A DNA stretch of 64,000 nt, taken from contig NZ_MSRR01000007.1 in assembly GCF_001956585.1 (NCBI RefSeq), forward strand, positions 1 through 64,000. Direction: 5' to 3'. Made by a program: the position numbers and the translations under genes. Positions 1 through 64,000 of this stretch are shown here, in pieces; position 1 is the first letter of the stretch, and every line of letters begins with the position of its first letter. The notes beneath the pieces are model-generated. The model saw only the letters and a list, made by a program, of their open reading frames with translations. It was not told where the DNA came from and made no database searches. This stretch comes from Actinomyces naeslundii. GTDB lineage: Bacteria; Actinomycetota; Actinomycetes; Actinomycetales; Actinomycetaceae.

Positions 1-19
1 CCAACTGCGCCATAGCCCC
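1..19 (-). tRNA. tRNA-Ala, 5' end only (cut by window edge)
   Basis: Read on the minus strand the first 19 bases are GGGGCTATGGCGCAGTTGG. This fits the 5' part of an actinobacterial alanine tRNA: a 7-nt acceptor strand GGGGCTA, T at position 8, D-stem GCGC, conserved A14 and the GG pair of the D loop. The anticodon lies outside the window, so the isoacceptor cannot be read. It sits downstream of the rsfS-phosphatase pair on the same strand. Confidence 0.75.
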
Positions 20-112
20 GTTCGGGCGTCGCTCTCGTGCGGCGACGCGGATAACTGTATGAAGTTCGGCCCCGCTGGAGCAAATCCACGACGCGTGTAC
101 TACCTCACCCAC

Positions 113-754
113 TCAGCCGAGGATCCTGCCGAGCGGACTGGGATCCACCGACGGTCCGGCATTCCACTTCACCACGGACCAGTTCGGAGGCCGCTTGTTG
201 GTACGCATGAGCGCGTAGCAGCAGTTGCTCATGCCGCGCAGACCGAACCACTGCTGGGGGTCCATCCCCAGCAGGTACGTAGCCCCCAGGTTGGTGGCCG
301 CCCCGTGGGAGACCGCCACGATGACATCGTCCTTCCCTGCGTCGGCGGCAATGTCCCTGAGCGCCTCCCCCACTCGCTGCGCGGTCTGACGGCGCCCCTC
401 GATCCCGAACTGGGGAAGGTCGCCACCGGCGCGCCAGGTGGCGTAGTGGTCGGGCCACTGCTTCTCAATATCGGTTGCCTTGAGCCCCTCCCACTGCCCG
501 AAGGACTTCTCCGCCAGCCCTGGGGCGATCTCGACGCTCAGCCCGGTCAGAGAAGCCAGGACCTCGGCAGTGGCCCGCGCCCGCAGCAACGGGGAGGAGA
601 CGATGCGTGTAGGACCTAGCGCCGCGATGCAGTCGGCTGCACGGCGAGCCTGCTCGCGACCGGTGTCATTGAGGGGGATGTCGACTCGCCCCTGGATGCG
701 TCCCTGAAGGTTGTAGTCGGTCTGCCCGTGACGCCACAGGATGAGGTCGGTCAT
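113..754 (-). CDS. histidine phosphatase family protein (phosphoglycerate-mutase-like)
   Basis: The 213-residue protein opens with the RHG signature of the histidine phosphatase superfamily (RHGQTDYN, residues 8-15; His9 is the expected phospho-acceptor) and carries the second catalytic histidine in VSHGAATN in the C-terminal half. Members hydrolyse phosphate monoesters by a phosphohistidine intermediate; the substrate cannot be predicted. The ATG overlaps the rsfS stop by 4 bp, so the two genes are translationally coupled. This rsfS-phosphatase pairing is common in Actinobacteria, but I do not assign a glycolytic mutase role. No signal peptide or membrane segment is visible, so it should be cytoplasmic. 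Confidence 0.88.
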   Translation of the reverse strand: MTDLILWRHGQTDYNLQGRIQGRVDIPLNDTGREQARRAADCIAALGPTRIVSSPLLRARATAEVLASLTGLSVEIAPGLAEKSFGQWEGLKATDIEKQWPDHYATWRAGGDLPQFGIEGRRQTAQRVGEALRDIAADAGKDDVIVAVSHGAATNLGATYLLGMDPQQWFGLRGMSNCCYALMRTNKRPPNWSVVKWNAGPSVDPSPLGRILG

Positions 755-1170
755 GAGGCGGCATCCTCCTGGCCGCCGCCCTCATCTTCCTTCGGACCGT
801 CCGGCTGCGTCAGGTCCGTCGGCAGCTCGACGGTCGGGCAGTCCTTCCACAGGCGCTCCAGCGAGTAGAACTCCCGGTCCTCGTTCTGCAGGACGTGGAC
901 GACAACGTCACCGTAGTCCACCAGCACCCAGTGTGCGTCGGCGAAGCCCTCACGGGTGCGGCGCTTGACCCCGGCACCGTGCATGGCCTCGTCAACCGCA
1001 TCGACGATGGCGTGGACGTGGCGATCGTTCGAGCCGGAGGCCAGCAGGAACACATCGGTCAGGCCGAGTCGCTCGGAGACATCAATTGCGGCGAGGTGCT
1101 CCGCCTTCTTGTCGGCTGCGGCACGAGCCGCGGCAAGAGTCAGACGGGTGGCATGTTCAGTGGCGGGCAC
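751..1170 (-). CDS. rsfS: ribosome silencing factor RsfS
   Basis: The 139-residue protein matches the RsfS/Iojap family in length and in its conserved blocks: the SERLGLTDVFLLASG region and the DAHWVLVDYGDVVVHV core, ending in EFYSLERLW. The family binds ribosomal protein L14 and blocks 30S-50S joining when nutrients are scarce. The start is GTG, preceded by AAGGAG six bases upstream, which fixes it. It is downstream of nadD, as in many bacteria, but here a long disordered gene lies between them. Its stop overlaps the next ATG by 4 bp. Confidence 0.93.
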   Translation of the reverse strand: MPATEHATRLTLAAARAAADKKAEHLAAIDVSERLGLTDVFLLASGSNDRHVHAIVDAVDEAMHGAGVKRRTREGFADAHWVLVDYGDVVVHVLQNEDREFYSLERLWKDCPTVELPTDLTQPDGPKEDEGGGQEDAAS

Positions 1171-1228
1171 GGATCTCCTTCGGGCGGTCAGGCATCATGC
1201 AGCGGCGACTGTACCGTGCGCACCATCG

Positions 1229-2917
1229 TCATACGACCTGTCGGATCCACTCCCCAGCGCCCACGGCGCTCATGGCACTGGCGCTGTTACTGCCGTTGGC
1301 GATCAGCAGCCACGCGACAACCGCGATGATGAGCAGCAGGACGACGACGATGAGCAGGGCCATGAGCACCTTTCCGATGCGCGAGGAGGAATTGGCCTGT
1401 TCCACTGGCAGGACGTGATCCGGGGTGGGAACCCGCCCAGTCACCTCATTGACCGGAGCCAGATAGGGCTCCTCAGGCGCCTCAGCAGCCGGGACCGCCA
1501 CGGAGTCCCACTCGGAGCCGCCGACCGGACCATTGCCGGTCTCGACCTCATCTGCGTAGAAGGCGTAGGGACCGACTGCCTCACCAGACATCGCAACGGC
1601 GGGATCGGTGGCATCGGCCACTCCGCTCACGATCGTCTCCTGGAAGCTGTCCACCTGGGAGGGCTGGTGCAGCGACTTCCACTGCGGGGCTCCGGGGGTG
1701 CCGAACTCGACCTCCGGCTGCTCGGACGGCGTGGGCATCGCGGCCTGCGCCTCGACATCGACCGTGACGGTCTCCTGCGTCATCGGCTCCTCGATGGAGG
1801 CGACGCCGTAGACATCCTGAGCGTCAGCGGCCTCCTGGGCGGACGGCGAGCTGTCGACGGGTTGAACCGAGCTGAGCTCACCCGTGGACACGTTGACGGT
1901 GCGCACCCCCTGCGCAGCGGCCGGAATGCGCACGATGGGACGGCGCACCGAGCCGGCTGAGGACGCCGAGCCGGCGCTCAGACCACTGCGTGCAGACTCG
2001 GCCGCCTGCGGGGCTCCAGCCTGTCCGAAGGTAGCGAAGTCGGCAGCGCCGGACGCCGATGTCGACACGGCGGGGACCGCACTGACGGCTTCCGCCGACT
2101 GGGAGGAGGGCTGCGAGGAGGCCGCAGAGGCCGCCGAAGACGGCGCCTCGTCCGACTGGGCGCTCGGAGAGAAGTCCTCTCGATAGTCGTAGGGGCCGGC
2201 AGCGAGCTCCTCAGCCTCCGTCCCACCGGTGTCCTCGCCAGGAGCCTGGAGCGCCGCCCCGTCCTGGTCACCTCTCTCCTCGGCGTCCGAGGCGGGTCCT
2301 CCCTCAAGGCGCTCCTTGAGCGAGAAACGCGTGGGCACCGGCGCGGGCTCGGAGCTGGTGTCCTGGGCCCAGTGGGCGTCGTAGTCCAGAGTCGCCACCG
2401 GCAGGTCGACCGCCTCCATGAGGCCCGTCTCGATCTCGGAGATCGCCACGGCCTCAGCCGCCGACAATGAGCGCCAGCTCGGCGCGGAGGCGGACGGCCC
2501 CTCGGGAACGGAGAGGTTGAGAGGCGGGTTCTGTCCCTCCTGCTCGAGGTAGAACTCCCCTTCACCCACTGCTGGGAACTCGACCGATTCCTCCAGGCCG
2601 GTCCCGGCGTCGTCGCCAGAGGGTGCGGAGGAACGAGAGGTGACCGAAGCGGGATCGGCAAGAGGGTCCTGGAGGGCCTGGGCCTGCTCAGGGGTGATCT
2701 CTCCGGCCTCAACGGCCGCTCTGAGCGCCTTGGCCTCCTCACGCAGACGCCTCATCTCACGTCGGGTCAGGAGCGGCTGCTGACCGGTCAGGATCGCCTC
2801 ACGCTCGGCGGCGCGCTCCGCCTGTCGGATCGCACGACGACTGCCGCGTGGAGCGTGCTCATCCTGCGTCGGCTCCTCGGTCGTGGGGGCATTGACGCCG
2901 GTCTGCTCAGTGCTCAC
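1229..2917 (-). CDS. large disordered protein with C-terminal transmembrane anchor, unknown function
   Basis: I do not recognise this 562-residue protein as a characterised family. About the first 500 residues are low complexity: a basic, Arg/Glu-rich start (roughly residues 25-75), then Ser/Ala/Glu/Asp/Pro-rich sequence with no obvious fold. Near the C-terminus comes one strongly hydrophobic segment ([19 protein letters not shown]) followed by a short tail of about 25 residues. There is no N-terminal signal, so the long region would be cytoplasmic and tail-anchored, or exported only if the C-terminal segment acts as a signal anchor. The GTG start has a good ribosome site (GGAAGGAG) and overlaps the end of nadD by 11 bp, so it belongs to the nadD-rsfS operon. 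Confidence 0.8.
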
Positions 2918-3590
2918 CGTCGTTCTCCTTCCTCAGGGACTGCTCGCGGGCCACTCTCGCCGTCATCGACGTCGCCGACGCCGGCCGCAAGGCCATACGA
3001 TAAAGCCCGTACTTGCGTATGTACTGCACGACACCATCAGGAACGAGGTACCACACCGGTGATCCCTCTCCGACTCGCTGACGGCAGTCCGTCGACGAGA
3101 TGGCCATGGCAGGCACCTCCACCAGCGAGATCCTGTCGCGGGGAACCCCGGAGTCACTGAGGACGTGCCCCGGCCGCGTCACCCCCACCAGGTGGGCCAG
3201 GTCGAAGATGCCCTCACTGTCCTTCCAGGTGAGGATCTGCGCCAGGGCGTCTGCACCGGTGATGAAGTACAGCTCCGCGCCGGGATACTCGGCCGCGATG
3301 TCATGAAGAGTGTCGATCGTGTACGTCGTACCGCCCCGGTCGATGTCGACCCGGGAGACCGTGAACCTCGGGTTGGAGGCAGTGGCGATAACCGTCATGA
3401 GGTAACGGTGCTCGGCCGGAGAGACCCGGCGATCCTTCTTGAAGGGCTGGGCCCAGGTGGGTACGAAGATGACCTCATCGAGGGCGAAGACGTTCTGGAC
3501 CTCACTGGCTGCCACGAGGTGCCCATGGTGGATCGGATCAAAGGTTCCTCCCATGATACCGATGCGAAGCGGACGAGCAGACTGGGTCAC
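2907..3590 (-). CDS. nadD: nicotinate-nucleotide adenylyltransferase
   Basis: The enzyme transfers AMP from ATP to nicotinate mononucleotide, making deamido-NAD in NAD synthesis. The nucleotidyltransferase signature [11 protein letters not shown] near the N-terminus and the ISST...R motif (AISSTDCR) near the C-terminus are both intact. I prefer the GTG at 3588-3590 (227 residues), which has GAGG eight bases upstream; the frame stays open to a TTG at 3650, which would add 20 residues but has no visible ribosome site. The next gene downstream overlaps its 3' end by 11 bp. Confidence 0.92.
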
Positions 3591-3773
3591 GCGCTGCGCC
3601 TCGCTTCTTTCCTGGGGGACACGTTGGCTCTCCTCAACCGGTTCGGACAACTGCAGTTGGCGAACATACTGCCACGGCCTGCACCCATTGTGGGTCTCCG
3701 CAACGCCATAAGCGAGTTGTCAGCCAACGGCGCAGAGACACAAGAAGACACTCAGGGCGTTACCAGCACCCTG

Positions 3774-4832
3774 TCAGGCATCCAGAGCGCGTCCGGCAGC
3801 CCCCAGCGCCGGTGCCGGTTTCCCGAGCCGGGCAGGCAGCAGGCTCGGCGCCGGCAGGCCGGCCATGAGGTCAGCGACCCGTTGACGCAGCGGCTCCAGG
3901 AAGACGGCCTCTCCCGCCCGAGTCAGCTCCGAGCTCAGGACGACGTCGAGAGGGCCGAGCAGACCGCCACCGCGAGCGATGAGGTCAGCGAGCGCATCCA
4001 GGCCCGTGTCCCAGACACGGCGCGCCTCCCGGTCCCCTGAACGCATCGCACTGAGGAGCGAGTCGAGCCCCGAGGAGGGAGAACCGGTGCGCCCGGCGCC
4101 GATGTCGTCGGAAACGCCTGAGCCAACCGAGCCGGTGGAGTCAGTGGAGTCATCGACGATGCCGGCGGTATAGCGCCTGACCATCGCGTCAACGGAGGCG
4201 ACGTCCTCCAGGCAGGCCCTCTCCCCGCTCCAGTCGGGATCGGGAACCAGGACCCGCCCGATCTGACCTGCCCAACCACCGCCGAGCACCGGGGCGCCGT
4301 TGAGAAGCACGGCGCAGGAGATGTGCTCAGCAACAGACAGGAAGAGGCAGTTCTCCCCAGCGGCTCCCCACCGACTCTCCGCCCAGGCGCCGCAACGAGC
4401 ATCCTGATAAAGCGCCACCTCGGCCGACTCAGCAGCCGTGCCCGCCAGAGACTGACTCACCAGGCTCGCCAGCGGGACGTCCTGCAGCCCCAGCGCGCCG
4501 CTGCGACAGACGTGCCCCTCATCCTCGTCGACGACGCCCGGCACGCAGACCCCAACGGCCAGAGCCGACGTCTTCACCGCCTCGGCCACCTCGCCGGCAC
4601 GCTCATCAGCAGCGCTTGCGCGCAAGGAGGCGATCACACCGGCGACCTCCTCCGCCAGCCGATGACCATTCGAGTGACCCCCCTCCGGGAGACCGCGTTC
4701 CAGGCAGGAGATGACACGCCCTCGCCCATCGGCAACAACCGCGGTGATGCCGTCGGCACCGACGGCGACCCCCAGCGCAACAGCGCGTTCCTTGGAGCAG
4801 GAGCACTCGGAAAGGTCTGCGGGATGTCCCAT
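3774..4832 (-). CDS. degenerate ROK-family protein (sugar-kinase-like, no HTH)
   Basis: The 352-residue protein has the ROK/ASKHA outline: an N-terminal phosphate-loop region (GVAVGADGITAVVAD), VGVCVPGVVD, then YQDARCGAWAES where active ROK kinases have N-D-A, and GGGWAGQIG where they have G-x-A-G-E-I-G-H. The usual DxGGT loop, the zinc-site histidine and the Cys-rich CxCGxxGC cluster are not recognisable, while the catalytic-type Asp of QDA is kept. It may be an inactive or altered glucokinase relative. I chose the ATG at 4832 because the protein-like sequence starts there; an in-frame ATG at 4919 is less likely. It is divergent from the DeoR regulator, which may control it. Confidence 0.7.
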   Translation of the reverse strand: MGHPADLSECSCSKERAVALGVAVGADGITAVVADGRGRVISCLERGLPEGGHSNGHRLAEEVAGVIASLRASAADERAGEVAEAVKTSALAVGVCVPGVVDEDEGHVCRSGALGLQDVPLASLVSQSLAGTAAESAEVALYQDARCGAWAESRWGAAGENCLFLSVAEHISCAVLLNGAPVLGGGWAGQIGRVLVPDPDWSGERACLEDVASVDAMVRRYTAGIVDDSTDSTGSVGSGVSDDIGAGRTGSPSSGLDSLLSAMRSGDREARRVWDTGLDALADLIARGGGLLGPLDVVLSSELTRAGEAVFLEPLRQRVADLMAGLPAPSLLPARLGKPAPALGAAGRALDA

Positions 4833-4969
4833 GTTTTCTCTGTTCTCGGGGGCAGGGCGGCAAGCCCACGGGACCACCACCCCACACGTTGGTGTGATTG
4901 ATATCGACGACAGTAGCAAGGTTCGTATCGCTATGTGTCGCTCTCAGCGGGCAGCCGAGGGCATGACTG

Positions 4970-5049
4970 ATTATGCTGACGTCAGCACACCGACTACCTG
5001 CCGCGCGGTCACCAGGATAAGGCAAATAGTTGATGTACAAATCATGTAC
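4970..5049. promoter_or_regulatory. candidate operator region between ROK and DeoR genes
   Basis: A perfect 14-bp palindrome TGCTGACGTCAGCA lies at 4974-4987, next to a CATAAT hexamer (minus strand, 4970-4975) that could be the -10 box of the ROK gene. A direct repeat of ATGTAC with an 11-bp period (5033-5038 and 5044-5049) lies about 60 bp before the DeoR gene. Direct repeats one helical turn apart are common in DeoR-family operators. Binding is inferred only. Confidence 0.45.
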
Positions 5050-5110
5050 GCGCTCAGCCCCACCCCCTCTCCGCCCCGCACCACCCCCCTTGACCCCCAG
5101 GAGGATCGAG

Positions 5111-5887
5111 ATGTCTCGGCATGATCGCCATTCGGCCATCCTCGACATCGTCATGGACGAGGGCAGTGTCCATATCGACGACATCATCACGCGGTTGGGG
5201 GTCTCAGCGGCGACCGCACGGCGCGACCTCGACCACCTGGCGGATCAGCAGCTCATCAGCCGCACCCGCGGCGGTGCCATCGCCAACCCCACCTCCACCG
5301 AGCCGCCTCTGCGCTATCGCACCTCGAAGATGGCTGATGAGAAGGCCCGCATCGCCAAGGCGGCGGCAGCCATGGTGCACCCGGGCGACACCATCGGCCT
5401 CAACGGCGGCACCTCAACCACCGAGGTGGCCCGGGAGATCGTGCTGCTGCCGGATCTGACCGACCCGGACGTGCCGGTCACCCTGGTGACCAACGCCGTC
5501 AACATCGCCAACGAGATGACGGTGCGCCAGTGCGTACGCGTCGTCGTCACCGGCGGGATCGCACGCCCCCGATCCTTCGAGCTCACTGGCCCGCTGGCCG
5601 AGCTCATCCTGCCCTCGATCAGCGTGGACACACTCTTCCTGGGCGTCCAGGGCCTCGATGAGCGGGGCGCCTACGCTCAGCACGACGGCGAGGCAGCCGT
5701 TAACGCCGCCCTGGTCAGTGCCGCCCAACGCGTCGTCGTCGTGTGCGACAGCTCCAAGCTCGGTTCCACCGCCTTCGCCCTCATCTGCCCCACCAGCTCG
5801 ATCGACGTGGTCATCACCGACGACGGCGCCCCCGCCGACCAGGTCGAGGTCCTGCGTCGGGCGGGAGCCGAGGTACGGCTGGTCTAG
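5111..5887 (+). CDS. DeoR/GlpR-family transcriptional regulator
   Basis: The 258-residue protein has an N-terminal winged helix-turn-helix (VHIDDIITRLGVSAATARRD, about residues 17-36, then a GGA wing) and a C-terminal DeoR sensor domain with NGGTSTTE, VTGG and CDSSKLG blocks that in this family bind a sugar phosphate. It probably represses a carbohydrate gene set, perhaps itself and the divergent ROK gene. The start is fixed by CCAGGAGG immediately upstream; the frame is open further 5' but without protein-like sequence. The glycan cluster starts about 110 bp downstream on the same strand, with hairpins between, so co-transcription is uncertain. Confidence 0.9.
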   Translation: MSRHDRHSAILDIVMDEGSVHIDDIITRLGVSAATARRDLDHLADQQLISRTRGGAIANPTSTEPPLRYRTSKMADEKARIAKAAAAMVHPGDTIGLNGGTSTTEVAREIVLLPDLTDPDVPVTLVTNAVNIANEMTVRQCVRVVVTGGIARPRSFELTGPLAELILPSISVDTLFLGVQGLDERGAYAQHDGEAAVNAALVSAAQRVVVVCDSSKLGSTAFALICPTSSIDVVITDDGAPADQVEVLRRAGAEVRLV

Positions 5888-5944
5888 CCTCCGAGAAACC
5901 TGAGAGCTTTCTCATCCACCCTTAATCGTCGTCTTCTCCTGGCC

Positions 5945-5974
5945 GGTCAGGATCGTCTCAGAACGACCCTGACC
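5945..5974 (+). promoter_or_regulatory. stem-loop in front of the glycan cluster
   Basis: GGTCAGG (5945-5951) pairs with CCTGACC (5968-5974), and inside it TCGT pairs with ACGA around a CTCAGA loop, leaving one A.C mismatch. The hairpin ends 24 bases before the first ATG of the seven-gene cluster. It lacks a T-run, so it may be a weak terminator for the DeoR gene or a leader element. Confidence 0.5.
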
Positions 5975-5998
5975 TGACACCGAGAGAAGAGACGACCC

Positions 5999-7294
5999 AT
6001 GACAACCGCTCCCCTACGGGTGGCGCTCTACAGCCACGACGCCAAGGGGCTGGGGCACCTTCGCCGCAACCTCGCTCTGGCCCATCACCTGGCCCGAGCA
6101 CTGCCGGGACTCACCGGCCGTAACGTCACCGGCCTGGTCATCACCGGGCTGGCTCCGGGACAGGAGCACAGGCTTCCTGACGGTTTCGACTGGCTGGTAC
6201 TGCCGGGGGTCAAGAAGGCCAAGGGCGTCTACCTGCCTCAACGCCTGCGTATCACCCGTGAGGACCTGGGCCTGGTCCGCAGCGCTCTGCTGTCCGGTGT
6301 CCTGACGACCTTCACCCCGGACCTGCTCATCATCGACCGTCATCCCTACGGGGTGCACCAGGAGCTGCGCGAGCCCCTGGCACGTCTACGTCAGGCGAGC
6401 CCCCGCGCGCGCGTGGTGCTCGGCCTGCGCGAGGTCCTGGACACACCCGTGACCGTGCAGCGCGAGTGGGAGGAGCTCGGCGAGGCCGACACGCTGCGAC
6501 GGCTCATCGACGAGGTCTGGGTCTACGGGGACGACTCGGTCCACGACCTGAGCGCTACTGGTGAGGCTCCGACGGCGCTTGAGGAGCGGATGCGCTACAC
6601 CGGTTACCTCGCCCATGGCCGCGATGCCGCAGAGGCCACTCACGGTTCCGAGGCGTCAGAAGCCCTGGCCGGTAACGCCGAGGCTGCCGGAACCTTCATC
6701 CTGACCACCGCCGGCGGCGGCTCCGACGGCGTCAACCTGCTGCGTACCGCAGCCGCGGCGCGTGTCCCCGACGGGTACCGGCACGTCGTGGTCACCGGCC
6801 CCCAGCTCGACGCCGCCCTGTTCCACCAGGTCGCTCAGACAGCCGGCCCCCGCACCATCGTGCGCCGGTCCTGGCCCGGGATGAGCCACCACATCCAGCA
6901 GGCCGCAGCGGTCATCTCGATGGGCGGCTACAACACGGTCAGCGAGATCCTCGCCTCCGACACCCCGGCCCTCCTCGTCCCCCGAGAGACGCCTCGCCTC
7001 GAGCAGCTCATCCGGGCCACTGCTCTGAAGCACGCGGGCGCCATCGACCTCTTGAGAGTCACGGACCTGAGCACTGCGGCACTCGAGGACTGGCTCACCG
7101 AGCGGCTGAGCGATCAGGACGCCGGCACTCGCAGCCAGCTGGCGGGGCGACGTCGTCTGCGCCTGGACGGTCTGGAAACCGTCCCCCTGCTCGCCGCCGA
7201 GCTCCTCGGCAACCGGGACGACGTCCTCGACACCCGCCTCACTCACCTCACCAGCCACACCGTCAGCCTCACCAGGATGGAGATCCCCGCATGA
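5999..7294 (+). CDS. predicted glycosyltransferase (GT28/MGT-like, COG4671 type)
   Basis: The 431-residue protein begins with a GT-B style loop (YSHDAKGLGHLRRNLALA, residues about 11-28) of the kind in predicted glycosyltransferases related to MurG and diacylglycerol glucosyltransferases. The C-terminal half has a nucleotide-sugar site: TTAGGGSDG, then SMGGYNTVSE, the counterpart of the GGxNT motif of GT28 enzymes, followed by VPRETPRLEQ. There is no membrane segment. It is the first gene of the coupled cluster; its ATGA stop overlaps the next start. Donor and acceptor are unknown; a lipid or small-molecule acceptor is plausible from the relatives. Confidence 0.82.
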   Translation: MTTAPLRVALYSHDAKGLGHLRRNLALAHHLARALPGLTGRNVTGLVITGLAPGQEHRLPDGFDWLVLPGVKKAKGVYLPQRLRITREDLGLVRSALLSGVLTTFTPDLLIIDRHPYGVHQELREPLARLRQASPRARVVLGLREVLDTPVTVQREWEELGEADTLRRLIDEVWVYGDDSVHDLSATGEAPTALEERMRYTGYLAHGRDAAEATHGSEASEALAGNAEAAGTFILTTAGGGSDGVNLLRTAAAARVPDGYRHVVVTGPQLDAALFHQVAQTAGPRTIVRRSWPGMSHHIQQAAAVISMGGYNTVSEILASDTPALLVPRETPRLEQLIRATALKHAGAIDLLRVTDLSTAALEDWLTERLSDQDAGTRSQLAGRRRLRLDGLETVPLLAAELLGNRDDVLDTRLTHLTSHTVSLTRMEIPA

Positions 7295-8589
7295 GTCCCG
7301 CAACCGATCACCGGCAAGACACTCATCAGAACGGTGCCCGCATCGGATACGTCCTCAAGGTCTACCCGCGCTTCTCGGAGACCTTCATCGTCACCGAGAT
7401 CCTCGCCCGCGAGGCCCAGGGCGAGGACCTGAGCATCTACGCGCTGCGCCCTACCACGGACTCGCGCTTCCACCCCGAGATCGCCCGGGTGGCCGCCCGG
7501 GTCAACTGGGTGGGCCGGCCGGTACGGGCCATCGACATGTGGAGCCTGCTCACCGACGGCCTGACCCGCCAGGACGACCGCGAGCGCTTCGCCGCCATCA
7601 TGGCGGTGCTGGCCGACCTTCCCGGTGACGAGGTGGCTCAGGGCGTGGAGCTGGCGCGTCAGGCGCGCAGGGACTCCATCACGCACCTGCACGCGCACTT
7701 CGCGTCCCTGGCGGGCCGGGTCGCATGGATCGCCTCGGCCCTGACCGGCATCCCCTACACCGTGACCACCCACGCCAAGGACATCTTCCATGAGTCGGTG
7801 GATCCCGTGTGGCTGCGCCGGATCTGCGCCGACGCGCAACGAGTCGTCGCCATCAGCCGCTACAACGAGGCGCACCTGGGCAAGGTCCTAGCGGGAACAG
7901 GGGCCACGGTGTCGCTGCGCTACAACGCCATCGAGCTGGACCGCTTCTCCTACCGGGCCCCGCAGCCGGTGGCGTCCGGGAGGAGCGGACCGCTTCGGGT
8001 GTGCGCCGTGGGCCGCCTGGTGCCCAAGAAGGGCTTCGCCGATCTGATCGAGGCGGTGCGGATCCTGGTGAGCTCCAGCGTCGACGTCGAGGTGGAGCTG
8101 GCCGGTGACGGTGAGGAGCGCGAGCGCCTGACCGCGCAGATCGACCGCCTGGGACTGGCCAGCAGGGTTCGTCTGCTGGGTCCGCTCACGCAGGCGGAGG
8201 TGCGTGGTCTGTTGGCGCGCTCGGACGTGTTCGCAGCACCCTGCATCGAGGCGACCGACGGCAACATCGATGGTCTGCCCACGGTGGTCCTGGAGGCGAT
8301 GGCCTGCGGGACACCGGTGGTGGCCACAGCGGTCTCGGGACTGCCGGAGGTGGTTCACGACGGCGTCACCGGGCTCCTGCTGCCGCCCGGGGACCCTGCC
8401 GAGCTGGCGATGGCCCTGCGCGGGATCGCGCTGGGCGAGGTCGACACCGTCTCCTTGTCACGTGGGGCGCGCAGGCTCATCGAGGAGCACTTCGACTCCC
8501 GTGCCCAGGCCGAGGTGCTGGCCGCCTGGCAGTCGGGCCCCCGCCCCGCTCCCGCCGCGAGCCTGACCGATCAGGAAGGAGCCGCCTGA
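7291..8589 (+). CDS. glycosyltransferase family 4 (exopolysaccharide type)
   Basis: The 432-residue protein has the GT4 architecture: an N-terminal acceptor domain starting with YPRFSETFIVTEI (a motif of colanic-acid/exopolysaccharide transferases), THAKDIF, a linker with YNAIELDRF, and a C-terminal donor domain with VGRLVPKKGF and the E-x7-E region (EATDGNIDGLPTVVLEAMACGTP). GT4 enzymes are retaining transferases using nucleotide sugars. The ATG overlaps the upstream stop by 4 bp, and its TGA shares one base with the next ATG. It is cytoplasmic. The sugar it adds cannot be told from sequence. Confidence 0.88.
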   Translation: MSPATDHRQDTHQNGARIGYVLKVYPRFSETFIVTEILAREAQGEDLSIYALRPTTDSRFHPEIARVAARVNWVGRPVRAIDMWSLLTDGLTRQDDRERFAAIMAVLADLPGDEVAQGVELARQARRDSITHLHAHFASLAGRVAWIASALTGIPYTVTTHAKDIFHESVDPVWLRRICADAQRVVAISRYNEAHLGKVLAGTGATVSLRYNAIELDRFSYRAPQPVASGRSGPLRVCAVGRLVPKKGFADLIEAVRILVSSSVDVEVELAGDGEERERLTAQIDRLGLASRVRLLGPLTQAEVRGLLARSDVFAAPCIEATDGNIDGLPTVVLEAMACGTPVVATAVSGLPEVVHDGVTGLLLPPGDPAELAMALRGIALGEVDTVSLSRGARRLIEEHFDSRAQAEVLAAWQSGPRPAPAASLTDQEGAA

Positions 8590-9758
8590 TGCGGATCGCC
8601 TACATCTGCTGCGACCCGGGCATCCCGGTGTTCGGGACCAAGGGCGCCTCAGTGCACATCCAGGAGGTCGTCCGCGAGCTGCGATCCATCGGCCATGAGG
8701 TGGCCCTGTACGCCGTGCGCTCCGGAAAGCACGTTCCCGACGACCTCACCGACCTCGAGCTGCACCTGGAGGCCGTGGCCGACGTCGAGCCCGCCGAGCG
8801 GGAGCAGGCGCAGGCGCACGCCGCGGAGCGGATCGTCTCCCGGGTGATCGCCGACGGCGCCGACCTGGTCTACGAGCGATACTCCCTGTTCTCCACGGCA
8901 CTGGCCGACATCACGGCCGCCACCGGAGTGCCGGGGATCCTGGAGGTCAATGCCCCGCTGATCGATGAGCAGCGTCGTCACCGCTCGCTGGTGGACGCCT
9001 CCGGCGCGGCGCAGGTGCTGCACCGTCAGGTGGCGGCCGCCCGGGCCACGGTGTGCGTCTCGGACCCGGTGGCCGACTGGGTGCGTCGCCGCACCGCCGA
9101 TCTGCCGGACGCGAACGACGTCGTGGGCAGGATCCACACGGTTCCCAACGGTGTGAGCGTGCGCCGTATCCAGCCCCAGCCGGAGGACCCGGACCGGGTG
9201 GTCGTCACCTTCGTGGGGACTCTCAAGCCCTGGCACGGGGTGGCCGACCTCATCACGGCGGCGGCCCTGGCACGCCAGAGCTGGAGCCTGCGGATCATCG
9301 GGGACGGCCCCGAGATGGACTCGCTGCGTGCCCAGGCCGGACGCCTGGGGGTGGAGGTGGACTTCCGTGGGGCGGTCGCGCCGCAGGACATTCCCACCCA
9401 CGTGGCAGGCTCGGCGATCGGAGTGGCCCCTTACCCGGACCTGGGTGGGGGCGAGCAGCAGTACTTCTCCCCCATGAAGGTTCTGGAGTACCTGGCCGCG
9501 GGGCTCGCGGTCGTGGCCTCCGACGTCGGACAGGTCCCCCAGCTGCTTGAGGACGGCTCTGGACGGCACGGTGTGCTCGTAGCCCCCTCGGACCCCACAG
9601 CGCTGGCCGCGGCCCTGGATGATCTGGCGGTATGCCCGGACCGGCGCGCCCGCATGGGCCGCAGCGGGCGCCTTCTGGCCGAGCAGCGCCACTCCTGGCG
9701 TCGGACCGTCGCCCGGATCCTGGAGCTGGCCGGCCTCGCTCAGGGTGGTGAGCGGTGA
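8589..9758 (+). CDS. glycosyltransferase family 4
   Basis: The 389-residue GT-B protein has an N-terminal glycine-rich loop (DPGIPVFGTKGASVH, where GT4 enzymes bind substrate) and a C-terminal donor domain with VVTFVGTLKPWHGV, IIGDGPE and a late SPMKVLEYLAAGLAVVASDVG block. The last block is the E-x7-E-type region with the first Glu replaced, a common variant. It is joined to both neighbours by stop-start overlaps, so it should act in the same pathway as the two transferases before it. Specificity is unknown. Confidence 0.87.
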   Translation: MRIAYICCDPGIPVFGTKGASVHIQEVVRELRSIGHEVALYAVRSGKHVPDDLTDLELHLEAVADVEPAEREQAQAHAAERIVSRVIADGADLVYERYSLFSTALADITAATGVPGILEVNAPLIDEQRRHRSLVDASGAAQVLHRQVAAARATVCVSDPVADWVRRRTADLPDANDVVGRIHTVPNGVSVRRIQPQPEDPDRVVVTFVGTLKPWHGVADLITAAALARQSWSLRIIGDGPEMDSLRAQAGRLGVEVDFRGAVAPQDIPTHVAGSAIGVAPYPDLGGGEQQYFSPMKVLEYLAAGLAVVASDVGQVPQLLEDGSGRHGVLVAPSDPTALAAALDDLAVCPDRRARMGRSGRLLAEQRHSWRRTVARILELAGLAQGGER

Positions 9759-11581
9759 TGGGTGCGCCTGTGCTTCGGCACGCGGCCCAGGCGCACCGCT
9801 CCCCCATGTGCCAGACCTTGCGCCTGATAGGGCCCGATGCCGCGCCGCAGTGGCGTCTCATGGCCGGGGGCACGGTGGTGCTTCTGGCGGAAGTGGCCTT
9901 CCGGGTGCTGGAGCCCTGGCCCCTGAAGGTCGTCATCGACTCGTTGGTGGCCTCCATGGGCCGGCACACGGGCAGCGCACCCGCCACGATCTCCTCCTTG
10001 GTGGGGCTGGGCGTGGTCCTCCTGGTGCTCGTGGCCGGCCGGGCGGGGTGCAACTACCTGGCCACCGTGGCCTTCGCCCTGGTCGGTTCGCGCACGGCGG
10101 CCTCCCTGCGCAGTCGCGCCTTCCACCACGTCCAGGGGCTCTCCCAGCAGTTCCACGCCCGCAACCGCAGCGCGGACACTGTTCAGCGTCTCATCGCCGA
10201 CGTCAACCGCATGCAGGAGGTGGCCGTCACCGCCGGCCTGCCGATGGCCGCCAATACCTTGACCCTGCTGGTCATGGTCGTGGTCATGGTGTTCCTGGAC
10301 CCGCTGCTGGCCATGATCGTGGTCATGGCGGTAGTGGCCTTCGCGATCGCCTCCTCCGGCAACTCTCGACGGATCTCCGCGGCCTCCCTGCGCAGCCGCA
10401 AGTCGGAGGGGAACCTGGCCAACACGGCCCAGGAGGCGCTCGGCGCGATCAAGGTGGTCCAGGCCTACGGTCTGGAACCCCTGCTGCACAAGCGCTTCAC
10501 GGGCGCCAACACCGTCTCGCTGAGCGAGGGAGTGCGTTCACGCCGTATCGCCGCGCGCCTGGAACGTTCCACGGACGTCATCGTCGGCGTGGCCACGGCC
10601 GTGGTCATGGTCGGCGGGGGCATCCGAGTCCTGAACGGCGCCATGTCTCCGGGAGACCTCGTGCTCTTCACGACCTACCTGCGCACCACCATGAAGCCGC
10701 TTCGGGACATGGCCAAGTACACCGGCCGCATCGCCCGGGCGACGGCCTCGGGCGAGCGGGTCGCCGACCTCATGGCGGTCGAGCCCGAGATCGTCTCCCC
10801 GCACAACGCCGTCGTACTGGACCGGGTCCACGGCATGGTCCACTTCGATCACGTGCACGCCGCCTACGAGGGCCGCCGGGTGCTCCACGGCGTGAGCCTG
10901 ACAGTGGTCTCCGGTGAGCACGTGGCGCTCGTGGGGCCGTCGGGCTCAGGCAAGTCCACCCTGGTCTCCCTGGTGGTGCGAGCCCTGGATCCGACGTCGG
11001 GCACGGTCAGTCTCGACGGTTACAGCCTCGACGACCTGGACCTGAGGTTCCTGCGCTCGCAGGTCTCCGTCCTGCACCAGGAGGCGGTGCTGCTGACCGG
11101 CACGATCCGGGAGAACATCCGTCTGGGACGGCCAGACGCCACCGACGAGGAGGTCGAGGCGGCCGCGCGCGCCGCCCACGCCCATGACTTCATCACCCAG
11201 ATGCCTGAGGGCTATGACACGCCCGTGGGCGAGCGGGGCGGCACCCTCTCCGGGGGCCAGCGTCAGCGCATCGCCATCGCCCGGGCGCTGCTGCGCGACT
11301 CGCCGATCATCATCCTGGACGAGGCGACCACCGGACTGGACCCCGCCTCGACGTCGGCGGTGCTCGAGGCGATCGATGAGCTGGTGACCGGGCGCACAAC
11401 GCTGACGGTCACCCACGACCCTCAGGCCGCGATGCGCGCCGACCGGGTGGTGTGGATCCAGGACGGGCGGATCCTGTTGGAGGGCAGCCCGCAGCGGCTC
11501 CTGGACACCTCGGCCGAGTTCCGCCGGTGGGCGAACAGCCATCTGTCCAGCTCCTTCGCCCTGGAGGGGAGCGGATCGTGA
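9755..11581 (+). CDS. ABC exporter, fused membrane and ATPase domains (MsbA-like)
   Basis: The 608-residue half-transporter has about 350 residues of transmembrane domain (hydrophobic runs near residues 35-55, 80-110, 160-205 and 280-310) followed by an ATPase domain. Walker A is GPSGSGKST (about 392-400), the signature is LSGGQRQR (about 498), Walker B IIILDEAT (about 518), and a switch His lies in TVTHD (about 550). Such half-size exporters dimerise and move lipids, lipid-linked sugars or drugs outward. Between glycosyltransferases and kinases it most likely exports or flips the product of this cluster. The start overlaps the preceding gene by 4 bp (ATGA); a later ATG (residue 18) is possible. 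Confidence 0.9.
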   Translation: MMGAPVLRHAAQAHRSPMCQTLRLIGPDAAPQWRLMAGGTVVLLAEVAFRVLEPWPLKVVIDSLVASMGRHTGSAPATISSLVGLGVVLLVLVAGRAGCNYLATVAFALVGSRTAASLRSRAFHHVQGLSQQFHARNRSADTVQRLIADVNRMQEVAVTAGLPMAANTLTLLVMVVVMVFLDPLLAMIVVMAVVAFAIASSGNSRRISAASLRSRKSEGNLANTAQEALGAIKVVQAYGLEPLLHKRFTGANTVSLSEGVRSRRIAARLERSTDVIVGVATAVVMVGGGIRVLNGAMSPGDLVLFTTYLRTTMKPLRDMAKYTGRIARATASGERVADLMAVEPEIVSPHNAVVLDRVHGMVHFDHVHAAYEGRRVLHGVSLTVVSGEHVALVGPSGSGKSTLVSLVVRALDPTSGTVSLDGYSLDDLDLRFLRSQVSVLHQEAVLLTGTIRENIRLGRPDATDEEVEAAARAAHAHDFITQMPEGYDTPVGERGGTLSGGQRQRIAIARALLRDSPIIILDEATTGLDPASTSAVLEAIDELVTGRTTLTVTHDPQAAMRADRVVWIQDGRILLEGSPQRLLDTSAEFRRWANSHLSSSFALEGSGS

Positions 11582-12807
11582 ACCTTCCAGTCGCGACAGC
11601 GACCACGGCCGACGCCGTCTCCACGCTGCTCGACGCCGACCGGCTCAGTGAGCTCCTCGACCAACCTGTGCGGGCAGGCCGGCTGCGCATCAAGCCGAAC
11701 GTCTCGGTCCTGGTGTCCTTGACAGATCGCTCCACCGGGCTCACGTCCGGGTGGGCTCGGCTGCTCTGGCCGGTCTCGCATTCCAAGGCCGCCCAGGCCG
11801 AGCGCCTGGCCGCATCATTGGGACTCGACCAGGCTCCGGTCACCCGGGGTGCAGACGGCGACCTGCTGCTGCAGAGCGGTCCGGTTCACACCGATCCCAA
11901 GCTGGCCGAGCCGATGGCGGGCGCCGCCCGCCAGGGGGTACTGCGACCCTGGAAGGCCGGGGACGTCCTGCGCTACAACCCCTCACGGCGTCTCGTGCTG
12001 CGAGACGGCTCCACGGTGCTGCGGATACGTATTCGGCCCGGTGACCCGGCCGACGACGTCCATCGTGCCCTGGCCGAGCTCCTCCCGGTCCCGCGTCTGC
12101 TCGACTCCGAGTCCGTGGCCCGGTGCCAGGGGCATGTCAGCATCCAGCAGTGGTGCGGCGACACGAACCTGGCCGAGCTCTTCGACGCCCGTACCGCTGA
12201 GCACACCACGTCCGAGGTCGTCTCCGAGACCGCAGCCGGTGCCACGCGGCGCGTGGGGGCGCTGCTGGCCGAGCTGCACTCCTGCGTGGAAGCGCTGAAG
12301 CCGGAGCTCGTCGACCGGCTGCCTCACCGGCATCCCGATCCTCGGGACCTGGCCGAGGTTCATGCCCGTCAGCTCGATGCCCTGGACCCCGACCTGGCAC
12401 GCCGCGTGCGGGCGGTGGGCGGCATGCTGCCCGCCCGGCTGCCGGGCGATCCGGTCCTCGCTCACGGCGACGCCTCCCCCGACCAGGTGTTGTACGAGCG
12501 CTCCTCCGGGCGGATCTGGCTGACCGACTTCGACCGGGTGCGCCTAGCGCCGGCAGTCGCCGACCTGGGCTCCTACCTCGCGGTGGCTCCGGCCTCCCAA
12601 GAGCGCGCCCTGCTGGAGGGCTACGCCGAGCGCCGACCGGTGCCCTGCGCCGAGCAGCTGGGGGTGGCGGTCGCCCGCTCGCGCCTGGCGCGGCTGGCCG
12701 ACCCTCTGCGCCGAGCCGATCCGTCCTGGCGTGAGCGCATCGGAGCGGAGCTGGCCGTCATTGAGCGCATCGCCCGGTCACCTGAGAAGGAGGTCGGGTG
12801 GGCATGA
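11578..12807 (+). CDS. APH-fold phosphotransferase, first of two
   Basis: The 409-residue protein carries the small-molecule kinase loop of the aminoglycoside phosphotransferase/choline kinase fold, HGDASPDQ (residues 296-303), and a metal-binding DFD (317-319). The family's conserved Asn of HxDxxxxN is Gln here. The N-terminal lobe seems to carry two similar strand motifs, LRIKP (36-40) and LRYNP (131-135), each followed by a Val/Leu strand, so the lobe may be duplicated. The GTG start overlaps the exporter stop in GTGA; protein-like sequence starts exactly there. The substrate is unknown; from context a sugar, sugar-lipid or exported glycoside is more likely than an antibiotic. Confidence 0.82.
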   Translation: MNLPVATATTADAVSTLLDADRLSELLDQPVRAGRLRIKPNVSVLVSLTDRSTGLTSGWARLLWPVSHSKAAQAERLAASLGLDQAPVTRGADGDLLLQSGPVHTDPKLAEPMAGAARQGVLRPWKAGDVLRYNPSRRLVLRDGSTVLRIRIRPGDPADDVHRALAELLPVPRLLDSESVARCQGHVSIQQWCGDTNLAELFDARTAEHTTSEVVSETAAGATRRVGALLAELHSCVEALKPELVDRLPHRHPDPRDLAEVHARQLDALDPDLARRVRAVGGMLPARLPGDPVLAHGDASPDQVLYERSSGRIWLTDFDRVRLAPAVADLGSYLAVAPASQERALLEGYAERRPVPCAEQLGVAVARSRLARLADPLRRADPSWRERIGAELAVIERIARSPEKEVGWA

Positions 12808-13901
12808 GCGAAGCCGCGACTACGACACGGATGACTGAGATGACACAGAAACCAGAAGTAACCGGCATGCTGAGCACGCTGCGCGCGATCCCGGGGCTGC
12901 GCCGCGCCTGGCCCGAGCACCGGAGCTCGGGCTCCACGAGCATGAGCATCGAGTGCGTCGATGGGGAAGGGCGTCTGCGCGCCGGTCACGTCACCGCCGG
13001 AGCGACTCCCGACCTGCTGCCCTATGCCACTGACCCGGCCCTGCCTGCCTTGTCCACGCACCTGACCGGGGCGCTCGTCGTCCACCGCGCCGGCCGCCGC
13101 GCCGTGGTGATGGAGGATTCCCGGGTTCGCAAGATCGTACGACCCCTCAGGGCCGTCTCCCTGGTACGTGCGCACACGAGCGCCGCCTCGGTGCTGCGAG
13201 TCACCGGCCTGCGCACCCCCAGGATCCTGGGCAACGAGGACGACGTCGTCGATCTCGAGCTGCTGCCCGGCCGCAGCCTCGACGAGCTCGGCGATGCCGG
13301 CCTGCCCGGGTGGCAGCGGCTCACGGACTCCTGGGCCCACCTGGCCCACGACAAGGCGGACCTGCCCGTCCACGGGCCGCGTCAGGAGACCGAGGTGCTG
13401 CGCCGATGGTTCGCCTCCGCCCAACGCCACGGAGTCATCGACCAGCCGGCTCCCCTGCACGAGCAGGTGGTGGACACCTGCCTGAGCCTGCGGGAGGACG
13501 ACGGGGAGCGCGTCATCGCCCACCGCGACCTCCACGACGGCCAGCTCCTGTGGGACGGAATCGATCTCTCCCTGCTCGACCTGGACACCGCGGCCATGGC
13601 CGAGGCTGCTCTCGACCTGGGCAACCTCTGGGCCCATGCGGATCTCATGGCGGTTCAGGGACGGCTCAGCCCCGAGGCCCACGCACAGGTCCGCGGGCTG
13701 CTCGACAACCTGGCCCGCACGCTGCCCATGACGGCGGAGCGTCTGGAGACCTACTACCGATCCTCGGCGCTGCGACTCGTCTTCGTCCACGCCTTCCGGC
13801 CCATCGCCCACCAGTGGCTGCCCATCTGGGTGCGCCACTGCCTGGGGCACGCCTCGCCTTTCGCCCCCCTCGACCTCAGCAACGATTGGAACAACTCATG
13901 A
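12804..13901 (+). CDS. APH-fold phosphotransferase, second of two
   Basis: The 365-residue protein has an APH-type catalytic loop HRDLHDGQ (240-247) and metal-binding DLD (259-261); as in its neighbour, the usual Asn is Gln. The N-terminal lobe is divergent, with no clear glycine-rich loop. The ATG at 12804 lies in an ATGA overlap with the upstream stop and has AAGGAGG ten bases before it; a GTG at 12798 is an alternative. It resembles its neighbour only around the catalytic loop, so the two kinases probably do different steps. Its stop overlaps the dehydrogenase start by 4 bp. Confidence 0.8.
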   Translation: MSEAATTTRMTEMTQKPEVTGMLSTLRAIPGLRRAWPEHRSSGSTSMSIECVDGEGRLRAGHVTAGATPDLLPYATDPALPALSTHLTGALVVHRAGRRAVVMEDSRVRKIVRPLRAVSLVRAHTSAASVLRVTGLRTPRILGNEDDVVDLELLPGRSLDELGDAGLPGWQRLTDSWAHLAHDKADLPVHGPRQETEVLRRWFASAQRHGVIDQPAPLHEQVVDTCLSLREDDGERVIAHRDLHDGQLLWDGIDLSLLDLDTAAMAEAALDLGNLWAHADLMAVQGRLSPEAHAQVRGLLDNLARTLPMTAERLETYYRSSALRLVFVHAFRPIAHQWLPIWVRHCLGHASPFAPLDLSNDWNNS

Positions 13902-15223
13902 CCCCTCTCAAGCTCACCGTCATCGGCTGCGGATACCTCGGTGCCGTCCACGCCGCCGCTATGGCACACCTGGGACACCACGTCCTGGGAATCGATACCC
14001 GGACCGAGCAGGTCGAGGCCCTCTCCCAGGGCCGCGCCCCCTTCTACGAGCCGGGCCTTCCCGAGCTGCTGATCACCGGCGTCCAGCAGGGCGATCTGCG
14101 CTTCACCTCGGCGCCGACGGCGGCGGAGCTGGCCGAGGCCGACGTCCACTTCATCGCCGTGGGCACCCCGCAGTCCGCCACCGGCGGTGAGGCGGATCTG
14201 AGCCAGCTGTGGAGCGTGGTCGACATGCTTCATGACGCCCTGCCCGAGGGCGGGCGCAGCGTCGTGGTGGGCAAGTCGACCGTTCCTGTCGGCACCGCCC
14301 AACAGGTGGCCGAGCGCCTGGCCGACCGCGCTCTGGTGCTGTGGAACCCCGAGTTCCTGCGCGAGGGCTTCGCCGTGGCCGACACCCTCCACCCCGACCG
14401 CATCGTCTACGGGATGCCCGCCGACTCCCGCGACGCCCAGGAGGCCCAGGCCGCTCTCGACGCCGTCTACCGGCCCCTGCTGGAGGAGGGCATTCCCCGC
14501 ATCGTCACCGACTACCCCACCGCCGAGCTGGTCAAGACCGCAGCGAACTCCTTCCTGGCCACCAAGATCAGCTTCATCAACGCCATGGCCCACCTGTGCG
14601 ACACCGCGGGTGCCGATGTCACTGTCCTGGCCGACGCGATCGGCCACGACCCGCGCATCGGCAGGCGCTTCCTCCAGGCCGGTGTCGGATTCGGCGGAGG
14701 CTGCCTGCCCAAGGACATCCGGGCTCTGCAGGCCAGCGCCGACATTCACGGCGCCAGGCACCTGGCGGACCTGCTGGGGCGGGTCGACTCCATCAATCGC
14801 GAGCAGCGCGACCGGATCGTCGAGCTGGCTCGCACCCACGTGGGAGGAGACTTCTCCGGCAAGGCGATCACCATCCTGGGAGCCGCCTTCAAGCCCCTGA
14901 GCGACGACGTGCGCGACTCCCCCGCCCTGGACGTCGCCTCCCGCCTGGCCGACCTCGGGGCGGAGGTGACCGTCTGCGACCCGCAGGCCCTGCCCGTCGT
15001 GGCCAGGTCCCACCCCCATCTCACGGTGGAGGAGGACCCCCGCACCGCGCTCAAGGGCGCCGAGCTGGTCCTGCTCCTGACCGAGTGGGACCAGTTCGTG
15101 GCCCTCGACCCTGCTGACGCTGCCACCGACGTCGCCGATCGCGTCATCATCGACGGACGCAACGCCCTGGACCCGGTGGCATGGCGCCAGGCCGGGTGGA
15201 CCTACGCGGGGGTGGGACGCTGA
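13898..15223 (+). CDS. UDP-glucose 6-dehydrogenase
   Basis: The enzyme oxidises UDP-glucose to UDP-glucuronate with two NAD+. The 441-residue protein has the Rossmann motif GCGYLG (residues 10-15), the EPGLPELL block, GKSTVPVG, NPEFLREG, the central helix residues TAELVKTAANSFLATKISF, and the catalytic Cys269 in GFGGGCLPKD. The sequence could also fit a GDP-mannose dehydrogenase, but the length and EPGL block favour UDP-glucose. The true start is the ATG overlapping the upstream stop; the frame is open further 5' by chance. As last gene of the cluster it implies that UDP-glucuronate, or a sugar made from it, feeds the glycosyltransferases. Confidence 0.9.
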   Translation: MTPLKLTVIGCGYLGAVHAAAMAHLGHHVLGIDTRTEQVEALSQGRAPFYEPGLPELLITGVQQGDLRFTSAPTAAELAEADVHFIAVGTPQSATGGEADLSQLWSVVDMLHDALPEGGRSVVVGKSTVPVGTAQQVAERLADRALVLWNPEFLREGFAVADTLHPDRIVYGMPADSRDAQEAQAALDAVYRPLLEEGIPRIVTDYPTAELVKTAANSFLATKISFINAMAHLCDTAGADVTVLADAIGHDPRIGRRFLQAGVGFGGGCLPKDIRALQASADIHGARHLADLLGRVDSINREQRDRIVELARTHVGGDFSGKAITILGAAFKPLSDDVRDSPALDVASRLADLGAEVTVCDPQALPVVARSHPHLTVEEDPRTALKGAELVLLLTEWDQFVALDPADAATDVADRVIIDGRNALDPVAWRQAGWTYAGVGR

Positions 15224-15297
15224 GTACTGCCGCAACCGGTTCCGCCCGGACCCGGACTCGCCGAACGGAGCCCAGTGGATCCGGGCACAATGGCGAC

Positions 15298-16815
15298 GTG
15301 ACCTCACTGATGCCCACCCGTACCATCACCATCGGTACCCGCGTCATGTGGGCGATCGTGCTGGTCGCAGGCGTCGCACTGGTCACCTGCGGTGCGATCG
15401 TGTGGGCGCTGGGGCACTCGAGCGTGTCGGCCGACGCCACGAACCGGCTCGAGCACAGCCGAGACCGGATCCGCGAGCTGGCCGCGGAGGGTACGGATCC
15501 CTCCAGCGGCCGGCCCTTGGAGGACGTCTCAGCGGTGCTTCGCGTCCACATCCAGCGTACTGCGGAGGGACCCGGTGAGGCCGAGCTCGGATTCGTGGGG
15601 ACCAGCTCCAATACGGAGCTGGTCTGGGTCTCCTCCGACAACGTCTCCTTCCGCCCGGAGAAGGACGCGAAGCTGCTCAAGCACGTGACCTCCCGGGCCG
15701 CCGCATCGGAGTCGGTCATCGAGACGGTACGCACCCCCTCATCGAGCTACCGGGTCCTCGTCGTCCCGGTCCAGGGCGGCTCCCAGCACGGGGCACTCGT
15801 GCACGTCATCGACCTCAAGGTCGCCGAGTCCCAGCTCCTGCGCACCATGGCCTTCTACGCCGCGGCGGCCGTCTTCACCGTCGCCCTGGTGACCGGCCTG
15901 GCCTGGTTCGCCGTCGAGCGGCTCCTGCGCCCCATCGAGCAGCTGCGGCGCGCCACCGAGTCCATCGGCGAGGACGACCTGACCACCCGGGTCCCGGTCA
16001 AGGGCCGAGACGATCTGACCGCCCTGGCCGCAGCCGTCAACCGGATGCTGGACCGGGTCCAGACCTCGGTGGAGGCGCAGCGCAACCTGCTCGACGACGT
16101 CGGCCACGAGCTGCGTACGCCCATCGCCGTGGTCCGTGGGCACCTAGAGCTCACCGACCCCTCCGACCCCGAGGATGTGCACCAGACCCAGCTGCTGGCC
16201 ATTGATGAGCTCGACCGGATGGGTGTGCTCATCGATGATCTGATCCTGCTGGCCAAGAGCGCCCAGAGCGACTTCATCACTCCGGTGGACACCGATGTCG
16301 CCGAGCTCACCGAGATGGTCTTCGACAAGTCCCTCGCCCTGGGCGAGCGCCGGTGGCAACTGGAGTCGGCGGCCTTCACCCGCGCGATGATCGATCCCAC
16401 CCGAATCACCCAGGCCTGGCTCCAACTGGTGGCCAATGCCGTGAAGTACTCCAGTCACTACAGCACCGTCCGCCTGGGCTCGGCGGTGAGGGACGGACGC
16501 CTGCTGATGTGGGTGGGCGACGAGGGCATCGGGATCGCCGCCGAGGAGATCGAGGTGGTGCGTCAACGGTTCAAACGCACCGCCGGTGCTCAGGAGATGA
16601 GCTCGGGAACAGGGCTGGGACTGAGTATCGTGGAGACGATCGTCGCAGCGCACGGGGGGCGACTGGACATACGCTCTGAGGTGGGCGAGGGATCGGTGTT
16701 CACCATGACGATCCCTCTGGAGGCGTCCCCTGTTCCGTCCTCGTCCGAGACCGCGACCTCGGGCGACGTCGGTGCCTCACCCCCTGAACAGTCCCCGACA
16801 GCGTCCAAGGAGTGA
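15298..16815 (+). CDS. two-component sensor histidine kinase (OmpR-type partner)
   Basis: The 505-residue kinase has an N-terminal membrane segment (about residues 15-38), an extracellular sensor of about 145 residues, a second segment (184-206), a HAMP linker, a HisKA domain with His270 in GHELRTP, and a catalytic ATPase domain with N-box (QLVANAVKYSS), GDEGIG and GTGLGLSIVE. It should autophosphorylate and pass phosphate to the regulator that follows. The start is uncertain: GTG 15298 is taken because membrane-protein sequence starts just after; ATG 15310 is also possible, and neither has a strong ribosome site. Only 74 bp separate it from the glycan cluster. Confidence 0.9.
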   Translation: MTSLMPTRTITIGTRVMWAIVLVAGVALVTCGAIVWALGHSSVSADATNRLEHSRDRIRELAAEGTDPSSGRPLEDVSAVLRVHIQRTAEGPGEAELGFVGTSSNTELVWVSSDNVSFRPEKDAKLLKHVTSRAAASESVIETVRTPSSSYRVLVVPVQGGSQHGALVHVIDLKVAESQLLRTMAFYAAAAVFTVALVTGLAWFAVERLLRPIEQLRRATESIGEDDLTTRVPVKGRDDLTALAAAVNRMLDRVQTSVEAQRNLLDDVGHELRTPIAVVRGHLELTDPSDPEDVHQTQLLAIDELDRMGVLIDDLILLAKSAQSDFITPVDTDVAELTEMVFDKSLALGERRWQLESAAFTRAMIDPTRITQAWLQLVANAVKYSSHYSTVRLGSAVRDGRLLMWVGDEGIGIAAEEIEVVRQRFKRTAGAQEMSSGTGLGLSIVETIVAAHGGRLDIRSEVGEGSVFTMTIPLEASPVPSSSETATSGDVGASPPEQSPTASKE

Positions 16816-16821
16816 CCCACC

Positions 16822-17481
16822 ATGAGCAGCATCCTCATCATTGAGGACGAGCCCCGCATCGTCGCGTTCCTCACCAAGGGCCTCAAAGCGGCCGGGTTCA
16901 CCACGCACACTACCGCCGCAGGACGGGAGGCCGTGGAGCTCGCACTCCAGACAAGCTTCGACCTCATCATCCTGGACGTGGGCCTACCCGACATCGACGG
17001 TTTCGAGGTGCTCCAACAGCTACGTGGTCAGGGGGTGACGGCGCCGGTCATCATGCTTACGGCGCGCTCCTCGGTGGCCGATCGCGTCGCCGGGCTCGAG
17101 GGCGGCGCGGACGACTACATGCCCAAGCCCTTCTCCTTCGAGGAGCTCCTGGCCCGTATCCGGGTGCGACTGCGTCCGGAGGCTGCGGGAGCGGACCAGA
17201 TGAGGTTGACCCACCGCGACATGGTCCTGGACCTGCGCACCCGGACCCTGACGCTGGAGGGCCGGACAGTGGAGCTCTCGGCTCGGGAGTTCGCCCTGGC
17301 CGAGACCTTCATGCGCCACCCCGGCCAGGTCCTCAGCCGTGAGCAGCTCCTGAGCACCGTGTGGGGGCTGGACTTCGACCCCGGCTCCAACGTGGTGGAG
17401 GTCTACGTCTCCTACCTGCGCAACAAGCTGGGCAGGGACAGGGTGGAGACGGTACGCGGCATGGGTTACCGGCTCACCTGA
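16822..17481 (+). CDS. OmpR/PhoB-family response regulator
   Basis: The 219-residue regulator has an N-terminal receiver domain with acidic residues IEDE (7-10), phospho-acceptor Asp52 in LIILDVGLPD, Thr in MLTARS and Lys in MPKPFSF. A C-terminal winged helix follows, with the ELSAREFALAE and NVVEVYVSYLRNKLG blocks and an RGMGYRL end. It starts six bases after the kinase stop with a GGAGTGA ribosome site overlapping that stop, so the two genes are one unit. Its target genes cannot be read from here; the adjacent glycan cluster is an obvious candidate. Confidence 0.94.
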   Translation: MSSILIIEDEPRIVAFLTKGLKAAGFTTHTTAAGREAVELALQTSFDLIILDVGLPDIDGFEVLQQLRGQGVTAPVIMLTARSSVADRVAGLEGGADDYMPKPFSFEELLARIRVRLRPEAAGADQMRLTHRDMVLDLRTRTLTLEGRTVELSAREFALAETFMRHPGQVLSREQLLSTVWGLDFDPGSNVVEVYVSYLRNKLGRDRVETVRGMGYRLT

Positions 17482-17495
17482 TCCGCCGCCCCCGC

Positions 17496-17527
17496 GACGC
17501 CGCGCACTGGCCGGTGACCGCGGCGTC
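17496..17527. terminator. GC-rich stem-loop between convergent genes
   Basis: GACGCCGCG (17496-17504) pairs perfectly with CGCGGCGTC (17519-17527) around a 14-nt loop. It lies between the response regulator and the convergent membrane-protein gene, so it could end transcription from both sides, though no T-run follows. Confidence 0.55.
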
Positions 17528-17549
17528 AGCCATCTCGTCAGTCGTCCAT

Positions 17550-18047
17550 TCAGTCATCGATGTCGCGGTCGTCGTCATCGGCTTCTTTTTGCACACCGTT
17601 TCTGGCCGGCTTCCTGTCGTCGTCATCATTGTCGACCTCGGTGCGGGAGTCATCGGATCCCCCGGTCGCGGCCGGGGCAACGGGAGCAGCGGGCGCTACC
17701 TGATGACTGCCGTGGTCGACGGCGACAGGAGGATCGGGCTCAACCGCCTGAGGCGCGTGGCCCTGCGTCGAGGAGTCCGATGAGTCTGCGGCTCCCGCTT
17801 CGGCGCTGCCCGGCTCGTGCTGGGTACTGCTGGCACCGCCGGCACTCCGGCTCGGCCTCGCCGTGGTCGAGGACTGGGATGACGTGACCTGTGGGGTTGC
17901 CGTCAGGACGATTCCCGGCTCCTTCGCCGACTCGGCGGGGTGGGAGAACACCATGCGGGTGACCGCGAGCAGGAGGCCCGCTGTCACAACGACGACCGTG
18001 GTGGCAACGACGCGGCCACGACCGAAACGACGCAGCAGACTCTCCAC
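17550..18047 (-). CDS. small membrane-anchored acidic protein, unknown
   Basis: I do not recognise this protein. From the GTG at 18047 it has 165 residues: a short basic N-terminus (ESLLRRFGRGR), one hydrophobic segment (VVATTVVVVTAGLLLAV), then a low-complexity Ser/Thr/Pro/Ala-rich region and a strongly acidic tail (VDNDDDDRK...EADDDDRDIDD). The topology suggests an extracellular tail anchored by an N-terminal segment. The start was chosen for its upstream AAGGGGG; the frame is open to 18128 but the extra residues look non-coding. The acidic Asp runs could bind cations, which is speculation. Confidence 0.6.
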   Translation of the reverse strand: MESLLRRFGRGRVVATTVVVVTAGLLLAVTRMVFSHPAESAKEPGIVLTATPQVTSSQSSTTARPSRSAGGASSTQHEPGSAEAGAADSSDSSTQGHAPQAVEPDPPVAVDHGSHQVAPAAPVAPAATGGSDDSRTEVDNDDDDRKPARNGVQKEADDDDRDIDD

Positions 18048-18226
18048 TCCAGCGTCCCCCTTCTCCCTCGGTTGTCCTGGACCCGTCCGACTTTCGTCGA
18101 CCGTAACACGAATGAGATGACAAAGCACTGGAGCACGGCACCGGGAGAATCACAGAACTGATCCGCCCGCTTCTTAGAATCAGCACAACTCCAAGGCGTC
18201 CCAACGTTGCTCGGAGGCGCGAGAAC

Positions 18227-19522
18227 TCAGGGACGGATGTGGCCAGCGCCCTCGACGATCCAGGTCGTCGTCGTCAGCTCGGTCAGGCCCATGGGGCCGC
18301 GGGCGTGGAGCTTCTGGGTGGAGATTCCCAGCTCGGCGCCCAGGCCCAGCTGCCCGCCGTCGGTGAAGCGGGTCGAGGCGTTGACCATAATGGCCGCCGA
18401 GTCCATACCGGCGATGAAGGCGTTGATGACACCCACGTCCTGGGCGAGGACCGCCTCGGTGTGCCCGGTGGTGTGGGACCGGATGTGGTCGATGGCCTCC
18501 TCCAGGTTCTCGACAACGCGCACGGCCAGGTCCAGTGACCCGTACTCGGTGTCCCAGTCGGCCTCGGTGGCCTCGGTCAGGAACGCCTCGCGTCCGCTGC
18601 CGGAAGCGACTTCGGCCAGGATCCGGCGAGCGACGGGATCGGCGTGCAAGGTGGTGTCCTTGCCCCACAGGGCGGCAGCAGCGGCCGGTAGGTAGCTGGC
18701 GGCGACGTCGGCGTGGACCAGGAGCGTCTCGGCGGCATTGCACACGCCGACGCGCTGGGTCTTGGCATTGACGATGATGTCCACCGCCGTCTCGAGATCG
18801 GCGCTGGAGTCGACGTAGACGTGGCAGTTGCCCGATCCGGTCTCAATGACGGGGACGGTGGACTGCTCGACGACGGTACGGATGAGCCCGGCCCCGCCGC
18901 GAGGCACGAGGGCATCGACCAGACCGTGGGCGCGCATGAGGGCGCGGGCCCCGTCCCGACCTGCGGCATCGACGCTCGCAACGAGGTCTGCGGGCAGTCC
19001 CTGCGCCTCCAGGGCGCCGCGCAGGGCCGCGACGATGGCGGCGTTGGAGTCCTGGGCGGCGCTGCCTCCGCGCAGGACAATGGCGTTGCCGGACTTGACG
19101 GCCAGGGCGGCGGTGTCGACGGTGACGTTGGGGCGGGCCTCGTAGATCATGCCGACGACGCCCAGTGGCACCCGCACCCGGCGCACTCGCAGTCCGTTGG
19201 GCATGACCGAGCCGTCAACGACCTGACCAACGGGGTCGGGCAGGGCGGCCACCTCGTGCAGCGAGTCGGCGATGGCTGACAGCCGCTCGCTGTCCAGGGC
19301 CAGGCGGTCGAGGAGACCGGCCTTCATTCCCGCCTGGCGTCCACGCTCCAGATCGGCGGCGTTGGCCGCAAGGATCGCTTCGCCGTGCTCGGTGAGGCTG
19401 CGGGCCATGGCCTCCAGGGCGGCATCCTTGACGGCACGTGGAGCCCCGGCAAGGCTCCGTTGCGCCACACGGGCTGAGCGGGCGGTTGCGGTGACAAGCT
19501 CGTAGGCGTCGACGTCGTTCAT
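18227..19522 (-). CDS. proA: glutamate-5-semialdehyde dehydrogenase (gamma-glutamyl phosphate reductase)
   Basis: ProA reduces gamma-glutamyl phosphate to glutamate 5-semialdehyde with NADPH, the second step of proline synthesis. The 431-residue protein has family landmarks: PLGVVGMIYEARPNVT, SGNAIVLRGG, VPRGGAGLI, ETGSGNCHVYVD and the catalytic Cys in RVGVCNAAETLLV, with a C-terminal LGLGAELGISTQKLHARGPMG block. It follows proB on the same strand, separated by about 230 bp, so the pair is not tightly coupled. Confidence 0.96.
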   Translation of the reverse strand: MNDVDAYELVTATARSARVAQRSLAGAPRAVKDAALEAMARSLTEHGEAILAANAADLERGRQAGMKAGLLDRLALDSERLSAIADSLHEVAALPDPVGQVVDGSVMPNGLRVRRVRVPLGVVGMIYEARPNVTVDTAALAVKSGNAIVLRGGSAAQDSNAAIVAALRGALEAQGLPADLVASVDAAGRDGARALMRAHGLVDALVPRGGAGLIRTVVEQSTVPVIETGSGNCHVYVDSSADLETAVDIIVNAKTQRVGVCNAAETLLVHADVAASYLPAAAAALWGKDTTLHADPVARRILAEVASGSGREAFLTEATEADWDTEYGSLDLAVRVVENLEEAIDHIRSHTTGHTEAVLAQDVGVINAFIAGMDSAAIMVNASTRFTDGGQLGLGAELGISTQKLHARGPMGLTELTTTTWIVEGAGHIRP

Positions 19523-19750
19523 AGGGCCACCATAGAAGAAGATTCCTCCTCAGCAGGAGCCCCTGAGGAAGGGCGGGAGGGCAACGGGGTCGCCGTAGGG
19601 GTGGGAGCTCAGGGGCGGCGGCGACTGCATCCACGGCCCGGTGGGCGGCCAACCGGAAGGCTGCTGCGGGGGCGAGTGACTCACCCGACCATTGTGTCCT
19701 ACCGATCGATCGAATCACCGGGGCCCGTGGTGGCCCCCGACATGGTGGCC

Positions 19751-20920
19751 TCAGACTCCGGCGGTACGGGGCAGCTCGGCGAGGTCGTCACGATGAACGA
19801 CGGGAGCCACGTGATCGGGCGCAGGCACCCCTTCCGCCCGGGCCACCAGGACCTCACGCAGCTCGGCAGCGGCGTAGCGGCAGATCCCACGGGCCAGGGT
19901 GCGCTCGGGACCGACGACGTCGACCACGGCCCCCGACTCGAAGTCGCCGTCGATGCCGGTTAGGCCGGGCAGCAGGAGCGACTTCTTACCGACGGTCAGG
20001 GCATGGGCGGCACCGGCGTCGACCAGCAGGCGCCCCTCGGGCTGGGAGGCGTGGGCCATCCACAGCCGGCGACTGGGGCGGTGCGGCCCGGTGGGCTCGA
20101 ACCAGGTCCCCAGGTCCACCGGAACCTGGACCTCCCCGAGAAGGCCGGCGGCGTCGTCGGCCCGGGCGATGAGGGTCGTGGTGCCCGAGGCGCAGGCGAT
20201 GGTGGCGGCCTGAAGCTTGGTGGTCATGCCGCCGGTGCCCACGAAGGAGCCGCGCCCGGAGACGCTGACTCCCTCCAGGTCGGCGGCTGAGCGCACGTAT
20301 CGGATGGGCTCGGCACCGGGGGTCCCGGGACGCGCGGTCCACAGGCCGTCGACGTCGGTGAGCAGCACCAGGACGTCGGCGGTCACCAGATGGGCCACGA
20401 GGGCGGCCAGGCGGTCATTGTCGCCGAGGCTGAACTCACTGGTGGCCACCGCGTCGTTCTCGTTGATGATGGGGACGGCCCCCAGTGAGAGCAGGGAGTC
20501 GAAGGTGGCGCGCACCGTGCGGTAGTGGCTGCGGATGGCGACGTCGTGGGCGGTCAGGAGAACCTGGGCGGTCACCAACCCGTATGCGCTCATCGCGGTC
20601 TCCCAGCGGGCAGCGAGCCGTCCCTGGCCCACGGAGGCGGCCGCCTGCAGAAGACTCAGCTCGTCGGGGCGCCGGCTCAGCCCCAGGGGGACCAGGCCCG
20701 AGGCGACGGCACCGGAGGAGACGAGGACGACGTCGTGGCCGCGCCGCCGCATGCCGGCGAAGAGGCCGGCCAGGATGTCGATACGGTTGAGGTCGAGCCC
20801 GCCGTCGGCGCGCGTCAGGGAGGAGGAGCCGACCTTGACCACCACGCGGGCGCCCTCCGGCAACCGTCTCGGACGTCCCTGCCCGTGGCTCGCGCTTCTG
20901 TCAGTCGCTGCTGGAGTCAC
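19751..20920 (-). CDS. proB: glutamate 5-kinase
   Basis: ProB phosphorylates glutamate at the gamma-carboxyl, the committed and usually proline-inhibited step of proline synthesis. The 389-residue form has an amino-acid-kinase domain starting at VVVKVGSSSLT, with VSSGAVASG, INENDAVAT and DNDRLAALVA, followed by a GGMTTKLQAA stretch and a C-terminal PUA domain (about the last 90 residues; RLLVDAGAAHAL). The start is placed at GTG 20920, 13 bp after the obgE stop; an upstream ATG (20998) lies inside obgE and adds sequence unlike the family. Confidence 0.93.
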   Translation of the reverse strand: MTPAATDRSASHGQGRPRRLPEGARVVVKVGSSSLTRADGGLDLNRIDILAGLFAGMRRRGHDVVLVSSGAVASGLVPLGLSRRPDELSLLQAAASVGQGRLAARWETAMSAYGLVTAQVLLTAHDVAIRSHYRTVRATFDSLLSLGAVPIINENDAVATSEFSLGDNDRLAALVAHLVTADVLVLLTDVDGLWTARPGTPGAEPIRYVRSAADLEGVSVSGRGSFVGTGGMTTKLQAATIACASGTTTLIARADDAAGLLGEVQVPVDLGTWFEPTGPHRPSRRLWMAHASQPEGRLLVDAGAAHALTVGKKSLLLPGLTGIDGDFESGAVVDVVGPERTLARGICRYAAAELREVLVARAEGVPAPDHVAPVVHRDDLAELPRTAGV

Positions 20921-20933
20921 TGGTACCCGCCTG

Positions 20934-22544
20934 TCAGTCCTCGTCGTCCTCGTGCCAGGTGGCGGCGTCGGTCCACAGCCCCTCGGCGGCCTCATCACGC
21001 AGCTGCTGGCGCGCGGCCTCCTTGGCGTCCATCATCTCGTGGTACTGGCTGCGCCGCTCCACGTTGGTCCGACGCCGACTGCCCTCCAGGCGCAGGTCGG
21101 TACCGCGGGCGCCCAGCAGCTCGGGGCCAGTGGTCATCGAGGGCTCCCAGGTGAAGAGCACTCCCCCGTCGACCTCACCGATGAGAACGGCGTCACCGGC
21201 GTGGGCACCGGCCTTGACGAGCTCGTCCTCAACCCCGGCCGCGGCCAGGCGGTCTGCGAGGTAACCCACGGCCTCGTCATTGGAGAAGTCGGTCTGACGC
21301 ACCCACCGCTCGGGGCGCTGCCCGCGGACCTGGTAGACCTGCCCCTCGCTGGGGTGAGCCAGCGGACGCACCTGGGCGACGCTCTCCTTCTCCCGGCGCC
21401 CGACCGCCGCCGGACGGATGACGGGACGCGGCTCACCGGTCCCACCGGACTCGCTGGGCCGGCCACCGCCCTCGGCGGCCGTCGCCGGGACCATCTCACG
21501 GGCCCGCTCGACCTCACCGGCCAGGGCGAAGGACAGGGGCCGCAGCCCCGTGTGCGCGACCGCTGAGATGATGTGGACGGGCAGACCCCGGGCCTCGATG
21601 TCGGCACGCACGAACTCGGCGAGCTCGGCGGCGTCGGGGACGTCAACCTTGTTGAGCACCACGATGCGGGGCCGCTCCATGAGCGGGATCCGGCCAGTGA
21701 GTGAGGGATCGTCCTCCTGGTCGCCAAGGCGCTCGGAGTAGGCGGCGAGCTCGGCCTCGATGGTGTCCAGGTCGGACAGAGGGTCGCGGCCCGGCTCAAG
21801 GGTGGCGCAGTCCAGGACGTGCACGATGACGGCGCAGCGCTCGATATGCCGCAGGAAGTCCAGCCCCAGCCCCTTGCCCTGGGAGGCACCGGGGATGAGT
21901 CCGGGGACGTCGGCGATCGTGTAGCGGACATCGCCGGCCTCGACGACCCCGAGGTTGGGCACAAGGGTCGTGAAGGGGTAGTCGGCGATCTTGGGGCGGG
22001 CCGCGCTCATGGCGGCGATGAGGGAGGACTTACCGGCACTGGGGTAGCCCACCAGGGCGACGTCGGCGATGGTCTTGAGCTCTAACGTGACGTCCCTGGC
22101 CTGGCCGGGCTCTCCCAGAAGGTGGAAGCCAGGGGCCTTGCGCTTGGAGGACGCCAGTGAGAAGTTGCCGCGCCCGCCGGTGCCGCCCTCGGCGACCACG
22201 ATACTGGCGCCCTCGCCCACGAGGTCGGCGATGACCTGACCACCCGTGTCCTTGACCACGGTGCCCTCGGGCACGGGCAGGACAAGGTCCTTGCCGTCGG
22301 TACCGCGACGCCAGTCCCCCATACCGGGCGTACCATTTCCGGCCCGCTGGTGCGGGGAGCGGTGGTAGCTCAGCAGCGTCGTCACCCGAGGGTCGACGGC
22401 CAGGACGACGTCCCCGCCGTGACCGCCGTCGCCGCCGTCGGGACCGGCCAGGGGCTTGAACTTCTCACGGTGCACGGAGGTACAGCCGTTGCCGCCGTCG
22501 CCGCCGGCCACGTGGAGGACCACTCGGTCAATGAAGCTGGGCAT
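20934..22544 (-). CDS. obgE: Obg-family GTPase
   Basis: Obg binds the 50S subunit and couples ribosome assembly to growth and stress signals. The 536-residue protein shows the glycine-rich Obg domain ([27 protein letters not shown]), then the G domain with G1 [10 protein letters not shown]3 DVPG and G4 NKVD, and a C-terminal OCT domain; the tail beyond about residue 490 is charged and poorly conserved. The ribosome site is CAGGAG. It follows rpmA by about 85 bp containing a strong hairpin, so its expression may be partly separated from the ribosomal genes. Confidence 0.96.
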
Positions 22545-22573
22545 GGGGTCTCCTGTGAGTCCGGGGATAGCGC

Positions 22574-22603
22574 GAGGGCGGACGGCAGGTGCCGTCCGCC
22601 CTC
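22574..22603 (-). terminator. perfect 13-bp stem-loop between rpmA and obgE
   Basis: GAGGGCGGACGGC and GCCGTCCGCCCTC form a perfect 13-bp stem closed by a 4-nt loop (22587-22590). There is no T-run, so it may act as a partial terminator or a processing and stability element that separates highly expressed rplU-rpmA from obgE. Confidence 0.65.
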
Positions 22604-22628
22604 ATGCGACGTGTGAGGTGCTCGGGGC

Positions 22629-22886
22629 TCAGGCCTCGGGAAGCACGACGTTGACGACCCGGCGACCGCGGAAGGTGCCGAACTCGACGTTGCCGGCAGC
22701 GGTGGCGAACAGGGTGTCGTCGTTGCCGCGGCCGACGTTGCGGCCGGGGTGGAAGTGGGTGCCGCGCTGGCGGACGATGATCTCGCCGGCCTTGACGAAC
22801 TGACCTCCGAAGCGCTTGACGCCGAGGCGCTGCGCGTTGGAGTCGCGGCCGTTACGGGAGGAACCAAGACCCTTCTTGTGTGCCAT
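22629..22886 (-). CDS. rpmA: 50S ribosomal protein L27
   Basis: The 85-residue protein begins [16 protein letters not shown], the conserved L27 N-terminus that reaches the peptidyl-transferase centre, and contains QRGTHFHPG. The N-terminus lacks the cleavable extension found in Firmicutes L27. It follows rplU with a gap of about 70 bp, the usual L21-L27-Obg order. Confidence 0.98.
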
Positions 22887-22955
22887 GGTTTAAGGCTTCT
22901 TTCTTCTCGAGCGTGTGCGTTCAGGATGCCCGCGTACTGGCTGGCGCCGGGGCGG

Positions 22956-23276
22956 TCACTTGATGGCGGTGACCTTGACGGCCGTCAGCTGAGCGCGGTG
23001 GCCCTGGCGCTTGCGGAAGCCGGTCTTGTTCTTGAACTTGAGGATGTTGATCTTGGGGCCCTTCTCGTCACCGATGATCTCTGCGGTGACGGAGGACTTG
23101 GCCAGGTCGGCGGCAGCGGTGGTCACCTTGTCGCCGTCCACCAGCATGACGGGGGCGAGGGTGACCTCGTCGCCGATCTCACCAGCAAGCTTGTCGACAA
23201 CCACGACGTCGCCGACGGAGACCTTCTCCTGACGGCCGCCGGCCTTGACGATCGCGTAGACCACTTGAATGCTCAT
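22956..23276 (-). CDS. rplU: 50S ribosomal protein L21
   Basis: The 106-residue protein has the L21 landmarks [13 protein letters not shown] at the N-terminus, the GDKVTT loop and the C-terminal [18 protein letters not shown] block that contacts 23S rRNA. It is the first gene after a likely promoter (23379-23407), with a leader of about 95 nt. Confidence 0.97.
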
Positions 23277-23378
23277 CTCTGTAGATTCTTCGAAAGGCTC
23301 TCACGCGCTGCAAGGCTCTGATCAGCCTCGCCGGGAGGGCCCTGTCCTGGGCAATGGCGCAAGACGCACCGGCAGATA

Positions 23379-23407
23379 ACTCTAGGCGATCATGTCGCCC
23401 GCACCAA
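23379..23407 (-). promoter_or_regulatory. promoter for rplU-rpmA(-obgE)
   Basis: On the minus strand a -35-like TTGGTG (23402-23407) and a -10-like TAGAGT (23379-23384) are 17 bp apart, downstream of the rne stop and upstream of rplU. This fits a sigma-A-type promoter and would leave a leader of about 95 nt. Confidence 0.5.
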
Positions 23408-23458
23408 CCTCCGACCTCTTCTACTCCCTGTGTTCTTGGGCACGAAGCCCCCTGGGCC

Positions 23459-26400
23459 CTAGGCCGACGCGTCGGAGGTCTCTGAAGAATTCTCCGACGA
23501 CGGCGCAGCGCTCTTGGCAGTGGCCCGTCTCCTGGTTCTCCTGGCGGGCTTCTCGCCCACCGATTCCTCAGGCGTCTCACCGGGCTGCTGCTCGGCAGGA
23601 GCCTCGGGTCCGTTGCCGGTCTTCTTCTCAGCCTTCTTCTCAGTCTTCTTGCCGGTCTTCTTCTCAGCCTTCTCGGTCTTCTTGCCAGTCCTCTTGGCGG
23701 CCTTCCTCTCCGAGGCCTTCTCGGCCGACTTCCTAGCCCTGGACCTGGCCGGCCCGTCCTCGCCGGTGGAGGCCTGAGTGTCCTGGGTATCCTGGGTATC
23801 CTGGATATCGCCGTCCTCGACCACGTCATGCGCCATCTCGGCCTGCTCCTCACCAGCCCCCTGCGGACCGACGGCCTCCTGAGGCTCCGGGCTCTCCTGC
23901 TCAGCCTCCTTGTGAGCCTGCTCAGCAGCTGCCGCGATCTGGGCCAGGGCGCCGCGGACCGCGGCCCGGGCCTCGTCATCAGCCCCGGACTCGGGCGAGC
24001 CGACGACGTCACGGCCCCCGGATCCCTTGCCGCGACCGGAGCCCTTAGCGCTCTTGGAGCTCTTGGTCTCCTGGGAGTCCTTCTTGCTCTCCTTCCTACC
24101 GGCAGCCGCCTGCTCCTCGCGGTTCTTGCGCCCTCGCGAGCGCCCGCCGCCGCGAGAGGCCGAGGCCGACATGTCGATCTGCTGGTTCTCCACGGGCTCG
24201 TCGTGAACGATGAAGCCGCGGCCCTTGCAGTGCTCGCAGGTGGTGGAGAAGGCCTCGACCAGTCCCTGTCCGACCCGCTTGCGGGTCATCTGAACCAGGC
24301 CGAGGGAGGTGACCTCGGTGACCTGGTGGCGGGTGCGGTCACGGCCCAGGCACTCCACGAGCCGGCGCAGGACGAGATCCCGGTTGGACTCCAGGACCAT
24401 GTCGACGAAGTCGATGACGACCATGCCGCCGATGTCGCGCAGGCGCAGCTGGCGCACGATCTCCTCGGCGGCCTCGAGGTTGTTACGGGTGACGGTCTCC
24501 TCCAGGGTGCCGCCAGCCCCGGTGAAGCGACCGGTGTTGACGTCGATGACGGTCATCGCCTCGGTGCGGTCGATGACCAGGGTGCCACCGCTGGGCAGCC
24601 AGACCTTGCGGTCGAAGCCCTTGGCGAGCTGCTCGTCCACGCGATGGGCGGCGAAGACCTCCTCAGGTCCGGTCCAGTGCTCGAGCCGCTCGGCCAGGTC
24701 CGGGCTGACCTCGTCGATGTACTGGGAGATCGTCGACCAGGTCCTGTCCCCGGAGACGATGAGCTTGCGGAAGTCCTCGTTGAAGACGTCACGGATGACC
24801 CTCACGGCGAGCTCGGGCTCTCCCTTGAGGAGGACCGGGGCCTTGCCGCTGCCCTTCATGACGGAGGACGCCTTCTTCTCGATGGCCTCCCACTGAGCGA
24901 CGAGCCGCTCGACGTCGGAGGTCAGCTGCTCCTGACTGGCCCCCTCCGCGGCGGTGCGCACGATGACTCCGGCGGAGTCGGGGACGATCCGCTTGAGGAT
25001 CTTCTTGAGGCGGCTGCGCTCGGTGTCGGGCAGCTTGCGCGAGATCCCCGTCATGGAGCCGCCGGGAACAAGGACCAGGTAGCGGCCCGCCAAGGTGATC
25101 TGACTGGTGAGGCGGGCGCCCTTGTGCCCGATGGGGTCCTTGGTGACCTGGACCAGAACGGTGTCCCCGCTGGAGAGCGCGTCCTCGATCCGGCGGGGCC
25201 GCCCCTCCAGTCCCGCGGCGTCCCAGTTGACCTCGCCGGCGTAGAGCACGGCGTTGCGTCCCTTGCCAAGGTCCACGAAGGCGGCCTCCATGGAGGGCAG
25301 GACGTTCTGGACCCGACCGACGTAGACGTTGCCGACCATGGAGGTCTGGGTGTGCCGGGAGACGTAGTGCTCCACGAGGAGCCCGTCCTCCAGGACGGCG
25401 ATCTGGTTGAGGCCATCGGACTCGCGCACGATCATCTGGCGGTCCACGGACTCGCGGCGGGCCAGGAACTCGGCCTCGGTGACGATGGGCCGACGACGTC
25501 CGGCCGCCCGCCCCTCCCGGCGGCGCTGACGCTTGGCCTCCAACCGGGTGGATCCCTTGAGGGCGGTCACCTCATCACGCGGGTCACCACTGTCCGAGCG
25601 GGTACGGGACCGACGCCGCCGCCGGCGCGATCCGGACGCGGTCCCCGCACCCGTCTCCGCTCCACCGTCGGCGGAGGACTCCCGCACCGATGACGTCGCG
25701 TCGCTCGAGTCCTCCCCGGCGTCCTGGGAACCGTCCTCGAGGTCACCGCGAGCCGAGTCATCACCACGGTCATCGCCACGCGAGCGCGAGCGCCGACCGC
25801 GCCCACCACGGCGACGCTTGCGGCGAGTGCCGCCCTCCTGAGCATCATCGGAGGACTCGGCCTGGGAGTCGGTGGCGGCGTCCTGGGACGCCTCGGCGTC
25901 ATCACTGGACTCGTCGTCCGCCGAGTCCCCGCGCCCCGGGCGGGGCGCCCCCGAATCAGCAACAGCCCGACGACGACGGCTCCGCCTCGCGCCCCGGCCG
26001 GCTCGGGCAGAGGTCGACGCGGAGGACTCATCCTCGCCCTCGTCACCCGCTTCCCGGTCACCGGCGTCGGTTCGGGAACCGGAGCCGAGCCCACCCTCAT
26101 CATCCGCCCAGTCACGTGCACCGCCCTGGTGACGAGAGGCGGTCGGCGCCTCCTGAGGAGCGGAGGTCGCGGCGGTGACCCGCCGACGCCGGCGGGCCCG
26201 ACTGGGGTCGGGGGCCTGGAACAGCAGCGAGGCAGCCGGAAGACGAGGAGCCTCCGGCTCCTCCTCATGCGTGTCCACCTGCGCGGACCCGTCGTCGCGA
26301 GCCTCGGACACGCCGGGGTCCTCCTCCTCGGTCCCCTCATCCTCGACCAGCGGCTCGCCCTCACCCTCTACAGGGTCTGCGTCGAGCACGGTGGTCGACG

Positions 26401-26791
26401 CAGGCTCAGACCTCTCCGACTCCGCATCATCGGACTCACCGGCCTGAGCAAGGGCGGTGCGGGACTCAGCGGCTGGAGCCGCCTCGGGAGCGGCGGAGGC
26501 CGCAACCACCTTGCGGCGACGACGAGGCGGGGTCGGGGCCGTATCCGAGCCGGTGTCCGAGGCGGCCGAAGCCTCCGGACCGTCCTCGTCATCCCGGTCG
26601 GTGCCGAAGGCGGCGACACCGTCCAAGACGCCGACCGAGCCGGGCTGCTCGGCAGCGGGCGCCTGAGCCGGGGCAGCGGCAGCGGCAGTAACTCGACGGC
26701 GACGACGCGGAGCCGGGGCGCTCAGGGCGTCAGCGCCGGCGTGGTCCTGCTCGTGCGATTCTGTTGATTCTGATGTGGTGCGACGTGCCAT
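23459..26791 (-). CDS. rne: ribonuclease E/G with long disordered extensions
   Basis: The 1110-residue protein has a catalytic core at about residues 430-860. The S1 domain starts near residue 485 (GNVYVGRVQNVLPSMEAAF); the DNase I-like active site shows the two metal-binding Asp in VIDVNTG and VVIDFVDM; and the zinc-link CEHCKGRG lies near residue 852. Before the core is an Ala/Ser/Asp/Glu-rich region of over 400 residues with RRRRRV-type basic islands; after it come a basic RGGG/RSRGRKN stretch and Lys-rich KKTEK repeats. These tails probably bind RNA and partner enzymes, as in mycobacterial RNase E. It cuts mRNA and rRNA precursors in the cytoplasm. Confidence 0.95.
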   Translation of the reverse strand: MARRTTSESTESHEQDHAGADALSAPAPRRRRRVTAAAAAPAQAPAAEQPGSVGVLDGVAAFGTDRDDEDGPEASAASDTGSDTAPTPPRRRRKVVAASAAPEAAPAAESRTALAQAGESDDAESERSEPASTTVLDADPVEGEGEPLVEDEGTEEEDPGVSEARDDGSAQVDTHEEEPEAPRLPAASLLFQAPDPSRARRRRRVTAATSAPQEAPTASRHQGGARDWADDEGGLGSGSRTDAGDREAGDEGEDESSASTSARAGRGARRSRRRRAVADSGAPRPGRGDSADDESSDDAEASQDAATDSQAESSDDAQEGGTRRKRRRGGRGRRSRSRGDDRGDDSARGDLEDGSQDAGEDSSDATSSVRESSADGGAETGAGTASGSRRRRRRSRTRSDSGDPRDEVTALKGSTRLEAKRQRRREGRAAGRRRPIVTEAEFLARRESVDRQMIVRESDGLNQIAVLEDGLLVEHYVSRHTQTSMVGNVYVGRVQNVLPSMEAAFVDLGKGRNAVLYAGEVNWDAAGLEGRPRRIEDALSSGDTVLVQVTKDPIGHKGARLTSQITLAGRYLVLVPGGSMTGISRKLPDTERSRLKKILKRIVPDSAGVIVRTAAEGASQEQLTSDVERLVAQWEAIEKKASSVMKGSGKAPVLLKGEPELAVRVIRDVFNEDFRKLIVSGDRTWSTISQYIDEVSPDLAERLEHWTGPEEVFAAHRVDEQLAKGFDRKVWLPSGGTLVIDRTEAMTVIDVNTGRFTGAGGTLEETVTRNNLEAAEEIVRQLRLRDIGGMVVIDFVDMVLESNRDLVLRRLVECLGRDRTRHQVTEVTSLGLVQMTRKRVGQGLVEAFSTTCEHCKGRGFIVHDEPVENQQIDMSASASRGGGRSRGRKNREEQAAAGRKESKKDSQETKSSKSAKGSGRGKGSGGRDVVGSPESGADDEARAAVRGALAQIAAAAEQAHKEAEQESPEPQEAVGPQGAGEEQAEMAHDVVEDGDIQDTQDTQDTQASTGEDGPARSRARKSAEKASERKAAKRTGKKTEKAEKKTGKKTEKKAEKKTGNGPEAPAEQQPGETPEESVGEKPARRTRRRATAKSAAPSSENSSETSDASA

Positions 26792-27427
26792 GGGGCTTGC
26801 ACTCTCCGAGGCTGACGCCGTCGTCGTACCCTCGACGCATCAGCGCGGTTGTGCTCCCGAGCGGGAGCAGCGAAAAAGTCTGCGATCGCGCCCAGTAGGG
26901 CGCTTGCCTTACCTGACGTCCACACAGACCGGGCTCGCAGCGGCGCAGCTCGGGCGGCGCAAGGTCCTCGGACAGGGTCGGTCGGAAGGCGTGGTCCCAG
27001 GTACTGGTACGAAGCACCCGAAGCCGAATGGAAGTATCCCACACATGCGGCGATAAGTGCCTGTGCGACTCGTCGTGACCCCAGGTGGCCCATATCTCGT
27101 CCCACCCTGAACTCAACTCACAGCCAGCATCTTCTCGGAATTCAGTCAGTATTTAGTGAACTCCCGCGATCTACTTGCGGGCCTTCGGTCCTACTCACAG
27201 GATCGCCCGCCTTCGGCGTTCACAGCCTGAACCACCCTCCGACAACTCCTCTGAATCGTAGTCTTGACAAGAAGAATAGGAGGCCTGCTACGGGCGCCGC
27301 CATCACATTGAGACCCGCTTGTTTCATGACATCACGTCACGGATGGCCTACAATCTCCCTATTGACCTGTAGGACGTTCTACAGAATACCTTATCGATCT
27401 CATCGTCGTCTCCGAAAGGTGGCACGG
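26792..27427. other. 636-bp gene-free divergent region between rne and cydA
   Basis: I see no convincing gene here. Short open frames exist on both strands but look random. The left part should hold the rne leader; a TTGAGT...TATGGG pair on the minus strand around 27090 is a weak candidate promoter. The right part holds the likely cyd promoter and operator. A TGAC-ATCAC-GTCA dyad lies at 27327-27339, and a TTGACA at 27264-27269 has no good -10. GC is lower than in the coding flanks. Confidence 0.6.
27362..27392 (+). promoter_or_regulatory. candidate cyd promoter with embedded dyad
   Basis: TTGACC (27362-27367) and TACCTT (27387-27392) are 19 bp apart. The spacer holds an 18-bp dyad CTGTAGGACGTTCTACAG (27367-27384): perfect 6-bp arms around 6 bp. 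A 19-bp spacer filled by a dyad is the layout of MerR-family promoters. A standard 17-bp reading with AATACC as -10 is the alternative. Confidence 0.5.
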
Positions 27428-29002
27428 ATGGCCATCTCTCCTATGGCGCTGGACTCTTTGGATCTGGCGCGCTGGCAGTTCGGTATCACCACCGTCTACC
27501 ACTTCATCCTGGTCCCGCTGACCATCGGGCTCTCGCCGCTGGTGGCTCTCATGGAGACGCTCTGGCGTCGGACCGGCAACAAGCAGTGGCTGGTGGCCAC
27601 CAAGTTCTTCGGCAAGATCCTGCTCATCAACTTCGCGCTGGGTGTGGCCACCGGTATCGTCCAGGAGTTCCAGTTCGGGATGAACTGGTCGGAGTACTCG
27701 AGGTTCGTGGGCAACATCTTCGGCGCTCCGCTCGCCTTCGAGGCCCTGCTGGCCTTCTTCATGGAGTCCGTCTTCCTGGGGCTGTGGATCTTCGGTTGGG
27801 ACCGCCTCTCCCCCAGGCTGCACAACCTGTGCATGTGGGCCGTGGCCGCCGGCACGAACTTCTCCGCCTTCTTCATCCTCACCGCCAACTCCTGGATGCA
27901 GCACCCGGTCGGCTCCGTCGTCAACCCCAAGACAGGCCGCGCCGAGCTCGACGGCGTGAGCGGCTTCCTCAAGCTTCTGTCCAACGAGCTGGTGTGGGCC
28001 ACCGTCCTGCACGTCATCTCCTCGGCCCTGCTGGTCGCCGGCGCCGTCGTCATGGGGGTCTCGGTGTGGTGGATGGTCAAGGCCGCCCGCGCCGAGCAGG
28101 ACTTCGAGGCTCGTGAGCTGTGGCGCCGCGTGACCCGCTTCGGCGCCATCACCATGGTGGCCGCAGGACTGGTCACGGCCGGCACCGGCCACATGCAGGG
28201 CCAGCTGGTCGCCGAGTACCAGCCGGCCAAGATGGCCGCGGCCGAGGGCCTGTGCCACACCGAGGCCGGGGCTCCCTTCACCGTGGCCGCCTTCGGGGAC
28301 TGCAAGGACGAGGACGGCATGGTCCGGTTCATCTCGGTTCCGGGTGTCTACTCCTTCATGGCCACCAACGACTTCAATGCCGAGATCACCGGGCTCAAGG
28401 AGGCCGGCGACACCTACACCGAGCGGTACGGCAACACCGACGCCCGAGGCAACGCCGTGGACTACAGCCCCAACGTCATGGTCAACTTCTGGTCCTTCCG
28501 CCTTATGATCGGGCTGGGCATAGCCTCCATGGGTCTGGGCGCTCTGGCCCTGTGGCTGACCCGCTCCGGGCGGCTCATCTCCCACCCGCTCCTGGGCAAG
28601 ACGGCCCTGGCCACCATGTGGCTGCCCTTCATCGCCTGCTCCTTCGGGTGGATCTTCCGCGAGATGGGGCGCCAGCCCTGGGTCATTGTGCCCAACCTGT
28701 CCGACCCGGTCTCCCAGGTCTACATGCTCACCGCCGACGGAGTCTCCTCCGTGGTCTCCTCGGGCACGGTGCTGGCCTCAATGGTCATCTTCACCCTGCT
28801 GTACGCCGCGCTCGGCGTGGTCTGGTTCGTGCTGCTGAGACGCTACATCCGCGAGGGCGTGCGCACCCCGGTGCCGGACAAGATCTCCGACACCGGCAAG
28901 GCCTCAGGATCCGACGACGCGGATTCGGAGGACTCCGACAGCTCCGACGCCGAGGCCACCGGCTCATCCACGAGCACCCCGGCCCTGTCCTTCGCCTACT
29001 GA
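27428..29002 (+). CDS. cydA: cytochrome bd ubiquinol oxidase subunit I
   Basis: CydA holds the three haems of the high-affinity terminal oxidase and oxidises quinol while reducing O2 to water. The 524-residue protein begins with the conserved LARWQFGITTVYHFILVPLTIG helix, including the haem b595 ligand His, and has EFQFGMNWSEYSRFVG and NSWMQHPVG blocks, a short Q-loop, GMGRQPWVI-like EMGRQPWVIV and multiple membrane helices. The last 50 residues are Ser/Asp-rich. The start is the ATG after AAAGGTGGCACGG; the frame is open far upstream, but that part is not protein-like. Confidence 0.96.
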   Translation: MAISPMALDSLDLARWQFGITTVYHFILVPLTIGLSPLVALMETLWRRTGNKQWLVATKFFGKILLINFALGVATGIVQEFQFGMNWSEYSRFVGNIFGAPLAFEALLAFFMESVFLGLWIFGWDRLSPRLHNLCMWAVAAGTNFSAFFILTANSWMQHPVGSVVNPKTGRAELDGVSGFLKLLSNELVWATVLHVISSALLVAGAVVMGVSVWWMVKAARAEQDFEARELWRRVTRFGAITMVAAGLVTAGTGHMQGQLVAEYQPAKMAAAEGLCHTEAGAPFTVAAFGDCKDEDGMVRFISVPGVYSFMATNDFNAEITGLKEAGDTYTERYGNTDARGNAVDYSPNVMVNFWSFRLMIGLGIASMGLGALALWLTRSGRLISHPLLGKTALATMWLPFIACSFGWIFREMGRQPWVIVPNLSDPVSQVYMLTADGVSSVVSSGTVLASMVIFTLLYAALGVVWFVLLRRYIREGVRTPVPDKISDTGKASGSDDADSEDSDSSDAEATGSSTSTPALSFAY

Positions 29003-29022
29003 ACCGAGGAAGGTAGACACCC

Positions 29023-30168
29023 ATGACACTGAGCATCCTCTGGTTCATCCTCATCGCCGTCCTGTGGATCGGCTACCTCACCCTGGAGGGTTTCGACTTC
29101 GGCGTCGGAATGCTTCTGAAGATCCTGGGGCGTGATGAGCGCGAGCGGCGCGCGACGCTGGCCACCATCGGCCCCCACTGGGACGGCAACGAGGTGTGGC
29201 TGCTCACCGCCGGCGGGGCGACCTTCGCCGCCTTCCCCGAGTGGTACTCCACCCTGTTCTCCGGGGCCTACATCGTCCTGTTCGTCATCCTGCTGTGCCT
29301 CATCGTGCGCGTGTGCGCCATCGAGTGGCGCCCCAAGGTCAATTGCCAGACCTGGCGTGACCGCTGGGACTGGGTGCACACGATCAGCGCCTGGCTACCC
29401 TCCATCCTGTGGGGCGTGGCCTTTGCGAACCTGGTCCAGGGCATGCACATCGAGGTCGTCCGGATCTCCAACGGCGCCGTCGTCCCGGCCGGCCAGGTTC
29501 CGGCGGACTCGCTGGTTCCCGGTGCCGCCCACCAGATCACCGGAGGACTGCTCACCATGGTGACACCCTTCACCCTGCTGGGTGGCGCCGTCACCTGCCT
29601 GCTCTTCCTCAACCACGGCGCGCTTTTCGTGGCCCTCAAGACCACCGGTGATCTCTCCCAGCGAGCGCTGAGCCTGTCCCGCAGGCTGGCTCCGGCGGCC
29701 ACCGCCGTCACCGCCGCCTGGGCCCTGTGGGCGCAGCTGGCCTACTCGAACAGTGCCCTGTCCTGGATCCCGCTGGCCATCGCTGCAGCCGGACTCATCG
29801 GCTCGCTGCTGGCCGGTCGCACCGCCGGTGAGGGACGGGGGGAGGGATGGGCCTTCGCCCTGCACTTCGTGGGGATCGCCTTCGCCGCCGTCTTCATCTT
29901 CGCGGCCATGGCACCCAATGTCATGCGCTCCTCGGTGGACCCGGCCTACTCGCTGACGATCCAGCAGGCCGCGAGCGCCGACACGACGCTGCTCATCATG
30001 ACCGTCGCTGCGGCCGTATTCGTCCCCGGGGTCCTGGCCTACACCGTTTGGAGCTACAAGGTGTTCGCCTCACGCATCAGCGTGGAGGGCATCAACCCCG
30101 ATCAGGGCGGGCTTCACCCGACGCTGGTGCGTGACTCCGCCCAGCCCGAGGCGCACTTCGGGTACTGA
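29023..30168 (+). CDS. cydB: cytochrome bd ubiquinol oxidase subunit II
   Basis: The 381-residue integral membrane protein starts with the family block LWFILIAVLWIGYLTLEGFDFGVGML and continues with GPHWDGNEVWLLTAGGATFAAFP, both typical of CydB, then several more hydrophobic segments. CydB pairs with CydA in the membrane. It follows cydA by 20 bp with a GAGGAAGG ribosome site, so the two are co-translated. Confidence 0.96.
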   Translation: MTLSILWFILIAVLWIGYLTLEGFDFGVGMLLKILGRDERERRATLATIGPHWDGNEVWLLTAGGATFAAFPEWYSTLFSGAYIVLFVILLCLIVRVCAIEWRPKVNCQTWRDRWDWVHTISAWLPSILWGVAFANLVQGMHIEVVRISNGAVVPAGQVPADSLVPGAAHQITGGLLTMVTPFTLLGGAVTCLLFLNHGALFVALKTTGDLSQRALSLSRRLAPAATAVTAAWALWAQLAYSNSALSWIPLAIAAAGLIGSLLAGRTAGEGRGEGWAFALHFVGIAFAAVFIFAAMAPNVMRSSVDPAYSLTIQQAASADTTLLIMTVAAAVFVPGVLAYTVWSYKVFASRISVEGINPDQGGLHPTLVRDSAQPEAHFGY

Positions 30169-30243
30169 GCTGTCACAGGCCCCGGATGAACGCACGGGCC
30201 GAGGGCATCGGGTCTTTGGACCTACTCCCCTATCCTTGGACGG

Positions 30244-32055
30244 GTGAAGCCTCTCGACCCTCGGCTGATGCGTTACGCCCGTTCGGCCCGGAGATACATC
30301 GCCGCGACGGCCGTGACCGGAATGGCGACCGCCGCGTTGGTGGTGGCACAGGCCTTCCTCGTCTCGGGCGCGGTCGGCGCAGTCATCTCCAAAGGCGCCG
30401 GCCCCACGGCGGTAAGAGGGCTGTTGCTGGCTCTGGGAGGTGTCGTGGCGGCTCGGGCCCTGGTGATCCTCCTGCAGGAGGTCCATGCCCATCGCTCTGC
30501 GGCGGGGACGATCATCGAGCTGCGCCGTCTGGTCCTGGAGCACGCCGCCCGGCTGGGCCCTCGGTGGCAGGCTGTGCACGGGACCGAGGCCGCCACGCTG
30601 CTGACCCGAGGCCTGGATGACCTGGAACCCTACTTCACCCGCTACCTGCCCCAGCTGGTACTGACCGCCACGGTCACTCCTGCGACAGTGCTGGTTCTCA
30701 TCACCCAGGACTGGCCGGCCGCTGTCGCCGTGGTGTGCACCCTGCCCCTCATCCCGATCTTCATGATCCTTATCGGCAGGATGACCCAGTCCGTCTCCCA
30801 GGAGCGGTTGGAGACCATGCAGGTCCTGGGCGACCAGGTGCTCGACCTCATCTCGGGACTGCCCACCCTCAAGGCCCTGGGGCGTGAGCAGAAGCCGGCC
30901 GAGCGGGTGCGAGCCCTGGGGCGCTCCTACCGACGCACCACCATGTCGACCTTGCGGATCGCCTTCCTGTCGGGGGCGGTCCTGGAGTTCATCACGACCC
31001 TGTCGGTGGCGATCATCGCCGTCGAGATCGGGTTCCGGCTGGTGGCCGGTCGCATGGACCTGTTCACCGGTCTGCTCGTGCTCATGGTGGCCCCGGAGGT
31101 CTACCAGCCGCTGCGACAGGTGGGATTTCAGTTCCATGCCTCGGCCAACGGGGTGGCCGCCGCCGAGTCCGTCTTCGAGATTCTTGAGACGCCCGTCCCC
31201 GAGCACGGCAGCCTACCGGCCCCCGATCTGCGCACCGCGACCATCAGGCTCGACGCCGTGTCCGTGGCGGCCCGAGGAGCATGGGCGCCGGCGGGCCTGA
31301 GCACCACGATCCGTCCCGGCAGCCTCGTGGCCCTGACCGGGGCATCGGGCGCGGGAAAGACCACGACGACGCAGGTCCTCCTCGGCCTGCTGCCCGCGGA
31401 CCGGGGACGGGTGAGGGTCGTGCCCGCCCCCGAGGGGGACGGACTGGACGGCGCCGTCGACCTCAGCGAGATCGATCCGGGTACCTGGTGGAAGCAGATC
31501 GTCTGGGTCCCCCAGCGTCCCACCATCACCCCGGGAACGGTGCTGGAGAACGTGCTGAGCAACGCACCGGGCGATACCGCAGGCAACGCTGCCGACGCCG
31601 CCTGCAGTGCCTCGCCGACCGCAGGCGGGACCGGGCCCGTGCCCGCAGAGTTGGTGGAGGCCGCCCGGGCCACCGGCTTCGATGAGGTGGTGGCGGGGCT
31701 GCCGCAGGGATGGGACACACTCGTGGGCAGTGGGGGCGTGGGGCTGTCCGTGGGTCAGCGCCAGCGCCTGGCGCTGACGCGGGCACTGTGCTCGACGGCG
31801 CCCCTGGTGGTCATGGACGAGCCGACCGCGCACCTCGACGCCGCCAGCGAGGCGCACGTACTCACTGCGGTCCGCGCGCTGCACGCCTCGGGGCGCACGG
31901 TTGTCATCATCGCGCACCGTCCGGCGCTCATCGCCCTGGCCGAGCAGACCGTCGCCGTGACAAGCGAGCCGATACCGCCGGGACCTCAGGCAGAGGTCTC
32001 AACCGACGGGTCTGCCGCGCATGAGGCTGCGCGAGCGCAGGAGGAGGCCCTGTGA
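30244..32055 (+). CDS. cydD: thiol reductant ABC exporter subunit CydD
   Basis: CydDC exports glutathione or cysteine and is needed to assemble cytochrome bd. The 603-residue half-transporter has an N-terminal membrane domain (to about residue 330) and an ATPase with Walker A GASGAGKTTTT, signature LSVGQRQRLAL, Walker B LVVMDEPTAHLD and switch His in IIAHRPALI. The start is GTG 30244, 75 bp after cydB; there is no strong ribosome site, and a TATCCT lies 8 bp upstream, so a separate leaderless transcript is conceivable. It overlaps the next gene by 4 bp. Confidence 0.93.
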   Translation: MKPLDPRLMRYARSARRYIAATAVTGMATAALVVAQAFLVSGAVGAVISKGAGPTAVRGLLLALGGVVAARALVILLQEVHAHRSAAGTIIELRRLVLEHAARLGPRWQAVHGTEAATLLTRGLDDLEPYFTRYLPQLVLTATVTPATVLVLITQDWPAAVAVVCTLPLIPIFMILIGRMTQSVSQERLETMQVLGDQVLDLISGLPTLKALGREQKPAERVRALGRSYRRTTMSTLRIAFLSGAVLEFITTLSVAIIAVEIGFRLVAGRMDLFTGLLVLMVAPEVYQPLRQVGFQFHASANGVAAAESVFEILETPVPEHGSLPAPDLRTATIRLDAVSVAARGAWAPAGLSTTIRPGSLVALTGASGAGKTTTTQVLLGLLPADRGRVRVVPAPEGDGLDGAVDLSEIDPGTWWKQIVWVPQRPTITPGTVLENVLSNAPGDTAGNAADAACSASPTAGGTGPVPAELVEAARATGFDEVVAGLPQGWDTLVGSGGVGLSVGQRQRLALTRALCSTAPLVVMDEPTAHLDAASEAHVLTAVRALHASGRTVVIIAHRPALIALAEQTVAVTSEPIPPGPQAEVSTDGSAAHEAARAQEEAL

Positions 32056-33914
32056 AAGCGATGTCCAGCATCCTCCTCTCCCCTGCCCTGTCCGCCCGTG
32101 AGCGCCGGGCACTGCGCCGGGCCGTGGGGCTGCTGCACCTGGACCGCTCGCGCTTCGCCCTGGCCGCGCTGGCCGGCACTGCCGGAATGGCCTCGGCGGT
32201 GGCCCTGTCCGGGGTGGCGGCCTGGCTCATTGCGAGGGCCTCCCAGATGCCCGACGTCGTCGCTCTGGGGGTGGCGCCGGTGGCGGTGCGGCTCTTCGGC
32301 ATCTCCCGTTCGGTGCTGCGCTACTGCGAGCGGCTCGTCTCCCACGACACCGCCTTGAGGGGCATGGGAGCCCTGCGCACGCGCCTCTACGAGTCGCTGG
32401 CCTCGGCGCGCACCGACACGGTCGCCGGGCTGCGTCGCGGCGACGTGCTGGCGCGAGTGGGGAGCGACATCGACGCGGTCGGTGACCTCGTCGTGCGCGC
32501 CTACCTGCCCGCGGTAGTCGCAGCCGTCCTGGGTGCGGCCACCGCCGTCGGGATCGGGCTCGTCTACTGGCCGGCCGGCCTCATCCTGGCGACCTGTCTG
32601 CTTCTGTCCGGGCTGGGGGCACCGCTGGCAACGATCCGCTCGGCCCGGATCGCCGAGCAGGCCCGCCAGCAGCAGGCCTCCGAGCTGTCCGCGGACGTGC
32701 TCGCGGTGCTGGAGGGCGCCCCGGAACTGACTGTCTCCGGACGCCTGACGGACTCCATGCGCCAGGTCGCCTCCCGGGAGACGAGCCTGGTCCGTCTGCG
32801 AGACCGGGCCGCCGTCCCCGCGGCGATCGCGGCGGCCCTGGACACAGCAGCCATGGGTGTTGCGGTCGTGGGCAACCTGGTGGTCGGGGTGGGGGCCGTG
32901 GCCGCCGGACAGCTGGGCCCGGTGTGGCTGGCGGTCATCGTCCTGGTTCCGCTGGCGGCCTTCGAGGCCACCTCCGCGCTCAGCCCTGCCAGCGTGCAGC
33001 TGGTGAGATCCGCCGGCGCCGCCTGCCGTATCGTGGAGCTCATTGAGACCGCTGAGGCCAGCGCTCAGCGATCATCGGTCACCCGGGAGCTACCGGCCCC
33101 CTCGCAGCGGGGGCCGTGGCTTCGGGCCAGGAACCTGGCGGTGGGCTGGCCGGGTGGGCCGGTCGTGGCCGACGGCATCGACCTGGACCTTCAGGTCGGC
33201 AGCAGGGTGGCGATCGTGGGCCCCTCGGGGATCGGGAAATCGACCCTGCTGGCCACTCTGGCGGGGCTGTTGGAGCCCCGGGGCGGCAGCCTGACGCTCG
33301 ACGGCGTCCCGCCGTGGGAGGTTGCCCGTGCCGAGGCGGCAGCCCGAGTCTGTCTGACCGCGGAGGACGCGCATGTCTTCCACACGAGTGTTCTGGAGAA
33401 CCTGCGTGTGGCGCGTGGGGACGTCACTCCCGCCGAGGCGAGTGAGCTGCTGGTGCGGGCCGGACTGGGCGACTGGCTCGAGGCGCTACCCGATGGCGTC
33501 GACACGATCATCGGGACGGACGCCGCAACGCTGTCGGGCGGGGAGCGACGTCGGCTTCTGCTGGCCCGGGCGCTGGCGGCTCCCGCCCCGCTCATGCTCC
33601 TGGATGAACCCGGCGAGCACCTCGACGCCGCCACCGCGGACCGGCTCGTGGCCGACCTGTTGACGGTGGGGGCCTCTCAGGGCCGCGGCACGCTCCTGAT
33701 CACCCACCGCCTGAGCGCTCTGGCGCACGCCGACGAGGTCATGGTCATGGGACGCCCCCCGCAGGCGACCACGGAGCAGGCGCCGGCGACTATCCTGCAC
33801 AGGGGCAGCCACGACAGCCTCCAGAACGTCTCCGATGCCTACCGGTGGGCGCTCTCCCAGGAGGACCAGGACAGACAACAGGACGACACGTCCCACGTGA
33901 GCCGGACGAGCTGA
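32052..33914 (+). CDS. cydC: thiol reductant ABC exporter subunit CydC
   Basis: This 620-residue half-transporter partners CydD. The membrane domain (about residues 1-330) has early hydrophobic segments AALAGTAGMASAVALSGVAAWL and a VALGVAPVAVRLFGISR block typical of CydC. The ATPase domain carries Walker A GPSGIGKST, signature LSGGERRRLLLAR and Walker B LMLLDEPGEHLD; the helix after Walker B is unusual in having GEH where PTAH is common. GTG start overlapping cydD by 4 bp (GTGA). Its stop lies five bases before the next gene. Confidence 0.93.
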   Translation: MKAMSSILLSPALSARERRALRRAVGLLHLDRSRFALAALAGTAGMASAVALSGVAAWLIARASQMPDVVALGVAPVAVRLFGISRSVLRYCERLVSHDTALRGMGALRTRLYESLASARTDTVAGLRRGDVLARVGSDIDAVGDLVVRAYLPAVVAAVLGAATAVGIGLVYWPAGLILATCLLLSGLGAPLATIRSARIAEQARQQQASELSADVLAVLEGAPELTVSGRLTDSMRQVASRETSLVRLRDRAAVPAAIAAALDTAAMGVAVVGNLVVGVGAVAAGQLGPVWLAVIVLVPLAAFEATSALSPASVQLVRSAGAACRIVELIETAEASAQRSSVTRELPAPSQRGPWLRARNLAVGWPGGPVVADGIDLDLQVGSRVAIVGPSGIGKSTLLATLAGLLEPRGGSLTLDGVPPWEVARAEAAARVCLTAEDAHVFHTSVLENLRVARGDVTPAEASELLVRAGLGDWLEALPDGVDTIIGTDAATLSGGERRRLLLARALAAPAPLMLLDEPGEHLDAATADRLVADLLTVGASQGRGTLLITHRLSALAHADEVMVMGRPPQATTEQAPATILHRGSHDSLQNVSDAYRWALSQEDQDRQQDDTSHVSRTS

Positions 33915-33919
33915 GCACG

Positions 33920-36028
33920 ATGACGACACACGAGACGAGACACGCAGCAGACACGCCCCCGCAGGGCCCCCGATTTCCCGGTGTGCCCGAGGACGATCCG
34001 CAGGAGTCCGACGGCCCCGCTCTCCAGGACCGGGAACCGGCGGCGCCGCCGTCGGAGGAGACCACCCCGGCAGGGCGTCTGGCCTACGCCGTCCACGCCG
34101 ACCAGCTCGTGTCCACCCGAGGCCCACGGGCGGCGGTCGTCCACCCGAGCCTGGACCAGGCGACCGTCGCCCTCATCCAGGCGGCCCTGAGGCTCACCAG
34201 CTCCCTGCGGGTGCCTGACGCGCTGCGCCGCCTGGTGGAGTCGGCCTGCTCCATCACAGGTGCCTCCTGGGGCACTATCGCCGTGCTCAGCCACGCGGAC
34301 ATGGATGTTGAGGCCGTCGAGGCCGGATCCGCCCCTGGAGGGACCGGTACCGGCCTGAGCAGCGGCGTGCCCACGGCGACCCTTGATGAGCTCGCCCAGA
34401 TGGCCGGTGCCACGAGCTCCGCCACTGATCCGAGCAGAGCCGCGGACGCCCTGCTCAGTGGGCTCGAGGGGACCGGCCTGGTCATCGACAATGACCTGGG
34501 TCGGGCCTCGGCCTTCACTGGCGCCATCGAGGACGAGGACACCGGCAGTCTGCTCTCCGCCCCGCTGCGGCTGCACGGGCAGGTCTACGGCCACCTCTAC
34601 CTGTGTGACAAGCCCGGGGGCTTCACCCGCTCCGACGCCGACGCCGTCCTGACCCTCGCCCAGGCCGCGGCCGTGGCGGTGGAGAACGCCCGCCTGTACC
34701 GAGAGGCCCGCGATCGCGAGCAGTGGATGGTCGTCTCCCAGGAGCTGACGACGCTGCTGCTCTCCGGGGCCGAGGAGGACGACGCCCTGACCCTCATCGC
34801 CCACCGGGTCCGCCAGGTCGCCCATGCCGACACCGCCGCCCTCATCCTGCCCAGCATCGGGGAGCGCTGGATCTGCGAGATCGCCGACGGCGAGCACGCC
34901 CGGGAGCTGGTGGGCACCTTCTTCCCGTCCGAGGGCCGGGCCCTGACCACCCTGGCCCACCAGACCGGCCTGGTCGTGGCCTCCCTGGAGGATGCCTGGC
35001 AGGACGGCGACCTCCTAGTGCCCCAGCTGGCCCGGTTCGGGCCGGCCCTCTACGCCCCGATGATCCACCGGGGGCGGGGTGTGGGCGTCATGCTGCTGCT
35101 GCGCTCCCCCGGAGCGGCCCCGTTCACCGCCCAGGACCTGGAGATCGCCGAGCTCGTGGCGGGTCAGGCCACGATGGCCTTCGAGCTGGCCGACGCCCAG
35201 CACGCCGAGGAGATGGCCACGCTCCTGGACGAGCGGGCCAGAATCGGCCGGGACCTGCACGACCTGGCCATCCAGCAGCTCTTCGCCACCGGCATGCAGA
35301 TCTCGGCGGTCCGGGAGCGGCTGGCCGGAGCCCGGGACAACGATGAGAGCGCCGGCAACGAGGTGGACCTGGACGTGGTGTGCTCCGTGCTGAGCACCGC
35401 CCTGGAGGCGGTGGACGACTCCGTGGGTCAGATCCGTTCCATCGTGCGCTCCCTGCGTGACCGCGATGAGGAGGTCGGTGTCGTCGAGCGCCTGCGACGG
35501 GAGGCCTCTCTGGCCCGTAACGCCCTGGGCTACGCCCCCTCGCTGCTGCTGAGCGTCGACGGCCGGGGCCTGGCCCAGGTGGACCGCGACGAGGAGGACC
35601 GGCTCATCACCTCGGTCGACGCCGTCGTGGGCCCGGACATCGCCGACGACATGGTGGCCGTGGTGCGCGAGGGCCTGAGCAACGTGGCCCGCCACGCCCA
35701 TGCCTCCTCGGTGACGGTGGACGTCAAGATCGAAGGCGTGCTCCCGGGCTCGGAGCTGTGCTGCGGGCCGGGGGACGACGAGGGCCACGCCTCGGGCGAC
35801 GCCGAGCCCTTCCGGGGCAGGCCGGTGGTGGAGATCGTCTGCCGCGACGACGGCGTCGGGGTGAACCCGTCGGTGAAGCGACGTTCGGGGACCGCCAATA
35901 TGGCCGAGCGGGCCCGCCGCCACGGCGGAAGCTTCGTCATCGGCCCCAGGGCCCGCTCCGACGGCGAGCGCCGTGGTACCTGCTTCACCTGGCGGGTGCC
36001 GCTGGACGTGGGCGGCGCGCTGCGCTGA
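33920..36028 (+). CDS. DosS/DevS-like cytoplasmic sensor histidine kinase (two GAF domains)
   Basis: The 702-residue kinase has a disordered N-terminus (about 60 residues), two GAF domains (about 100-265 and 275-430; the first ends GHLYLCDKPGGFTRSDAD like mycobacterial DosS), a HisKA_3 dimerisation domain with His447 in RDLHDLAIQQL, and an ATPase domain (VVREGLSNVARHAHA, CRDDGVGV, GTANMAERA). It has no membrane segment. DosS binds haem through a GAF histidine; I see no His in the matching stretch before SAPLRLHGQVYG, so haem binding is doubtful. It starts 5 bp after cydC, so it should be made with the oxidase, and the convergent NarL-type regulator is the likely partner. Confidence 0.88.
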   Translation: MTTHETRHAADTPPQGPRFPGVPEDDPQESDGPALQDREPAAPPSEETTPAGRLAYAVHADQLVSTRGPRAAVVHPSLDQATVALIQAALRLTSSLRVPDALRRLVESACSITGASWGTIAVLSHADMDVEAVEAGSAPGGTGTGLSSGVPTATLDELAQMAGATSSATDPSRAADALLSGLEGTGLVIDNDLGRASAFTGAIEDEDTGSLLSAPLRLHGQVYGHLYLCDKPGGFTRSDADAVLTLAQAAAVAVENARLYREARDREQWMVVSQELTTLLLSGAEEDDALTLIAHRVRQVAHADTAALILPSIGERWICEIADGEHARELVGTFFPSEGRALTTLAHQTGLVVASLEDAWQDGDLLVPQLARFGPALYAPMIHRGRGVGVMLLLRSPGAAPFTAQDLEIAELVAGQATMAFELADAQHAEEMATLLDERARIGRDLHDLAIQQLFATGMQISAVRERLAGARDNDESAGNEVDLDVVCSVLSTALEAVDDSVGQIRSIVRSLRDRDEEVGVVERLRREASLARNALGYAPSLLLSVDGRGLAQVDRDEEDRLITSVDAVVGPDIADDMVAVVREGLSNVARHAHASSVTVDVKIEGVLPGSELCCGPGDDEGHASGDAEPFRGRPVVEIVCRDDGVGVNPSVKRRSGTANMAERARRHGGSFVIGPRARSDGERRGTCFTWRVPLDVGGALR

Positions 36029-36070
36029 CTGCGCCGCAGCCCGCGGTGGGTCCTCTGCGGGACGCTCCGG

Positions 36071-36730
36071 TCAGCCGTTGCGCCAGCCCGAGGCGCGCTG
36101 CCCGGCGACCCAGGCGGCGACCTGGGTGCGCCGCTGCAGGCCCATCTTGGCCAGCAGGGAGGTGATGTGGTTCTTGACCGTCTTCTCGGCGACCCCGAGG
36201 CGCTCACCGATCTCCCGGTTGGACAGGCCGTCGCCGATGAGGTCGAGCACCTTGCGCTCAGCATTGGTCAGGTCGGCGGTGGGGTCGTCGTGGTCGGCCC
36301 GCCGGCGCGTGACGGTGCGCTCGTCGAGCAGGACTCGACCGGAGGCGACCGCCCGCACGACGTCGCTGATCTCGGCGCCGTGGACGGTCTTGAGCAGGTA
36401 GGCCCTGGCCCCGGCGGCCAGCGCCTCGGCCAGGGCGTCATCGTCGTCGAAGGAGGTCAGCACGATCGGCAGGGCCTGGGGCACGGACTCGCGCAGCTCC
36501 TGCATGAGCTCGATGCCCGTGCCGTCGGGCAGCTGGAGGTCTACGAGGATGACGTCGGGACGGACCAGCTCGGCCCGGCGCACCGCCTCCGCCCGGGAGC
36601 CCGCCTCGGCAACAACATCGAGCCCGTCGGCACGGTCAATGATCTCGGCGATACCGCGACGGACGATCTCGTGGTCGTCCACGATCATGACGCGGACGAT
36701 CTCCGAGGAGGGGGTGTGTGGCATGCTCAT
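36071..36730 (-). CDS. NarL/DosR-family response regulator
   Basis: The 219-residue protein has a receiver domain with VDDHE (17-21), phospho-acceptor Asp64 in VILVDLQLPDG, Thr/Ser in LTSFDD and Lys in YLLKTV, then a LuxR-type helix-turn-helix (about 155-205: LTNAERKVLDLIGDGLSNREIG...EKTVKNH). It is convergent with the GAF kinase, 42 bp apart, and together they resemble a DosR-DosS pair. Probable targets include the cyd operon, by context only. Confidence 0.92.
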   Translation of the reverse strand: MSMPHTPSSEIVRVMIVDDHEIVRRGIAEIIDRADGLDVVAEAGSRAEAVRRAELVRPDVILVDLQLPDGTGIELMQELRESVPQALPIVLTSFDDDDALAEALAAGARAYLLKTVHGAEISDVVRAVASGRVLLDERTVTRRRADHDDPTADLTNAERKVLDLIGDGLSNREIGERLGVAEKTVKNHITSLLAKMGLQRRTQVAAWVAGQRASGWRNG

Positions 36731-36842
36731 GACATTACCAGGGCCGGGGACCTACGTCACATGAACTGCCGCATCATGGCACCGTTCCCGCAGGGTGTGC
36801 ACGGGGTCGCTCAACACGTCTCAGCACATCTCGGTGCCGGCC

Positions 36843-37946
36843 TCAGCCCACCCTGCTCGACCACTGCGGTCGGCCGGGCCGTCGTGGTCGGGTCTGACAG
36901 CCGGGACAGTAGGTGTGAGAGCGCCCTCCCAGGACCTCGCGGAGCATGGTGGCCCCGCAGCGGCGGCACTCCAGTCCCTGGCGCCCATAGGCCCCGAGCT
37001 CGCGGGCGAAGAATCCGGCGGCGCCCTCGACGTCGACGTAGAGGGCGTCGAAGCTCGTGCCACCGGCCTCAAGGGCTTTCGTCATGACCTCCGCCGTGGA
37101 CTCAAGGATCCGGGCCACGACCCTGGGTCCCAGTGCGGTCCCGGGACGCAGTCCATGCACCCCTGATTCCCACAGGCCCTCGTCGGCGTAGATGTTACCG
37201 ATGCCCGAGACGATCCCCTGGTCGAGCAGGAGGGTCTTGATGGCGCGCCTCGAGGCACGCATCCGGGAGATGACCCCGTCGGGACCGGTGCGCTGCAGGG
37301 CGGGGTCGAGCAGGTCGCGGGCGATATGGGTGGCGTCGGCCGGCAGTAACGGTTCCGGGCTGCCCGCGCCTCCAGGGGCACCGTCGGCGGTGGGGATGAG
37401 GTCGATGACATGGAGGCCTCCGAGCATGCGCTGGTCGACCAGGTCAAGGGCTGCTCCGTCCCCACCGTCACCGTCATCGGTGCTCGGCTCCGTACTCGGG
37501 TCGGTGCTGAGATGGATGCGCACGCGCAGGTGACGCAGCGAGGTCGAGATGTCCCGTACGTAGCGGGGCTGCTCGGTGGCACTCAGGTCCACCGGGCGTC
37601 CGTTGGGCTGAGTATCCGGGTCGACCAGGAAGGGGGCGGCGCTCACTGCTCCGGGGGCGACCTCTGCTCCGGCTGAGGCGGCGGTGCCGCGCACGAGCAG
37701 CTGGCCGCTCATACCCAGGTGGGCCGACAGAGCACGACCGTCGTCCAGGGTCAGCCACAGGAACTTCCCCCGCCGGACCGCCGCGGTGAGAATGCGCCCG
37801 GTGAGCTGGTCGACGAAGGCATGAGCACCACCGTCCTGGCGGCGCAGAGGGCGCGGGTCGAGAACGTCGACGCCCGTGACAGTGCGACCGACCACGTGCC
37901 GGGCGAGCCCGGCACGCACCACCTCGACCTCGGGGAGCTCGGGCAT
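36843..37946 (-). CDS. mutM: formamidopyrimidine-DNA glycosylase, with insertions
   Basis: MutM removes 8-oxoguanine and formamidopyrimidines and nicks the abasic site. The N-terminal catalytic proline and glutamate are present (MPELPEVE), as are AHLGMSGQL, the GIGNIYADE block and a C-terminal zinc finger (CRRCG...YCPGCQ). At 367 residues it is about 80 longer than usual. The excess lies in the N-terminal domain: a stretch of about 45 residues after GQLLVRG and a Ser/Asp/Gly-rich one of about 15 before LDLVDQRMLGGL. Its start shares one base with the rnc stop, so the two are coupled. Confidence 0.95.
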   Translation of the reverse strand: MPELPEVEVVRAGLARHVVGRTVTGVDVLDPRPLRRQDGGAHAFVDQLTGRILTAAVRRGKFLWLTLDDGRALSAHLGMSGQLLVRGTAASAGAEVAPGAVSAAPFLVDPDTQPNGRPVDLSATEQPRYVRDISTSLRHLRVRIHLSTDPSTEPSTDDGDGGDGAALDLVDQRMLGGLHVIDLIPTADGAPGGAGSPEPLLPADATHIARDLLDPALQRTGPDGVISRMRASRRAIKTLLLDQGIVSGIGNIYADEGLWESGVHGLRPGTALGPRVVARILESTAEVMTKALEAGGTSFDALYVDVEGAAGFFARELGAYGRQGLECRRCGATMLREVLGGRSHTYCPGCQTRPRRPGRPQWSSRVG

Positions 37947-38740
37947 CAGCTCTTCTGGGTGGTCTGCTGGGTGAGCAGGTCGGCGCGCAGGGCCTCGTTG
38001 ACACCGGGCAGGTCCAGCCCGCCGTCGCCCCGGGCGGCGAGGATGGCGGCGTAGGCGGCCTCGGCGGCGTCGTGCTCGGCGACCTTCTTCGAGCTTCCCG
38101 TCCCCTGTCCCAGCACCTCGCCGTCGACGATGGCGCTGGCGGTGAAGACCCGCTGGTGGTCGGGACCGGTGCCGGCCACCTCGTATGCGGGGTTGCCGAG
38201 CTGGTGGGCGGCGGTGAGCTCCTGGAGGCTCGTCTTCCAGTCCAGACCCGCACCGCGGGTGCGGGCCGAGTCCAGGAAGCGTGAGACGAGGCGGGTGACG
38301 ACTGTGCGGGTCTCCTCCAGCCCGTGGGTGAGGTAGGTGGCGCCGATGAGGGCCTCGACCGTGTCGGACAGGATGGAGTCCTTGTCCCGTCCGCCCGAGA
38401 GCGCCTCACCCTTGCCGAGCTTGATGAACTCCCCCAGTCCCAGGTCGCGAGCGACGGCGGCCAGCGCCGGCTCGGAGACCGTGGCGGCGCGCATCTTGGC
38501 GAGCTGGCCCTCGGGGACGTCCGGGTGGGTGCGATAGAGATGCTCGGTGACGATGATCCCCAGGACGGAGTCTCCCAGGAACTCCAGACGCTCGTTGGTG
38601 GGCAGGCCACCGTTCTCGTGGGCGTAGGAGCGGTGGGTCAGGGCCAGGTCGAGGAGCTCACCGTCAATGCTGGGACCCCAGCGGTAGACGAGTGCCTCGG
38701 TGTCAGTGCGTGCGGGCGGGGCGCTGCGGCGCTTGGCCAT
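37946..38740 (-). CDS. rnc: ribonuclease III
   Basis: RNase III cleaves double-stranded RNA, including rRNA precursors. The 264-residue protein has the signature [15 protein letters not shown] with catalytic acidic residues, a second acidic site in [12 protein letters not shown], and a C-terminal double-stranded-RNA-binding domain ending [16 protein letters not shown]. It shares one base with both the upstream and downstream genes, placing it inside the coaD-mutM operon. Confidence 0.96.
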
Positions 38741-39330
38741 CAGGACCGGCCCTCCTCGGGGGCCTCGCCCTGCGGGTCGGGCTCGGTCTCCAGCAGGCCG
38801 GCCAGCGCGGACCAGCGCGGATCGAGGACCTCATGGTGGTGGTCGGCGGGCAGGTCCTCGAGCCGCCTGCCGCAGTCGGGGCACAGCCCGGGGCAGTCGG
38901 GGCGGCACAGGGGCTGGAACGGCAGCGTGGGCACCAGGGCATCGCGCAGGGCGGGCTCGAGGTCCAGCGTGGTGTCTCCCAGGGCGAGGAGATCGTCGGC
39001 CTCCTCATCGCCCTGGGCCCGCTGAGCCTCAATGGCCTCGGGAAAGAGGTAGAGCTCGTCGATCCTCACGGTACGGTCCTCGTCGAGGTCGCGCAGGCAG
39101 CGCACGCACTCGCCGTGAACATGGAGGTCGGCATCGGCGTGGGCCAGGACGCCGTCGTCCATGGAGGTCAGGGTGACATCGAGGACGAGGTCGCTGCCCT
39201 CGGGCACACCGATGACCTCTGTGCCCAGGTCGGCGGGGGCGGGGGTTCGGATCTGCAGGTTCTTGACCGAGCCGGTGGCACGGGGCAGGTCGACGATGTC
39301 GACGACGAGTCCTGACATGAGTTCCTCCAC
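38740..39330 (-). CDS. DUF177/YceD-family protein
   Basis: The 196-residue protein is of the YceD/DUF177 family: the N-terminal strands are followed by [11 protein letters not shown], and the C-terminal half has a Cys-rich cluster [14 protein letters not shown] that could bind zinc, then [10 protein letters not shown]. The family is linked to 23S rRNA or 50S maturation and is normally encoded just before rpmF (L32); here rnc follows with a one-base overlap and no rpmF is present. Confidence 0.9.
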
Positions 39331-39429
39331 AGCTGGTTGACCGCGCCGTCTGAGACGATGACCGTCGTCGGCGAGGTGATGAACGATGTGTCTGGCGCGA
39401 GCGTACCCGGCAGTCCCAGCAGCACCGAC

Positions 39430-39981
39430 TCAGCGGGCAGAGGGGTCCACGGACCAGCCGGAGCGGCGACGAACGGGCTCCTGGACCTCCACCGACTGGT
39501 CCATGCCGTCACCCAGGCGCCCGGCCAGGACCTCCCGGCCGGCGCGGATCTGCTCGGCGACCTTGGCGACCTCGGCCTCCAGGGAGGCCAGGGCCCGGTC
39601 GGAGTACTCGTCCGCCCCGTGGCGAAGGGAGGCGGCCTTGTCCTCCGCGGCGGCCACGATGCTGTCGGCCCGGTCGTTGGCCATGCGCACGATGTTCTCG
39701 CCGGCCACCAGACGCTCGGACTCCTCCTGGGCGTACTGCACGAGCCGCTCGGACTCGGCACGTCCCTCCGCCAGGACGGCGTCGGCGTCGGCGACGATCT
39801 TCTCGGCGCGGTGAACGGCGGTGGGGACCGCGTCACGGGCCCGGTCGATGAGGTTCTGCGCGGCCTCCCGGTTGACGATCGCGGAGGCGCTCATCGGCAT
39901 CGAGCGGGCATGGGTGATGAGATCATCGAGCTCATCGAGGATGTGCAGCAGGTCGTCTCCGGCATCGCGGCTGGTCGTCAC
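39430..39981 (-). CDS. DivIVA-like coiled-coil protein (SepIVA-related)
   Basis: The 183-residue protein is almost all charged helix: an N-terminal LLHILDELDDLITHARSMP segment followed by alternating Ala/Glu/Arg heptads (AEKIVADADAVLAEGRAESERL...) and a basic tail. This fits the DivIVA-domain or ATP synthase b-like proteins encoded beside coaD, DUF177 and rnc in Actinobacteria; the mycobacterial neighbour SepIVA acts in septation and polar growth. It is cytoplasmic, probably membrane-associated at poles or septa. The ATG overlaps the coaD stop by 4 bp. Confidence 0.82.
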   Translation of the reverse strand: MTTSRDAGDDLLHILDELDDLITHARSMPMSASAIVNREAAQNLIDRARDAVPTAVHRAEKIVADADAVLAEGRAESERLVQYAQEESERLVAGENIVRMANDRADSIVAAAEDKAASLRHGADEYSDRALASLEAEVAKVAEQIRAGREVLAGRLGDGMDQSVEVQEPVRRRSGWSVDPSAR

Positions 39982-40577
39982 GGTAGGTCCTCTCGTGTGT
40001 GGTCGGCGCCGACGATGCGGCCTGGCTGGGTCTTGGTGGGGAGGGTCCCTGAAGCACGGCCCTGCTGAGCCACCGGTCGGGCGGGCTGGGTTCCGGCGGA
40101 GGCGAGGCGGGCTTCCAGGGCGCGGGCGACGGCGGGCGGGACGAGGGCGGAGACGTCGCGGCCGTAGCCGGCGACGTCCTTGACGAGGGAGGAGGAGATG
40201 TGCGCGTAGGCGGGTGAGGCGGTCAGGAAGACCGTCTCCGGGGCGCCCAGGTCCCGGTTGAGCAGCGCCATGGGCAGCTCGGCGTCCAGATCGCTGCCGT
40301 TGCGCAGTCCCTTGATGATGGCGTTTGCACCGCGCCCGCGGCAGTAGTCGGCCAGGAGCCCGGGGATGAGAGCCACGTCGATGCCGGGCAGGTGGGAGGT
40401 GGAGTCCCTGGCCAGGGACAACCGCTCGTCGGCATCGAGCAGATGACGTCCGGCCTTGGCGGCGTTGTGGGCGATCCCGATGACGACGACGTCGAAGAGC
40501 GTGGTCGCGCGCGCGGCGATGTCGACGTGCCCCAGGGTGAGGGGGTCGAAGCTTCCGGGGTAGACGGCCAGGCTCAT
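39978..40577 (-). CDS. coaD: phosphopantetheine adenylyltransferase
   Basis: CoaD adenylylates 4'-phosphopantetheine in the penultimate step of CoA synthesis. The N-terminal YPGSFDPLTLGHVDI has the nucleotidyltransferase T/HxGH motif (TLGH), and the RGLRNGSD-like KGLRNGSDLDAE and ISSSLVKDVA blocks are typical. The 199-residue protein has a C-terminal extension of about 40 residues beyond the usual 160, rich in Ala/Gln/Pro. It is the first gene of the minus-strand operon ending in mutM and is divergent from the LacI regulator. Confidence 0.95.
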   Translation of the reverse strand: MSLAVYPGSFDPLTLGHVDIAARATTLFDVVVIGIAHNAAKAGRHLLDADERLSLARDSTSHLPGIDVALIPGLLADYCRGRGANAIIKGLRNGSDLDAELPMALLNRDLGAPETVFLTASPAYAHISSSLVKDVAGYGRDVSALVPPAVARALEARLASAGTQPARPVAQQGRASGTLPTKTQPGRIVGADHTREDLP

Positions 40578-40695
40578 GCGGCCACGTTAATGGCTGGGCA
40601 TGTTGCCGTGCGGGACGCGCGCCGCAGCAGCCCGTCAGTCCTCACCCCGCTGCCCGCCGGCACCCGGATATCCCGGAACGTCAAGGAGGCGCTGC

Positions 40696-40708
40696 TATAT
40701 TTCCTCTG
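40696..40708 (+). promoter_or_regulatory. -10 box of a possibly leaderless lacI-type gene
   Basis: TATATT at 40696-40701 would place the transcription start at or next to the GTG start codon (40708). The only Shine-Dalgarno-like AAGGAGG (40682-40688) is about 20 bases before that GTG, too far to be useful, and no start codon lies closer to it in frame. A leaderless mRNA fits; a clear -35 is not visible. Confidence 0.4.
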
Positions 40709-41706
40709 TGTCCACACGCGTGACTCTCAGTGACGTGGCTGACGCAGTCGGAGTCTCGCCTCAGACCGTCTCCCGCGTGCTCAACAACCACCCGTCGGTT
40801 CGTCCCGAGACGCGTCAGAAGGTCCTGGCGGCCGTCCAGGCACTGGGTTACGAGCCGAACCTCGCCGCCCGCTCATTGGCCTCGGGCTCCTCCGGGGGCG
40901 TGGGAATTCTGCTGACCGCCGGGCTGTCGCACGGGATGGCCTCCATCTTCTCCGCGATCGCCAGGGCGGTGCGCGAGCGGGGGGACACATTCGTCCTGGC
41001 CACCGCTGACGGCCACGCGCCGGAGTCGGTCAAGGAGGCACTCGCCCACCTGCACGGCCACCGCGTCACGACCGTCGTGGTCCTCGCCCAACGCGCCGAC
41101 GTCCTGGCCGTCCTCTCGTCTCAACGCAACCGCGGTCCGGTCGTGGCCATCATCTCAGGTCAGCACGAGTTCTCCGAGTTGTCCACCGTCTCCATCGACC
41201 AGGCCCTGGGAGCCAGGCTGGCAACGGAGCACCTTCTGGCTCAGGGACGCAGCCGCCTGCTGCATGTCACCGGAGACCTCTCCTGGCAGGATGCCTCGGA
41301 GCGCCTGGCCGCCTACGAGTCGGTCTGCGCGCAGGCCGGAGTTCCCGGCCGCTGGGTGGGCACGGACGCCTGGACAGGAGAAGCAGGGGCCAAGGTCGCC
41401 AGACGTCTGCTCGATAGCGGCTTACCCGACGCCGTCTTCGCCGCCAACGATGACATCGCCCTGGGGCTGTGCCACGAGCTTCTCGCCGCCGGCGTGAGGA
41501 TACCCGACGACGTCGCCGTCGTCGGCTTCGACGACATTCCCCTGGCGCGTTGGGCGACTCCGTCGCTGTCGAGCGTGATTCAGGACTTCGACGCCCTGGG
41601 GCAGGCCTCACTGAGGCTGTCCGACGAGCTCGTCGAGGGCGCCCCTGCCCACAGCATCTGCCTGAAGCCTCAGCTCGTCGTCAGGGCGTCAACGACCAAG
41701 GCCTAG
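40708..41706 (+). CDS. LacI-family transcriptional regulator
   Basis: The 332-residue protein starts with a LacI helix-turn-helix (VTLSDVADAVGVSPQTVSRVLNNHPSV) and hinge (ALGYEPNLAARSLASG), followed by a periplasmic-binding-protein-like sensor domain (GILLTAG, VSIDQALGARLATEHLL, FAANDDIALG, VVGFDDIPLA). It probably binds a sugar and controls the fucoside importer operon 387 bp downstream on the same strand, perhaps also the fuc genes. GTG start; the frame is open upstream without family sequence. Confidence 0.92.
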   Translation: MSTRVTLSDVADAVGVSPQTVSRVLNNHPSVRPETRQKVLAAVQALGYEPNLAARSLASGSSGGVGILLTAGLSHGMASIFSAIARAVRERGDTFVLATADGHAPESVKEALAHLHGHRVTTVVVLAQRADVLAVLSSQRNRGPVVAIISGQHEFSELSTVSIDQALGARLATEHLLAQGRSRLLHVTGDLSWQDASERLAAYESVCAQAGVPGRWVGTDAWTGEAGAKVARRLLDSGLPDAVFAANDDIALGLCHELLAAGVRIPDDVAVVGFDDIPLARWATPSLSSVIQDFDALGQASLRLSDELVEGAPAHSICLKPQLVVRASTTKA

Positions 41707-41974
41707 CACCTGCGACCACCTCTCCGCGTGAGCGGTTCTCGACGACCGCCCCACCTGGAGGGCGACTGCCGTCCCCCGAGCACCCGACATTGCCCCCACC
41801 CAGTGCACGCCCCAACCAGCAGCAGTCTCCAGCAAAGGGCAACGGCAACCTACATGTCAGCGCTCACTCAAACCTCCTCAACCCACAGACCACTCCTCCG
41901 CGACCCGCACCTCCCGACACCTCGACACACCCACTATTTCGCTTCATTTCAGGGCATTCAGCAAGCCACAACGG

Positions 41975-42003
41975 TTGACACCCTTTTGTGACCAAGTTAA
42001 TGT
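41975..42003 (+). promoter_or_regulatory. promoter of the fucoside importer operon
   Basis: A consensus -35 TTGACA (41975-41980) and a -10-like TAATGT (41998-42003) are 17 bp apart, followed by about 90 nt of leader. The -10 overlaps TTAATGTTACCG, words also found near fucI, so a repressor could bind here. Confidence 0.65.
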
Positions 42004-42015
42004 TACCGCCATCAT

Positions 42016-42050
42016 CCGCTGCTTCCGACATCGCCGTCGGACCCCAGCGG
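42016..42050 (+). promoter_or_regulatory. nested stem-loop in the importer leader
   Basis: CCGCTG (42016-42021) pairs with CAGCGG (42045-42050), and inside it TCCGAC (42024-42029) pairs with GTCGGA (42036-42041), leaving small internal loops of 2-3 nt and a 6-nt tip loop. It starts just after the predicted transcription start. It could be an mRNA 5' stem-loop or an operator dyad. Confidence 0.5.
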
Positions 42051-42093
42051 CTGCAACGAGGCACCCCTACGCACTCACTGAAGAGAGAAGACC

Positions 42094-43344
42094 ATGACCC
42101 CACCTTCATTTCCCCGCCGCACCTTCATCTCGGCATCGCTCTTGAGTGGGACGGCAGCAGCACTGCTGTCAGCATGCTCATCAGGGAAGAGCAAGAACAA
42201 TAACGCCCCGACCCAGATGTTCACGTGGGTGTCCAGCGAGTCGGACCGCGCCCAGTGGCAGGCATTCGTCGACGCAGTCAAAGAAACTGACTCCAGCTTC
42301 AAGCTCGACTTCTCAGGTCCCAGCTACAACGACTACTACACCAAGGCCAAAACCCGAATGACGGCAGCTGATGCTCCAGGGATCCTGACCACACAGGCAG
42401 CCCGAACCAAGGAGCTCGTCGGCATCATGGAACCGCTGAACGATCTCATCAAGAAGCACGGGGTCGACACGTCAGTCTTCAACAAGGCCATGATTGAAGG
42501 TATGACGGTGGACGGAAAAATCTACGCACTGCCGTACGACGCAGAGCCCTGCGTCATGTTCTACAATCGGCAATCCTTCAAGGCAGCGGGGTTGAAGGAG
42601 CCGACAACCAAGTACACCTACGCACAGTTCCTGTCGGACATGAAGGCCCTGACTACTGGTGGGAAGGTCGGCATGGCCATCAAACCAAATCTCATGGACA
42701 ACGCTCCTGGAGCATTCGCATACGCCAATGGCGCCACTGCCCTCGACGACAAGGGAAACCTTTCGTTGACCTCCAGCGCCTTCGTCTCATCCGTGCAGAA
42801 GGCGTTTGACCTTGCCGCAGTCAACGGCTACGCCAAGGCTCCTTCCGCTTCGGACGGCGACGAGGTCGCACAAGGCGCATTCACCTCTGGTCAGGCTGCC
42901 GCCATCATTGACGGCCCGTGGATGTACGCGACCTTCGCCGAGCAGCTCAACGACAACCTGGGTGTGTGCGTCATCCCCAGTGACTCCGGACAGGCCATCG
43001 GAGTCATTCAGGGATCGGGCTTCGGGATCGGCAAAAACTGTCCGGACAAGGATGCCGCGTTTAAAAACATCATGAAGCTGGTCAGCCCTGAGGTCATCGG
43101 CAAGGTGGCACGCACCCGCGGGACGGTACCATCCATCGGCTCCCAAATCGACGGATGGGCAGAAGGTAAACCGACCGGAAATGTTGAAGCCATCAAATTC
43201 CTCCTGGATCACGGGACCGCTTTGGTAACCCCAGCAAACTGGAATCAGATCGTGACGTCCTTCACCCAGTACTGCCCAGAAGGCTACCGGGGCTCACGTA
43301 CCGCGGCAGACATCCTCAAGGACCTGCAAGAGAGTGCAGGATGA
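42094..43344 (+). CDS. ABC transporter sugar-binding lipoprotein
   Basis: The 416-residue protein is a carbohydrate-uptake solute-binding protein (family 1 type). It starts with a twin-arginine RRTF followed by a hydrophobic stretch and lipobox LSAC, so Cys28 would be lipidated after export, probably by Tat. The mature part has landmarks of the family: TAADAPGILT, YALPYDAEPCVMFYNRQ, FTSGQAAAIIDGPWMY and VIQGSGFGIGKNC. With a GH29 fucosidase in the same operon, the likely ligand is a fucosylated oligosaccharide. Base composition is clearly less GC-rich than the housekeeping flanks. Confidence 0.92.
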   Translation: MTPPSFPRRTFISASLLSGTAAALLSACSSGKSKNNNAPTQMFTWVSSESDRAQWQAFVDAVKETDSSFKLDFSGPSYNDYYTKAKTRMTAADAPGILTTQAARTKELVGIMEPLNDLIKKHGVDTSVFNKAMIEGMTVDGKIYALPYDAEPCVMFYNRQSFKAAGLKEPTTKYTYAQFLSDMKALTTGGKVGMAIKPNLMDNAPGAFAYANGATALDDKGNLSLTSSAFVSSVQKAFDLAAVNGYAKAPSASDGDEVAQGAFTSGQAAAIIDGPWMYATFAEQLNDNLGVCVIPSDSGQAIGVIQGSGFGIGKNCPDKDAAFKNIMKLVSPEVIGKVARTRGTVPSIGSQIDGWAEGKPTGNVEAIKFLLDHGTALVTPANWNQIVTSFTQYCPEGYRGSRTAADILKDLQESAG

Positions 43345-44261
43345 TGGGAGCCGCAACCACCGCTGAGAGTCGAAGGCGCCACAGAGCTCCCCAAGACACA
43401 CTACGCATCATCGCTTACCTGACACCCGGCATGACAGGGTTTCTGGTTTTCATCATCATCCCCCTGATCGCGTCACTGATCATCTCGTTGTTTTCATGGT
43501 CGCTTCTGGGAACATCAGAGTTCGTCGGCCTTGACAACTATCGACGAATGATTTCCGGGGAGGACCCAGCGTTCTACACCATCCTTAAGAACACCGTGGT
43601 GTTCGCCCTTCTATACACAGGTGCCAACCTCATCATCTCCACTGGTATCTCATACTGGCTGCAGCACCTCCCCAACAGGTTCTCTCGAGTGCTGCGAATC
43701 ATCTTCTTCATCCCCGTCGTCACCCCAATGGCAGGGAATGCGTTGATCTGGCGCCTCCTCCTCAATGACGAAGGGGTGGTGAACTCTGCCCTCAACAGCA
43801 TAGGGCTCCCCTCGCTACCCTGGCTGAACAACCCCAGCCTTGCCATGGGTTCGCTCGTCATCATGAGCTTATGGCAGGGTCTTGGCTACAACATCGTGGT
43901 CCTTACTGCCGGCCTCAACGGCATCAACCCGTCCATACTGGAGGCCAGCGAGCTCGACGGCGCAACTGGATTCAGACGATTCTTCCAGGTCGTCTTCCCC
44001 ATCCTGTCTCCGACTTTCTTCTTCTGCACCGTCATGACCGTCATCGGAGCATTCAAGGTGTTCGCACAACCATTCTTTCTCACAAAAGGAGGACCAGGTG
44101 AGTCGACAAACACCATTGTGCTCGCACTATACCGCAACGGCTTCTCCTTCGACAAGCTGGGCTACGCCTCCGCCCTGGCCTGGATACTATTCGTCATCGT
44201 TATGCTGCTGACGGCCCTTCAATTCAGCCAGCAGAAGAGGTGGGTGAACTATGACTCTTGA
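43341..44261 (+). CDS. sugar ABC transporter permease (MalF/UgpA-like)
   Basis: The 306-residue membrane protein has six predicted helices, the first at GFLVFIIIPLIASLIISLF, and the EAA loop EASELDGATGFRRFFQVVFP that docks with the ATPase. The ATG overlaps the binding-protein stop by 4 bp and its end overlaps the next permease by 11 bp, showing tight coupling. A second ATG lies one codon later. Confidence 0.93.
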   Translation: MMGAATTAESRRRHRAPQDTLRIIAYLTPGMTGFLVFIIIPLIASLIISLFSWSLLGTSEFVGLDNYRRMISGEDPAFYTILKNTVVFALLYTGANLIISTGISYWLQHLPNRFSRVLRIIFFIPVVTPMAGNALIWRLLLNDEGVVNSALNSIGLPSLPWLNNPSLAMGSLVIMSLWQGLGYNIVVLTAGLNGINPSILEASELDGATGFRRFFQVVFPILSPTFFFCTVMTVIGAFKVFAQPFFLTKGGPGESTNTIVLALYRNGFSFDKLGYASALAWILFVIVMLLTALQFSQQKRWVNYDS

Positions 44262-45087
44262 ACACCGATCCAAAATTGGCAAATTTCTCTCCTACTCGCT
44301 ACTCACACTGATAGCGATAGCATTCCTCTTCCCATTCGCCTGGATGCTGGCTTCTTCCCTCAAGCCGACATCTGAGGTGTTTTCCTCAGGAGCCTCACTC
44401 ACAGGCACCCGTCTTGCATGGGACAACTACACCGAGGCGACTCAGCAGATTCCTCTGGGGCGCATCATCTTGAACTCTATTCTTGTCTCGACCTGCGGAG
44501 CAGCCCTGACCATGGCAGTCTCACTGCTGAGCGCCTACGCCTTCGCCAGACTTCGATTCCGATTCCGAGACCACTTGTTCATGCTGTTTCTGGGAACTCT
44601 GGTGCTTCCCCAGGAGGTGCTTGTCATCCCTCTATACATCGGATTCCAGTACCTCGGACTGGTCAACAGCTACACGGCCCTCATTCTTCCCTTTGCCTTC
44701 GGAGCCTTCGGGGCGTTCCTCATCCGACAGTTCATCCTGAGCCTGCCCCTTGAGTTCGAGGAGGCGGCCAGAATCGATGGGGCCGGCGACCTCAAGATCC
44801 TCTGGCACATCCTCATCCCACTGCTCAAGGCTCCGATACTCGTCGTTGGCGTCTTCTCCTTCATCGATTATTGGTCAACATTCCTGTGGCCTCTGATCGT
44901 CGTCAATGATGCGGACCTGGCCACAATCTCGCTGGGACTTCAGATGTTCTCAGGAGAGAGAGGCACGGACTGGGGACCCATGATGGCCGCCGTGTCCATG
45001 TCGGTCATCCCTTCCTTTTTCATCGTGGCCTTCTTGCAGAGTCAGCTGGAGAAGGGCGTCACTCTCGGCGCCTTTGGAGGTCGCTGA
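44251..45087 (+). CDS. sugar ABC transporter permease (MalG/UgpE-like)
   Basis: The 278-residue membrane protein has the MalG-type start (LLTLIAIAFLFPFAWMLASSLKP) and EAA loop EEAARIDGAGDLKILWHILIP, and pairs with the preceding permease. No ATPase gene follows, so the importer must borrow a shared MsmK/MalK-type ATPase encoded elsewhere. The fucosidase starts right at its stop codon. Confidence 0.93.
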   Translation: MTLEHRSKIGKFLSYSLLTLIAIAFLFPFAWMLASSLKPTSEVFSSGASLTGTRLAWDNYTEATQQIPLGRIILNSILVSTCGAALTMAVSLLSAYAFARLRFRFRDHLFMLFLGTLVLPQEVLVIPLYIGFQYLGLVNSYTALILPFAFGAFGAFLIRQFILSLPLEFEEAARIDGAGDLKILWHILIPLLKAPILVVGVFSFIDYWSTFLWPLIVVNDADLATISLGLQMFSGERGTDWGPMMAAVSMSVIPSFFIVAFLQSQLEKGVTLGAFGGR

Positions 45088-46419
45088 GTGATGAATCGAC
45101 CACCTGTATCGCAGCACCGAGATCGCCTGGGAACCCATCAGCCTGAGTGGCTGGACCACACCCCCCTTGGGATCTTCATTCACTGGGGAGCGTATTCGGT
45201 ACCAAGTTGGGCAGAACCTCACGGAGAGCTCGGCACCGAACCCGATGAGAGGACGTGGTTTACTCATAACTCCTACGCCGAGTGGTACTTCAACACCATA
45301 CGAATTCCGGGTAGCCGCGCCTCCCAGTACCACCACGAGACCTACGGCTCCTTGCCGTATGACGGTTTTCTGGACATGTGGCATGCTGAAAAATTCGACC
45401 CTGACGACTGGGCAGCGCTGTTCAAAGAAGCCGGGGCAGGACTGGTTGTCCTAACGACCAAGCACCACGACGGCATCACCCTATGGGAGGCCCCCGAAAC
45501 CTATGGCCGCAACACGGTTCAACGCGGCCCCCGACAAGACCTCGTCGAAAAAATCTCACGGGCAACACGTCGGGCAGGACTACGTTTCGGCGCATACTAT
45601 TCGGGCGGAGTGGACTGGCATTACAGACCTTTTCCTGTCATCCTGAGCGAAGAGGATCTTGAACGGCTCGCCAGATCTGTGGACCCTGAGTACGGGCGCT
45701 ACATCTTCAATCACTGTCTTGACCTGTTTCAGAGGTATCACCCCGATATTTTCTGGAACGACATCGAATGGCCGGACTGCGCGAAGAATTTCGATGCCCA
45801 CGGACTGGGAACACTGCTTGAGCACTACTACAAATTGTGCCCGGAGGGCGTCGTCAATGACCGCTTCGGTGGGTTCCACTCCGATTACGAGACTAGTGAA
45901 TATCAGGCAATGCGCGACTCGGAGGCTGCGGACCGGTGGGAGAACTGTCGCGGTATCGGATTATCCTTCGGCTACAACCGGATGGAGGGCGATGAGCAGT
46001 ACCTCACCGGCCCGTCCGCAGCTCGACACCTGGTCGACGTCGTCTCACGGGGAGGACGTCTCCTGCTCAACGTCGGCCCGCACGCCGACGGAACCATTCC
46101 TGATCCTCAACGCGCCTGCCTGAGGGGACTAGGCGCGTGGATGCGAGCAGCGAGATCGGAACTGTCTCACCCCTCTGCGGAGCTACTGGAGCAGGCTTGT
46201 TCACTACCGGGTGCGCGACTCATGTCTCACGGAGACCATGCGGTTCTCTTTGCCCTGGAGAATGTCGCAGTCCCGCTTGACCGCCTGCCTGCGAAGTTCG
46301 ACTGGAGATCGTCGAGGCCGGGAGATGGACAGACACAGGTGAGTCATGACCATGGAGTCCTCACGACCGCTCCCACTCAACTGGGACCTGGAATCATCCT
46401 TGCCAAGCGGATCCACTGA
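45088..46419 (+). CDS. alpha-L-fucosidase, GH29, cytoplasmic
   Basis: The 443-residue enzyme is a GH29 fucosidase that releases terminal L-fucose with retention. Family landmarks are LGIFIHWGAYSVPSWAEP near the N-terminus, VLTTKHHDGITLW, and the catalytic nucleophile Asp in HPDIFWNDIEWPD (Asp225 counted from the GTG); LLNVGPHADGTIPD closes the barrel. There is no signal peptide or anchor, so it acts inside the cell on imported oligosaccharides. It lacks the extra C-terminal modules of secreted relatives. The start is GTG 45088 or ATG 45091, both after TTTGGAGG and abutting the permease stop. Confidence 0.93.
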   Translation: MMNRPPVSQHRDRLGTHQPEWLDHTPLGIFIHWGAYSVPSWAEPHGELGTEPDERTWFTHNSYAEWYFNTIRIPGSRASQYHHETYGSLPYDGFLDMWHAEKFDPDDWAALFKEAGAGLVVLTTKHHDGITLWEAPETYGRNTVQRGPRQDLVEKISRATRRAGLRFGAYYSGGVDWHYRPFPVILSEEDLERLARSVDPEYGRYIFNHCLDLFQRYHPDIFWNDIEWPDCAKNFDAHGLGTLLEHYYKLCPEGVVNDRFGGFHSDYETSEYQAMRDSEAADRWENCRGIGLSFGYNRMEGDEQYLTGPSAARHLVDVVSRGGRLLLNVGPHADGTIPDPQRACLRGLGAWMRAARSELSHPSAELLEQACSLPGARLMSHGDHAVLFALENVAVPLDRLPAKFDWRSSRPGDGQTQVSHDHGVLTTAPTQLGPGIILAKRIH

Positions 46420-46420
46420 G

Positions 46421-46462
46421 CATTCTCTCCGCCCACTCGGTACGGCGTGGGCGGAGAGAATG
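46421..46462. terminator. bidirectional terminator between fucosidase and fucP
   Basis: CATTCTCTCCGCCCAC (46421-46436) pairs perfectly over 16 bp with 46447-46462 around a 10-nt loop. It sits between two convergent operons, two bases after the fucosidase stop codon, and ends both transcripts most probably. Confidence 0.85.
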
Positions 46463-46478
46463 GTGTGAGTGCTTTCCG

Positions 46479-47810
46479 TCAGGCCGCACTGATGGGCCTG
46501 GGCGTGCGCAGTGTGTAGACCCCGTAGGCGGCCACCACCAGGAAGCACCCGGCAACCGTGACGTAGGACACCGCAGGAGACGTGTAGTCCATGATGGCGC
46601 TTTGCACCAGAGGCATGGTGGCCCCGCCGATGATGGCCATGACCAGACCTGCGGCCCCGTACTTGGTGTCCTCCCCCAGCCCCATCAGGGCCTCGCCGTA
46701 GATGGTGGGGAACAGCAAGGAGATGCAGGCGGACAGGGAGATGATGGCCAGCACCCCCAGAATGTTCACGCTCACCATGGCGAACAGGGACAGAGCGACC
46801 CCGAGGGAGCACATGAACAGAAGCAGCTTGCGTGCGTCAAACCGCCCCATGAGCCCCACCATGAGGAAACGGAAGACCAGGAAGACGATGAGACTCGCCT
46901 GCAACCAGTATCCGGCGACCTTGTCCGACACTCCCAAGGCACTCGTGACATAGTGCAGGGTGTAGGTCCAGATGCAGGTCTGAGCAGACACGTTGAAGTA
47001 CTGCGCCACCACTCCGAAGCTGTAGCGCTTATTCCGTAGCAGGCGCATGAGCCTGCCCGGCCCGCCACTGTCACCCGCAGCGGCGTCCATCTGCCGCTCC
47101 ACGACCTTGACCCGACCGATCATGAAGGCCAGCAGGAGGTAGAGGAGCCCGAGGGCGACATAGGGGCCCATGACCGCCTTGAGCTCCTCGCTCTGGGTGG
47201 CCAGCAGCGTCTCCTGGCTCATGGCCGCACGCTGCTCGGCAGTGGCCGGGTTCACCTTAGGCAGGATCAGCAGGGCGGCCAGCAGCACCCCGAGATTGGA
47301 ACCGATGGGATTGAAGGCCTGCGCGAAGTTGAGGCGCCGCGTGGCGTTGTGCTCCGGCCCCATGGACATGACGAAGGGGTTGGCACTGGTCTCCAGAATG
47401 GACAGACCGGCGGCCAGGGTGAACAGGGCGGTCAGGAACACCGAGTAGGTCATGACGTAGGCCGCGGGGATGAACAGCAGCCCGCCGGTTCCCGCCAGCA
47501 CCAGCCCGATGAGGACACCGCCCTTGTAGCCCAGGCGGCTGTTGATGAAGGCCGCCGGGATCGCCAGGCAGAAGTAGGCCCCGTAGTAGGCCGACTGCAC
47601 CAGCGAGGACTGCAGGTTCGTCATAGAGAACACGGAGCGGAAGACCTTGACCAAGGGATCCGTCATGTTTCCGGCCAGGCCCCAGGCGGCGAAGCAGGAG
47701 ACCAGCAGACAGAAGGGCAGCACCATGCCGGGATACAGGAAGCCCCGCTTGGCCGTCCCCTCCTGGACGGGGGCCTCCTCAGTCACGGAGTCGCGGATCG
47801 CAGTCATCAC
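46479..47810 (-). CDS. fucP: L-fucose:H+ symporter (MFS)
   Basis: FucP takes up free L-fucose with protons. The 443-residue protein has twelve hydrophobic segments and FucP-type blocks: CFAAWGLAGNMTDPLVKVF in helix 1, YYGAYFCLAIPAAFINSRLGYKGGV, and ETSANPFVMSMGPEHNATRRLNFAQAFNPIG in the middle of the first half. The gene overlaps fucU by 1-4 bp, depending on the ATG or GTG start. It is the last gene of the fucI-K-U-P operon. Confidence 0.94.
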   Translation of the reverse strand: MMTAIRDSVTEEAPVQEGTAKRGFLYPGMVLPFCLLVSCFAAWGLAGNMTDPLVKVFRSVFSMTNLQSSLVQSAYYGAYFCLAIPAAFINSRLGYKGGVLIGLVLAGTGGLLFIPAAYVMTYSVFLTALFTLAAGLSILETSANPFVMSMGPEHNATRRLNFAQAFNPIGSNLGVLLAALLILPKVNPATAEQRAAMSQETLLATQSEELKAVMGPYVALGLLYLLLAFMIGRVKVVERQMDAAAGDSGGPGRLMRLLRNKRYSFGVVAQYFNVSAQTCIWTYTLHYVTSALGVSDKVAGYWLQASLIVFLVFRFLMVGLMGRFDARKLLLFMCSLGVALSLFAMVSVNILGVLAIISLSACISLLFPTIYGEALMGLGEDTKYGAAGLVMAIIGGATMPLVQSAIMDYTSPAVSYVTVAGCFLVVAAYGVYTLRTPRPISAA

Positions 47811-48235
47811 AGGACGCCCTTCTTGAGGATGAGGTTGCCGTACAGGGCGGTCTCGCCAGTGAGGACGACGGCGTAGACGCTGGGGGTGTAGTCGTAGAAG
47901 GCCATGCGCTCAATCGTCTTGACGCTCACCGGTCCGGCATCCTTCTCGGCCTCGTTCCAGATCTGCTCGTAGACGTCCCACACCGGAGGCCGAGGGTCGT
48001 CGCCAACCGTTTCCATGAGGGCCACCTGGTAGCTGCTGTAGCGGTCCAGGGGCATGAGCGTGAGGATAGACCTCAGCAGGTCGGGGATCCCCAGGCCGTC
48101 GGCCCGCACCGTGGTGGGGTGGAGGTGGTGCCCGGGGAAGTTCGCGTCGGCCAGGAGAATCTCATCCCCATGGCCCATCTCGAGCAGGATCTTGACGAGT
48201 TCGGGTGACAGGTTGGCGGGAATGTTGCGGAGCAT
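47807..48235 (-). CDS. fucU: L-fucose mutarotase (RbsD/FucU family)
   Basis: FucU interconverts alpha- and beta-L-fucose, supplying the anomer used by the isomerase. The 142-residue protein shows LLEMGHGDEILLADANFPG with the conserved His and Asp of RbsD/FucU proteins, and an FYDYTPSVYAVVLTGE end. The ATG at 48235 is preferred because AAAGGAG precedes it; an ATG at 48250 in the same frame overlaps that ribosome site. Confidence 0.95.
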   Translation of the reverse strand: MLRNIPANLSPELVKILLEMGHGDEILLADANFPGHHLHPTTVRADGLGIPDLLRSILTLMPLDRYSSYQVALMETVGDDPRPPVWDVYEQIWNEAEKDAGPVSVKTIERMAFYDYTPSVYAVVLTGETALYGNLILKKGVL

Positions 48236-48300
48236 CGTTGCTCCTTTCATGTGGTGGGTGTTGAGTTGAATGTCGTGGTTGTGGTCGATGTGGCTGATGG

Positions 48301-49770
48301 TCAGTCGGCGGTGGCGTTGTCCAGCCGTTCCCGCATGGCGTCGAAGGCACCGGGATCGGCAATGGCCCCGGAGGAGTCGACCTCCACGGAGCTGATGCTG
48401 CGGCGCAGCACCTCACCGCGCGCACTGGGGTCGAGGACGTCGGCCGCCTCGAGCTGGGCGAGGATATTGCCCAGGGCACTGGCCTCCGGTGTGCCTACGA
48501 CAACCCGACGGTGGCAGGCCGCCGCCGTCATGGCCGGCAGGAGGCTGTTGCGCGCCCCGCCTCCCACCAGGTGTATCGGTGCCGCCGGGTCCAGCTGGTC
48601 GCCGACGACGTCCTGCAGCCCCTGGGCGTAGGCGGCATGGGCGCAGGCGAGCGACTCGAGGATGAGCCGGACCGTCTGCGCCGGTCCCTCGGGAGCCACC
48701 TTGTAGTGGAGGCGGCACCAGTCGGCGATCTTGTCCGGCATGTCGCCGGGACTGGCGAAGAGCTCGTCGTCGGGATCGATGACGACCCCGAGGGAGGCGC
48801 ACTCCCCCGCCGCCTCGACCAGCGCGCCGGTATCGGGCTCGTTCCAGGAGCGCTGGCACTCCTGGAGCAGCCAGAAGCCGGTGAGGTTGCGCAGCAGCCG
48901 GATACCTCCGTCGGTACGGACCTCGTTGGTCAGTCCGGCCCGCAGCGCCGCTCCGTCCAGGATGGGGCTGGGAACGGCAGCCCCGATGAGGCTCCAGGAT
49001 CCTGAGGAGATGAACAGGCGAACCTCGTGCCCCCTCAGCCCGAGTGCGTGGACGGCGCAGGCGGTGTCGTGTCCACCGGGGCGCACGATGGTGATCCCCT
49101 CCGGCGTCATCCCGGCCACTGTGGCATCGTCGACGAGCGGGGGCATCCACCGCTCGGGGATCCCAGTGGCCTCAAGGACCTGAGACGCCCAGTGCCTCGC
49201 CCCTGGGGAGGCGAGCCCGGTGGTCGAGGCGATCGCCCGCCCTGCCTCGACCGGAGCGCCGAGCAGGTGCGCCACCAGGTCGGGCAGCGGCAGGAAGCGG
49301 TCGACCCGATCAACGAGGTCCGGCTCCTGCCTCAGGTCCGCGTAGAGCTGGTAGACCGTGTTGATCTGCTGGGGCAGGATGCCGGTCGCTCGCCAGGCCG
49401 CCTCCGGGGAGATGGCCCGGTCCAGGTCCGTAGCCCATCGGGCCATGCGCCCGTCGCGGTAGGCCCGTGGGGCGCGCAGCAGCTCTCCCTGGGCGTCGAG
49501 GAGGCCGTAGTCGACGCCCCAGGTGTCGATGCCGATGCTGTCAGGAGCCCGCCCCAGACGCTCAGTCGCCTCGACGATGCTCCGACGAGCACCGTCCATG
49601 ATGCGCTCGAGGTCCCAGGTGAGGGTGCCGTGGTCATCCACCGCCTGGTGGTGGAGCCGGAAGACCTCCTCAGTGCTGATGGCTCCCTGACGGTAGCTTC
49701 CCAGAACCGCTCGTACGGAGCTGGATCCGAGATCGAGTGCGAGTGCGTGGTGCTCGTCGGTGCTCGTCAT
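48301..49770 (-). CDS. fucK: L-fuculokinase (FGGY family, RhaB-like)
   Basis: The kinase phosphorylates L-fuculose at O1. The 489-residue FGGY protein has the N-terminal ATPase motif LALDLGSSSVRAVLG, GIDTWGVDYGLLD, GGHDTACAVHALG and the C-terminal LVGGGARNSLLPA adenosine motif. Its sequence is closer in style to rhamnulokinases, but the position between fucI and fucU makes fuculose the likely substrate. It starts 12 bp after fucI. Confidence 0.88.
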   Translation of the reverse strand: MTSTDEHHALALDLGSSSVRAVLGSYRQGAISTEEVFRLHHQAVDDHGTLTWDLERIMDGARRSIVEATERLGRAPDSIGIDTWGVDYGLLDAQGELLRAPRAYRDGRMARWATDLDRAISPEAAWRATGILPQQINTVYQLYADLRQEPDLVDRVDRFLPLPDLVAHLLGAPVEAGRAIASTTGLASPGARHWASQVLEATGIPERWMPPLVDDATVAGMTPEGITIVRPGGHDTACAVHALGLRGHEVRLFISSGSWSLIGAAVPSPILDGAALRAGLTNEVRTDGGIRLLRNLTGFWLLQECQRSWNEPDTGALVEAAGECASLGVVIDPDDELFASPGDMPDKIADWCRLHYKVAPEGPAQTVRLILESLACAHAAYAQGLQDVVGDQLDPAAPIHLVGGGARNSLLPAMTAAACHRRVVVGTPEASALGNILAQLEAADVLDPSARGEVLRRSISSVEVDSSGAIADPGAFDAMRERLDNATAD

Positions 49771-49782
49771 GGCGTCGGTCCT

Positions 49783-51558
49783 TCAGCGGTAGAGGGGACC
49801 GAAGGTGGCGCAGGCCCTGAAGTCGGCGCTCTCGAGCTCGGCGGTGCCGAAGGGCACCCAGGCCTTGGGACGCAGGATCCTCTCGCGCTCGACGTTGTGC
49901 ATGTAGACGGGGATGCGCAGCATCGAGGCCAGGGTGATGAGGTCGGCGCCGAAGTGTCCGTAGCCGGTGGCCGTGTGGTTGGCGCCCCAGTTGGCCATCC
50001 AGTCGTAGACGGAGGTGAAGGCGCCATGGCCGGTCAGGCGTGGGACGAAGAAGGTCGTCGGCCACGTTGGGTCGGTACGGTAGACGATCTGGTCGCGCAC
50101 GTCGTCGGGCAGCTCCAGGGTCCAACCCTCGGAGATCTGGAGAACGGGCCCCTGACCGGCCACGAAGTTGAGGCGTGTCGCGGTGACGGGCATGCCGCCG
50201 GCGGTGGTGAAGTGGGTGGAGAAGCCGCCTCCGGGGAAGTACTCGCGGGTGGCGGCGTGGAAGGTGGAGGCCTTCAGGTCGGCCTCGATGTCCGCCTCGG
50301 TGATCTCCCACCAGTGCTTGATGATGGGGTTGCCCTCGGCGTCCTTCTCCTCACCGGTGGCGTTGAGGGTCGTCGCCCCGGAGTTGCGCAGGTCGATGAA
50401 CCCGTTCTCGGCGCGTCCCTCGAGCTTGTACCCGGTGACCCGCTCAACGGCCTCGGGGCTCCAGTAGGTGCGCACGTCGCTGAAGAGCTGGGGACGGTGG
50501 GTCAGGACGGAGTTGAAGAGCATGGCGACGGCGTTGCCGGCGTCGCCCTCCGTGGCGAAGACCTTCTCGGGCCGCTTGCCGTTCCAGTCGAAGGTGGTAT
50601 TGAGGAAGGTCTCGAGGATGTCGCCGTTGGGCTTGTAGTCCGTCCACTGGCGCTGCCCCTGGAAGCCCGCCGCGATGGCGTCGTGCCCGTCGGCCTCCTC
50701 GACGAAGCCGAGCTCGGCCAGGGCGGGGTTGCCCTCCATGAGGTCACGACCGATGAGGAGCATCTTGATGCAGTAGTCGAACTGCTCGTCGTACTCCTCC
50801 TGGGTGAAGCGGTTGGCCTCGGGGTTGCGGTTCTCCCCGATGGTGAGGTTCTCCCGGGCCCAGGCCAGGGCGGTCTCGTACTCCTCGTGGTCATAGATGC
50901 CGTGGGCGATGCGGCGGTCGATCTCGATCATGTCGATGTACTCGGCGCGCATTCCCAGGTAGTCGACGAAGAACTGCTCGGGGACACGACAGCCCGCGAT
51001 CCCCATCGAGACGGTCCCGATCGAGAGGTAGCTGCGCCCCTTCATGAGGCCGACCCCCAGCGCTGCGCGCGCGTAGCGCAGGATGTTCTCGACGACGTCG
51101 TCGGTCAGGCCGGAGTCGTCGGCGTCCTGGACGTCGTGTCCGTAGATGCCGAAGCAGGGGATGCCCAGCATGTTGTAGGCAGCGGCCGCGGCGGCCAGGG
51201 TCACGGCCCCGGGGCGCTCGGTGCCGTTGAAGCCCCAGATGGCGTGCGGGATGGAGGGGTCGAGGTCGAGGACCTCGGTGATGTAGTTCCAGGAGGCGGT
51301 GACGGTCAGGTCGGCGCACACGTTCTCGGTGCGGAACTGCTCCTTGCAACGGTTGGCCTCGGCCACTCCCCCGATCGCGGTCTCGGAAACGACGCATCGC
51401 ACCGGGCTGCCATCGGGGTAGGTCAGGCGGGAGGAGATGAGCTCGGCGACATCCTTGGCCAGCTGAGCGGTCTTGTCCTCGAGGGACTCCCTCACGCCGC
51501 GACGGCGGCCGTCGATGAGGGGGCGGATTCCGATGGCGGGATAGGACGCAGTAGGCAT
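49783..51558 (-). CDS. fucI: L-fucose isomerase
   Basis: FucI converts L-fucose to L-fuculose with Mn2+. The 591-residue length and blocks fit the family: GIRPLIDGRRRGVRESLE at the N-terminus, WGFNGTERPGAV, KGRSYLSIGTVSMGIAG, QGQRQWTDYKPNGD, and the metal-site region near the C-terminus ending WMANWGANHTATGYGHFG. It is first in the minus-strand fuc operon, with a good ribosome site (GAAAGGAACC) and promoter just upstream. Confidence 0.96.
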   Translation of the reverse strand: MPTASYPAIGIRPLIDGRRRGVRESLEDKTAQLAKDVAELISSRLTYPDGSPVRCVVSETAIGGVAEANRCKEQFRTENVCADLTVTASWNYITEVLDLDPSIPHAIWGFNGTERPGAVTLAAAAAAYNMLGIPCFGIYGHDVQDADDSGLTDDVVENILRYARAALGVGLMKGRSYLSIGTVSMGIAGCRVPEQFFVDYLGMRAEYIDMIEIDRRIAHGIYDHEEYETALAWARENLTIGENRNPEANRFTQEEYDEQFDYCIKMLLIGRDLMEGNPALAELGFVEEADGHDAIAAGFQGQRQWTDYKPNGDILETFLNTTFDWNGKRPEKVFATEGDAGNAVAMLFNSVLTHRPQLFSDVRTYWSPEAVERVTGYKLEGRAENGFIDLRNSGATTLNATGEEKDAEGNPIIKHWWEITEADIEADLKASTFHAATREYFPGGGFSTHFTTAGGMPVTATRLNFVAGQGPVLQISEGWTLELPDDVRDQIVYRTDPTWPTTFFVPRLTGHGAFTSVYDWMANWGANHTATGYGHFGADLITLASMLRIPVYMHNVERERILRPKAWVPFGTAELESADFRACATFGPLYR

Positions 51559-51624
51559 GACAGGTTCCTTTCACTGGGCGACGATGACCAGGGCCCACAC
51601 GAATGTGAGCGCAAACAAAGAATG

Positions 51625-51654
51625 GCTCTAACCAATCGGTAATGTCAAGCATTA
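51625..51654 (-). promoter_or_regulatory. fucI promoter with overlapping dyad
   Basis: On the minus strand TTGACA (51643-51648) is followed after 18 bp by CATTCT as a weak -10. The -35 lies inside the dyad TAATGTCAAGCATTA (51640-51654), perfect 5-bp arms around 5 bp, a candidate operator in the fucI-fucA divergent region. The fucA side has no clear promoter. Confidence 0.5.
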
Positions 51655-51762
51655 AGGCAAAACATCGCAGTCATAGACATGAGAGCGCCAACATGAGATG
51701 ATTCGTCGGTACCACTTCTGACGCAACGGGGCGTGCAGCGGTACGCCCCGAGGAAAGAGCCC

Positions 51763-52434
51763 ATGATGCTTCTCAACAACGCTCGCCAGCAGATCACCGA
51801 GGCCTGTTTCCACCTGGCCGACGACGGACTGGTCGTCGGCACCGCCGGCAACCTGTCCGTCCGGGAGGGCGACCTGGTCGCCATCACCCCTTCAGGGCTG
51901 CCCTACAAGGACATGCGCCCCGACCTGGTCGCCGTGGTCGACTACGCCACGGGCAGGCAGGTCGAGGGGCCGCTCAAGCCCGCCAGCGAGCTCGACCTGC
52001 ACCTGACCGCGCTGCGGGCGACCGGCCAGATGTCCGTGGTGCACACCCACTCCTACGCCGCCACCGCCGTGGCCAGCCTTGAGGGAGTCAGCGCGCTTCC
52101 GGCAGTGCACTACTACATCTGCATGTTCGGCGGCAGCGACGTACGGGTGGCGGACTACGCGATCTACGGCTCCCCCGAGCTGGCGGCCAATGTCGAGCGG
52201 GCGCTCGAGGGACGCACGGCGGCCCTCATGAGCAACCACGGCTCCGTGGTGACCGGCCCCGACCTGGCCGCCACCTACGTCCTGGCCCAGGAGCTGGAGT
52301 GGGTCTGCGAGCTCTACCTGCGCACGCTCGCCGTCGGCAGCCCCAAGATCCTCTCCGATGAGCAGATCGCTGCGGTCGCACGCAAGATCCGGGACACCGG
52401 TTACGGCCAGCACGCCCCGGCCGAGGAGGGCTGA
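51763..52434 (+). CDS. fucA: L-fuculose-1-phosphate aldolase (class II)
   Basis: FucA cleaves L-fuculose 1-phosphate into DHAP and L-lactaldehyde with zinc. The 223-residue protein has GTAGNLSVREGD, the Glu of KPASELDLHL, zinc histidines in HTHSYAATAVA and the late SNHGSVVTG block with a further His. The ATG at 51763 follows GAGGAAAGAG; ATG 51766 is equally possible, and a GTG further up adds non-family sequence. It is divergent from fucI, with about 200 bp between them. Confidence 0.94.
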   Translation: MMLLNNARQQITEACFHLADDGLVVGTAGNLSVREGDLVAITPSGLPYKDMRPDLVAVVDYATGRQVEGPLKPASELDLHLTALRATGQMSVVHTHSYAATAVASLEGVSALPAVHYYICMFGGSDVRVADYAIYGSPELAANVERALEGRTAALMSNHGSVVTGPDLAATYVLAQELEWVCELYLRTLAVGSPKILSDEQIAAVARKIRDTGYGQHAPAEEG

Positions 52435-52482
52435 GCGCCCCGTTGGAACAGAGGCGGGGGCAGTCCGGGTAGGGTCTGCCTC

Positions 52483-53073
52483 ATGACGAGGATCGTGGCC
52501 GGAACCGTGGGCGGGCGCAGGATCGAGGTGCCCCGGTCCGGGACGCGCCCCACCTCCGAGCGGGTGCGCGAGGCCCTCTTCGCCCGACTGGACCACTACG
52601 GGGTGCTCGACGGTGCCCGGGTGCTGGACCTGTGCGCGGGCTCGGGGGCCCTGGGCCTGGAGGCGGCGAGCCGAGGGGCCGGTGACGTCACCCTCGTGGA
52701 CTCCTCGCGCGCGGCCACCGACACCTGTCGGCGCAACATCCGGGCGCTGGGCCTGAACGAGGTCACCGCGGTCACCGCGAAGGCGGCCACGTTCCTGACT
52801 GGAGCGGCGGGAGCACCAGTGGACCTGGTGCTGATCGACCCGCCCTACGACCTGACCCAGGAGGAGCTCACCGACATCCTCACTCCCCTGGCCCGCGGCG
52901 AGGACCCGTGGCTGGCTCCCGGCGCCGTCGTCGTCGTCGAGCGCTCGACGCGTTCAGCGGAGCCCGCCTGGCCGGCGGGACTGGCGCGCTTCGCGGACAA
53001 GCGCTACGGCGAGACCACGGTCTGGTTCGCCGAGCCGACCACCGATCCCGTCGCGTCCACCAGTCCTGCCTGA
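52483..53073 (+). CDS. rsmD: 16S rRNA (guanine(966)-N(2))-methyltransferase
   Basis: RsmD methylates G966 of 16S rRNA with S-adenosylmethionine. The 196-residue protein begins MTRIVAGTVGGRRI...RPTSERVREALFARL, typical of RsmD, has SAM motif LDLCAGSGALGLEAASRGA and catalytic DPPYDL. Its strand is opposite to recG and coaD, with which it is normally collinear; it is convergent with recG, 10 bp apart. Confidence 0.95.
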   Translation: MTRIVAGTVGGRRIEVPRSGTRPTSERVREALFARLDHYGVLDGARVLDLCAGSGALGLEAASRGAGDVTLVDSSRAATDTCRRNIRALGLNEVTAVTAKAATFLTGAAGAPVDLVLIDPPYDLTQEELTDILTPLARGEDPWLAPGAVVVVERSTRSAEPAWPAGLARFADKRYGETTVWFAEPTTDPVASTSPA

Positions 53074-53083
53074 GCCCGACCTG

Positions 53084-55411
53084 TCACGCTCTTTCAAGGA
53101 AGGCCTGAGCCTCCTCGTCAAGGCGCTCAACGATCGCCGCGGCCAGGTCCCGGTGCTCGCGCAGCTGCGGATCGTCGTCCACGATCCGCTCGGCCTGGCG
53201 CCGGGCGGTGGCGATGAGCCGGGCGTCGCGGGTCACGCGCAGCAGGTCCAGGCCGGAGGTGCGCCCCGACTGTGAGGCCCCCAGGACGTCACCCTCGCTG
53301 CGCAGGTCGAGATCGGCCTCAGCCAGGGCAAATCCGTCCGTGGTGGAGGCGAAGGCCTTGAGCCGGTGGAAGGCGGTGGTACCGACCTCCACGCCGGTGA
53401 CCGCCACACAGACCGACTCCCGGTCACCGCGTCCGACCCGCCCCCGCAACTGGTGGAGCTGGGACAGGCCGAAGCGGTCGGCGTCCAGGATGACCATCAT
53501 GGAGGCCTCGGGCACGTCCACCCCCACCTCGATGACGGTGGTGGACACCAGGATGGGAGTAGCACCCGAGGCGAATCCCATCATGGCGGAGGCCTTGTCC
53601 TCGCTGCTCATGCGGCCGGTGAGGACTCCGACGCCGATGCCCTCCAGGGCGGGCTCGGCCTCCAGCCGCTGCCTCCACTCCCCGACGGAGGCCAGCGGAC
53701 GGTCGGGACGCGAGGCGGGTTCCTCGAGCGCAAGCAGCCCTGAGGCCCGTTCGTCATCGATGTCTGCATCAGAAGCGGCTGCATCCCCCTGCTGGGGCTC
53801 GTCGTCTCCCCCCTCGATCCGTGGGCACACGACGTAAACGCGCCCTCCGGCGGCGACCTCCTTGGCGGCGCGCCGCCAGATGCCCTCGACCCAGGAGGTG
53901 CGTGACCACGGGACCAGGTGGGTGGTCACGGGACTGCGCCCGGCGGGCAGCTCGTCCAGGACGGAGGTGACCAGGTCGCCGAAGACCGTCATGGCGACAG
54001 TGCGCGGGATCGGGGTGGCGGTCATGACCAGCAGGTGGGGGGTGTGACGCTGACCGGTGACCGGGTCGGTGACACCGCCGCGCTCACGCAGGGCATCGCG
54101 CTGAGCGACACCGAAGCGATGCTGCTCGTCGACGACGACCAGTCCGAGGAAGGGGATCTGCACCGTCTCCGACAGCAGGGCGTGGGTTCCCACGACGATG
54201 GCCGGCTCGCCCGCGGCCAGGTCGGCCAGGACCCGGCGGCGCTGGGCCGCCGGGGTGGAGCCGGTCAGCAGATGGACCCGGGTGGCGCGCTCGGCGCCAC
54301 CGAGCATCCCCAGGCGGCCCAGGGGGCCGAGAACCGCCTCGAGGGAGGAGTGGTGCTGGGCGGCGAGCACCTCGGTGGGAGCCAGCAGGGCCGCCTGACC
54401 GCCACCTCCGACCACCTGGAGCATGGCACGCAGGGCTACAAGGGTCTTGCCGCTGCCCACGTCGCCCTGGAGGAGGCGCTGCATGGGGACGGTGCGAGCC
54501 AGGTCGGTGGTGATCTCCTGCCCGACTCGCACCTGCCCGGCAGTCAGGTCATAGGGCAGTGCGGCATCGAGGTCGGCTCGAAGGGATCCGGTCGCCTCCG
54601 GCTCGGGCCAGGCAACCGCCGTCCGGGTCGCCTCGTGGTGCGCCCGCCGCTGAGCCAGGGCCACCTGCAGGACAAGGGCCTCCTCGTGGCGCAGCCGGGT
54701 ACGGGCGGCCTTCCACTGGTGGGCGTCATCGGGTCGGTGGACCCACCGGTAGGCGGTGTAGGCGTCGATGAGTCCGGCCTGGCGCCGCAGGTCCTCGGGC
54801 AGGGGGTCGGGGACGTCTCCCGGTTCCAGCTGGTCCAGCACGGTCCGCACCGCCTTGCCCACCGACCAGGACGGGAGGGCCTCCGTGCCCGGGTAGATGG
54901 GCATGGGACGGGCCAGGAGGGCCTCGCGCTCGGCCTCGTCAAGCTCGTCAAGGACGTACAGGCGCGGGTTGGACAACTGCCTGCGTCCACGGTGGAGCCC
55001 CACCTTGCCGCTCATGAGAACAGTGGTTCCGGGGGCAAGCTGGGTGGCGCGGGCGCGCATCTGGCCCGCCGCGCCGAACTGGACGACGTCCATGGTCGAG
55101 ACGCCGTCGGTGACGGTGGCCTCCATGAGGGCCGGCGCCCGGCCCGAACGCGTGCGGCGGGAGGATGCCCGCACGATCTGGGCCTGGATAGTGGCCTGCT
55201 CGCCCTTGACGAGCGTGCGCATGTCGGTGAGGTCCCCCCAGGTGTCGTAACGCCGGGGCAGAAGGCGCAGTAGGTCGCCCCCCGTCTCCACCCCCTGCTT
55301 GGCGAGCTGGGCGGCGGTGCGCTTACCCACGAACCGGGTCACGGGACGCCCGAGGAGCCCGACGCTGCCGGGACGAGGCGCGTGGGTCGAGCGATCAGGC
55401 GAGCTGGGCAC
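53084..55411 (-). CDS. recG: ATP-dependent DNA helicase RecG
   Basis: RecG reverses stalled replication forks and branch-migrates junctions. The 775-residue protein has an N-terminal wedge/OB domain (RRYDTWGDLTDM, GKVGLHRGRRQLSNP), then helicase motifs I GDVGSGKTLVA, Ia APTEVLAAQHH, II VDEQHRFGV (DEQH box), III TATPIPRT, and VI QLRGRVGRG, and a TRG-like C-terminus. GTG 55411, with AGGGTGG just before it, is taken as the start; the frame is open further 5' with Ser-rich sequence. Confidence 0.94.
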   Translation of the reverse strand: MPSSPDRSTHAPRPGSVGLLGRPVTRFVGKRTAAQLAKQGVETGGDLLRLLPRRYDTWGDLTDMRTLVKGEQATIQAQIVRASSRRTRSGRAPALMEATVTDGVSTMDVVQFGAAGQMRARATQLAPGTTVLMSGKVGLHRGRRQLSNPRLYVLDELDEAEREALLARPMPIYPGTEALPSWSVGKAVRTVLDQLEPGDVPDPLPEDLRRQAGLIDAYTAYRWVHRPDDAHQWKAARTRLRHEEALVLQVALAQRRAHHEATRTAVAWPEPEATGSLRADLDAALPYDLTAGQVRVGQEITTDLARTVPMQRLLQGDVGSGKTLVALRAMLQVVGGGGQAALLAPTEVLAAQHHSSLEAVLGPLGRLGMLGGAERATRVHLLTGSTPAAQRRRVLADLAAGEPAIVVGTHALLSETVQIPFLGLVVVDEQHRFGVAQRDALRERGGVTDPVTGQRHTPHLLVMTATPIPRTVAMTVFGDLVTSVLDELPAGRSPVTTHLVPWSRTSWVEGIWRRAAKEVAAGGRVYVVCPRIEGGDDEPQQGDAAASDADIDDERASGLLALEEPASRPDRPLASVGEWRQRLEAEPALEGIGVGVLTGRMSSEDKASAMMGFASGATPILVSTTVIEVGVDVPEASMMVILDADRFGLSQLHQLRGRVGRGDRESVCVAVTGVEVGTTAFHRLKAFASTTDGFALAEADLDLRSEGDVLGASQSGRTSGLDLLRVTRDARLIATARRQAERIVDDDPQLREHRDLAAAIVERLDEEAQAFLERA

Positions 55412-55466
55412 GGTACCCACCCTATGCCGACGACTGTCCTGTGACGTTGAGGGGCCTACCGTGCCA

Positions 55467-57422
55467 CTACTCGATGGCGATGAGGACGTCCGGGCGCTCC
55501 TGGCCACCCGCGTGGACGGCTACCTCCACATCCTCACCGAGTACCTGCCCTCGGGCGCCCACCGCTGCGCTCGCGGCCAGGGCCCCGACGTCACGGCCGG
55601 CGTTGCGACCGGTGATGACGGTCAGCAGCTCGTCGGAGGGCCGCAGAGCCGATGCCACGGCATGGGCCACGGCGTCGGCGTCGGCCTGGGCCCCATTGAG
55701 GGCGATGGTGCGCAGACCTGCTGCGGCGCTCCAGGCGCGGCGGGCCAGATCGGCCAGCTCATCCTCCTCGCTCCGTCCGGCCAGGGCGACGGTGGCTGCA
55801 AGGACCCGGGCCTCGTCATCGGTGTCGCACACGAGGAGCTGAATGCCCTCGGACTTGTAGCGCTCCGACGGAGCCGCCGCCTGCATCCCGGCGCGAGCGG
55901 TCTCACGAGCGGCTCCTGCGTTCCGCTTCCCGACCGGAGGACGGACGGTGGAGACGGCGGAGCGGGCCGCCAGGAAGCGGGCGGCATCGTGGGCCGCCTC
56001 AGTGCAGGCGGCGTCACAGGGCAGCACGATGACCTGGGAGGACCCCAGGTCCGCAGCGGCACGGGCGATCCCCTCCCGGTCAGGATCGAGGACAACGGCG
56101 GCGTCGGAACGGGCGAGCTGCTCGATGAGCCCGGGGGCCCGGGTGCAGGCGATGACCCCGACCCCCGCCTCCCGCGAGCGGGCGGCCAGGCGAGGTCCCT
56201 CCACCGGAGCGGGCTGGGGCACGGCTGCCTGGGAGGGATGCATTCGCACCGACTTGGCCTTGCGCTCAGCCCGGCGGGCGGCCAGGCGCTCGAAGGAGAC
56301 CACGTGGCCCATGGGATCGGAGTCGAGCGCGCCCCACGGGGACGGGGGCTCATCGGTGGAGGCCACCAGGGCGGTGGGGTGGAGGTGGTGGATGCAGATC
56401 TGGCGGGCGCGGCCTGCATGGGGCAGGGCCGCCCGCGGTGTGTCGGTGTGGACGTGGACCTGGTAAAGGCCCACACCCAAAGCGTCCGGGGTGCCGACGA
56501 CTCCCACGGAGTCACCGATGAGCTCCAGGTCGCGACGCAGCTGGCCGGCCTGGACCGCGGTGGCCTCCAGCAGGTACATGACCTCGAACTCGCCGGTGGA
56601 CATGCCCAGCGGCTCGGGGCCGACGCCGTGCGGAACCCCGCCCTTGGCCAGATCGGTGAGCATCTGGCGGGCGACGGCCGTATACGGGGCGTGCTCGTCG
56701 GCGTCCTCGTCGCCCTGACGCAGCTCCGGAGCCGCCCCGGGGTCTGCGTCCTGGACCGCGTCGATGGTGTCCGACAGGCAGGTCAGCAGCAGCATGAAGG
56801 CCGCTCCCCCGGCATCCACCGGTCCGTGTCCGAGGCCCGCGGTCTCGACGACGGATTCCTGGGACCCGAATGCGGCGGCGGCGGCGATGACGCTCAGGGT
56901 CGCCGGCGAGCTCGCCGTCGCCTCTTCCAGGGCGGCGCGGGCGGCCGTGGCGGCGTCCCTGGCCACCGACAGCAGGGTGCCCGCCACGGGGCGCGAGACC
57001 GCGGCCCACGTGGTGTCCGCCATGGTCTCGTAGGCGTGCACGAGCTCAACGGGGCGCAGGCCGGCGGGGTCGGGGGTGTCTGCGCAGACGTCGGCGAAGG
57101 CAGCCAGAGCCTGGGAGACCAGAAGGCCCGAGTTTCCGCGCGCGCCACGCACAGCGCCATCGGCTGCAGCCCGTGCCACCTGCGCGGCGTCGGCGGCCCA
57201 CCCCAGGCGGTGAAGAGCGTCGGAGGCCGAGCGCAGGGTGAGCAGGACATTGGTTCCCGTATCGGCATCCGGCACGGGGAAGACGTTGAGGACGTCGACG
57301 AGATCGCGTGTCTGATCGGCGACGATCTCTGCCAGCGCGATCCAGCGCCGCACTGCGGGACCGTGCAGCACACGGGCCCCGGAGACAGGGGTAGCGGGGC
57401 GGTGTCCTTGCGACTGCGCCAT
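55467..57422 (-). CDS. DAK2/DegV-type kinase (FakA-like)
   Basis: The 651-residue protein has an N-terminal DAK2 (DhaL-like) ATP-binding domain with the metal-binding NVFPVPDADTGTN motif (about residues 45-57) and RGARGNSG, and a C-terminal region with VHVHTDTPRAA and late DegV-like segments. In Firmicutes the fusion is fatty-acid kinase FakA, which phosphorylates acyl groups delivered by FakB; no fakB is in the window. It is next to recG and divergent from rpmB, the usual context. A GGGGAGG ribosome site supports the start. Confidence 0.9.
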   Translation of the reverse strand: MAQSQGHRPATPVSGARVLHGPAVRRWIALAEIVADQTRDLVDVLNVFPVPDADTGTNVLLTLRSASDALHRLGWAADAAQVARAAADGAVRGARGNSGLLVSQALAAFADVCADTPDPAGLRPVELVHAYETMADTTWAAVSRPVAGTLLSVARDAATAARAALEEATASSPATLSVIAAAAAFGSQESVVETAGLGHGPVDAGGAAFMLLLTCLSDTIDAVQDADPGAAPELRQGDEDADEHAPYTAVARQMLTDLAKGGVPHGVGPEPLGMSTGEFEVMYLLEATAVQAGQLRRDLELIGDSVGVVGTPDALGVGLYQVHVHTDTPRAALPHAGRARQICIHHLHPTALVASTDEPPSPWGALDSDPMGHVVSFERLAARRAERKAKSVRMHPSQAAVPQPAPVEGPRLAARSREAGVGVIACTRAPGLIEQLARSDAAVVLDPDREGIARAAADLGSSQVIVLPCDAACTEAAHDAARFLAARSAVSTVRPPVGKRNAGAARETARAGMQAAAPSERYKSEGIQLLVCDTDDEARVLAATVALAGRSEEDELADLARRAWSAAAGLRTIALNGAQADADAVAHAVASALRPSDELLTVITGRNAGRDVGALAASAAVGARGQVLGEDVEVAVHAGGQERPDVLIAIE

Positions 57423-57926
57423 CTTCGCCTCCCCTGGGTCCCGGCTACGACCACCACACCGTGCATCTCACGCTGCGAACACCTTCTGTTCCACTGCATG
57501 ATCTGCATATGTGCTGGCGTTCAGCGAGCCTGGTTGACGGTGAGGCCGAGCCTCTGGATTGATGATGGTTTCAGAGTACCCGCCCGCACACATTCCTCCC
57601 ACCGGAGCGGGAACCGTCCACAACGGCCTGTTCTGGGCGACAGAGAGCCGATTAGGTGCCCGAACCACTGACACGCTGGTCAAACCGCCTACCACCGCAC
57701 CCGCGAGGGCAAACGTTCGCCATACGGTGAGATCGAACACGTTCACAACGGACCACACACCCCCGGTCAGGCCGGCGTGTGCCCGAACCCACGCCCCCGC
57801 GGCTTGGGACGGCGCCAATCGGTCCGCTATTGTTCTCGGGTTGCCCAACGCTCCGCGCTTGGGCGGTAAGACCTGGCGCCAGGCACCGACCTGAGCGTTG
57901 AAGCATTGAAGATCAGGAGTGAGACC
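57423..57926. other. 504-bp gene-free region between DAK2 gene and rpmB
   Basis: I see no gene. A candidate rpmB promoter and leader hairpins occupy the right third. Short open frames on both strands, including one antisense to rpmB, show no protein-like composition. The left part should hold the promoter of the DAK2-recG pair, but I see no clear hexamers. Confidence 0.5.
57804..57883 (+). promoter_or_regulatory. rpmB promoter and structured leader
   Basis: TTGGGA (57804-57809) and TATTGT (57828-57833) are 18 bp apart. The leader then has GCCCAA pairing with TTGGGC across a 10-nt loop (about 57843-57864), followed by the 12-bp palindrome CCTGGCGCCAGG (57872-57883). This could serve translational control of L28. 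Confidence 0.45.
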
Positions 57927-58118
57927 GTGGCTGCTGTGTGCGACGTTTGCGGCAAGGGCCCCATCTTCGGCAAGAGCGTCTCGCACTCCCACGTGCGGAC
58001 CAACCGCCGGTGGAACCCCAACATCCAGCGTGTGCGTGCTCTCGTCAACGGCGCCCCCAAGCGCCTCAACGTGTGCACGTCCTGCCTCAAGGCCGGCAAG
58101 GTGACGCGCAACATCTGA
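57927..58118 (+). CDS. rpmB: 50S ribosomal protein L28
   Basis: The 63-residue L28 has CDVCGKGP at the start, HSHVRTNRRWNPNIQ and CTSC near the end; the two CxxC pairs make it the zinc-binding (C+) form. The GTG at 57927 follows AGGAGTGAG and gives a normal length. A strong terminator follows, so it is a single-gene unit. Confidence 0.96.
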   Translation: MAAVCDVCGKGPIFGKSVSHSHVRTNRRWNPNIQRVRALVNGAPKRLNVCTSCLKAGKVTRNI

Positions 58119-58145
58119 CGCATTACCTCGAGTCCTTCGAGCGTG

Positions 58146-58180
58146 AGGCCGCCGCTGCATTCGCAGCCGGCGGCCTTTGT
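58146..58180. terminator. intrinsic terminator after rpmB
   Basis: AGGCCGCCGCTGC (58146-58158) pairs with 58163-58176 with one bulged C around the loop ATTC, followed by TTTGT. It lies 28 bp after the rpmB stop and between convergent rpmB and thiL. Confidence 0.85.
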
Positions 58181-58248
58181 CATGCGCCTGTCATGATCCT
58201 GCGCACGCGCTGTCCCAGGGCAGCGACCTGAGACAGACCCCAGGCGGC

Positions 58249-59334
58249 TCATCCCCCGGCGAAGTGGTCCCAGCCGGCGCTCTCCTGAGCCGGTTCTCCT
58301 CCCAGGAGGACACCCGGTCGATGTCCCAGAGCGCGAGACTGCGGGGCCTCGAGGTCCAGGACACGACCGATGACCCGGACGCCCTCCGGTAGACGCTCTG
58401 CTGCGTCTGCCGGGAAGGTGGCGAGCATCCCGTGGTCCTCTCCCCCGGTGAGCAGCCAGCTGCGGGCCAGGGCGCGCGCTGCCGGTCCCGCGTCGTCGGC
58501 CACCAGCGCCGCGACAGGCTCAAGGAAGGACGTATCAGGCAGATCGTCCGGATCGTCCAGGCCGATGACGACGCCACTGGCCCGTGCGATCCGTCCGGCA
58601 TCACGCAGCAGCCCGTCGGAGACATCCATCATGGAGGTGGCGCCGGCGGCCGCCAGGGCCGGACCGGCCGCCAGGGCCGGGCTGGGCGCGCGGAAGGCGG
58701 CCAGGCAGTCTCGCACCTGAGGCACGTCCTCAGCCCGCTCGAGACCGGCCATGACCCGCGGTCCGGCACTGAGCAGCGCCAGCCCGGCCGCACTGCGCCC
58801 CAGGGTTCCGGCGTGGACGACCAGGTCACCGGGCCGGGCACCGCTTCGCAGGACCGGTGCCCGGCCCTCGAGATCACCCAGGACCGTGACGGCCACGACC
58901 AGGGACTCACCGCCGCTGAGGTCGCCGCCCACGACGCCGGCGCCGCAGGGCTCGCAGCCCTGCGCCAGTCCCTGCGCGAAGTCCCGCACCCAGGCCACCG
59001 GGGTCGTCGGCGGCATGACGAGACCGATGACGAGCGCAACCGGGCGGGCTCCCATGGCGGCGGCGTCGGCGAGGTTCTGGGCGGCGGCCCGCGCGCCGAC
59101 GTCGCGCCCTGTGGACCACTCGGTGCGGAAGTGGTGCCCCTCGACCAGGACATCGGTGCTCACCGCCGTGCGCGCGTCGGGGAAGGACAGGACGGCGCAG
59201 TCGTCCCCGGTGCCGACCGGGGTCTGCGGGCCACGCGGCAGGAGCGGGGTAATGACGGCGAGGAGCTCCTCCTCGCTGAGGTCCCCGACCCGCATGGCCC
59301 GGCCGCCGGGAGGAGCCGGATCAGCGATTGACAT
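58249..59334 (-). CDS. thiL: thiamine-monophosphate kinase
   Basis: ThiL phosphorylates thiamine monophosphate to the active diphosphate. The 361-residue protein has TPVGTGDDCAVL near the N-terminus, STDVLVEGHHF, AAQNLADAAAMGA, GGDLSGGESLVV, and MMDVSDGLLRDAGRIA, all of the family. The ATG at 59334 overlaps the ddl stop by 14 bp; ATG 59295 (348 residues) is an alternative, and neither has a clear ribosome site. The frame extends 5' into ddl by chance. Confidence 0.93.
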   Translation of the reverse strand: MSIADPAPPGGRAMRVGDLSEEELLAVITPLLPRGPQTPVGTGDDCAVLSFPDARTAVSTDVLVEGHHFRTEWSTGRDVGARAAAQNLADAAAMGARPVALVIGLVMPPTTPVAWVRDFAQGLAQGCEPCGAGVVGGDLSGGESLVVAVTVLGDLEGRAPVLRSGARPGDLVVHAGTLGRSAAGLALLSAGPRVMAGLERAEDVPQVRDCLAAFRAPSPALAAGPALAAAGATSMMDVSDGLLRDAGRIARASGVVIGLDDPDDLPDTSFLEPVAALVADDAGPAARALARSWLLTGGEDHGMLATFPADAAERLPEGVRVIGRVLDLEAPQSRALGHRPGVLLGGEPAQESAGWDHFAGG

Positions 59335-60487
59335 CGGTGGAACGGACCCGGGCCAGCTCGATGAGCTCGGAGACCAGGTCGGTGTACCCCAGGCCGGAGA
59401 CCTGCCACATGTAGGGGTACATGGAGAAGGGGGTGAAGCCGGGCATGGTGTTGATCTCGTTGACGACCGCCTCGCCGGTCTCGGTGAGGAAGAAGTCGAC
59501 TCGGGCCAAGCCCTCGCAGCCGACGGCCTCGAAGGCCCGAGCGGCGGTATCCATGATGAGCGCACGCTCCTCGGGGCCGATGCGCGCCGGGCAGACCATG
59601 GCGACGGCGTCGTGAGCGAGGTACTTCGTCTCGAAGTCGTAGAACTCGCCGGCCCCCTGGGAGGTATCCATGGCGATCTCGCCGGGCTCAGCCACCCGAG
59701 GGGCGTCGTCGCCACGGCCCTGAAGGACGGCGACCTCGACCTCGCGTCCTACGATGCCGCTCTCCACGAGGACCTTGGGGTCGACGGCGCGGGCCGCCTC
59801 GATGGCATCGGGCAGGTCCTCGGGACGCTCGACCTTGCTGATGCCCAGGGACGATCCGGCACGGGAGGGCTTGACGAACAGGGGATAACTCAGGGACTGG
59901 CAGGCGGTGAGGATCGCCTCGGGATCGCGCTTCCAGGCATGGGGGCCGACGACGACGTGCGGGGCCGTGGCGATACCGGCGGCACCCAGGAGCACCTTGG
60001 TGACCTGCTTGTCCATGCCCGCGGCGCTGGCCAGCACACCGCAGCCGACGTAGGGCACGCTCATCATCTCCAGCATGCCCTGGATCGTCCCGTCCTCACC
60101 GTAGGGTCCGTGCAGGAGCGGCAGGACGACGTCGACCTGGCCGAGCACCCGGGGACCCGTGGGGCCGAGCACGGTGAGCTCACCGCCTCCCAGCGGAGCG
60201 GTGAGGACGCCTTGCCCCAGCCCGTCGGCGGTGATCGTCACCGGCGGCCGGCTGTCACTCAGCTCGAGGGCGGCCGGGTCGTCCTCAACGAGCACCCACT
60301 GGCCCTCGGGTGTGATGCCCACGGGAAGGACCTCGTAGCGATCGCGATCGATGGCTGACAGGACCCCGGCGGCGGTGGCGCAGGAGATCGTGTGCTCACC
60401 GCTGCGGCCGCCGAAGACGACGGCGACGCGCACCTTGGACTTGTCGGGACTGGGAACGGAGGGGCCGGTTTCCTGGAGGTCTGTCAT
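59321..60487 (-). CDS. ddl: D-alanine--D-alanine ligase
   Basis: Ddl makes the D-Ala-D-Ala dipeptide of peptidoglycan precursors, the target step of D-cycloserine. The 388-residue ATP-grasp protein has VFGGRSGEHTISCATA at the N-terminus, LLHGPYGEDGTIQG, FVKPSRAGSSLGISKV, ARVDFFLTETGEAVVNEINTMPGFTPFSMYP. It precedes thiL with an overlap; gpsA lies nearby, separated by one divergent gene. Confidence 0.96.
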   Translation of the reverse strand: MTDLQETGPSVPSPDKSKVRVAVVFGGRSGEHTISCATAAGVLSAIDRDRYEVLPVGITPEGQWVLVEDDPAALELSDSRPPVTITADGLGQGVLTAPLGGGELTVLGPTGPRVLGQVDVVLPLLHGPYGEDGTIQGMLEMMSVPYVGCGVLASAAGMDKQVTKVLLGAAGIATAPHVVVGPHAWKRDPEAILTACQSLSYPLFVKPSRAGSSLGISKVERPEDLPDAIEAARAVDPKVLVESGIVGREVEVAVLQGRGDDAPRVAEPGEIAMDTSQGAGEFYDFETKYLAHDAVAMVCPARIGPEERALIMDTAARAFEAVGCEGLARVDFFLTETGEAVVNEINTMPGFTPFSMYPYMWQVSGLGYTDLVSELIELARVRSTDVNR

Positions 60488-60592
60488 AGTCCCACGCTAC
60501 CGCGCAGGTCCCTTTATGCTGTTAACGCACGGACAACTCGGAACAAACCCGGCGTCCCCGTCGCTCTGGTGGCGCCCTGTGGAAGTGAGGCA

Positions 60593-61258
60593 ATGATGCA
60601 CTGCCTGATGCACTGCCGCTCCATCGCATCACTCGCCATGCTGCTCAGTGCGGCCCTGGCACTAAGCGCCTGCTCATTGAGCACCTCGTCGCCGTCCGCC
60701 TCCCAGACCTCCACATCCTCCAGTACCGGGCCACCGGAAGCGGCTCCGGCGGCCACGGGCACGACACCGCCCGTCCACCCGAGCCACAACAGCTCCGACG
60801 TACCGGACTGGGGATCCGGCTCCCAGGGCCAGCAGGCGGCCGAGGACAGCACGCTGACGGTCGCCGACGTCAGGATCGGGAACCATCCGGATGAGGGTTA
60901 CAGCCGGTTCGTGGTGGAGTTCGATGGTCAGGGTGCGCCCGGTTGGAGCCAGCCGCAGTGGGATGTGCCGGCCTCGACCATGGGCAAGGGAGACCCGATC
61001 GAGGTCGAGGGGACTCACACGATGGTGATCCGGGGCTCTGGCGTCGCCGCTGTCCCTCCGGACGGGCAGAGGGTGAGCGGTCATCGGAAAGTCACGCTCG
61101 ATGACTCGGCGAACGATGACAGAAGCATCGACGCGGCCTACATCGACCCCGGCTTCGAGGGTGAGTTCCAGGTGGTCGTGGGCACCGGCTCAAAGACCTA
61201 CCGCATCTTCAGCCTCACCAACCCCACGCGCCTGGTCGTCGACATCGCCCACAGCTGA
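60593..61258 (+). CDS. AMIN-like domain lipoprotein
   Basis: The 221-residue protein has a lipoprotein signal (hydrophobic MLLSAALALSAC, lipobox LSAC near residue 23), a Ser/Thr/Pro linker of about 50 residues, and a C-terminal beta-rich domain with YSRFVVEFDG, DPGFEGEFQVVVG and NPTRLVVDIAHS. This pattern is that of the actinobacterial AMIN-like domain, thought to bind cell wall. It is therefore probably on the outer face of the membrane. The start has GGAAGTGAGG just upstream; a second ATG follows immediately. Confidence 0.85.
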   Translation: MMHCLMHCRSIASLAMLLSAALALSACSLSTSSPSASQTSTSSSTGPPEAAPAATGTTPPVHPSHNSSDVPDWGSGSQGQQAAEDSTLTVADVRIGNHPDEGYSRFVVEFDGQGAPGWSQPQWDVPASTMGKGDPIEVEGTHTMVIRGSGVAAVPPDGQRVSGHRKVTLDDSANDDRSIDAAYIDPGFEGEFQVVVGTGSKTYRIFSLTNPTRLVVDIAHS

Positions 61259-61291
61259 GTCATCCGGTCCGGAGCACGGGGCCGATCCGTT

Positions 61292-62344
61292 CTACCCCTC
61301 CGAGGGCGTTGCGTGCACGCCCTCGGCCTTCCGAGGGCGCGCCAGAAGCGTGTCCGTCACCTGAGCGACGCTGGCGGCGCCCTCGACGACGGCGACGACG
61401 CCGGTGGTGATCGGCATGTCCACCCCGTGCGAGCGGGCCAGGTCCAGGACGGCGCGGGCGGACTTGGCGCCCTCGGCCACGCCCCGGGAGGCTGCGGCGG
61501 CCTCGGCCACGCTCATGCCCTCGCCGAGGTGACGGCCGAAGGTCTGGTTGCGGCTCAGGGGCGAGGAGCAGGTGGCCACCAGGTCCCCCATGCCGGCCAG
61601 CCCGGAGAAGGTCTCGGGGCGGGCGCCGAGCTCCAGCCCCAGGCGGGTGATCTCCACCAGACCCCGGGTGATGATCGTGGCCTTGGAGTTGTCTCCCAGG
61701 CCCCGGCCGGCAGCGGCACCGACGGCCAGAGCGATGACGTTCTTGACCGCTCCGCACAGCTCGACGCCCAGGACGTCGGTGTTCGTGTAGGGACGGAAGG
61801 TCCCGGTGGCACACAGGGAGGCGATCCGGGCCGCGACCTGTTCGTCATCGGCGGCCACCACGGTGGCGGTGGGCTGCCCCGCAGCGATCTCGTCGGCGAG
61901 GTTGGGCCCGGAGACGACGACGACGCGGGAGCGGTCGATGTCCAGGACCTCGGCCAGGACCTCGCTCATCCGCAGCCCGGTGCCCAGCTCGATGCCCTTC
62001 ATGAGGGAGACGACCACGGCGTCATCAGCCAGCGTGCTTCGGACGGGTTCCAGGACCCCCCTGGCCTCCTGGGAGGGCACGGCCACGACGACGACGCCGG
62101 CCCCCTTGACGGCTCCGGTCAGGTCGGTGGTGGCCTCCAGTCCCGATGGCAGGCGGTGGCCGGGGACATAGCGCTCGTTGGTCCCGGCGTTGATCTCGTC
62201 GGCCACTTCTCGACGCCGCGCCCAGATGGTCGTCGGGGTGCCGGCCTGCGCCAGGAGACTGGCGAAGGTGGTGCCCCAGGCACCCGAACCGATGACGGCA
62301 GCCCGCCGCACCGGCGTGTTCGCTGCGCGCTCGACTCCGCTCAC
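61292..62344 (-). CDS. gpsA: glycerol-3-phosphate dehydrogenase [NAD(P)+]
   Basis: GpsA reduces DHAP to sn-glycerol 3-phosphate for phospholipids. The 350-residue protein has the Rossmann motif VIGSGAWGTTFA, VSLMKGIELGTG, VVSGPNLADEIA, CGAVKNVIALAVGAAAG with the catalytic Lys, and AGMGDLVATCSSPLSRN. Its start overlaps plsC by 4 bp. The 3' end of the coding sequence contains a perfect 10-bp stem (CCGAGGGCGT at 61300-61309 with 61317-61326) that may also act in termination. Confidence 0.95.
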   Translation of the reverse strand: MSGVERAANTPVRRAAVIGSGAWGTTFASLLAQAGTPTTIWARRREVADEINAGTNERYVPGHRLPSGLEATTDLTGAVKGAGVVVVAVPSQEARGVLEPVRSTLADDAVVVSLMKGIELGTGLRMSEVLAEVLDIDRSRVVVVSGPNLADEIAAGQPTATVVAADDEQVAARIASLCATGTFRPYTNTDVLGVELCGAVKNVIALAVGAAAGRGLGDNSKATIITRGLVEITRLGLELGARPETFSGLAGMGDLVATCSSPLSRNQTFGRHLGEGMSVAEAAAASRGVAEGAKSARAVLDLARSHGVDMPITTGVVAVVEGAASVAQVTDTLLARPRKAEGVHATPSEG

Positions 62345-63126
62345 TGACCGTCCTCCTGAGTGTTGGCCTCGGGCAAGGGATCGGGACGGCGCACGCCGAT
62401 CCTGCCCTTGCCGGGGTCGCCGTCGTAGTGCAGGTCGAAGGGCCGGGGAGCCTTCTCACCCCGGAGCTCCTCGACCAGAGTGGTGATGGCCCGCATGATC
62501 TCAGCGGTGCAGGCGCGCACGGCCTCACGGTCCTGGGTGTCCGAGCCGAATCGGGACAGATCCATGAGGTCACCGATGGTGACACGCACGTCCTTGCGCG
62601 GGAAGGGGTGGAAGGAGCGCCCGTAGGTGTCCAGGATCTCGTGGGCCCCCCACTGCCCCATCGGCAGAACGGGCGCCCCGCTGGTCATGGCCAGCCTGGC
62701 CGCCCCGGTCTTGGCGACCATCGGCCACTTGAGGGGGTCACGGGAGAGCGTGCCCTCGGGGAAGATCATGATGGCTCCGCCGTCGGCCAGGACGTCACTG
62801 GCGGCGCTGAGAGCCGTGGCCGCGTTCTGAGTGCCCCGCTGGACCGGGATCTGGCCACCGGCGCGCAGGATGGAGCCGAGGACCGGTACCTTGAACAGGG
62901 TGGACTTGGCCAGGGAGTAGACGGGGACGTCGGCATCCACCAGCGCGCGCATGGCCGTGAGCGAGTCGAGGTCGGTCAGGTGGTTGGCCACGGCGATGAA
63001 GCCGCCCTCACGGGGGATGTTCTCCAGGCCGGTCACCTTCTGCTTGGAGACCATCTTGAGGAACGGGATGATCGCCCCGCGCGCGGCGAAGCGGTAGAAC
63101 GGAGTCATGGGGCGTGTTGCAGGCAC
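62341..63126 (-). CDS. plsC: 1-acyl-sn-glycerol-3-phosphate acyltransferase
   Basis: PlsC acylates lysophosphatidate, two steps after GpsA. The 261-residue protein has the acyltransferase motif NHLTDLD (an HX4D variant), FPEGTLSRD, and a substrate block VPVYSLAKSTLFKVPVLGSILRAGGQIPVQRG. It is membrane-associated through a short N-terminal hydrophobic patch. The start is GTG 63126 or ATG 63108, without a clear ribosome site. The gpsA-plsC overlap suggests joint control of phospholipid synthesis. Confidence 0.92.
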   Translation of the reverse strand: MPATRPMTPFYRFAARGAIIPFLKMVSKQKVTGLENIPREGGFIAVANHLTDLDSLTAMRALVDADVPVYSLAKSTLFKVPVLGSILRAGGQIPVQRGTQNAATALSAASDVLADGGAIMIFPEGTLSRDPLKWPMVAKTGAARLAMTSGAPVLPMGQWGAHEILDTYGRSFHPFPRKDVRVTIGDLMDLSRFGSDTQDREAVRACTAEIMRAITTLVEELRGEKAPRPFDLHYDGDPGKGRIGVRRPDPLPEANTQEDGQ

Positions 63127-63235
63127 GAACGAACTCTATCCGCTCTCAGGGCCGAGCGAGGTTCTCGGTGCCGTATCCGGGCCCCGCTCGCGCGCCCCGA
63201 CATCGCCGACGCGCAGCCGACCGCGCCGGACCCGG

Positions 63236-64000
63236 TCAGGCCAGACGAGTGACGGCGGCGTTGAGGGACTCGAGCTTGGACATGAAGTGCTCGTAGCCGC
63301 GGTCGATGAGGTTGACGCCCTCGACCCGGCTGGTGCCCTCGGCGGTCAGGGCCGCAATGAGGTGGGAGAACCCACCACGCAGGTCGGGCACGACGATATC
63401 GGCCCCGGTCAGGGGCGTGGGCCCGGAGATGACCGCGGAGTGGTAGAAGTTACGCTGTCCGAAGCGGCACTCGGTCCCACCCAGGCACTCGCGGTACACC
63501 TGGATGGTGGCCCCCATCTTGCGGAGCGCACCGGTGAATCCGAAGCGGTTCTCATAGACGGTCTCATGGACGATGGACAGGCCCTGGGCCTGGGTGAGCG
63601 CCACGACGAGAGGCTGCTGCCAGTCGGTCATGAAGCCGGGGTGGACATTGGTCTCCACCACGATCGAGCTCAGGTCTCCTCCGGAGTGGTAGAAGCGGAT
63701 GCCCTCGTCAGTGACGTCGAAGGCCCCGCCCACCTTGCGGAAGGTATTGAGGAAGGTGGTCATGTGGCTCTGGTGGGCGCCGCGTACGAACACGTCCCCA
63801 CGGGTGGCCAGGGCGGCCGAGGCCCAGGAGGCGGCCTCGATACGGTCCGGCAGGGCCGAGTGGGTGTAGCCGCACAGCTCGTCAACGCCCTCGACGTGGA
63901 TGGTGCGGTCGGTGTCCACCGAGATGATGGCACCCATCTTCTGCAGGACATCGACCAGGTCCATGATCTCGGGCTCGACGGCGGCGTTGCGCAGCTCGGT
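63236..64000 (-). CDS. murA: UDP-N-acetylglucosamine 1-carboxyvinyltransferase, C-terminal part (cut by window edge)
   Basis: MurA transfers enolpyruvate from PEP to UDP-GlcNAc, the first step of peptidoglycan synthesis and the target of fosfomycin. About 254 codons are present and the frame stays open through the edge (…LRNAAVEPEIMDLVDVLQKMGA); the active-site Cys loop lies outside the window. Visible landmarks are DRIEAASWASAA, HPGFMTDWQQPL, VHETVYENRF, DLRGGFSHLIAAL and a C-terminal GYEHFMSKLESL. Confidence 0.95.
   Translation of the reverse strand, partial: TELRNAAVEPEIMDLVDVLQKMGAIISVDTDRTIHVEGVDELCGYTHSALPDRIEAASWASAALATRGDVFVRGAHQSHMTTFLNTFRKVGGAFDVTDEGIRFYHSGGDLSSIVVETNVHPGFMTDWQQPLVVALTQAQGLSIVHETVYENRFGFTGALRKMGATIQVYRECLGGTECRFGQRNFYHSAVISGPTPLTGADIVVPDLRGGFSHLIAALTAEGTSRVEGVNLIDRGYEHFMSKLESLNAAVTRLA

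Follow-up and report, generated by a model that had tools for sequence, protein, structure and literature searches.

Gene content of the locus

The seven same-strand open reading frames that a first-pass annotation had placed between positions 5999 and 15223 of the window (the whole 64,000-nucleotide stretch of Actinomyces naeslundii DNA analysed here) were all confirmed at their positions on the forward strand (Table 1). The family assignments of that annotation also agree with profile matches, namely a GT28 C-terminal (MurG-like) glycosyltransferase, two GT4 glycosyltransferases, an MsbA-like ABC protein, two APH-fold proteins, and an NDP-sugar dehydrogenase. Directly downstream lies a histidine kinase/response regulator (HK/RR) pair that had been overlooked.

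Table 1. Features of the locus, in window coordinates.
Feature	Position	Strand	Description
GT28	5999..7294	+	Glycosyltransferase, MurG-like C-terminal half; PF04101 32.7 bits (cut-off 22)
GT4a	7291..8589	+	GT4 glycosyltransferase, EpsE-like; PF13692/PF00534
GT4b	8589..9758	+	GT4 glycosyltransferase; PF13692
ABC exporter	9755..11581 (GTG 9755 or ATG 9758)	+	PF00664 + PF00005; TMD-NBD single chain, MsbA/ABCB type
APH1	11578..12807	+	APH-fold kinase, extra N-terminal part; HGDxSPDQ and DFDR motifs; PF01636 58.0 bits
APH2	12804..13901	+	APH-fold kinase, APH1-related; HRDLHDxQ and DxDT motifs; PF01636 26.4 bits
UGDH	13898..15223	+	UDP-glucose 6-dehydrogenase, optional unit member; TIGR03026 384.4 bits (cut-off 189.8)
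HK	15301..16815	+	Sensor histidine kinase, HAMP/HisKA/HATPase; GTG start inferred from orthologues
RR	16822..17481	+	OmpR-type response regulator; PF00072 + PF00486
Island	5926..17823	.	11,898 bp, missing as a single piece from close relative G003

The GT28 product gives a profile match to MurG (1f0k, E=7.7e-10), and GT4a scores 193 bits against the EpsE model, under its cut-off of 400. Tll1590 heads the solved relatives of GT4b and is followed by phosphatidylinositol mannosyltransferases and D-inositol 3-phosphate glycosyltransferase. The three glycosyltransferases and the two APH kinases contain no hydrophobic segment; HK has two. The ABC protein carries Walker A, LSGGQ, Walker B, and H-loop strings, and its relatives are of the ABCB/MsbA group, including the phosphatidylcholine translocator ABCB4. 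It stays below the curated cut-offs of both TIGR02204 (394 bits, cut-off 780) and TIGR02203, the MsbA lipid A exporter (370.5 bits, cut-off 602). Kinship with GT4 and ABCB proteins is too broad to reveal the acceptor or the cargo. UGDH matches 4a7p (E=3.8e-88) with the Cys motif GGGCLPKD aligned, and most of its seven closest solved chains carry the name UDP-glucose dehydrogenase; against the TuaD model it scores 336.4 bits, under the curated cut-off of 700.

Conserved overlaps and gene order

The six junctions of the seven genes had been reported as stop-start overlaps, and all six are real: ATGA at 7291, TGATG at 8587, GTGATG at 9755, GTGA at 11578, and ATGA at 12804 and 13898. Only the third had been misread, as ATGA; here a GTG start gives a 4-nt overlap and an ATG start a 1-nt overlap, both in frame. 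Overlaps of −4 (or −1) recur beyond chance and far above other offsets. Among 80 named loci, a start codon lies exactly at −4 in 41/75 cases for GT28/GT4a, 29/72 for GT4a/GT4b, 44/77 for GT4b/ABC, 56/67 for ABC/APH1, 55/63 for APH1/APH2, and 16/35 for APH2/UGDH. At 13 other in-frame offsets a start codon occurs in just 0–7 loci, the three exceptions being −1 in 34 (GT4a/GT4b) and 14 (GT4b/ABC) loci and +14 in 9 (GT4a/GT4b). Against this, the downstream gene and the stop do not share this frame relation in 28/75 loci for GT28/GT4a, 25/77 for GT4b/ABC, and 14/35 for APH2/UGDH. A promoter search returned no sigma-70-like site, a terminator search gave 2 terminator-like matches versus 1.7 in shuffles, and RNA folding after RR had z=0.47.

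The core GT28-GT4a-GT4b-ABC-APH1-APH2 is complete, in a single order and strand, in 68 of the 80 named loci, and it is also complete in 13 of the 15 class-sample genomes with a GT28 match at E<=1e-40. The prediction that this is a coupled gene set rather than a scattered one is thereby borne out, the core being a co-inherited unit in related bacteria. GT28 itself is sporadic (15 of 296 class-sample genomes), and gene content is near-constant across seven named families. Whether the kinases and the exporter always occur together had been proposed as a check; they mostly do, the exceptions being a Corynebacterium MAG locus (L131) with GT4b-APH1-APH2-UGDH and no adjacent GT28, GT4a, or ABC gene, and an Actinomyces genome (G013) in which the two kinases are divided between two partial cassettes. 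A further exception is locus L166, at which a weaker GT28 relative adjoins an ABC gene without kinases. Among recurrent neighbours, the four largest families (8 to 11 of the 80 loci) run antisense to core genes and were disregarded; the families that follow them in size occur in 7 of the 80. The partners claimed for the core are UGDH and HK/RR.

UGDH is regarded as an optional member. Of 34 Actinomyces genomes, 24 have it next to the kinases and 10 lack it beside the cassette; among 70 named loci, 35 have it immediately downstream and 35 do not. These counts, together with three further dehydrogenases of the UGDH family in the genome of the window strain, weaken the earlier proposal of glucuronic acid as the defining component of the product, and on the UGDH counts it was dropped as a defining feature.

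A nine-gene island in Actinomyces

In Actinomyces the unit extends to the downstream HK/RR pair and comprises nine genes. HK and GT28 are both present in the identical 34 of 49 Actinomyces genomes and both absent from the remaining 15, a set of genomes that share ancestry and do not represent independent events. RR comes after HK in every fetched Actinomyces locus that has HK. In the close relative G003 (locus L235), blastn places the segments matching window positions 5001–5925 (87%) and 17824–19559 (89%) next to each other, 2 bp apart, with eight flanking genes retained at 62–96% identity. Since close strains differ by the island, its role is open to simple comparison. In another genome, G016, HK/RR persists next to degraded remnants of GT28, GT4a, and APH1, indicating that the regulator can survive the loss of the cassette.

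The HK/RR pair was also considered as a class-wide partner of the cassette, and this was dropped, the link being patchy outside the Actinomycetaceae and some Propionibacteriaceae. No HK gene lies within 3.5 kb in 34 of 70 named loci (3 of the 70 with short flanks). HK relatives at 32–44% identity occur in 89 class-sample genomes besides that of the window (90/296 in total), and among the GT28-bearing class-sample genomes only G213 has one of the listed HK matches adjoining the cassette.

The two APH-fold kinases

Both kinases exceed the curated PF01636 cut-off of 23.2 bits, and their structure models (pLDDT 95.3 for APH1 and 92.0 for APH2) are predicted with confidence to have APH-type folds. 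The models and their fold neighbours, which include antibiotic kinases in both cases, uphold the earlier recognition of two APH-fold kinases. PDB matches of the two proteins are generic. The APH2 profile matches APH1 (probability 97.6 over 211 columns), and the N-terminal parts span about residues 1–101 in APH1 and 1–73 in APH2.

Aligned residues are nearly invariant in APH1 (D298 in 59/59, D317 in 58/59, Q303 in 59/59) and in APH2 (D242 in 63/64, D259 in 64/64, K110 in 62/64). We take the conserved Asp pair to be the catalytic Asp of the HxD loop and the metal-binding Asp. Where both proteins have Q, APH kinases usually have N. The N-lobe Lys of APH kinases usually binds ATP; at the expected beta-3 position of APH1, assigned from the strands of the model, Arg occurs in 48 of 59 sequences and Lys in 10 of 59, so that APH1 may be a partner with weak catalytic activity or none. 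A PADLOC scan of three proteins gave zero matches at E<=1e-5.

Foldseek matches of APH2 include maltokinase/glucosamine kinase structures (4u94, 5jy7, 6hwl), but at 14–16% identity and TM-scores of 0.35–0.45 these are too distant for the substrate of APH2 to be inferred.

Proposed function and alternatives

We give about an even chance to the proposal that this optional island is under two-component control, assembles a short, probably phosphorylated glycoconjugate, and flips the product outward through an MsbA-type ABC protein. In this model, of which the lipid acceptor, the number and identity of the sugars, the kinase substrates, the step order, and the control of the operon by RR are inferred, the fixed six-gene core supplies three cytosolic glycosyltransferases, an ABC exporter, and a pair of related APH-fold kinases. 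GT28, GT4a, and GT4b would successively add sugars to a membrane lipid or other amphipathic acceptor, with UDP-glucuronate from the optional UGDH among the possible donors. Phosphorylation of the acceptor or of a sugar would fall to one kinase or both, the ABC protein would flip the finished short glycoconjugate outward, and HK/RR would probably turn the operon on upon an envelope signal. Several observations support the model: the kept core order, the conserved overlaps, the co-occurrence of HK and GT28, and the single 11.9-kb absence in G003 at the level of the locus, and, at the level of the proteins, the APH folds with their conserved catalytic Asp, the NTPase motifs and ABCB/MsbA kin of the ABC protein, the absence of hydrophobic segments from the glycosyltransferases and kinases, and the kin of GT4b that, after Tll1590, glycosylate phosphatidylinositol or inositol phosphate. 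The original interpretation as a whole, a phosphorylated and exported glucuronic-acid glycolipid or soluble glycoside, is partly supported.

The cassette product might instead be lipid-linked and serve as the repeat unit or linkage unit of a larger wall polymer, with a phosphoglycosyltransferase (PGT) and LCP enzymes encoded elsewhere responsible for initiation and attachment. As noted in the first-pass annotation, genes for a PGT, a polymerase, Wzx, and chain-length control are missing, and none is among the nine products of the unit. The genome does have two PGT and four LCP genes, and another UGDH gene adjoins an LCP gene on contig C15; furthermore, the GT28 protein is MurG-like, and the substrate of MurG is a polyprenyl-linked acceptor. 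However, all of the PGT and LCP genes are on other contigs, with no match on the window's contig (C7), and the cassette is optional. We consider this alternative unlikely.

A little less probable still is a diffusible glycoside, signal- or antibiotic-like, which phosphorylation would keep inactive inside the cell until export by the ABC protein. The arrangement of APH-fold kinases next to an ABC exporter resembles self-protection in antibiotic clusters, the fold neighbours of both kinases include antibiotic kinases, and the sporadic occurrence of the cassette would also fit. Against this, the nine products include no scaffold-forming enzyme, and the near-constant gene content probably fits a constant envelope product better.

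Another candidate product is the glycan joined to GspA by LcpA in A. oris, which one study describes as made by a separate, as yet unknown pathway (PMC6381275). A GspA-like gene is present in 30 of 34 cassette-bearing versus 6 of 15 cassette-less Actinomyces genomes, a correlation explicable by shared ancestry. Yet four cassette-bearing genomes have no GspA-like match, and G003 lacks the cassette but has a GspA-like protein 80% identical to the one in the window strain. The GspA assignment itself depends on two features of the window strain only, an adjacent LCP gene and a protein end that resembles a sorting signal. We consider the connection improbable. Modification of a peptide by the APH-fold proteins, like that by LxmK in class V lanthipeptide synthesis, is most improbable of all, given NF038156 scores of 27.9 and 18.2 bits (curated cut-off 315), a Z equal to that of homoserine kinase (20.3), and no lyase among the nine products.

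Comparison with known systems

In Actinomyces, Schaalia, Arachnia, and Rothia, surface glycans are poorly understood. A full-text literature search, mostly covering sources other than subscription journals, returned no characterised match to the cassette, and a possible link to Saccharibacteria hosts yielded nothing of use. Wzx/Wzy, Wzm/Wzt, and teichuronic acid loci likewise combine glycosyltransferases, a UDP-glucose dehydrogenase, and an exporter, but the unit described here has two kinases and an optional UGDH. MsbA-type lipid flippases share the TMD-NBD exporter architecture and its motifs, whereas the ABC protein of the window falls under the curated cut-offs and belongs to a Gram-positive host.

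The LPS-core kinases WaaP/WaaY act ahead of MsbA, and WbdD is a capping kinase. These systems also place a kinase and a glycan-lipid exporter in one pathway, and offer a working analogy only; the kinases of the present locus belong to the PF01636 APH family. By this analogy, the locus could be self-contained, with its own regulation, and make phosphorylated actinobacterial glycolipids of an undescribed class. Its two related APH-type kinases would license the glycolipid for export through an MsbA-type flippase, and the island, exchanged among mucosal Actinobacteria, would be the Gram-positive counterpart, in function, of the LPS-core kinases plus MsbA. This broader proposal is speculative, and we hold it to be much less probable than the model above. 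Should the kinases act before export, Gram-positive bacteria would have a new mode of licensing their envelope glycolipids.

The remaining resemblance is to alphaproteobacterial GT28-GT4-GT clusters with a large ABC protein, found in Rhizobium pRL11, Azospirillum, and roseobacters. One report counts pRL110056 among O-antigen genes required for root colonisation (PMC11103875); it is not equated here with a gene of the homologous clusters. The alphaproteobacterial stretches have no annotated APH kinase, their ABC protein is only remotely similar, and a histidine phosphatase and a polysaccharide deacetylase are present in L147, L148, and L149. Nevertheless, L147, L148, and L150 encode homologues of GT28 and GT4a at 33–37% identity, arranged in the order seen here, and L148 and L150 also have a nucleotide-sugar dehydrogenase in the vicinity.

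Conservation of the six-gene core

The cassette is a real, conserved and apparently uncharacterized island, predicted from its gene content to assemble and export a glycoconjugate. A GT4b scan of named genome contigs yielded 372 confirmed relatives, and in 68 of the best 80 of these all six core genes are found (tblastn, at least 60 bits), in one order and on one strand in 68/68. The kinases and exporter mostly occur together, a point that the first-pass annotation had proposed to check in other Actinobacteria. Ten of the remaining 12 are cut by the end of the available stretch, and in L113 an APH1 match above the 60-bit threshold was not found. The real exception among the 80 is a Corynebacterium MAG (L131), with GT4b-APH1-APH2-UGDH and no GT28, GT4a or ABC alongside, possibly a minimal or rearranged form of the cassette.

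GT28 (E≤1e-40) is found in 15/296 class-sample genomes, all inspected, and 13 contain the full six-gene order. In G042 a contig edge ends the cassette after GT4b, and in G104 GT28 stands alone beside an ABC gene with the rest of the core missing. Second, weaker GT28 matches also lack the full order: no core partner was seen in G241, and in G087 ABC adjoins near a contig end. GT28 is found in 26/151 family-sample genomes at the same threshold, and GT4b (E≤1e-60) in 9/198 phylum-sample genomes. The cassette is therefore sporadic, yet strongly conserved where present. One Actinomyces genome, G013 (L044, L211), has two partial cassettes, GT28-GT4a-ABC-APH1-HK-RR and GT28-GT4a-GT4b-ABC-APH2. In L046 (4969-7479), GT4a and GT4b are joined in a single 837-codon open frame and may be naturally fused.

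Gene organization and junctions

Features in and around the cassette, in window coordinates
Feature	Position	Strand	Remarks
DeoR-type regulator	ends at 5887		upstream of cassette
Six-gene core	5999-13901
UGDH	13898-15223
HK	15301-16815	same as cassette	histidine kinase; start inferred from orthologues; begins 77 bases past UGDH end
RR	16822-17481	same as cassette	OmpR-type; after HK
192-codon ORF	17553-18128	-	between RR and proA; G003 junction falls within; no match in Pfam
Low-G+C region	42094-46419		alpha-L-fucosidase; ABC importer for sugar with a binding protein and two permeases

In the window (contig C7, 1-64000, of a 3.12-Mb genome), direct inspection bore out the seven ORFs of the first-pass annotation, and profile searches of the seven products agree with its family names. 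All six junctions overlap as it described, except that the third reads GTGATG rather than ATGA, placing the ABC start at GTG 9755 or ATG 9758. Across the named loci, the downstream start codon lies at exactly -4 in 41/75 (GT28/GT4a), 29/72 (GT4a/GT4b, with 34 more at -1), 44/77 (GT4b/ABC, with 14 at -1), 56/67 (ABC/APH1), 55/63 (APH1/APH2) and 16/35 (APH2/UGDH). Apart from these -1 positions and +14 (9 starts, GT4a/GT4b), the other in-frame offsets tabulated hold 0-7 starts each. This excess at -4 supports a role for selection in maintaining tight coupling. Exact overlap is not universal: the downstream gene is in another frame in roughly one third or more of the loci at three junctions (28/75 for GT28/GT4a, 25/77 for GT4b/ABC and 14/35 for APH2/UGDH).

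Presence, absence and optional members in Actinomyces

In the close relative G003, window positions 5001-5925 and 17824-19559 align next to each other with a gap of 2 bp, and about 0.44 kb separates the adjacent DeoR and proA genes. This genome lacks an 11.9-kb block in a single piece. Because proA lies mostly downstream of the cassette in the genus (18/19 and 12/16 loci of two Actinomyces locus sets), we judge that G003 more probably lost the block than that other genomes gained it separately. Fourteen of 15 cassette-less Actinomyces genomes contain proA, and 8 of those 14 loci were inspected: proA directly adjoins DeoR in five (L235-L239) and lies about 2.9 kb from it in L241, and a DeoR match was not seen in L240 or L242.

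The two-component regulator belongs to the unit within Actinomyces. GT28 (E≤1e-10) and HK (E≤1e-60) are present in the same 34/49 genomes and missing from the same 15; through shared ancestry, the 49 genomes are not independent events. In G016 (contig C10; L047, 8373-9649), fragments of GT28, GT4a and APH1 beside an intact HK/RR pair mark a decaying cassette. Beyond the genus the link is partial: among 70 named loci, an HK or RR match lies within 3.5 kb downstream in 31, upstream in 5 and nowhere in 34, with short flanks in 3 of the 70. HK matches (E≤1e-45) occur in 90/296 class-sample genomes, namely that of the window and 89 others with 32-44% identity, and G213 is the only GT28-bearing one whose listed HK adjoins the cassette.

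UGDH is an optional member. It directly follows APH2 in 24/34 GT28-bearing Actinomyces genomes and does not in the others (G005, G012, G013, G014, G016 with its decayed cassette, G020, G339, G341, G344 and G347). APH2 is present in 70/80 named loci. UGDH lies immediately downstream of it in 35 of these, at another place or in inverted orientation in 11, and is absent from the available stretch in 23; in one the stretch is too short. The window's genome encodes three other dehydrogenases of this family. With UGDH next to APH2 in just these fractions, glucuronate, proposed earlier as part of the product, is demoted.

Descent and wider kinship

The window's ABC protein has its nearest match in Actinomyces johnsonii (93%), followed by other oral Actinomyces and A. 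oris. In a tree of 70 ABC proteins (L145 left out), with an uncertain root and several long branches of uncertain placement (L141, L048, L119, L079), one group of 41 (support 100/100) contains the window, 22 Actinomycetaceae, 11/12 Propionibacteriaceae, 4 Rothia and 3 Corynebacterium MAGs. Arthrobacter, Kocuria, Brevibacterium and Cryobacterium fall outside. The Micrococcaceae are split, with Rothia away from Kocuria and Arthrobacter, and well-supported branches force 4 changes; this suggests exchange among mainly host-associated genera, with paralogy a possible alternative. Cassette genes also occur in records titled 'Acidobacteria' MAG (L141) and 'Vibrio cholerae' 35D (L145), probably misbinned or contaminants.

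Homologues of GT28 and GT4a are found in cassette order, at 33-37% identity, on plasmids of Rhizobium, Azospirillum and Sulfitobacter, and the annotation of Ruegeria shows the same arrangement. These alphaproteobacterial clusters add a third transferase, a remote ABC protein and sometimes a dehydrogenase, but no APH gene is annotated in the stretches viewed (five records, one with GT28 alone). The GT28-GT4 pair therefore looks like a wider module, with the APH pair marking the actinobacterial version among the clusters examined.

Proposed function

Anatomy and inheritance of the cassette are what is observed; acceptor, sugars, phosphorylation and order of steps we infer. GT28, GT4a and GT4b would add three sugars to an amphipathic acceptor, the APH kinases would phosphorylate the product once or twice, and it would then be flipped outward, with expression controlled by the attached HK/RR pair. 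The first-pass outline of an assembly and export unit is supported in part, with glucuronate reduced in standing and HK/RR added.

The unit encodes neither a phosphoglycosyltransferase (PGT) nor a polymerase, which favours a short product. The alternative that the cassette feeds a larger wall polymer stays alive through PGT and LCP genes at other sites in the window's genome. The cassette could conceivably also be the pathway for the GspA glycan, which PMC6381275 describes as unknown. An LCP gene adjoins a GspA-like gene in the window's genome (L218 6708-8938, contig C1), and the surface protein ends in a sorting-signal-like LAQTG; the two are probably an lcpA/gspA pair. A GspA-like gene is found in 36/49 Actinomyces genomes (30/34 with the cassette, 6/15 without). 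However, G003 keeps a GspA-like protein at 80% identity and has no cassette, and we lean against this pathway assignment. Elsewhere in the window, the low-G+C region (0.56-0.58 versus about 0.70) may represent an acquired fucosylated-glycan locus.
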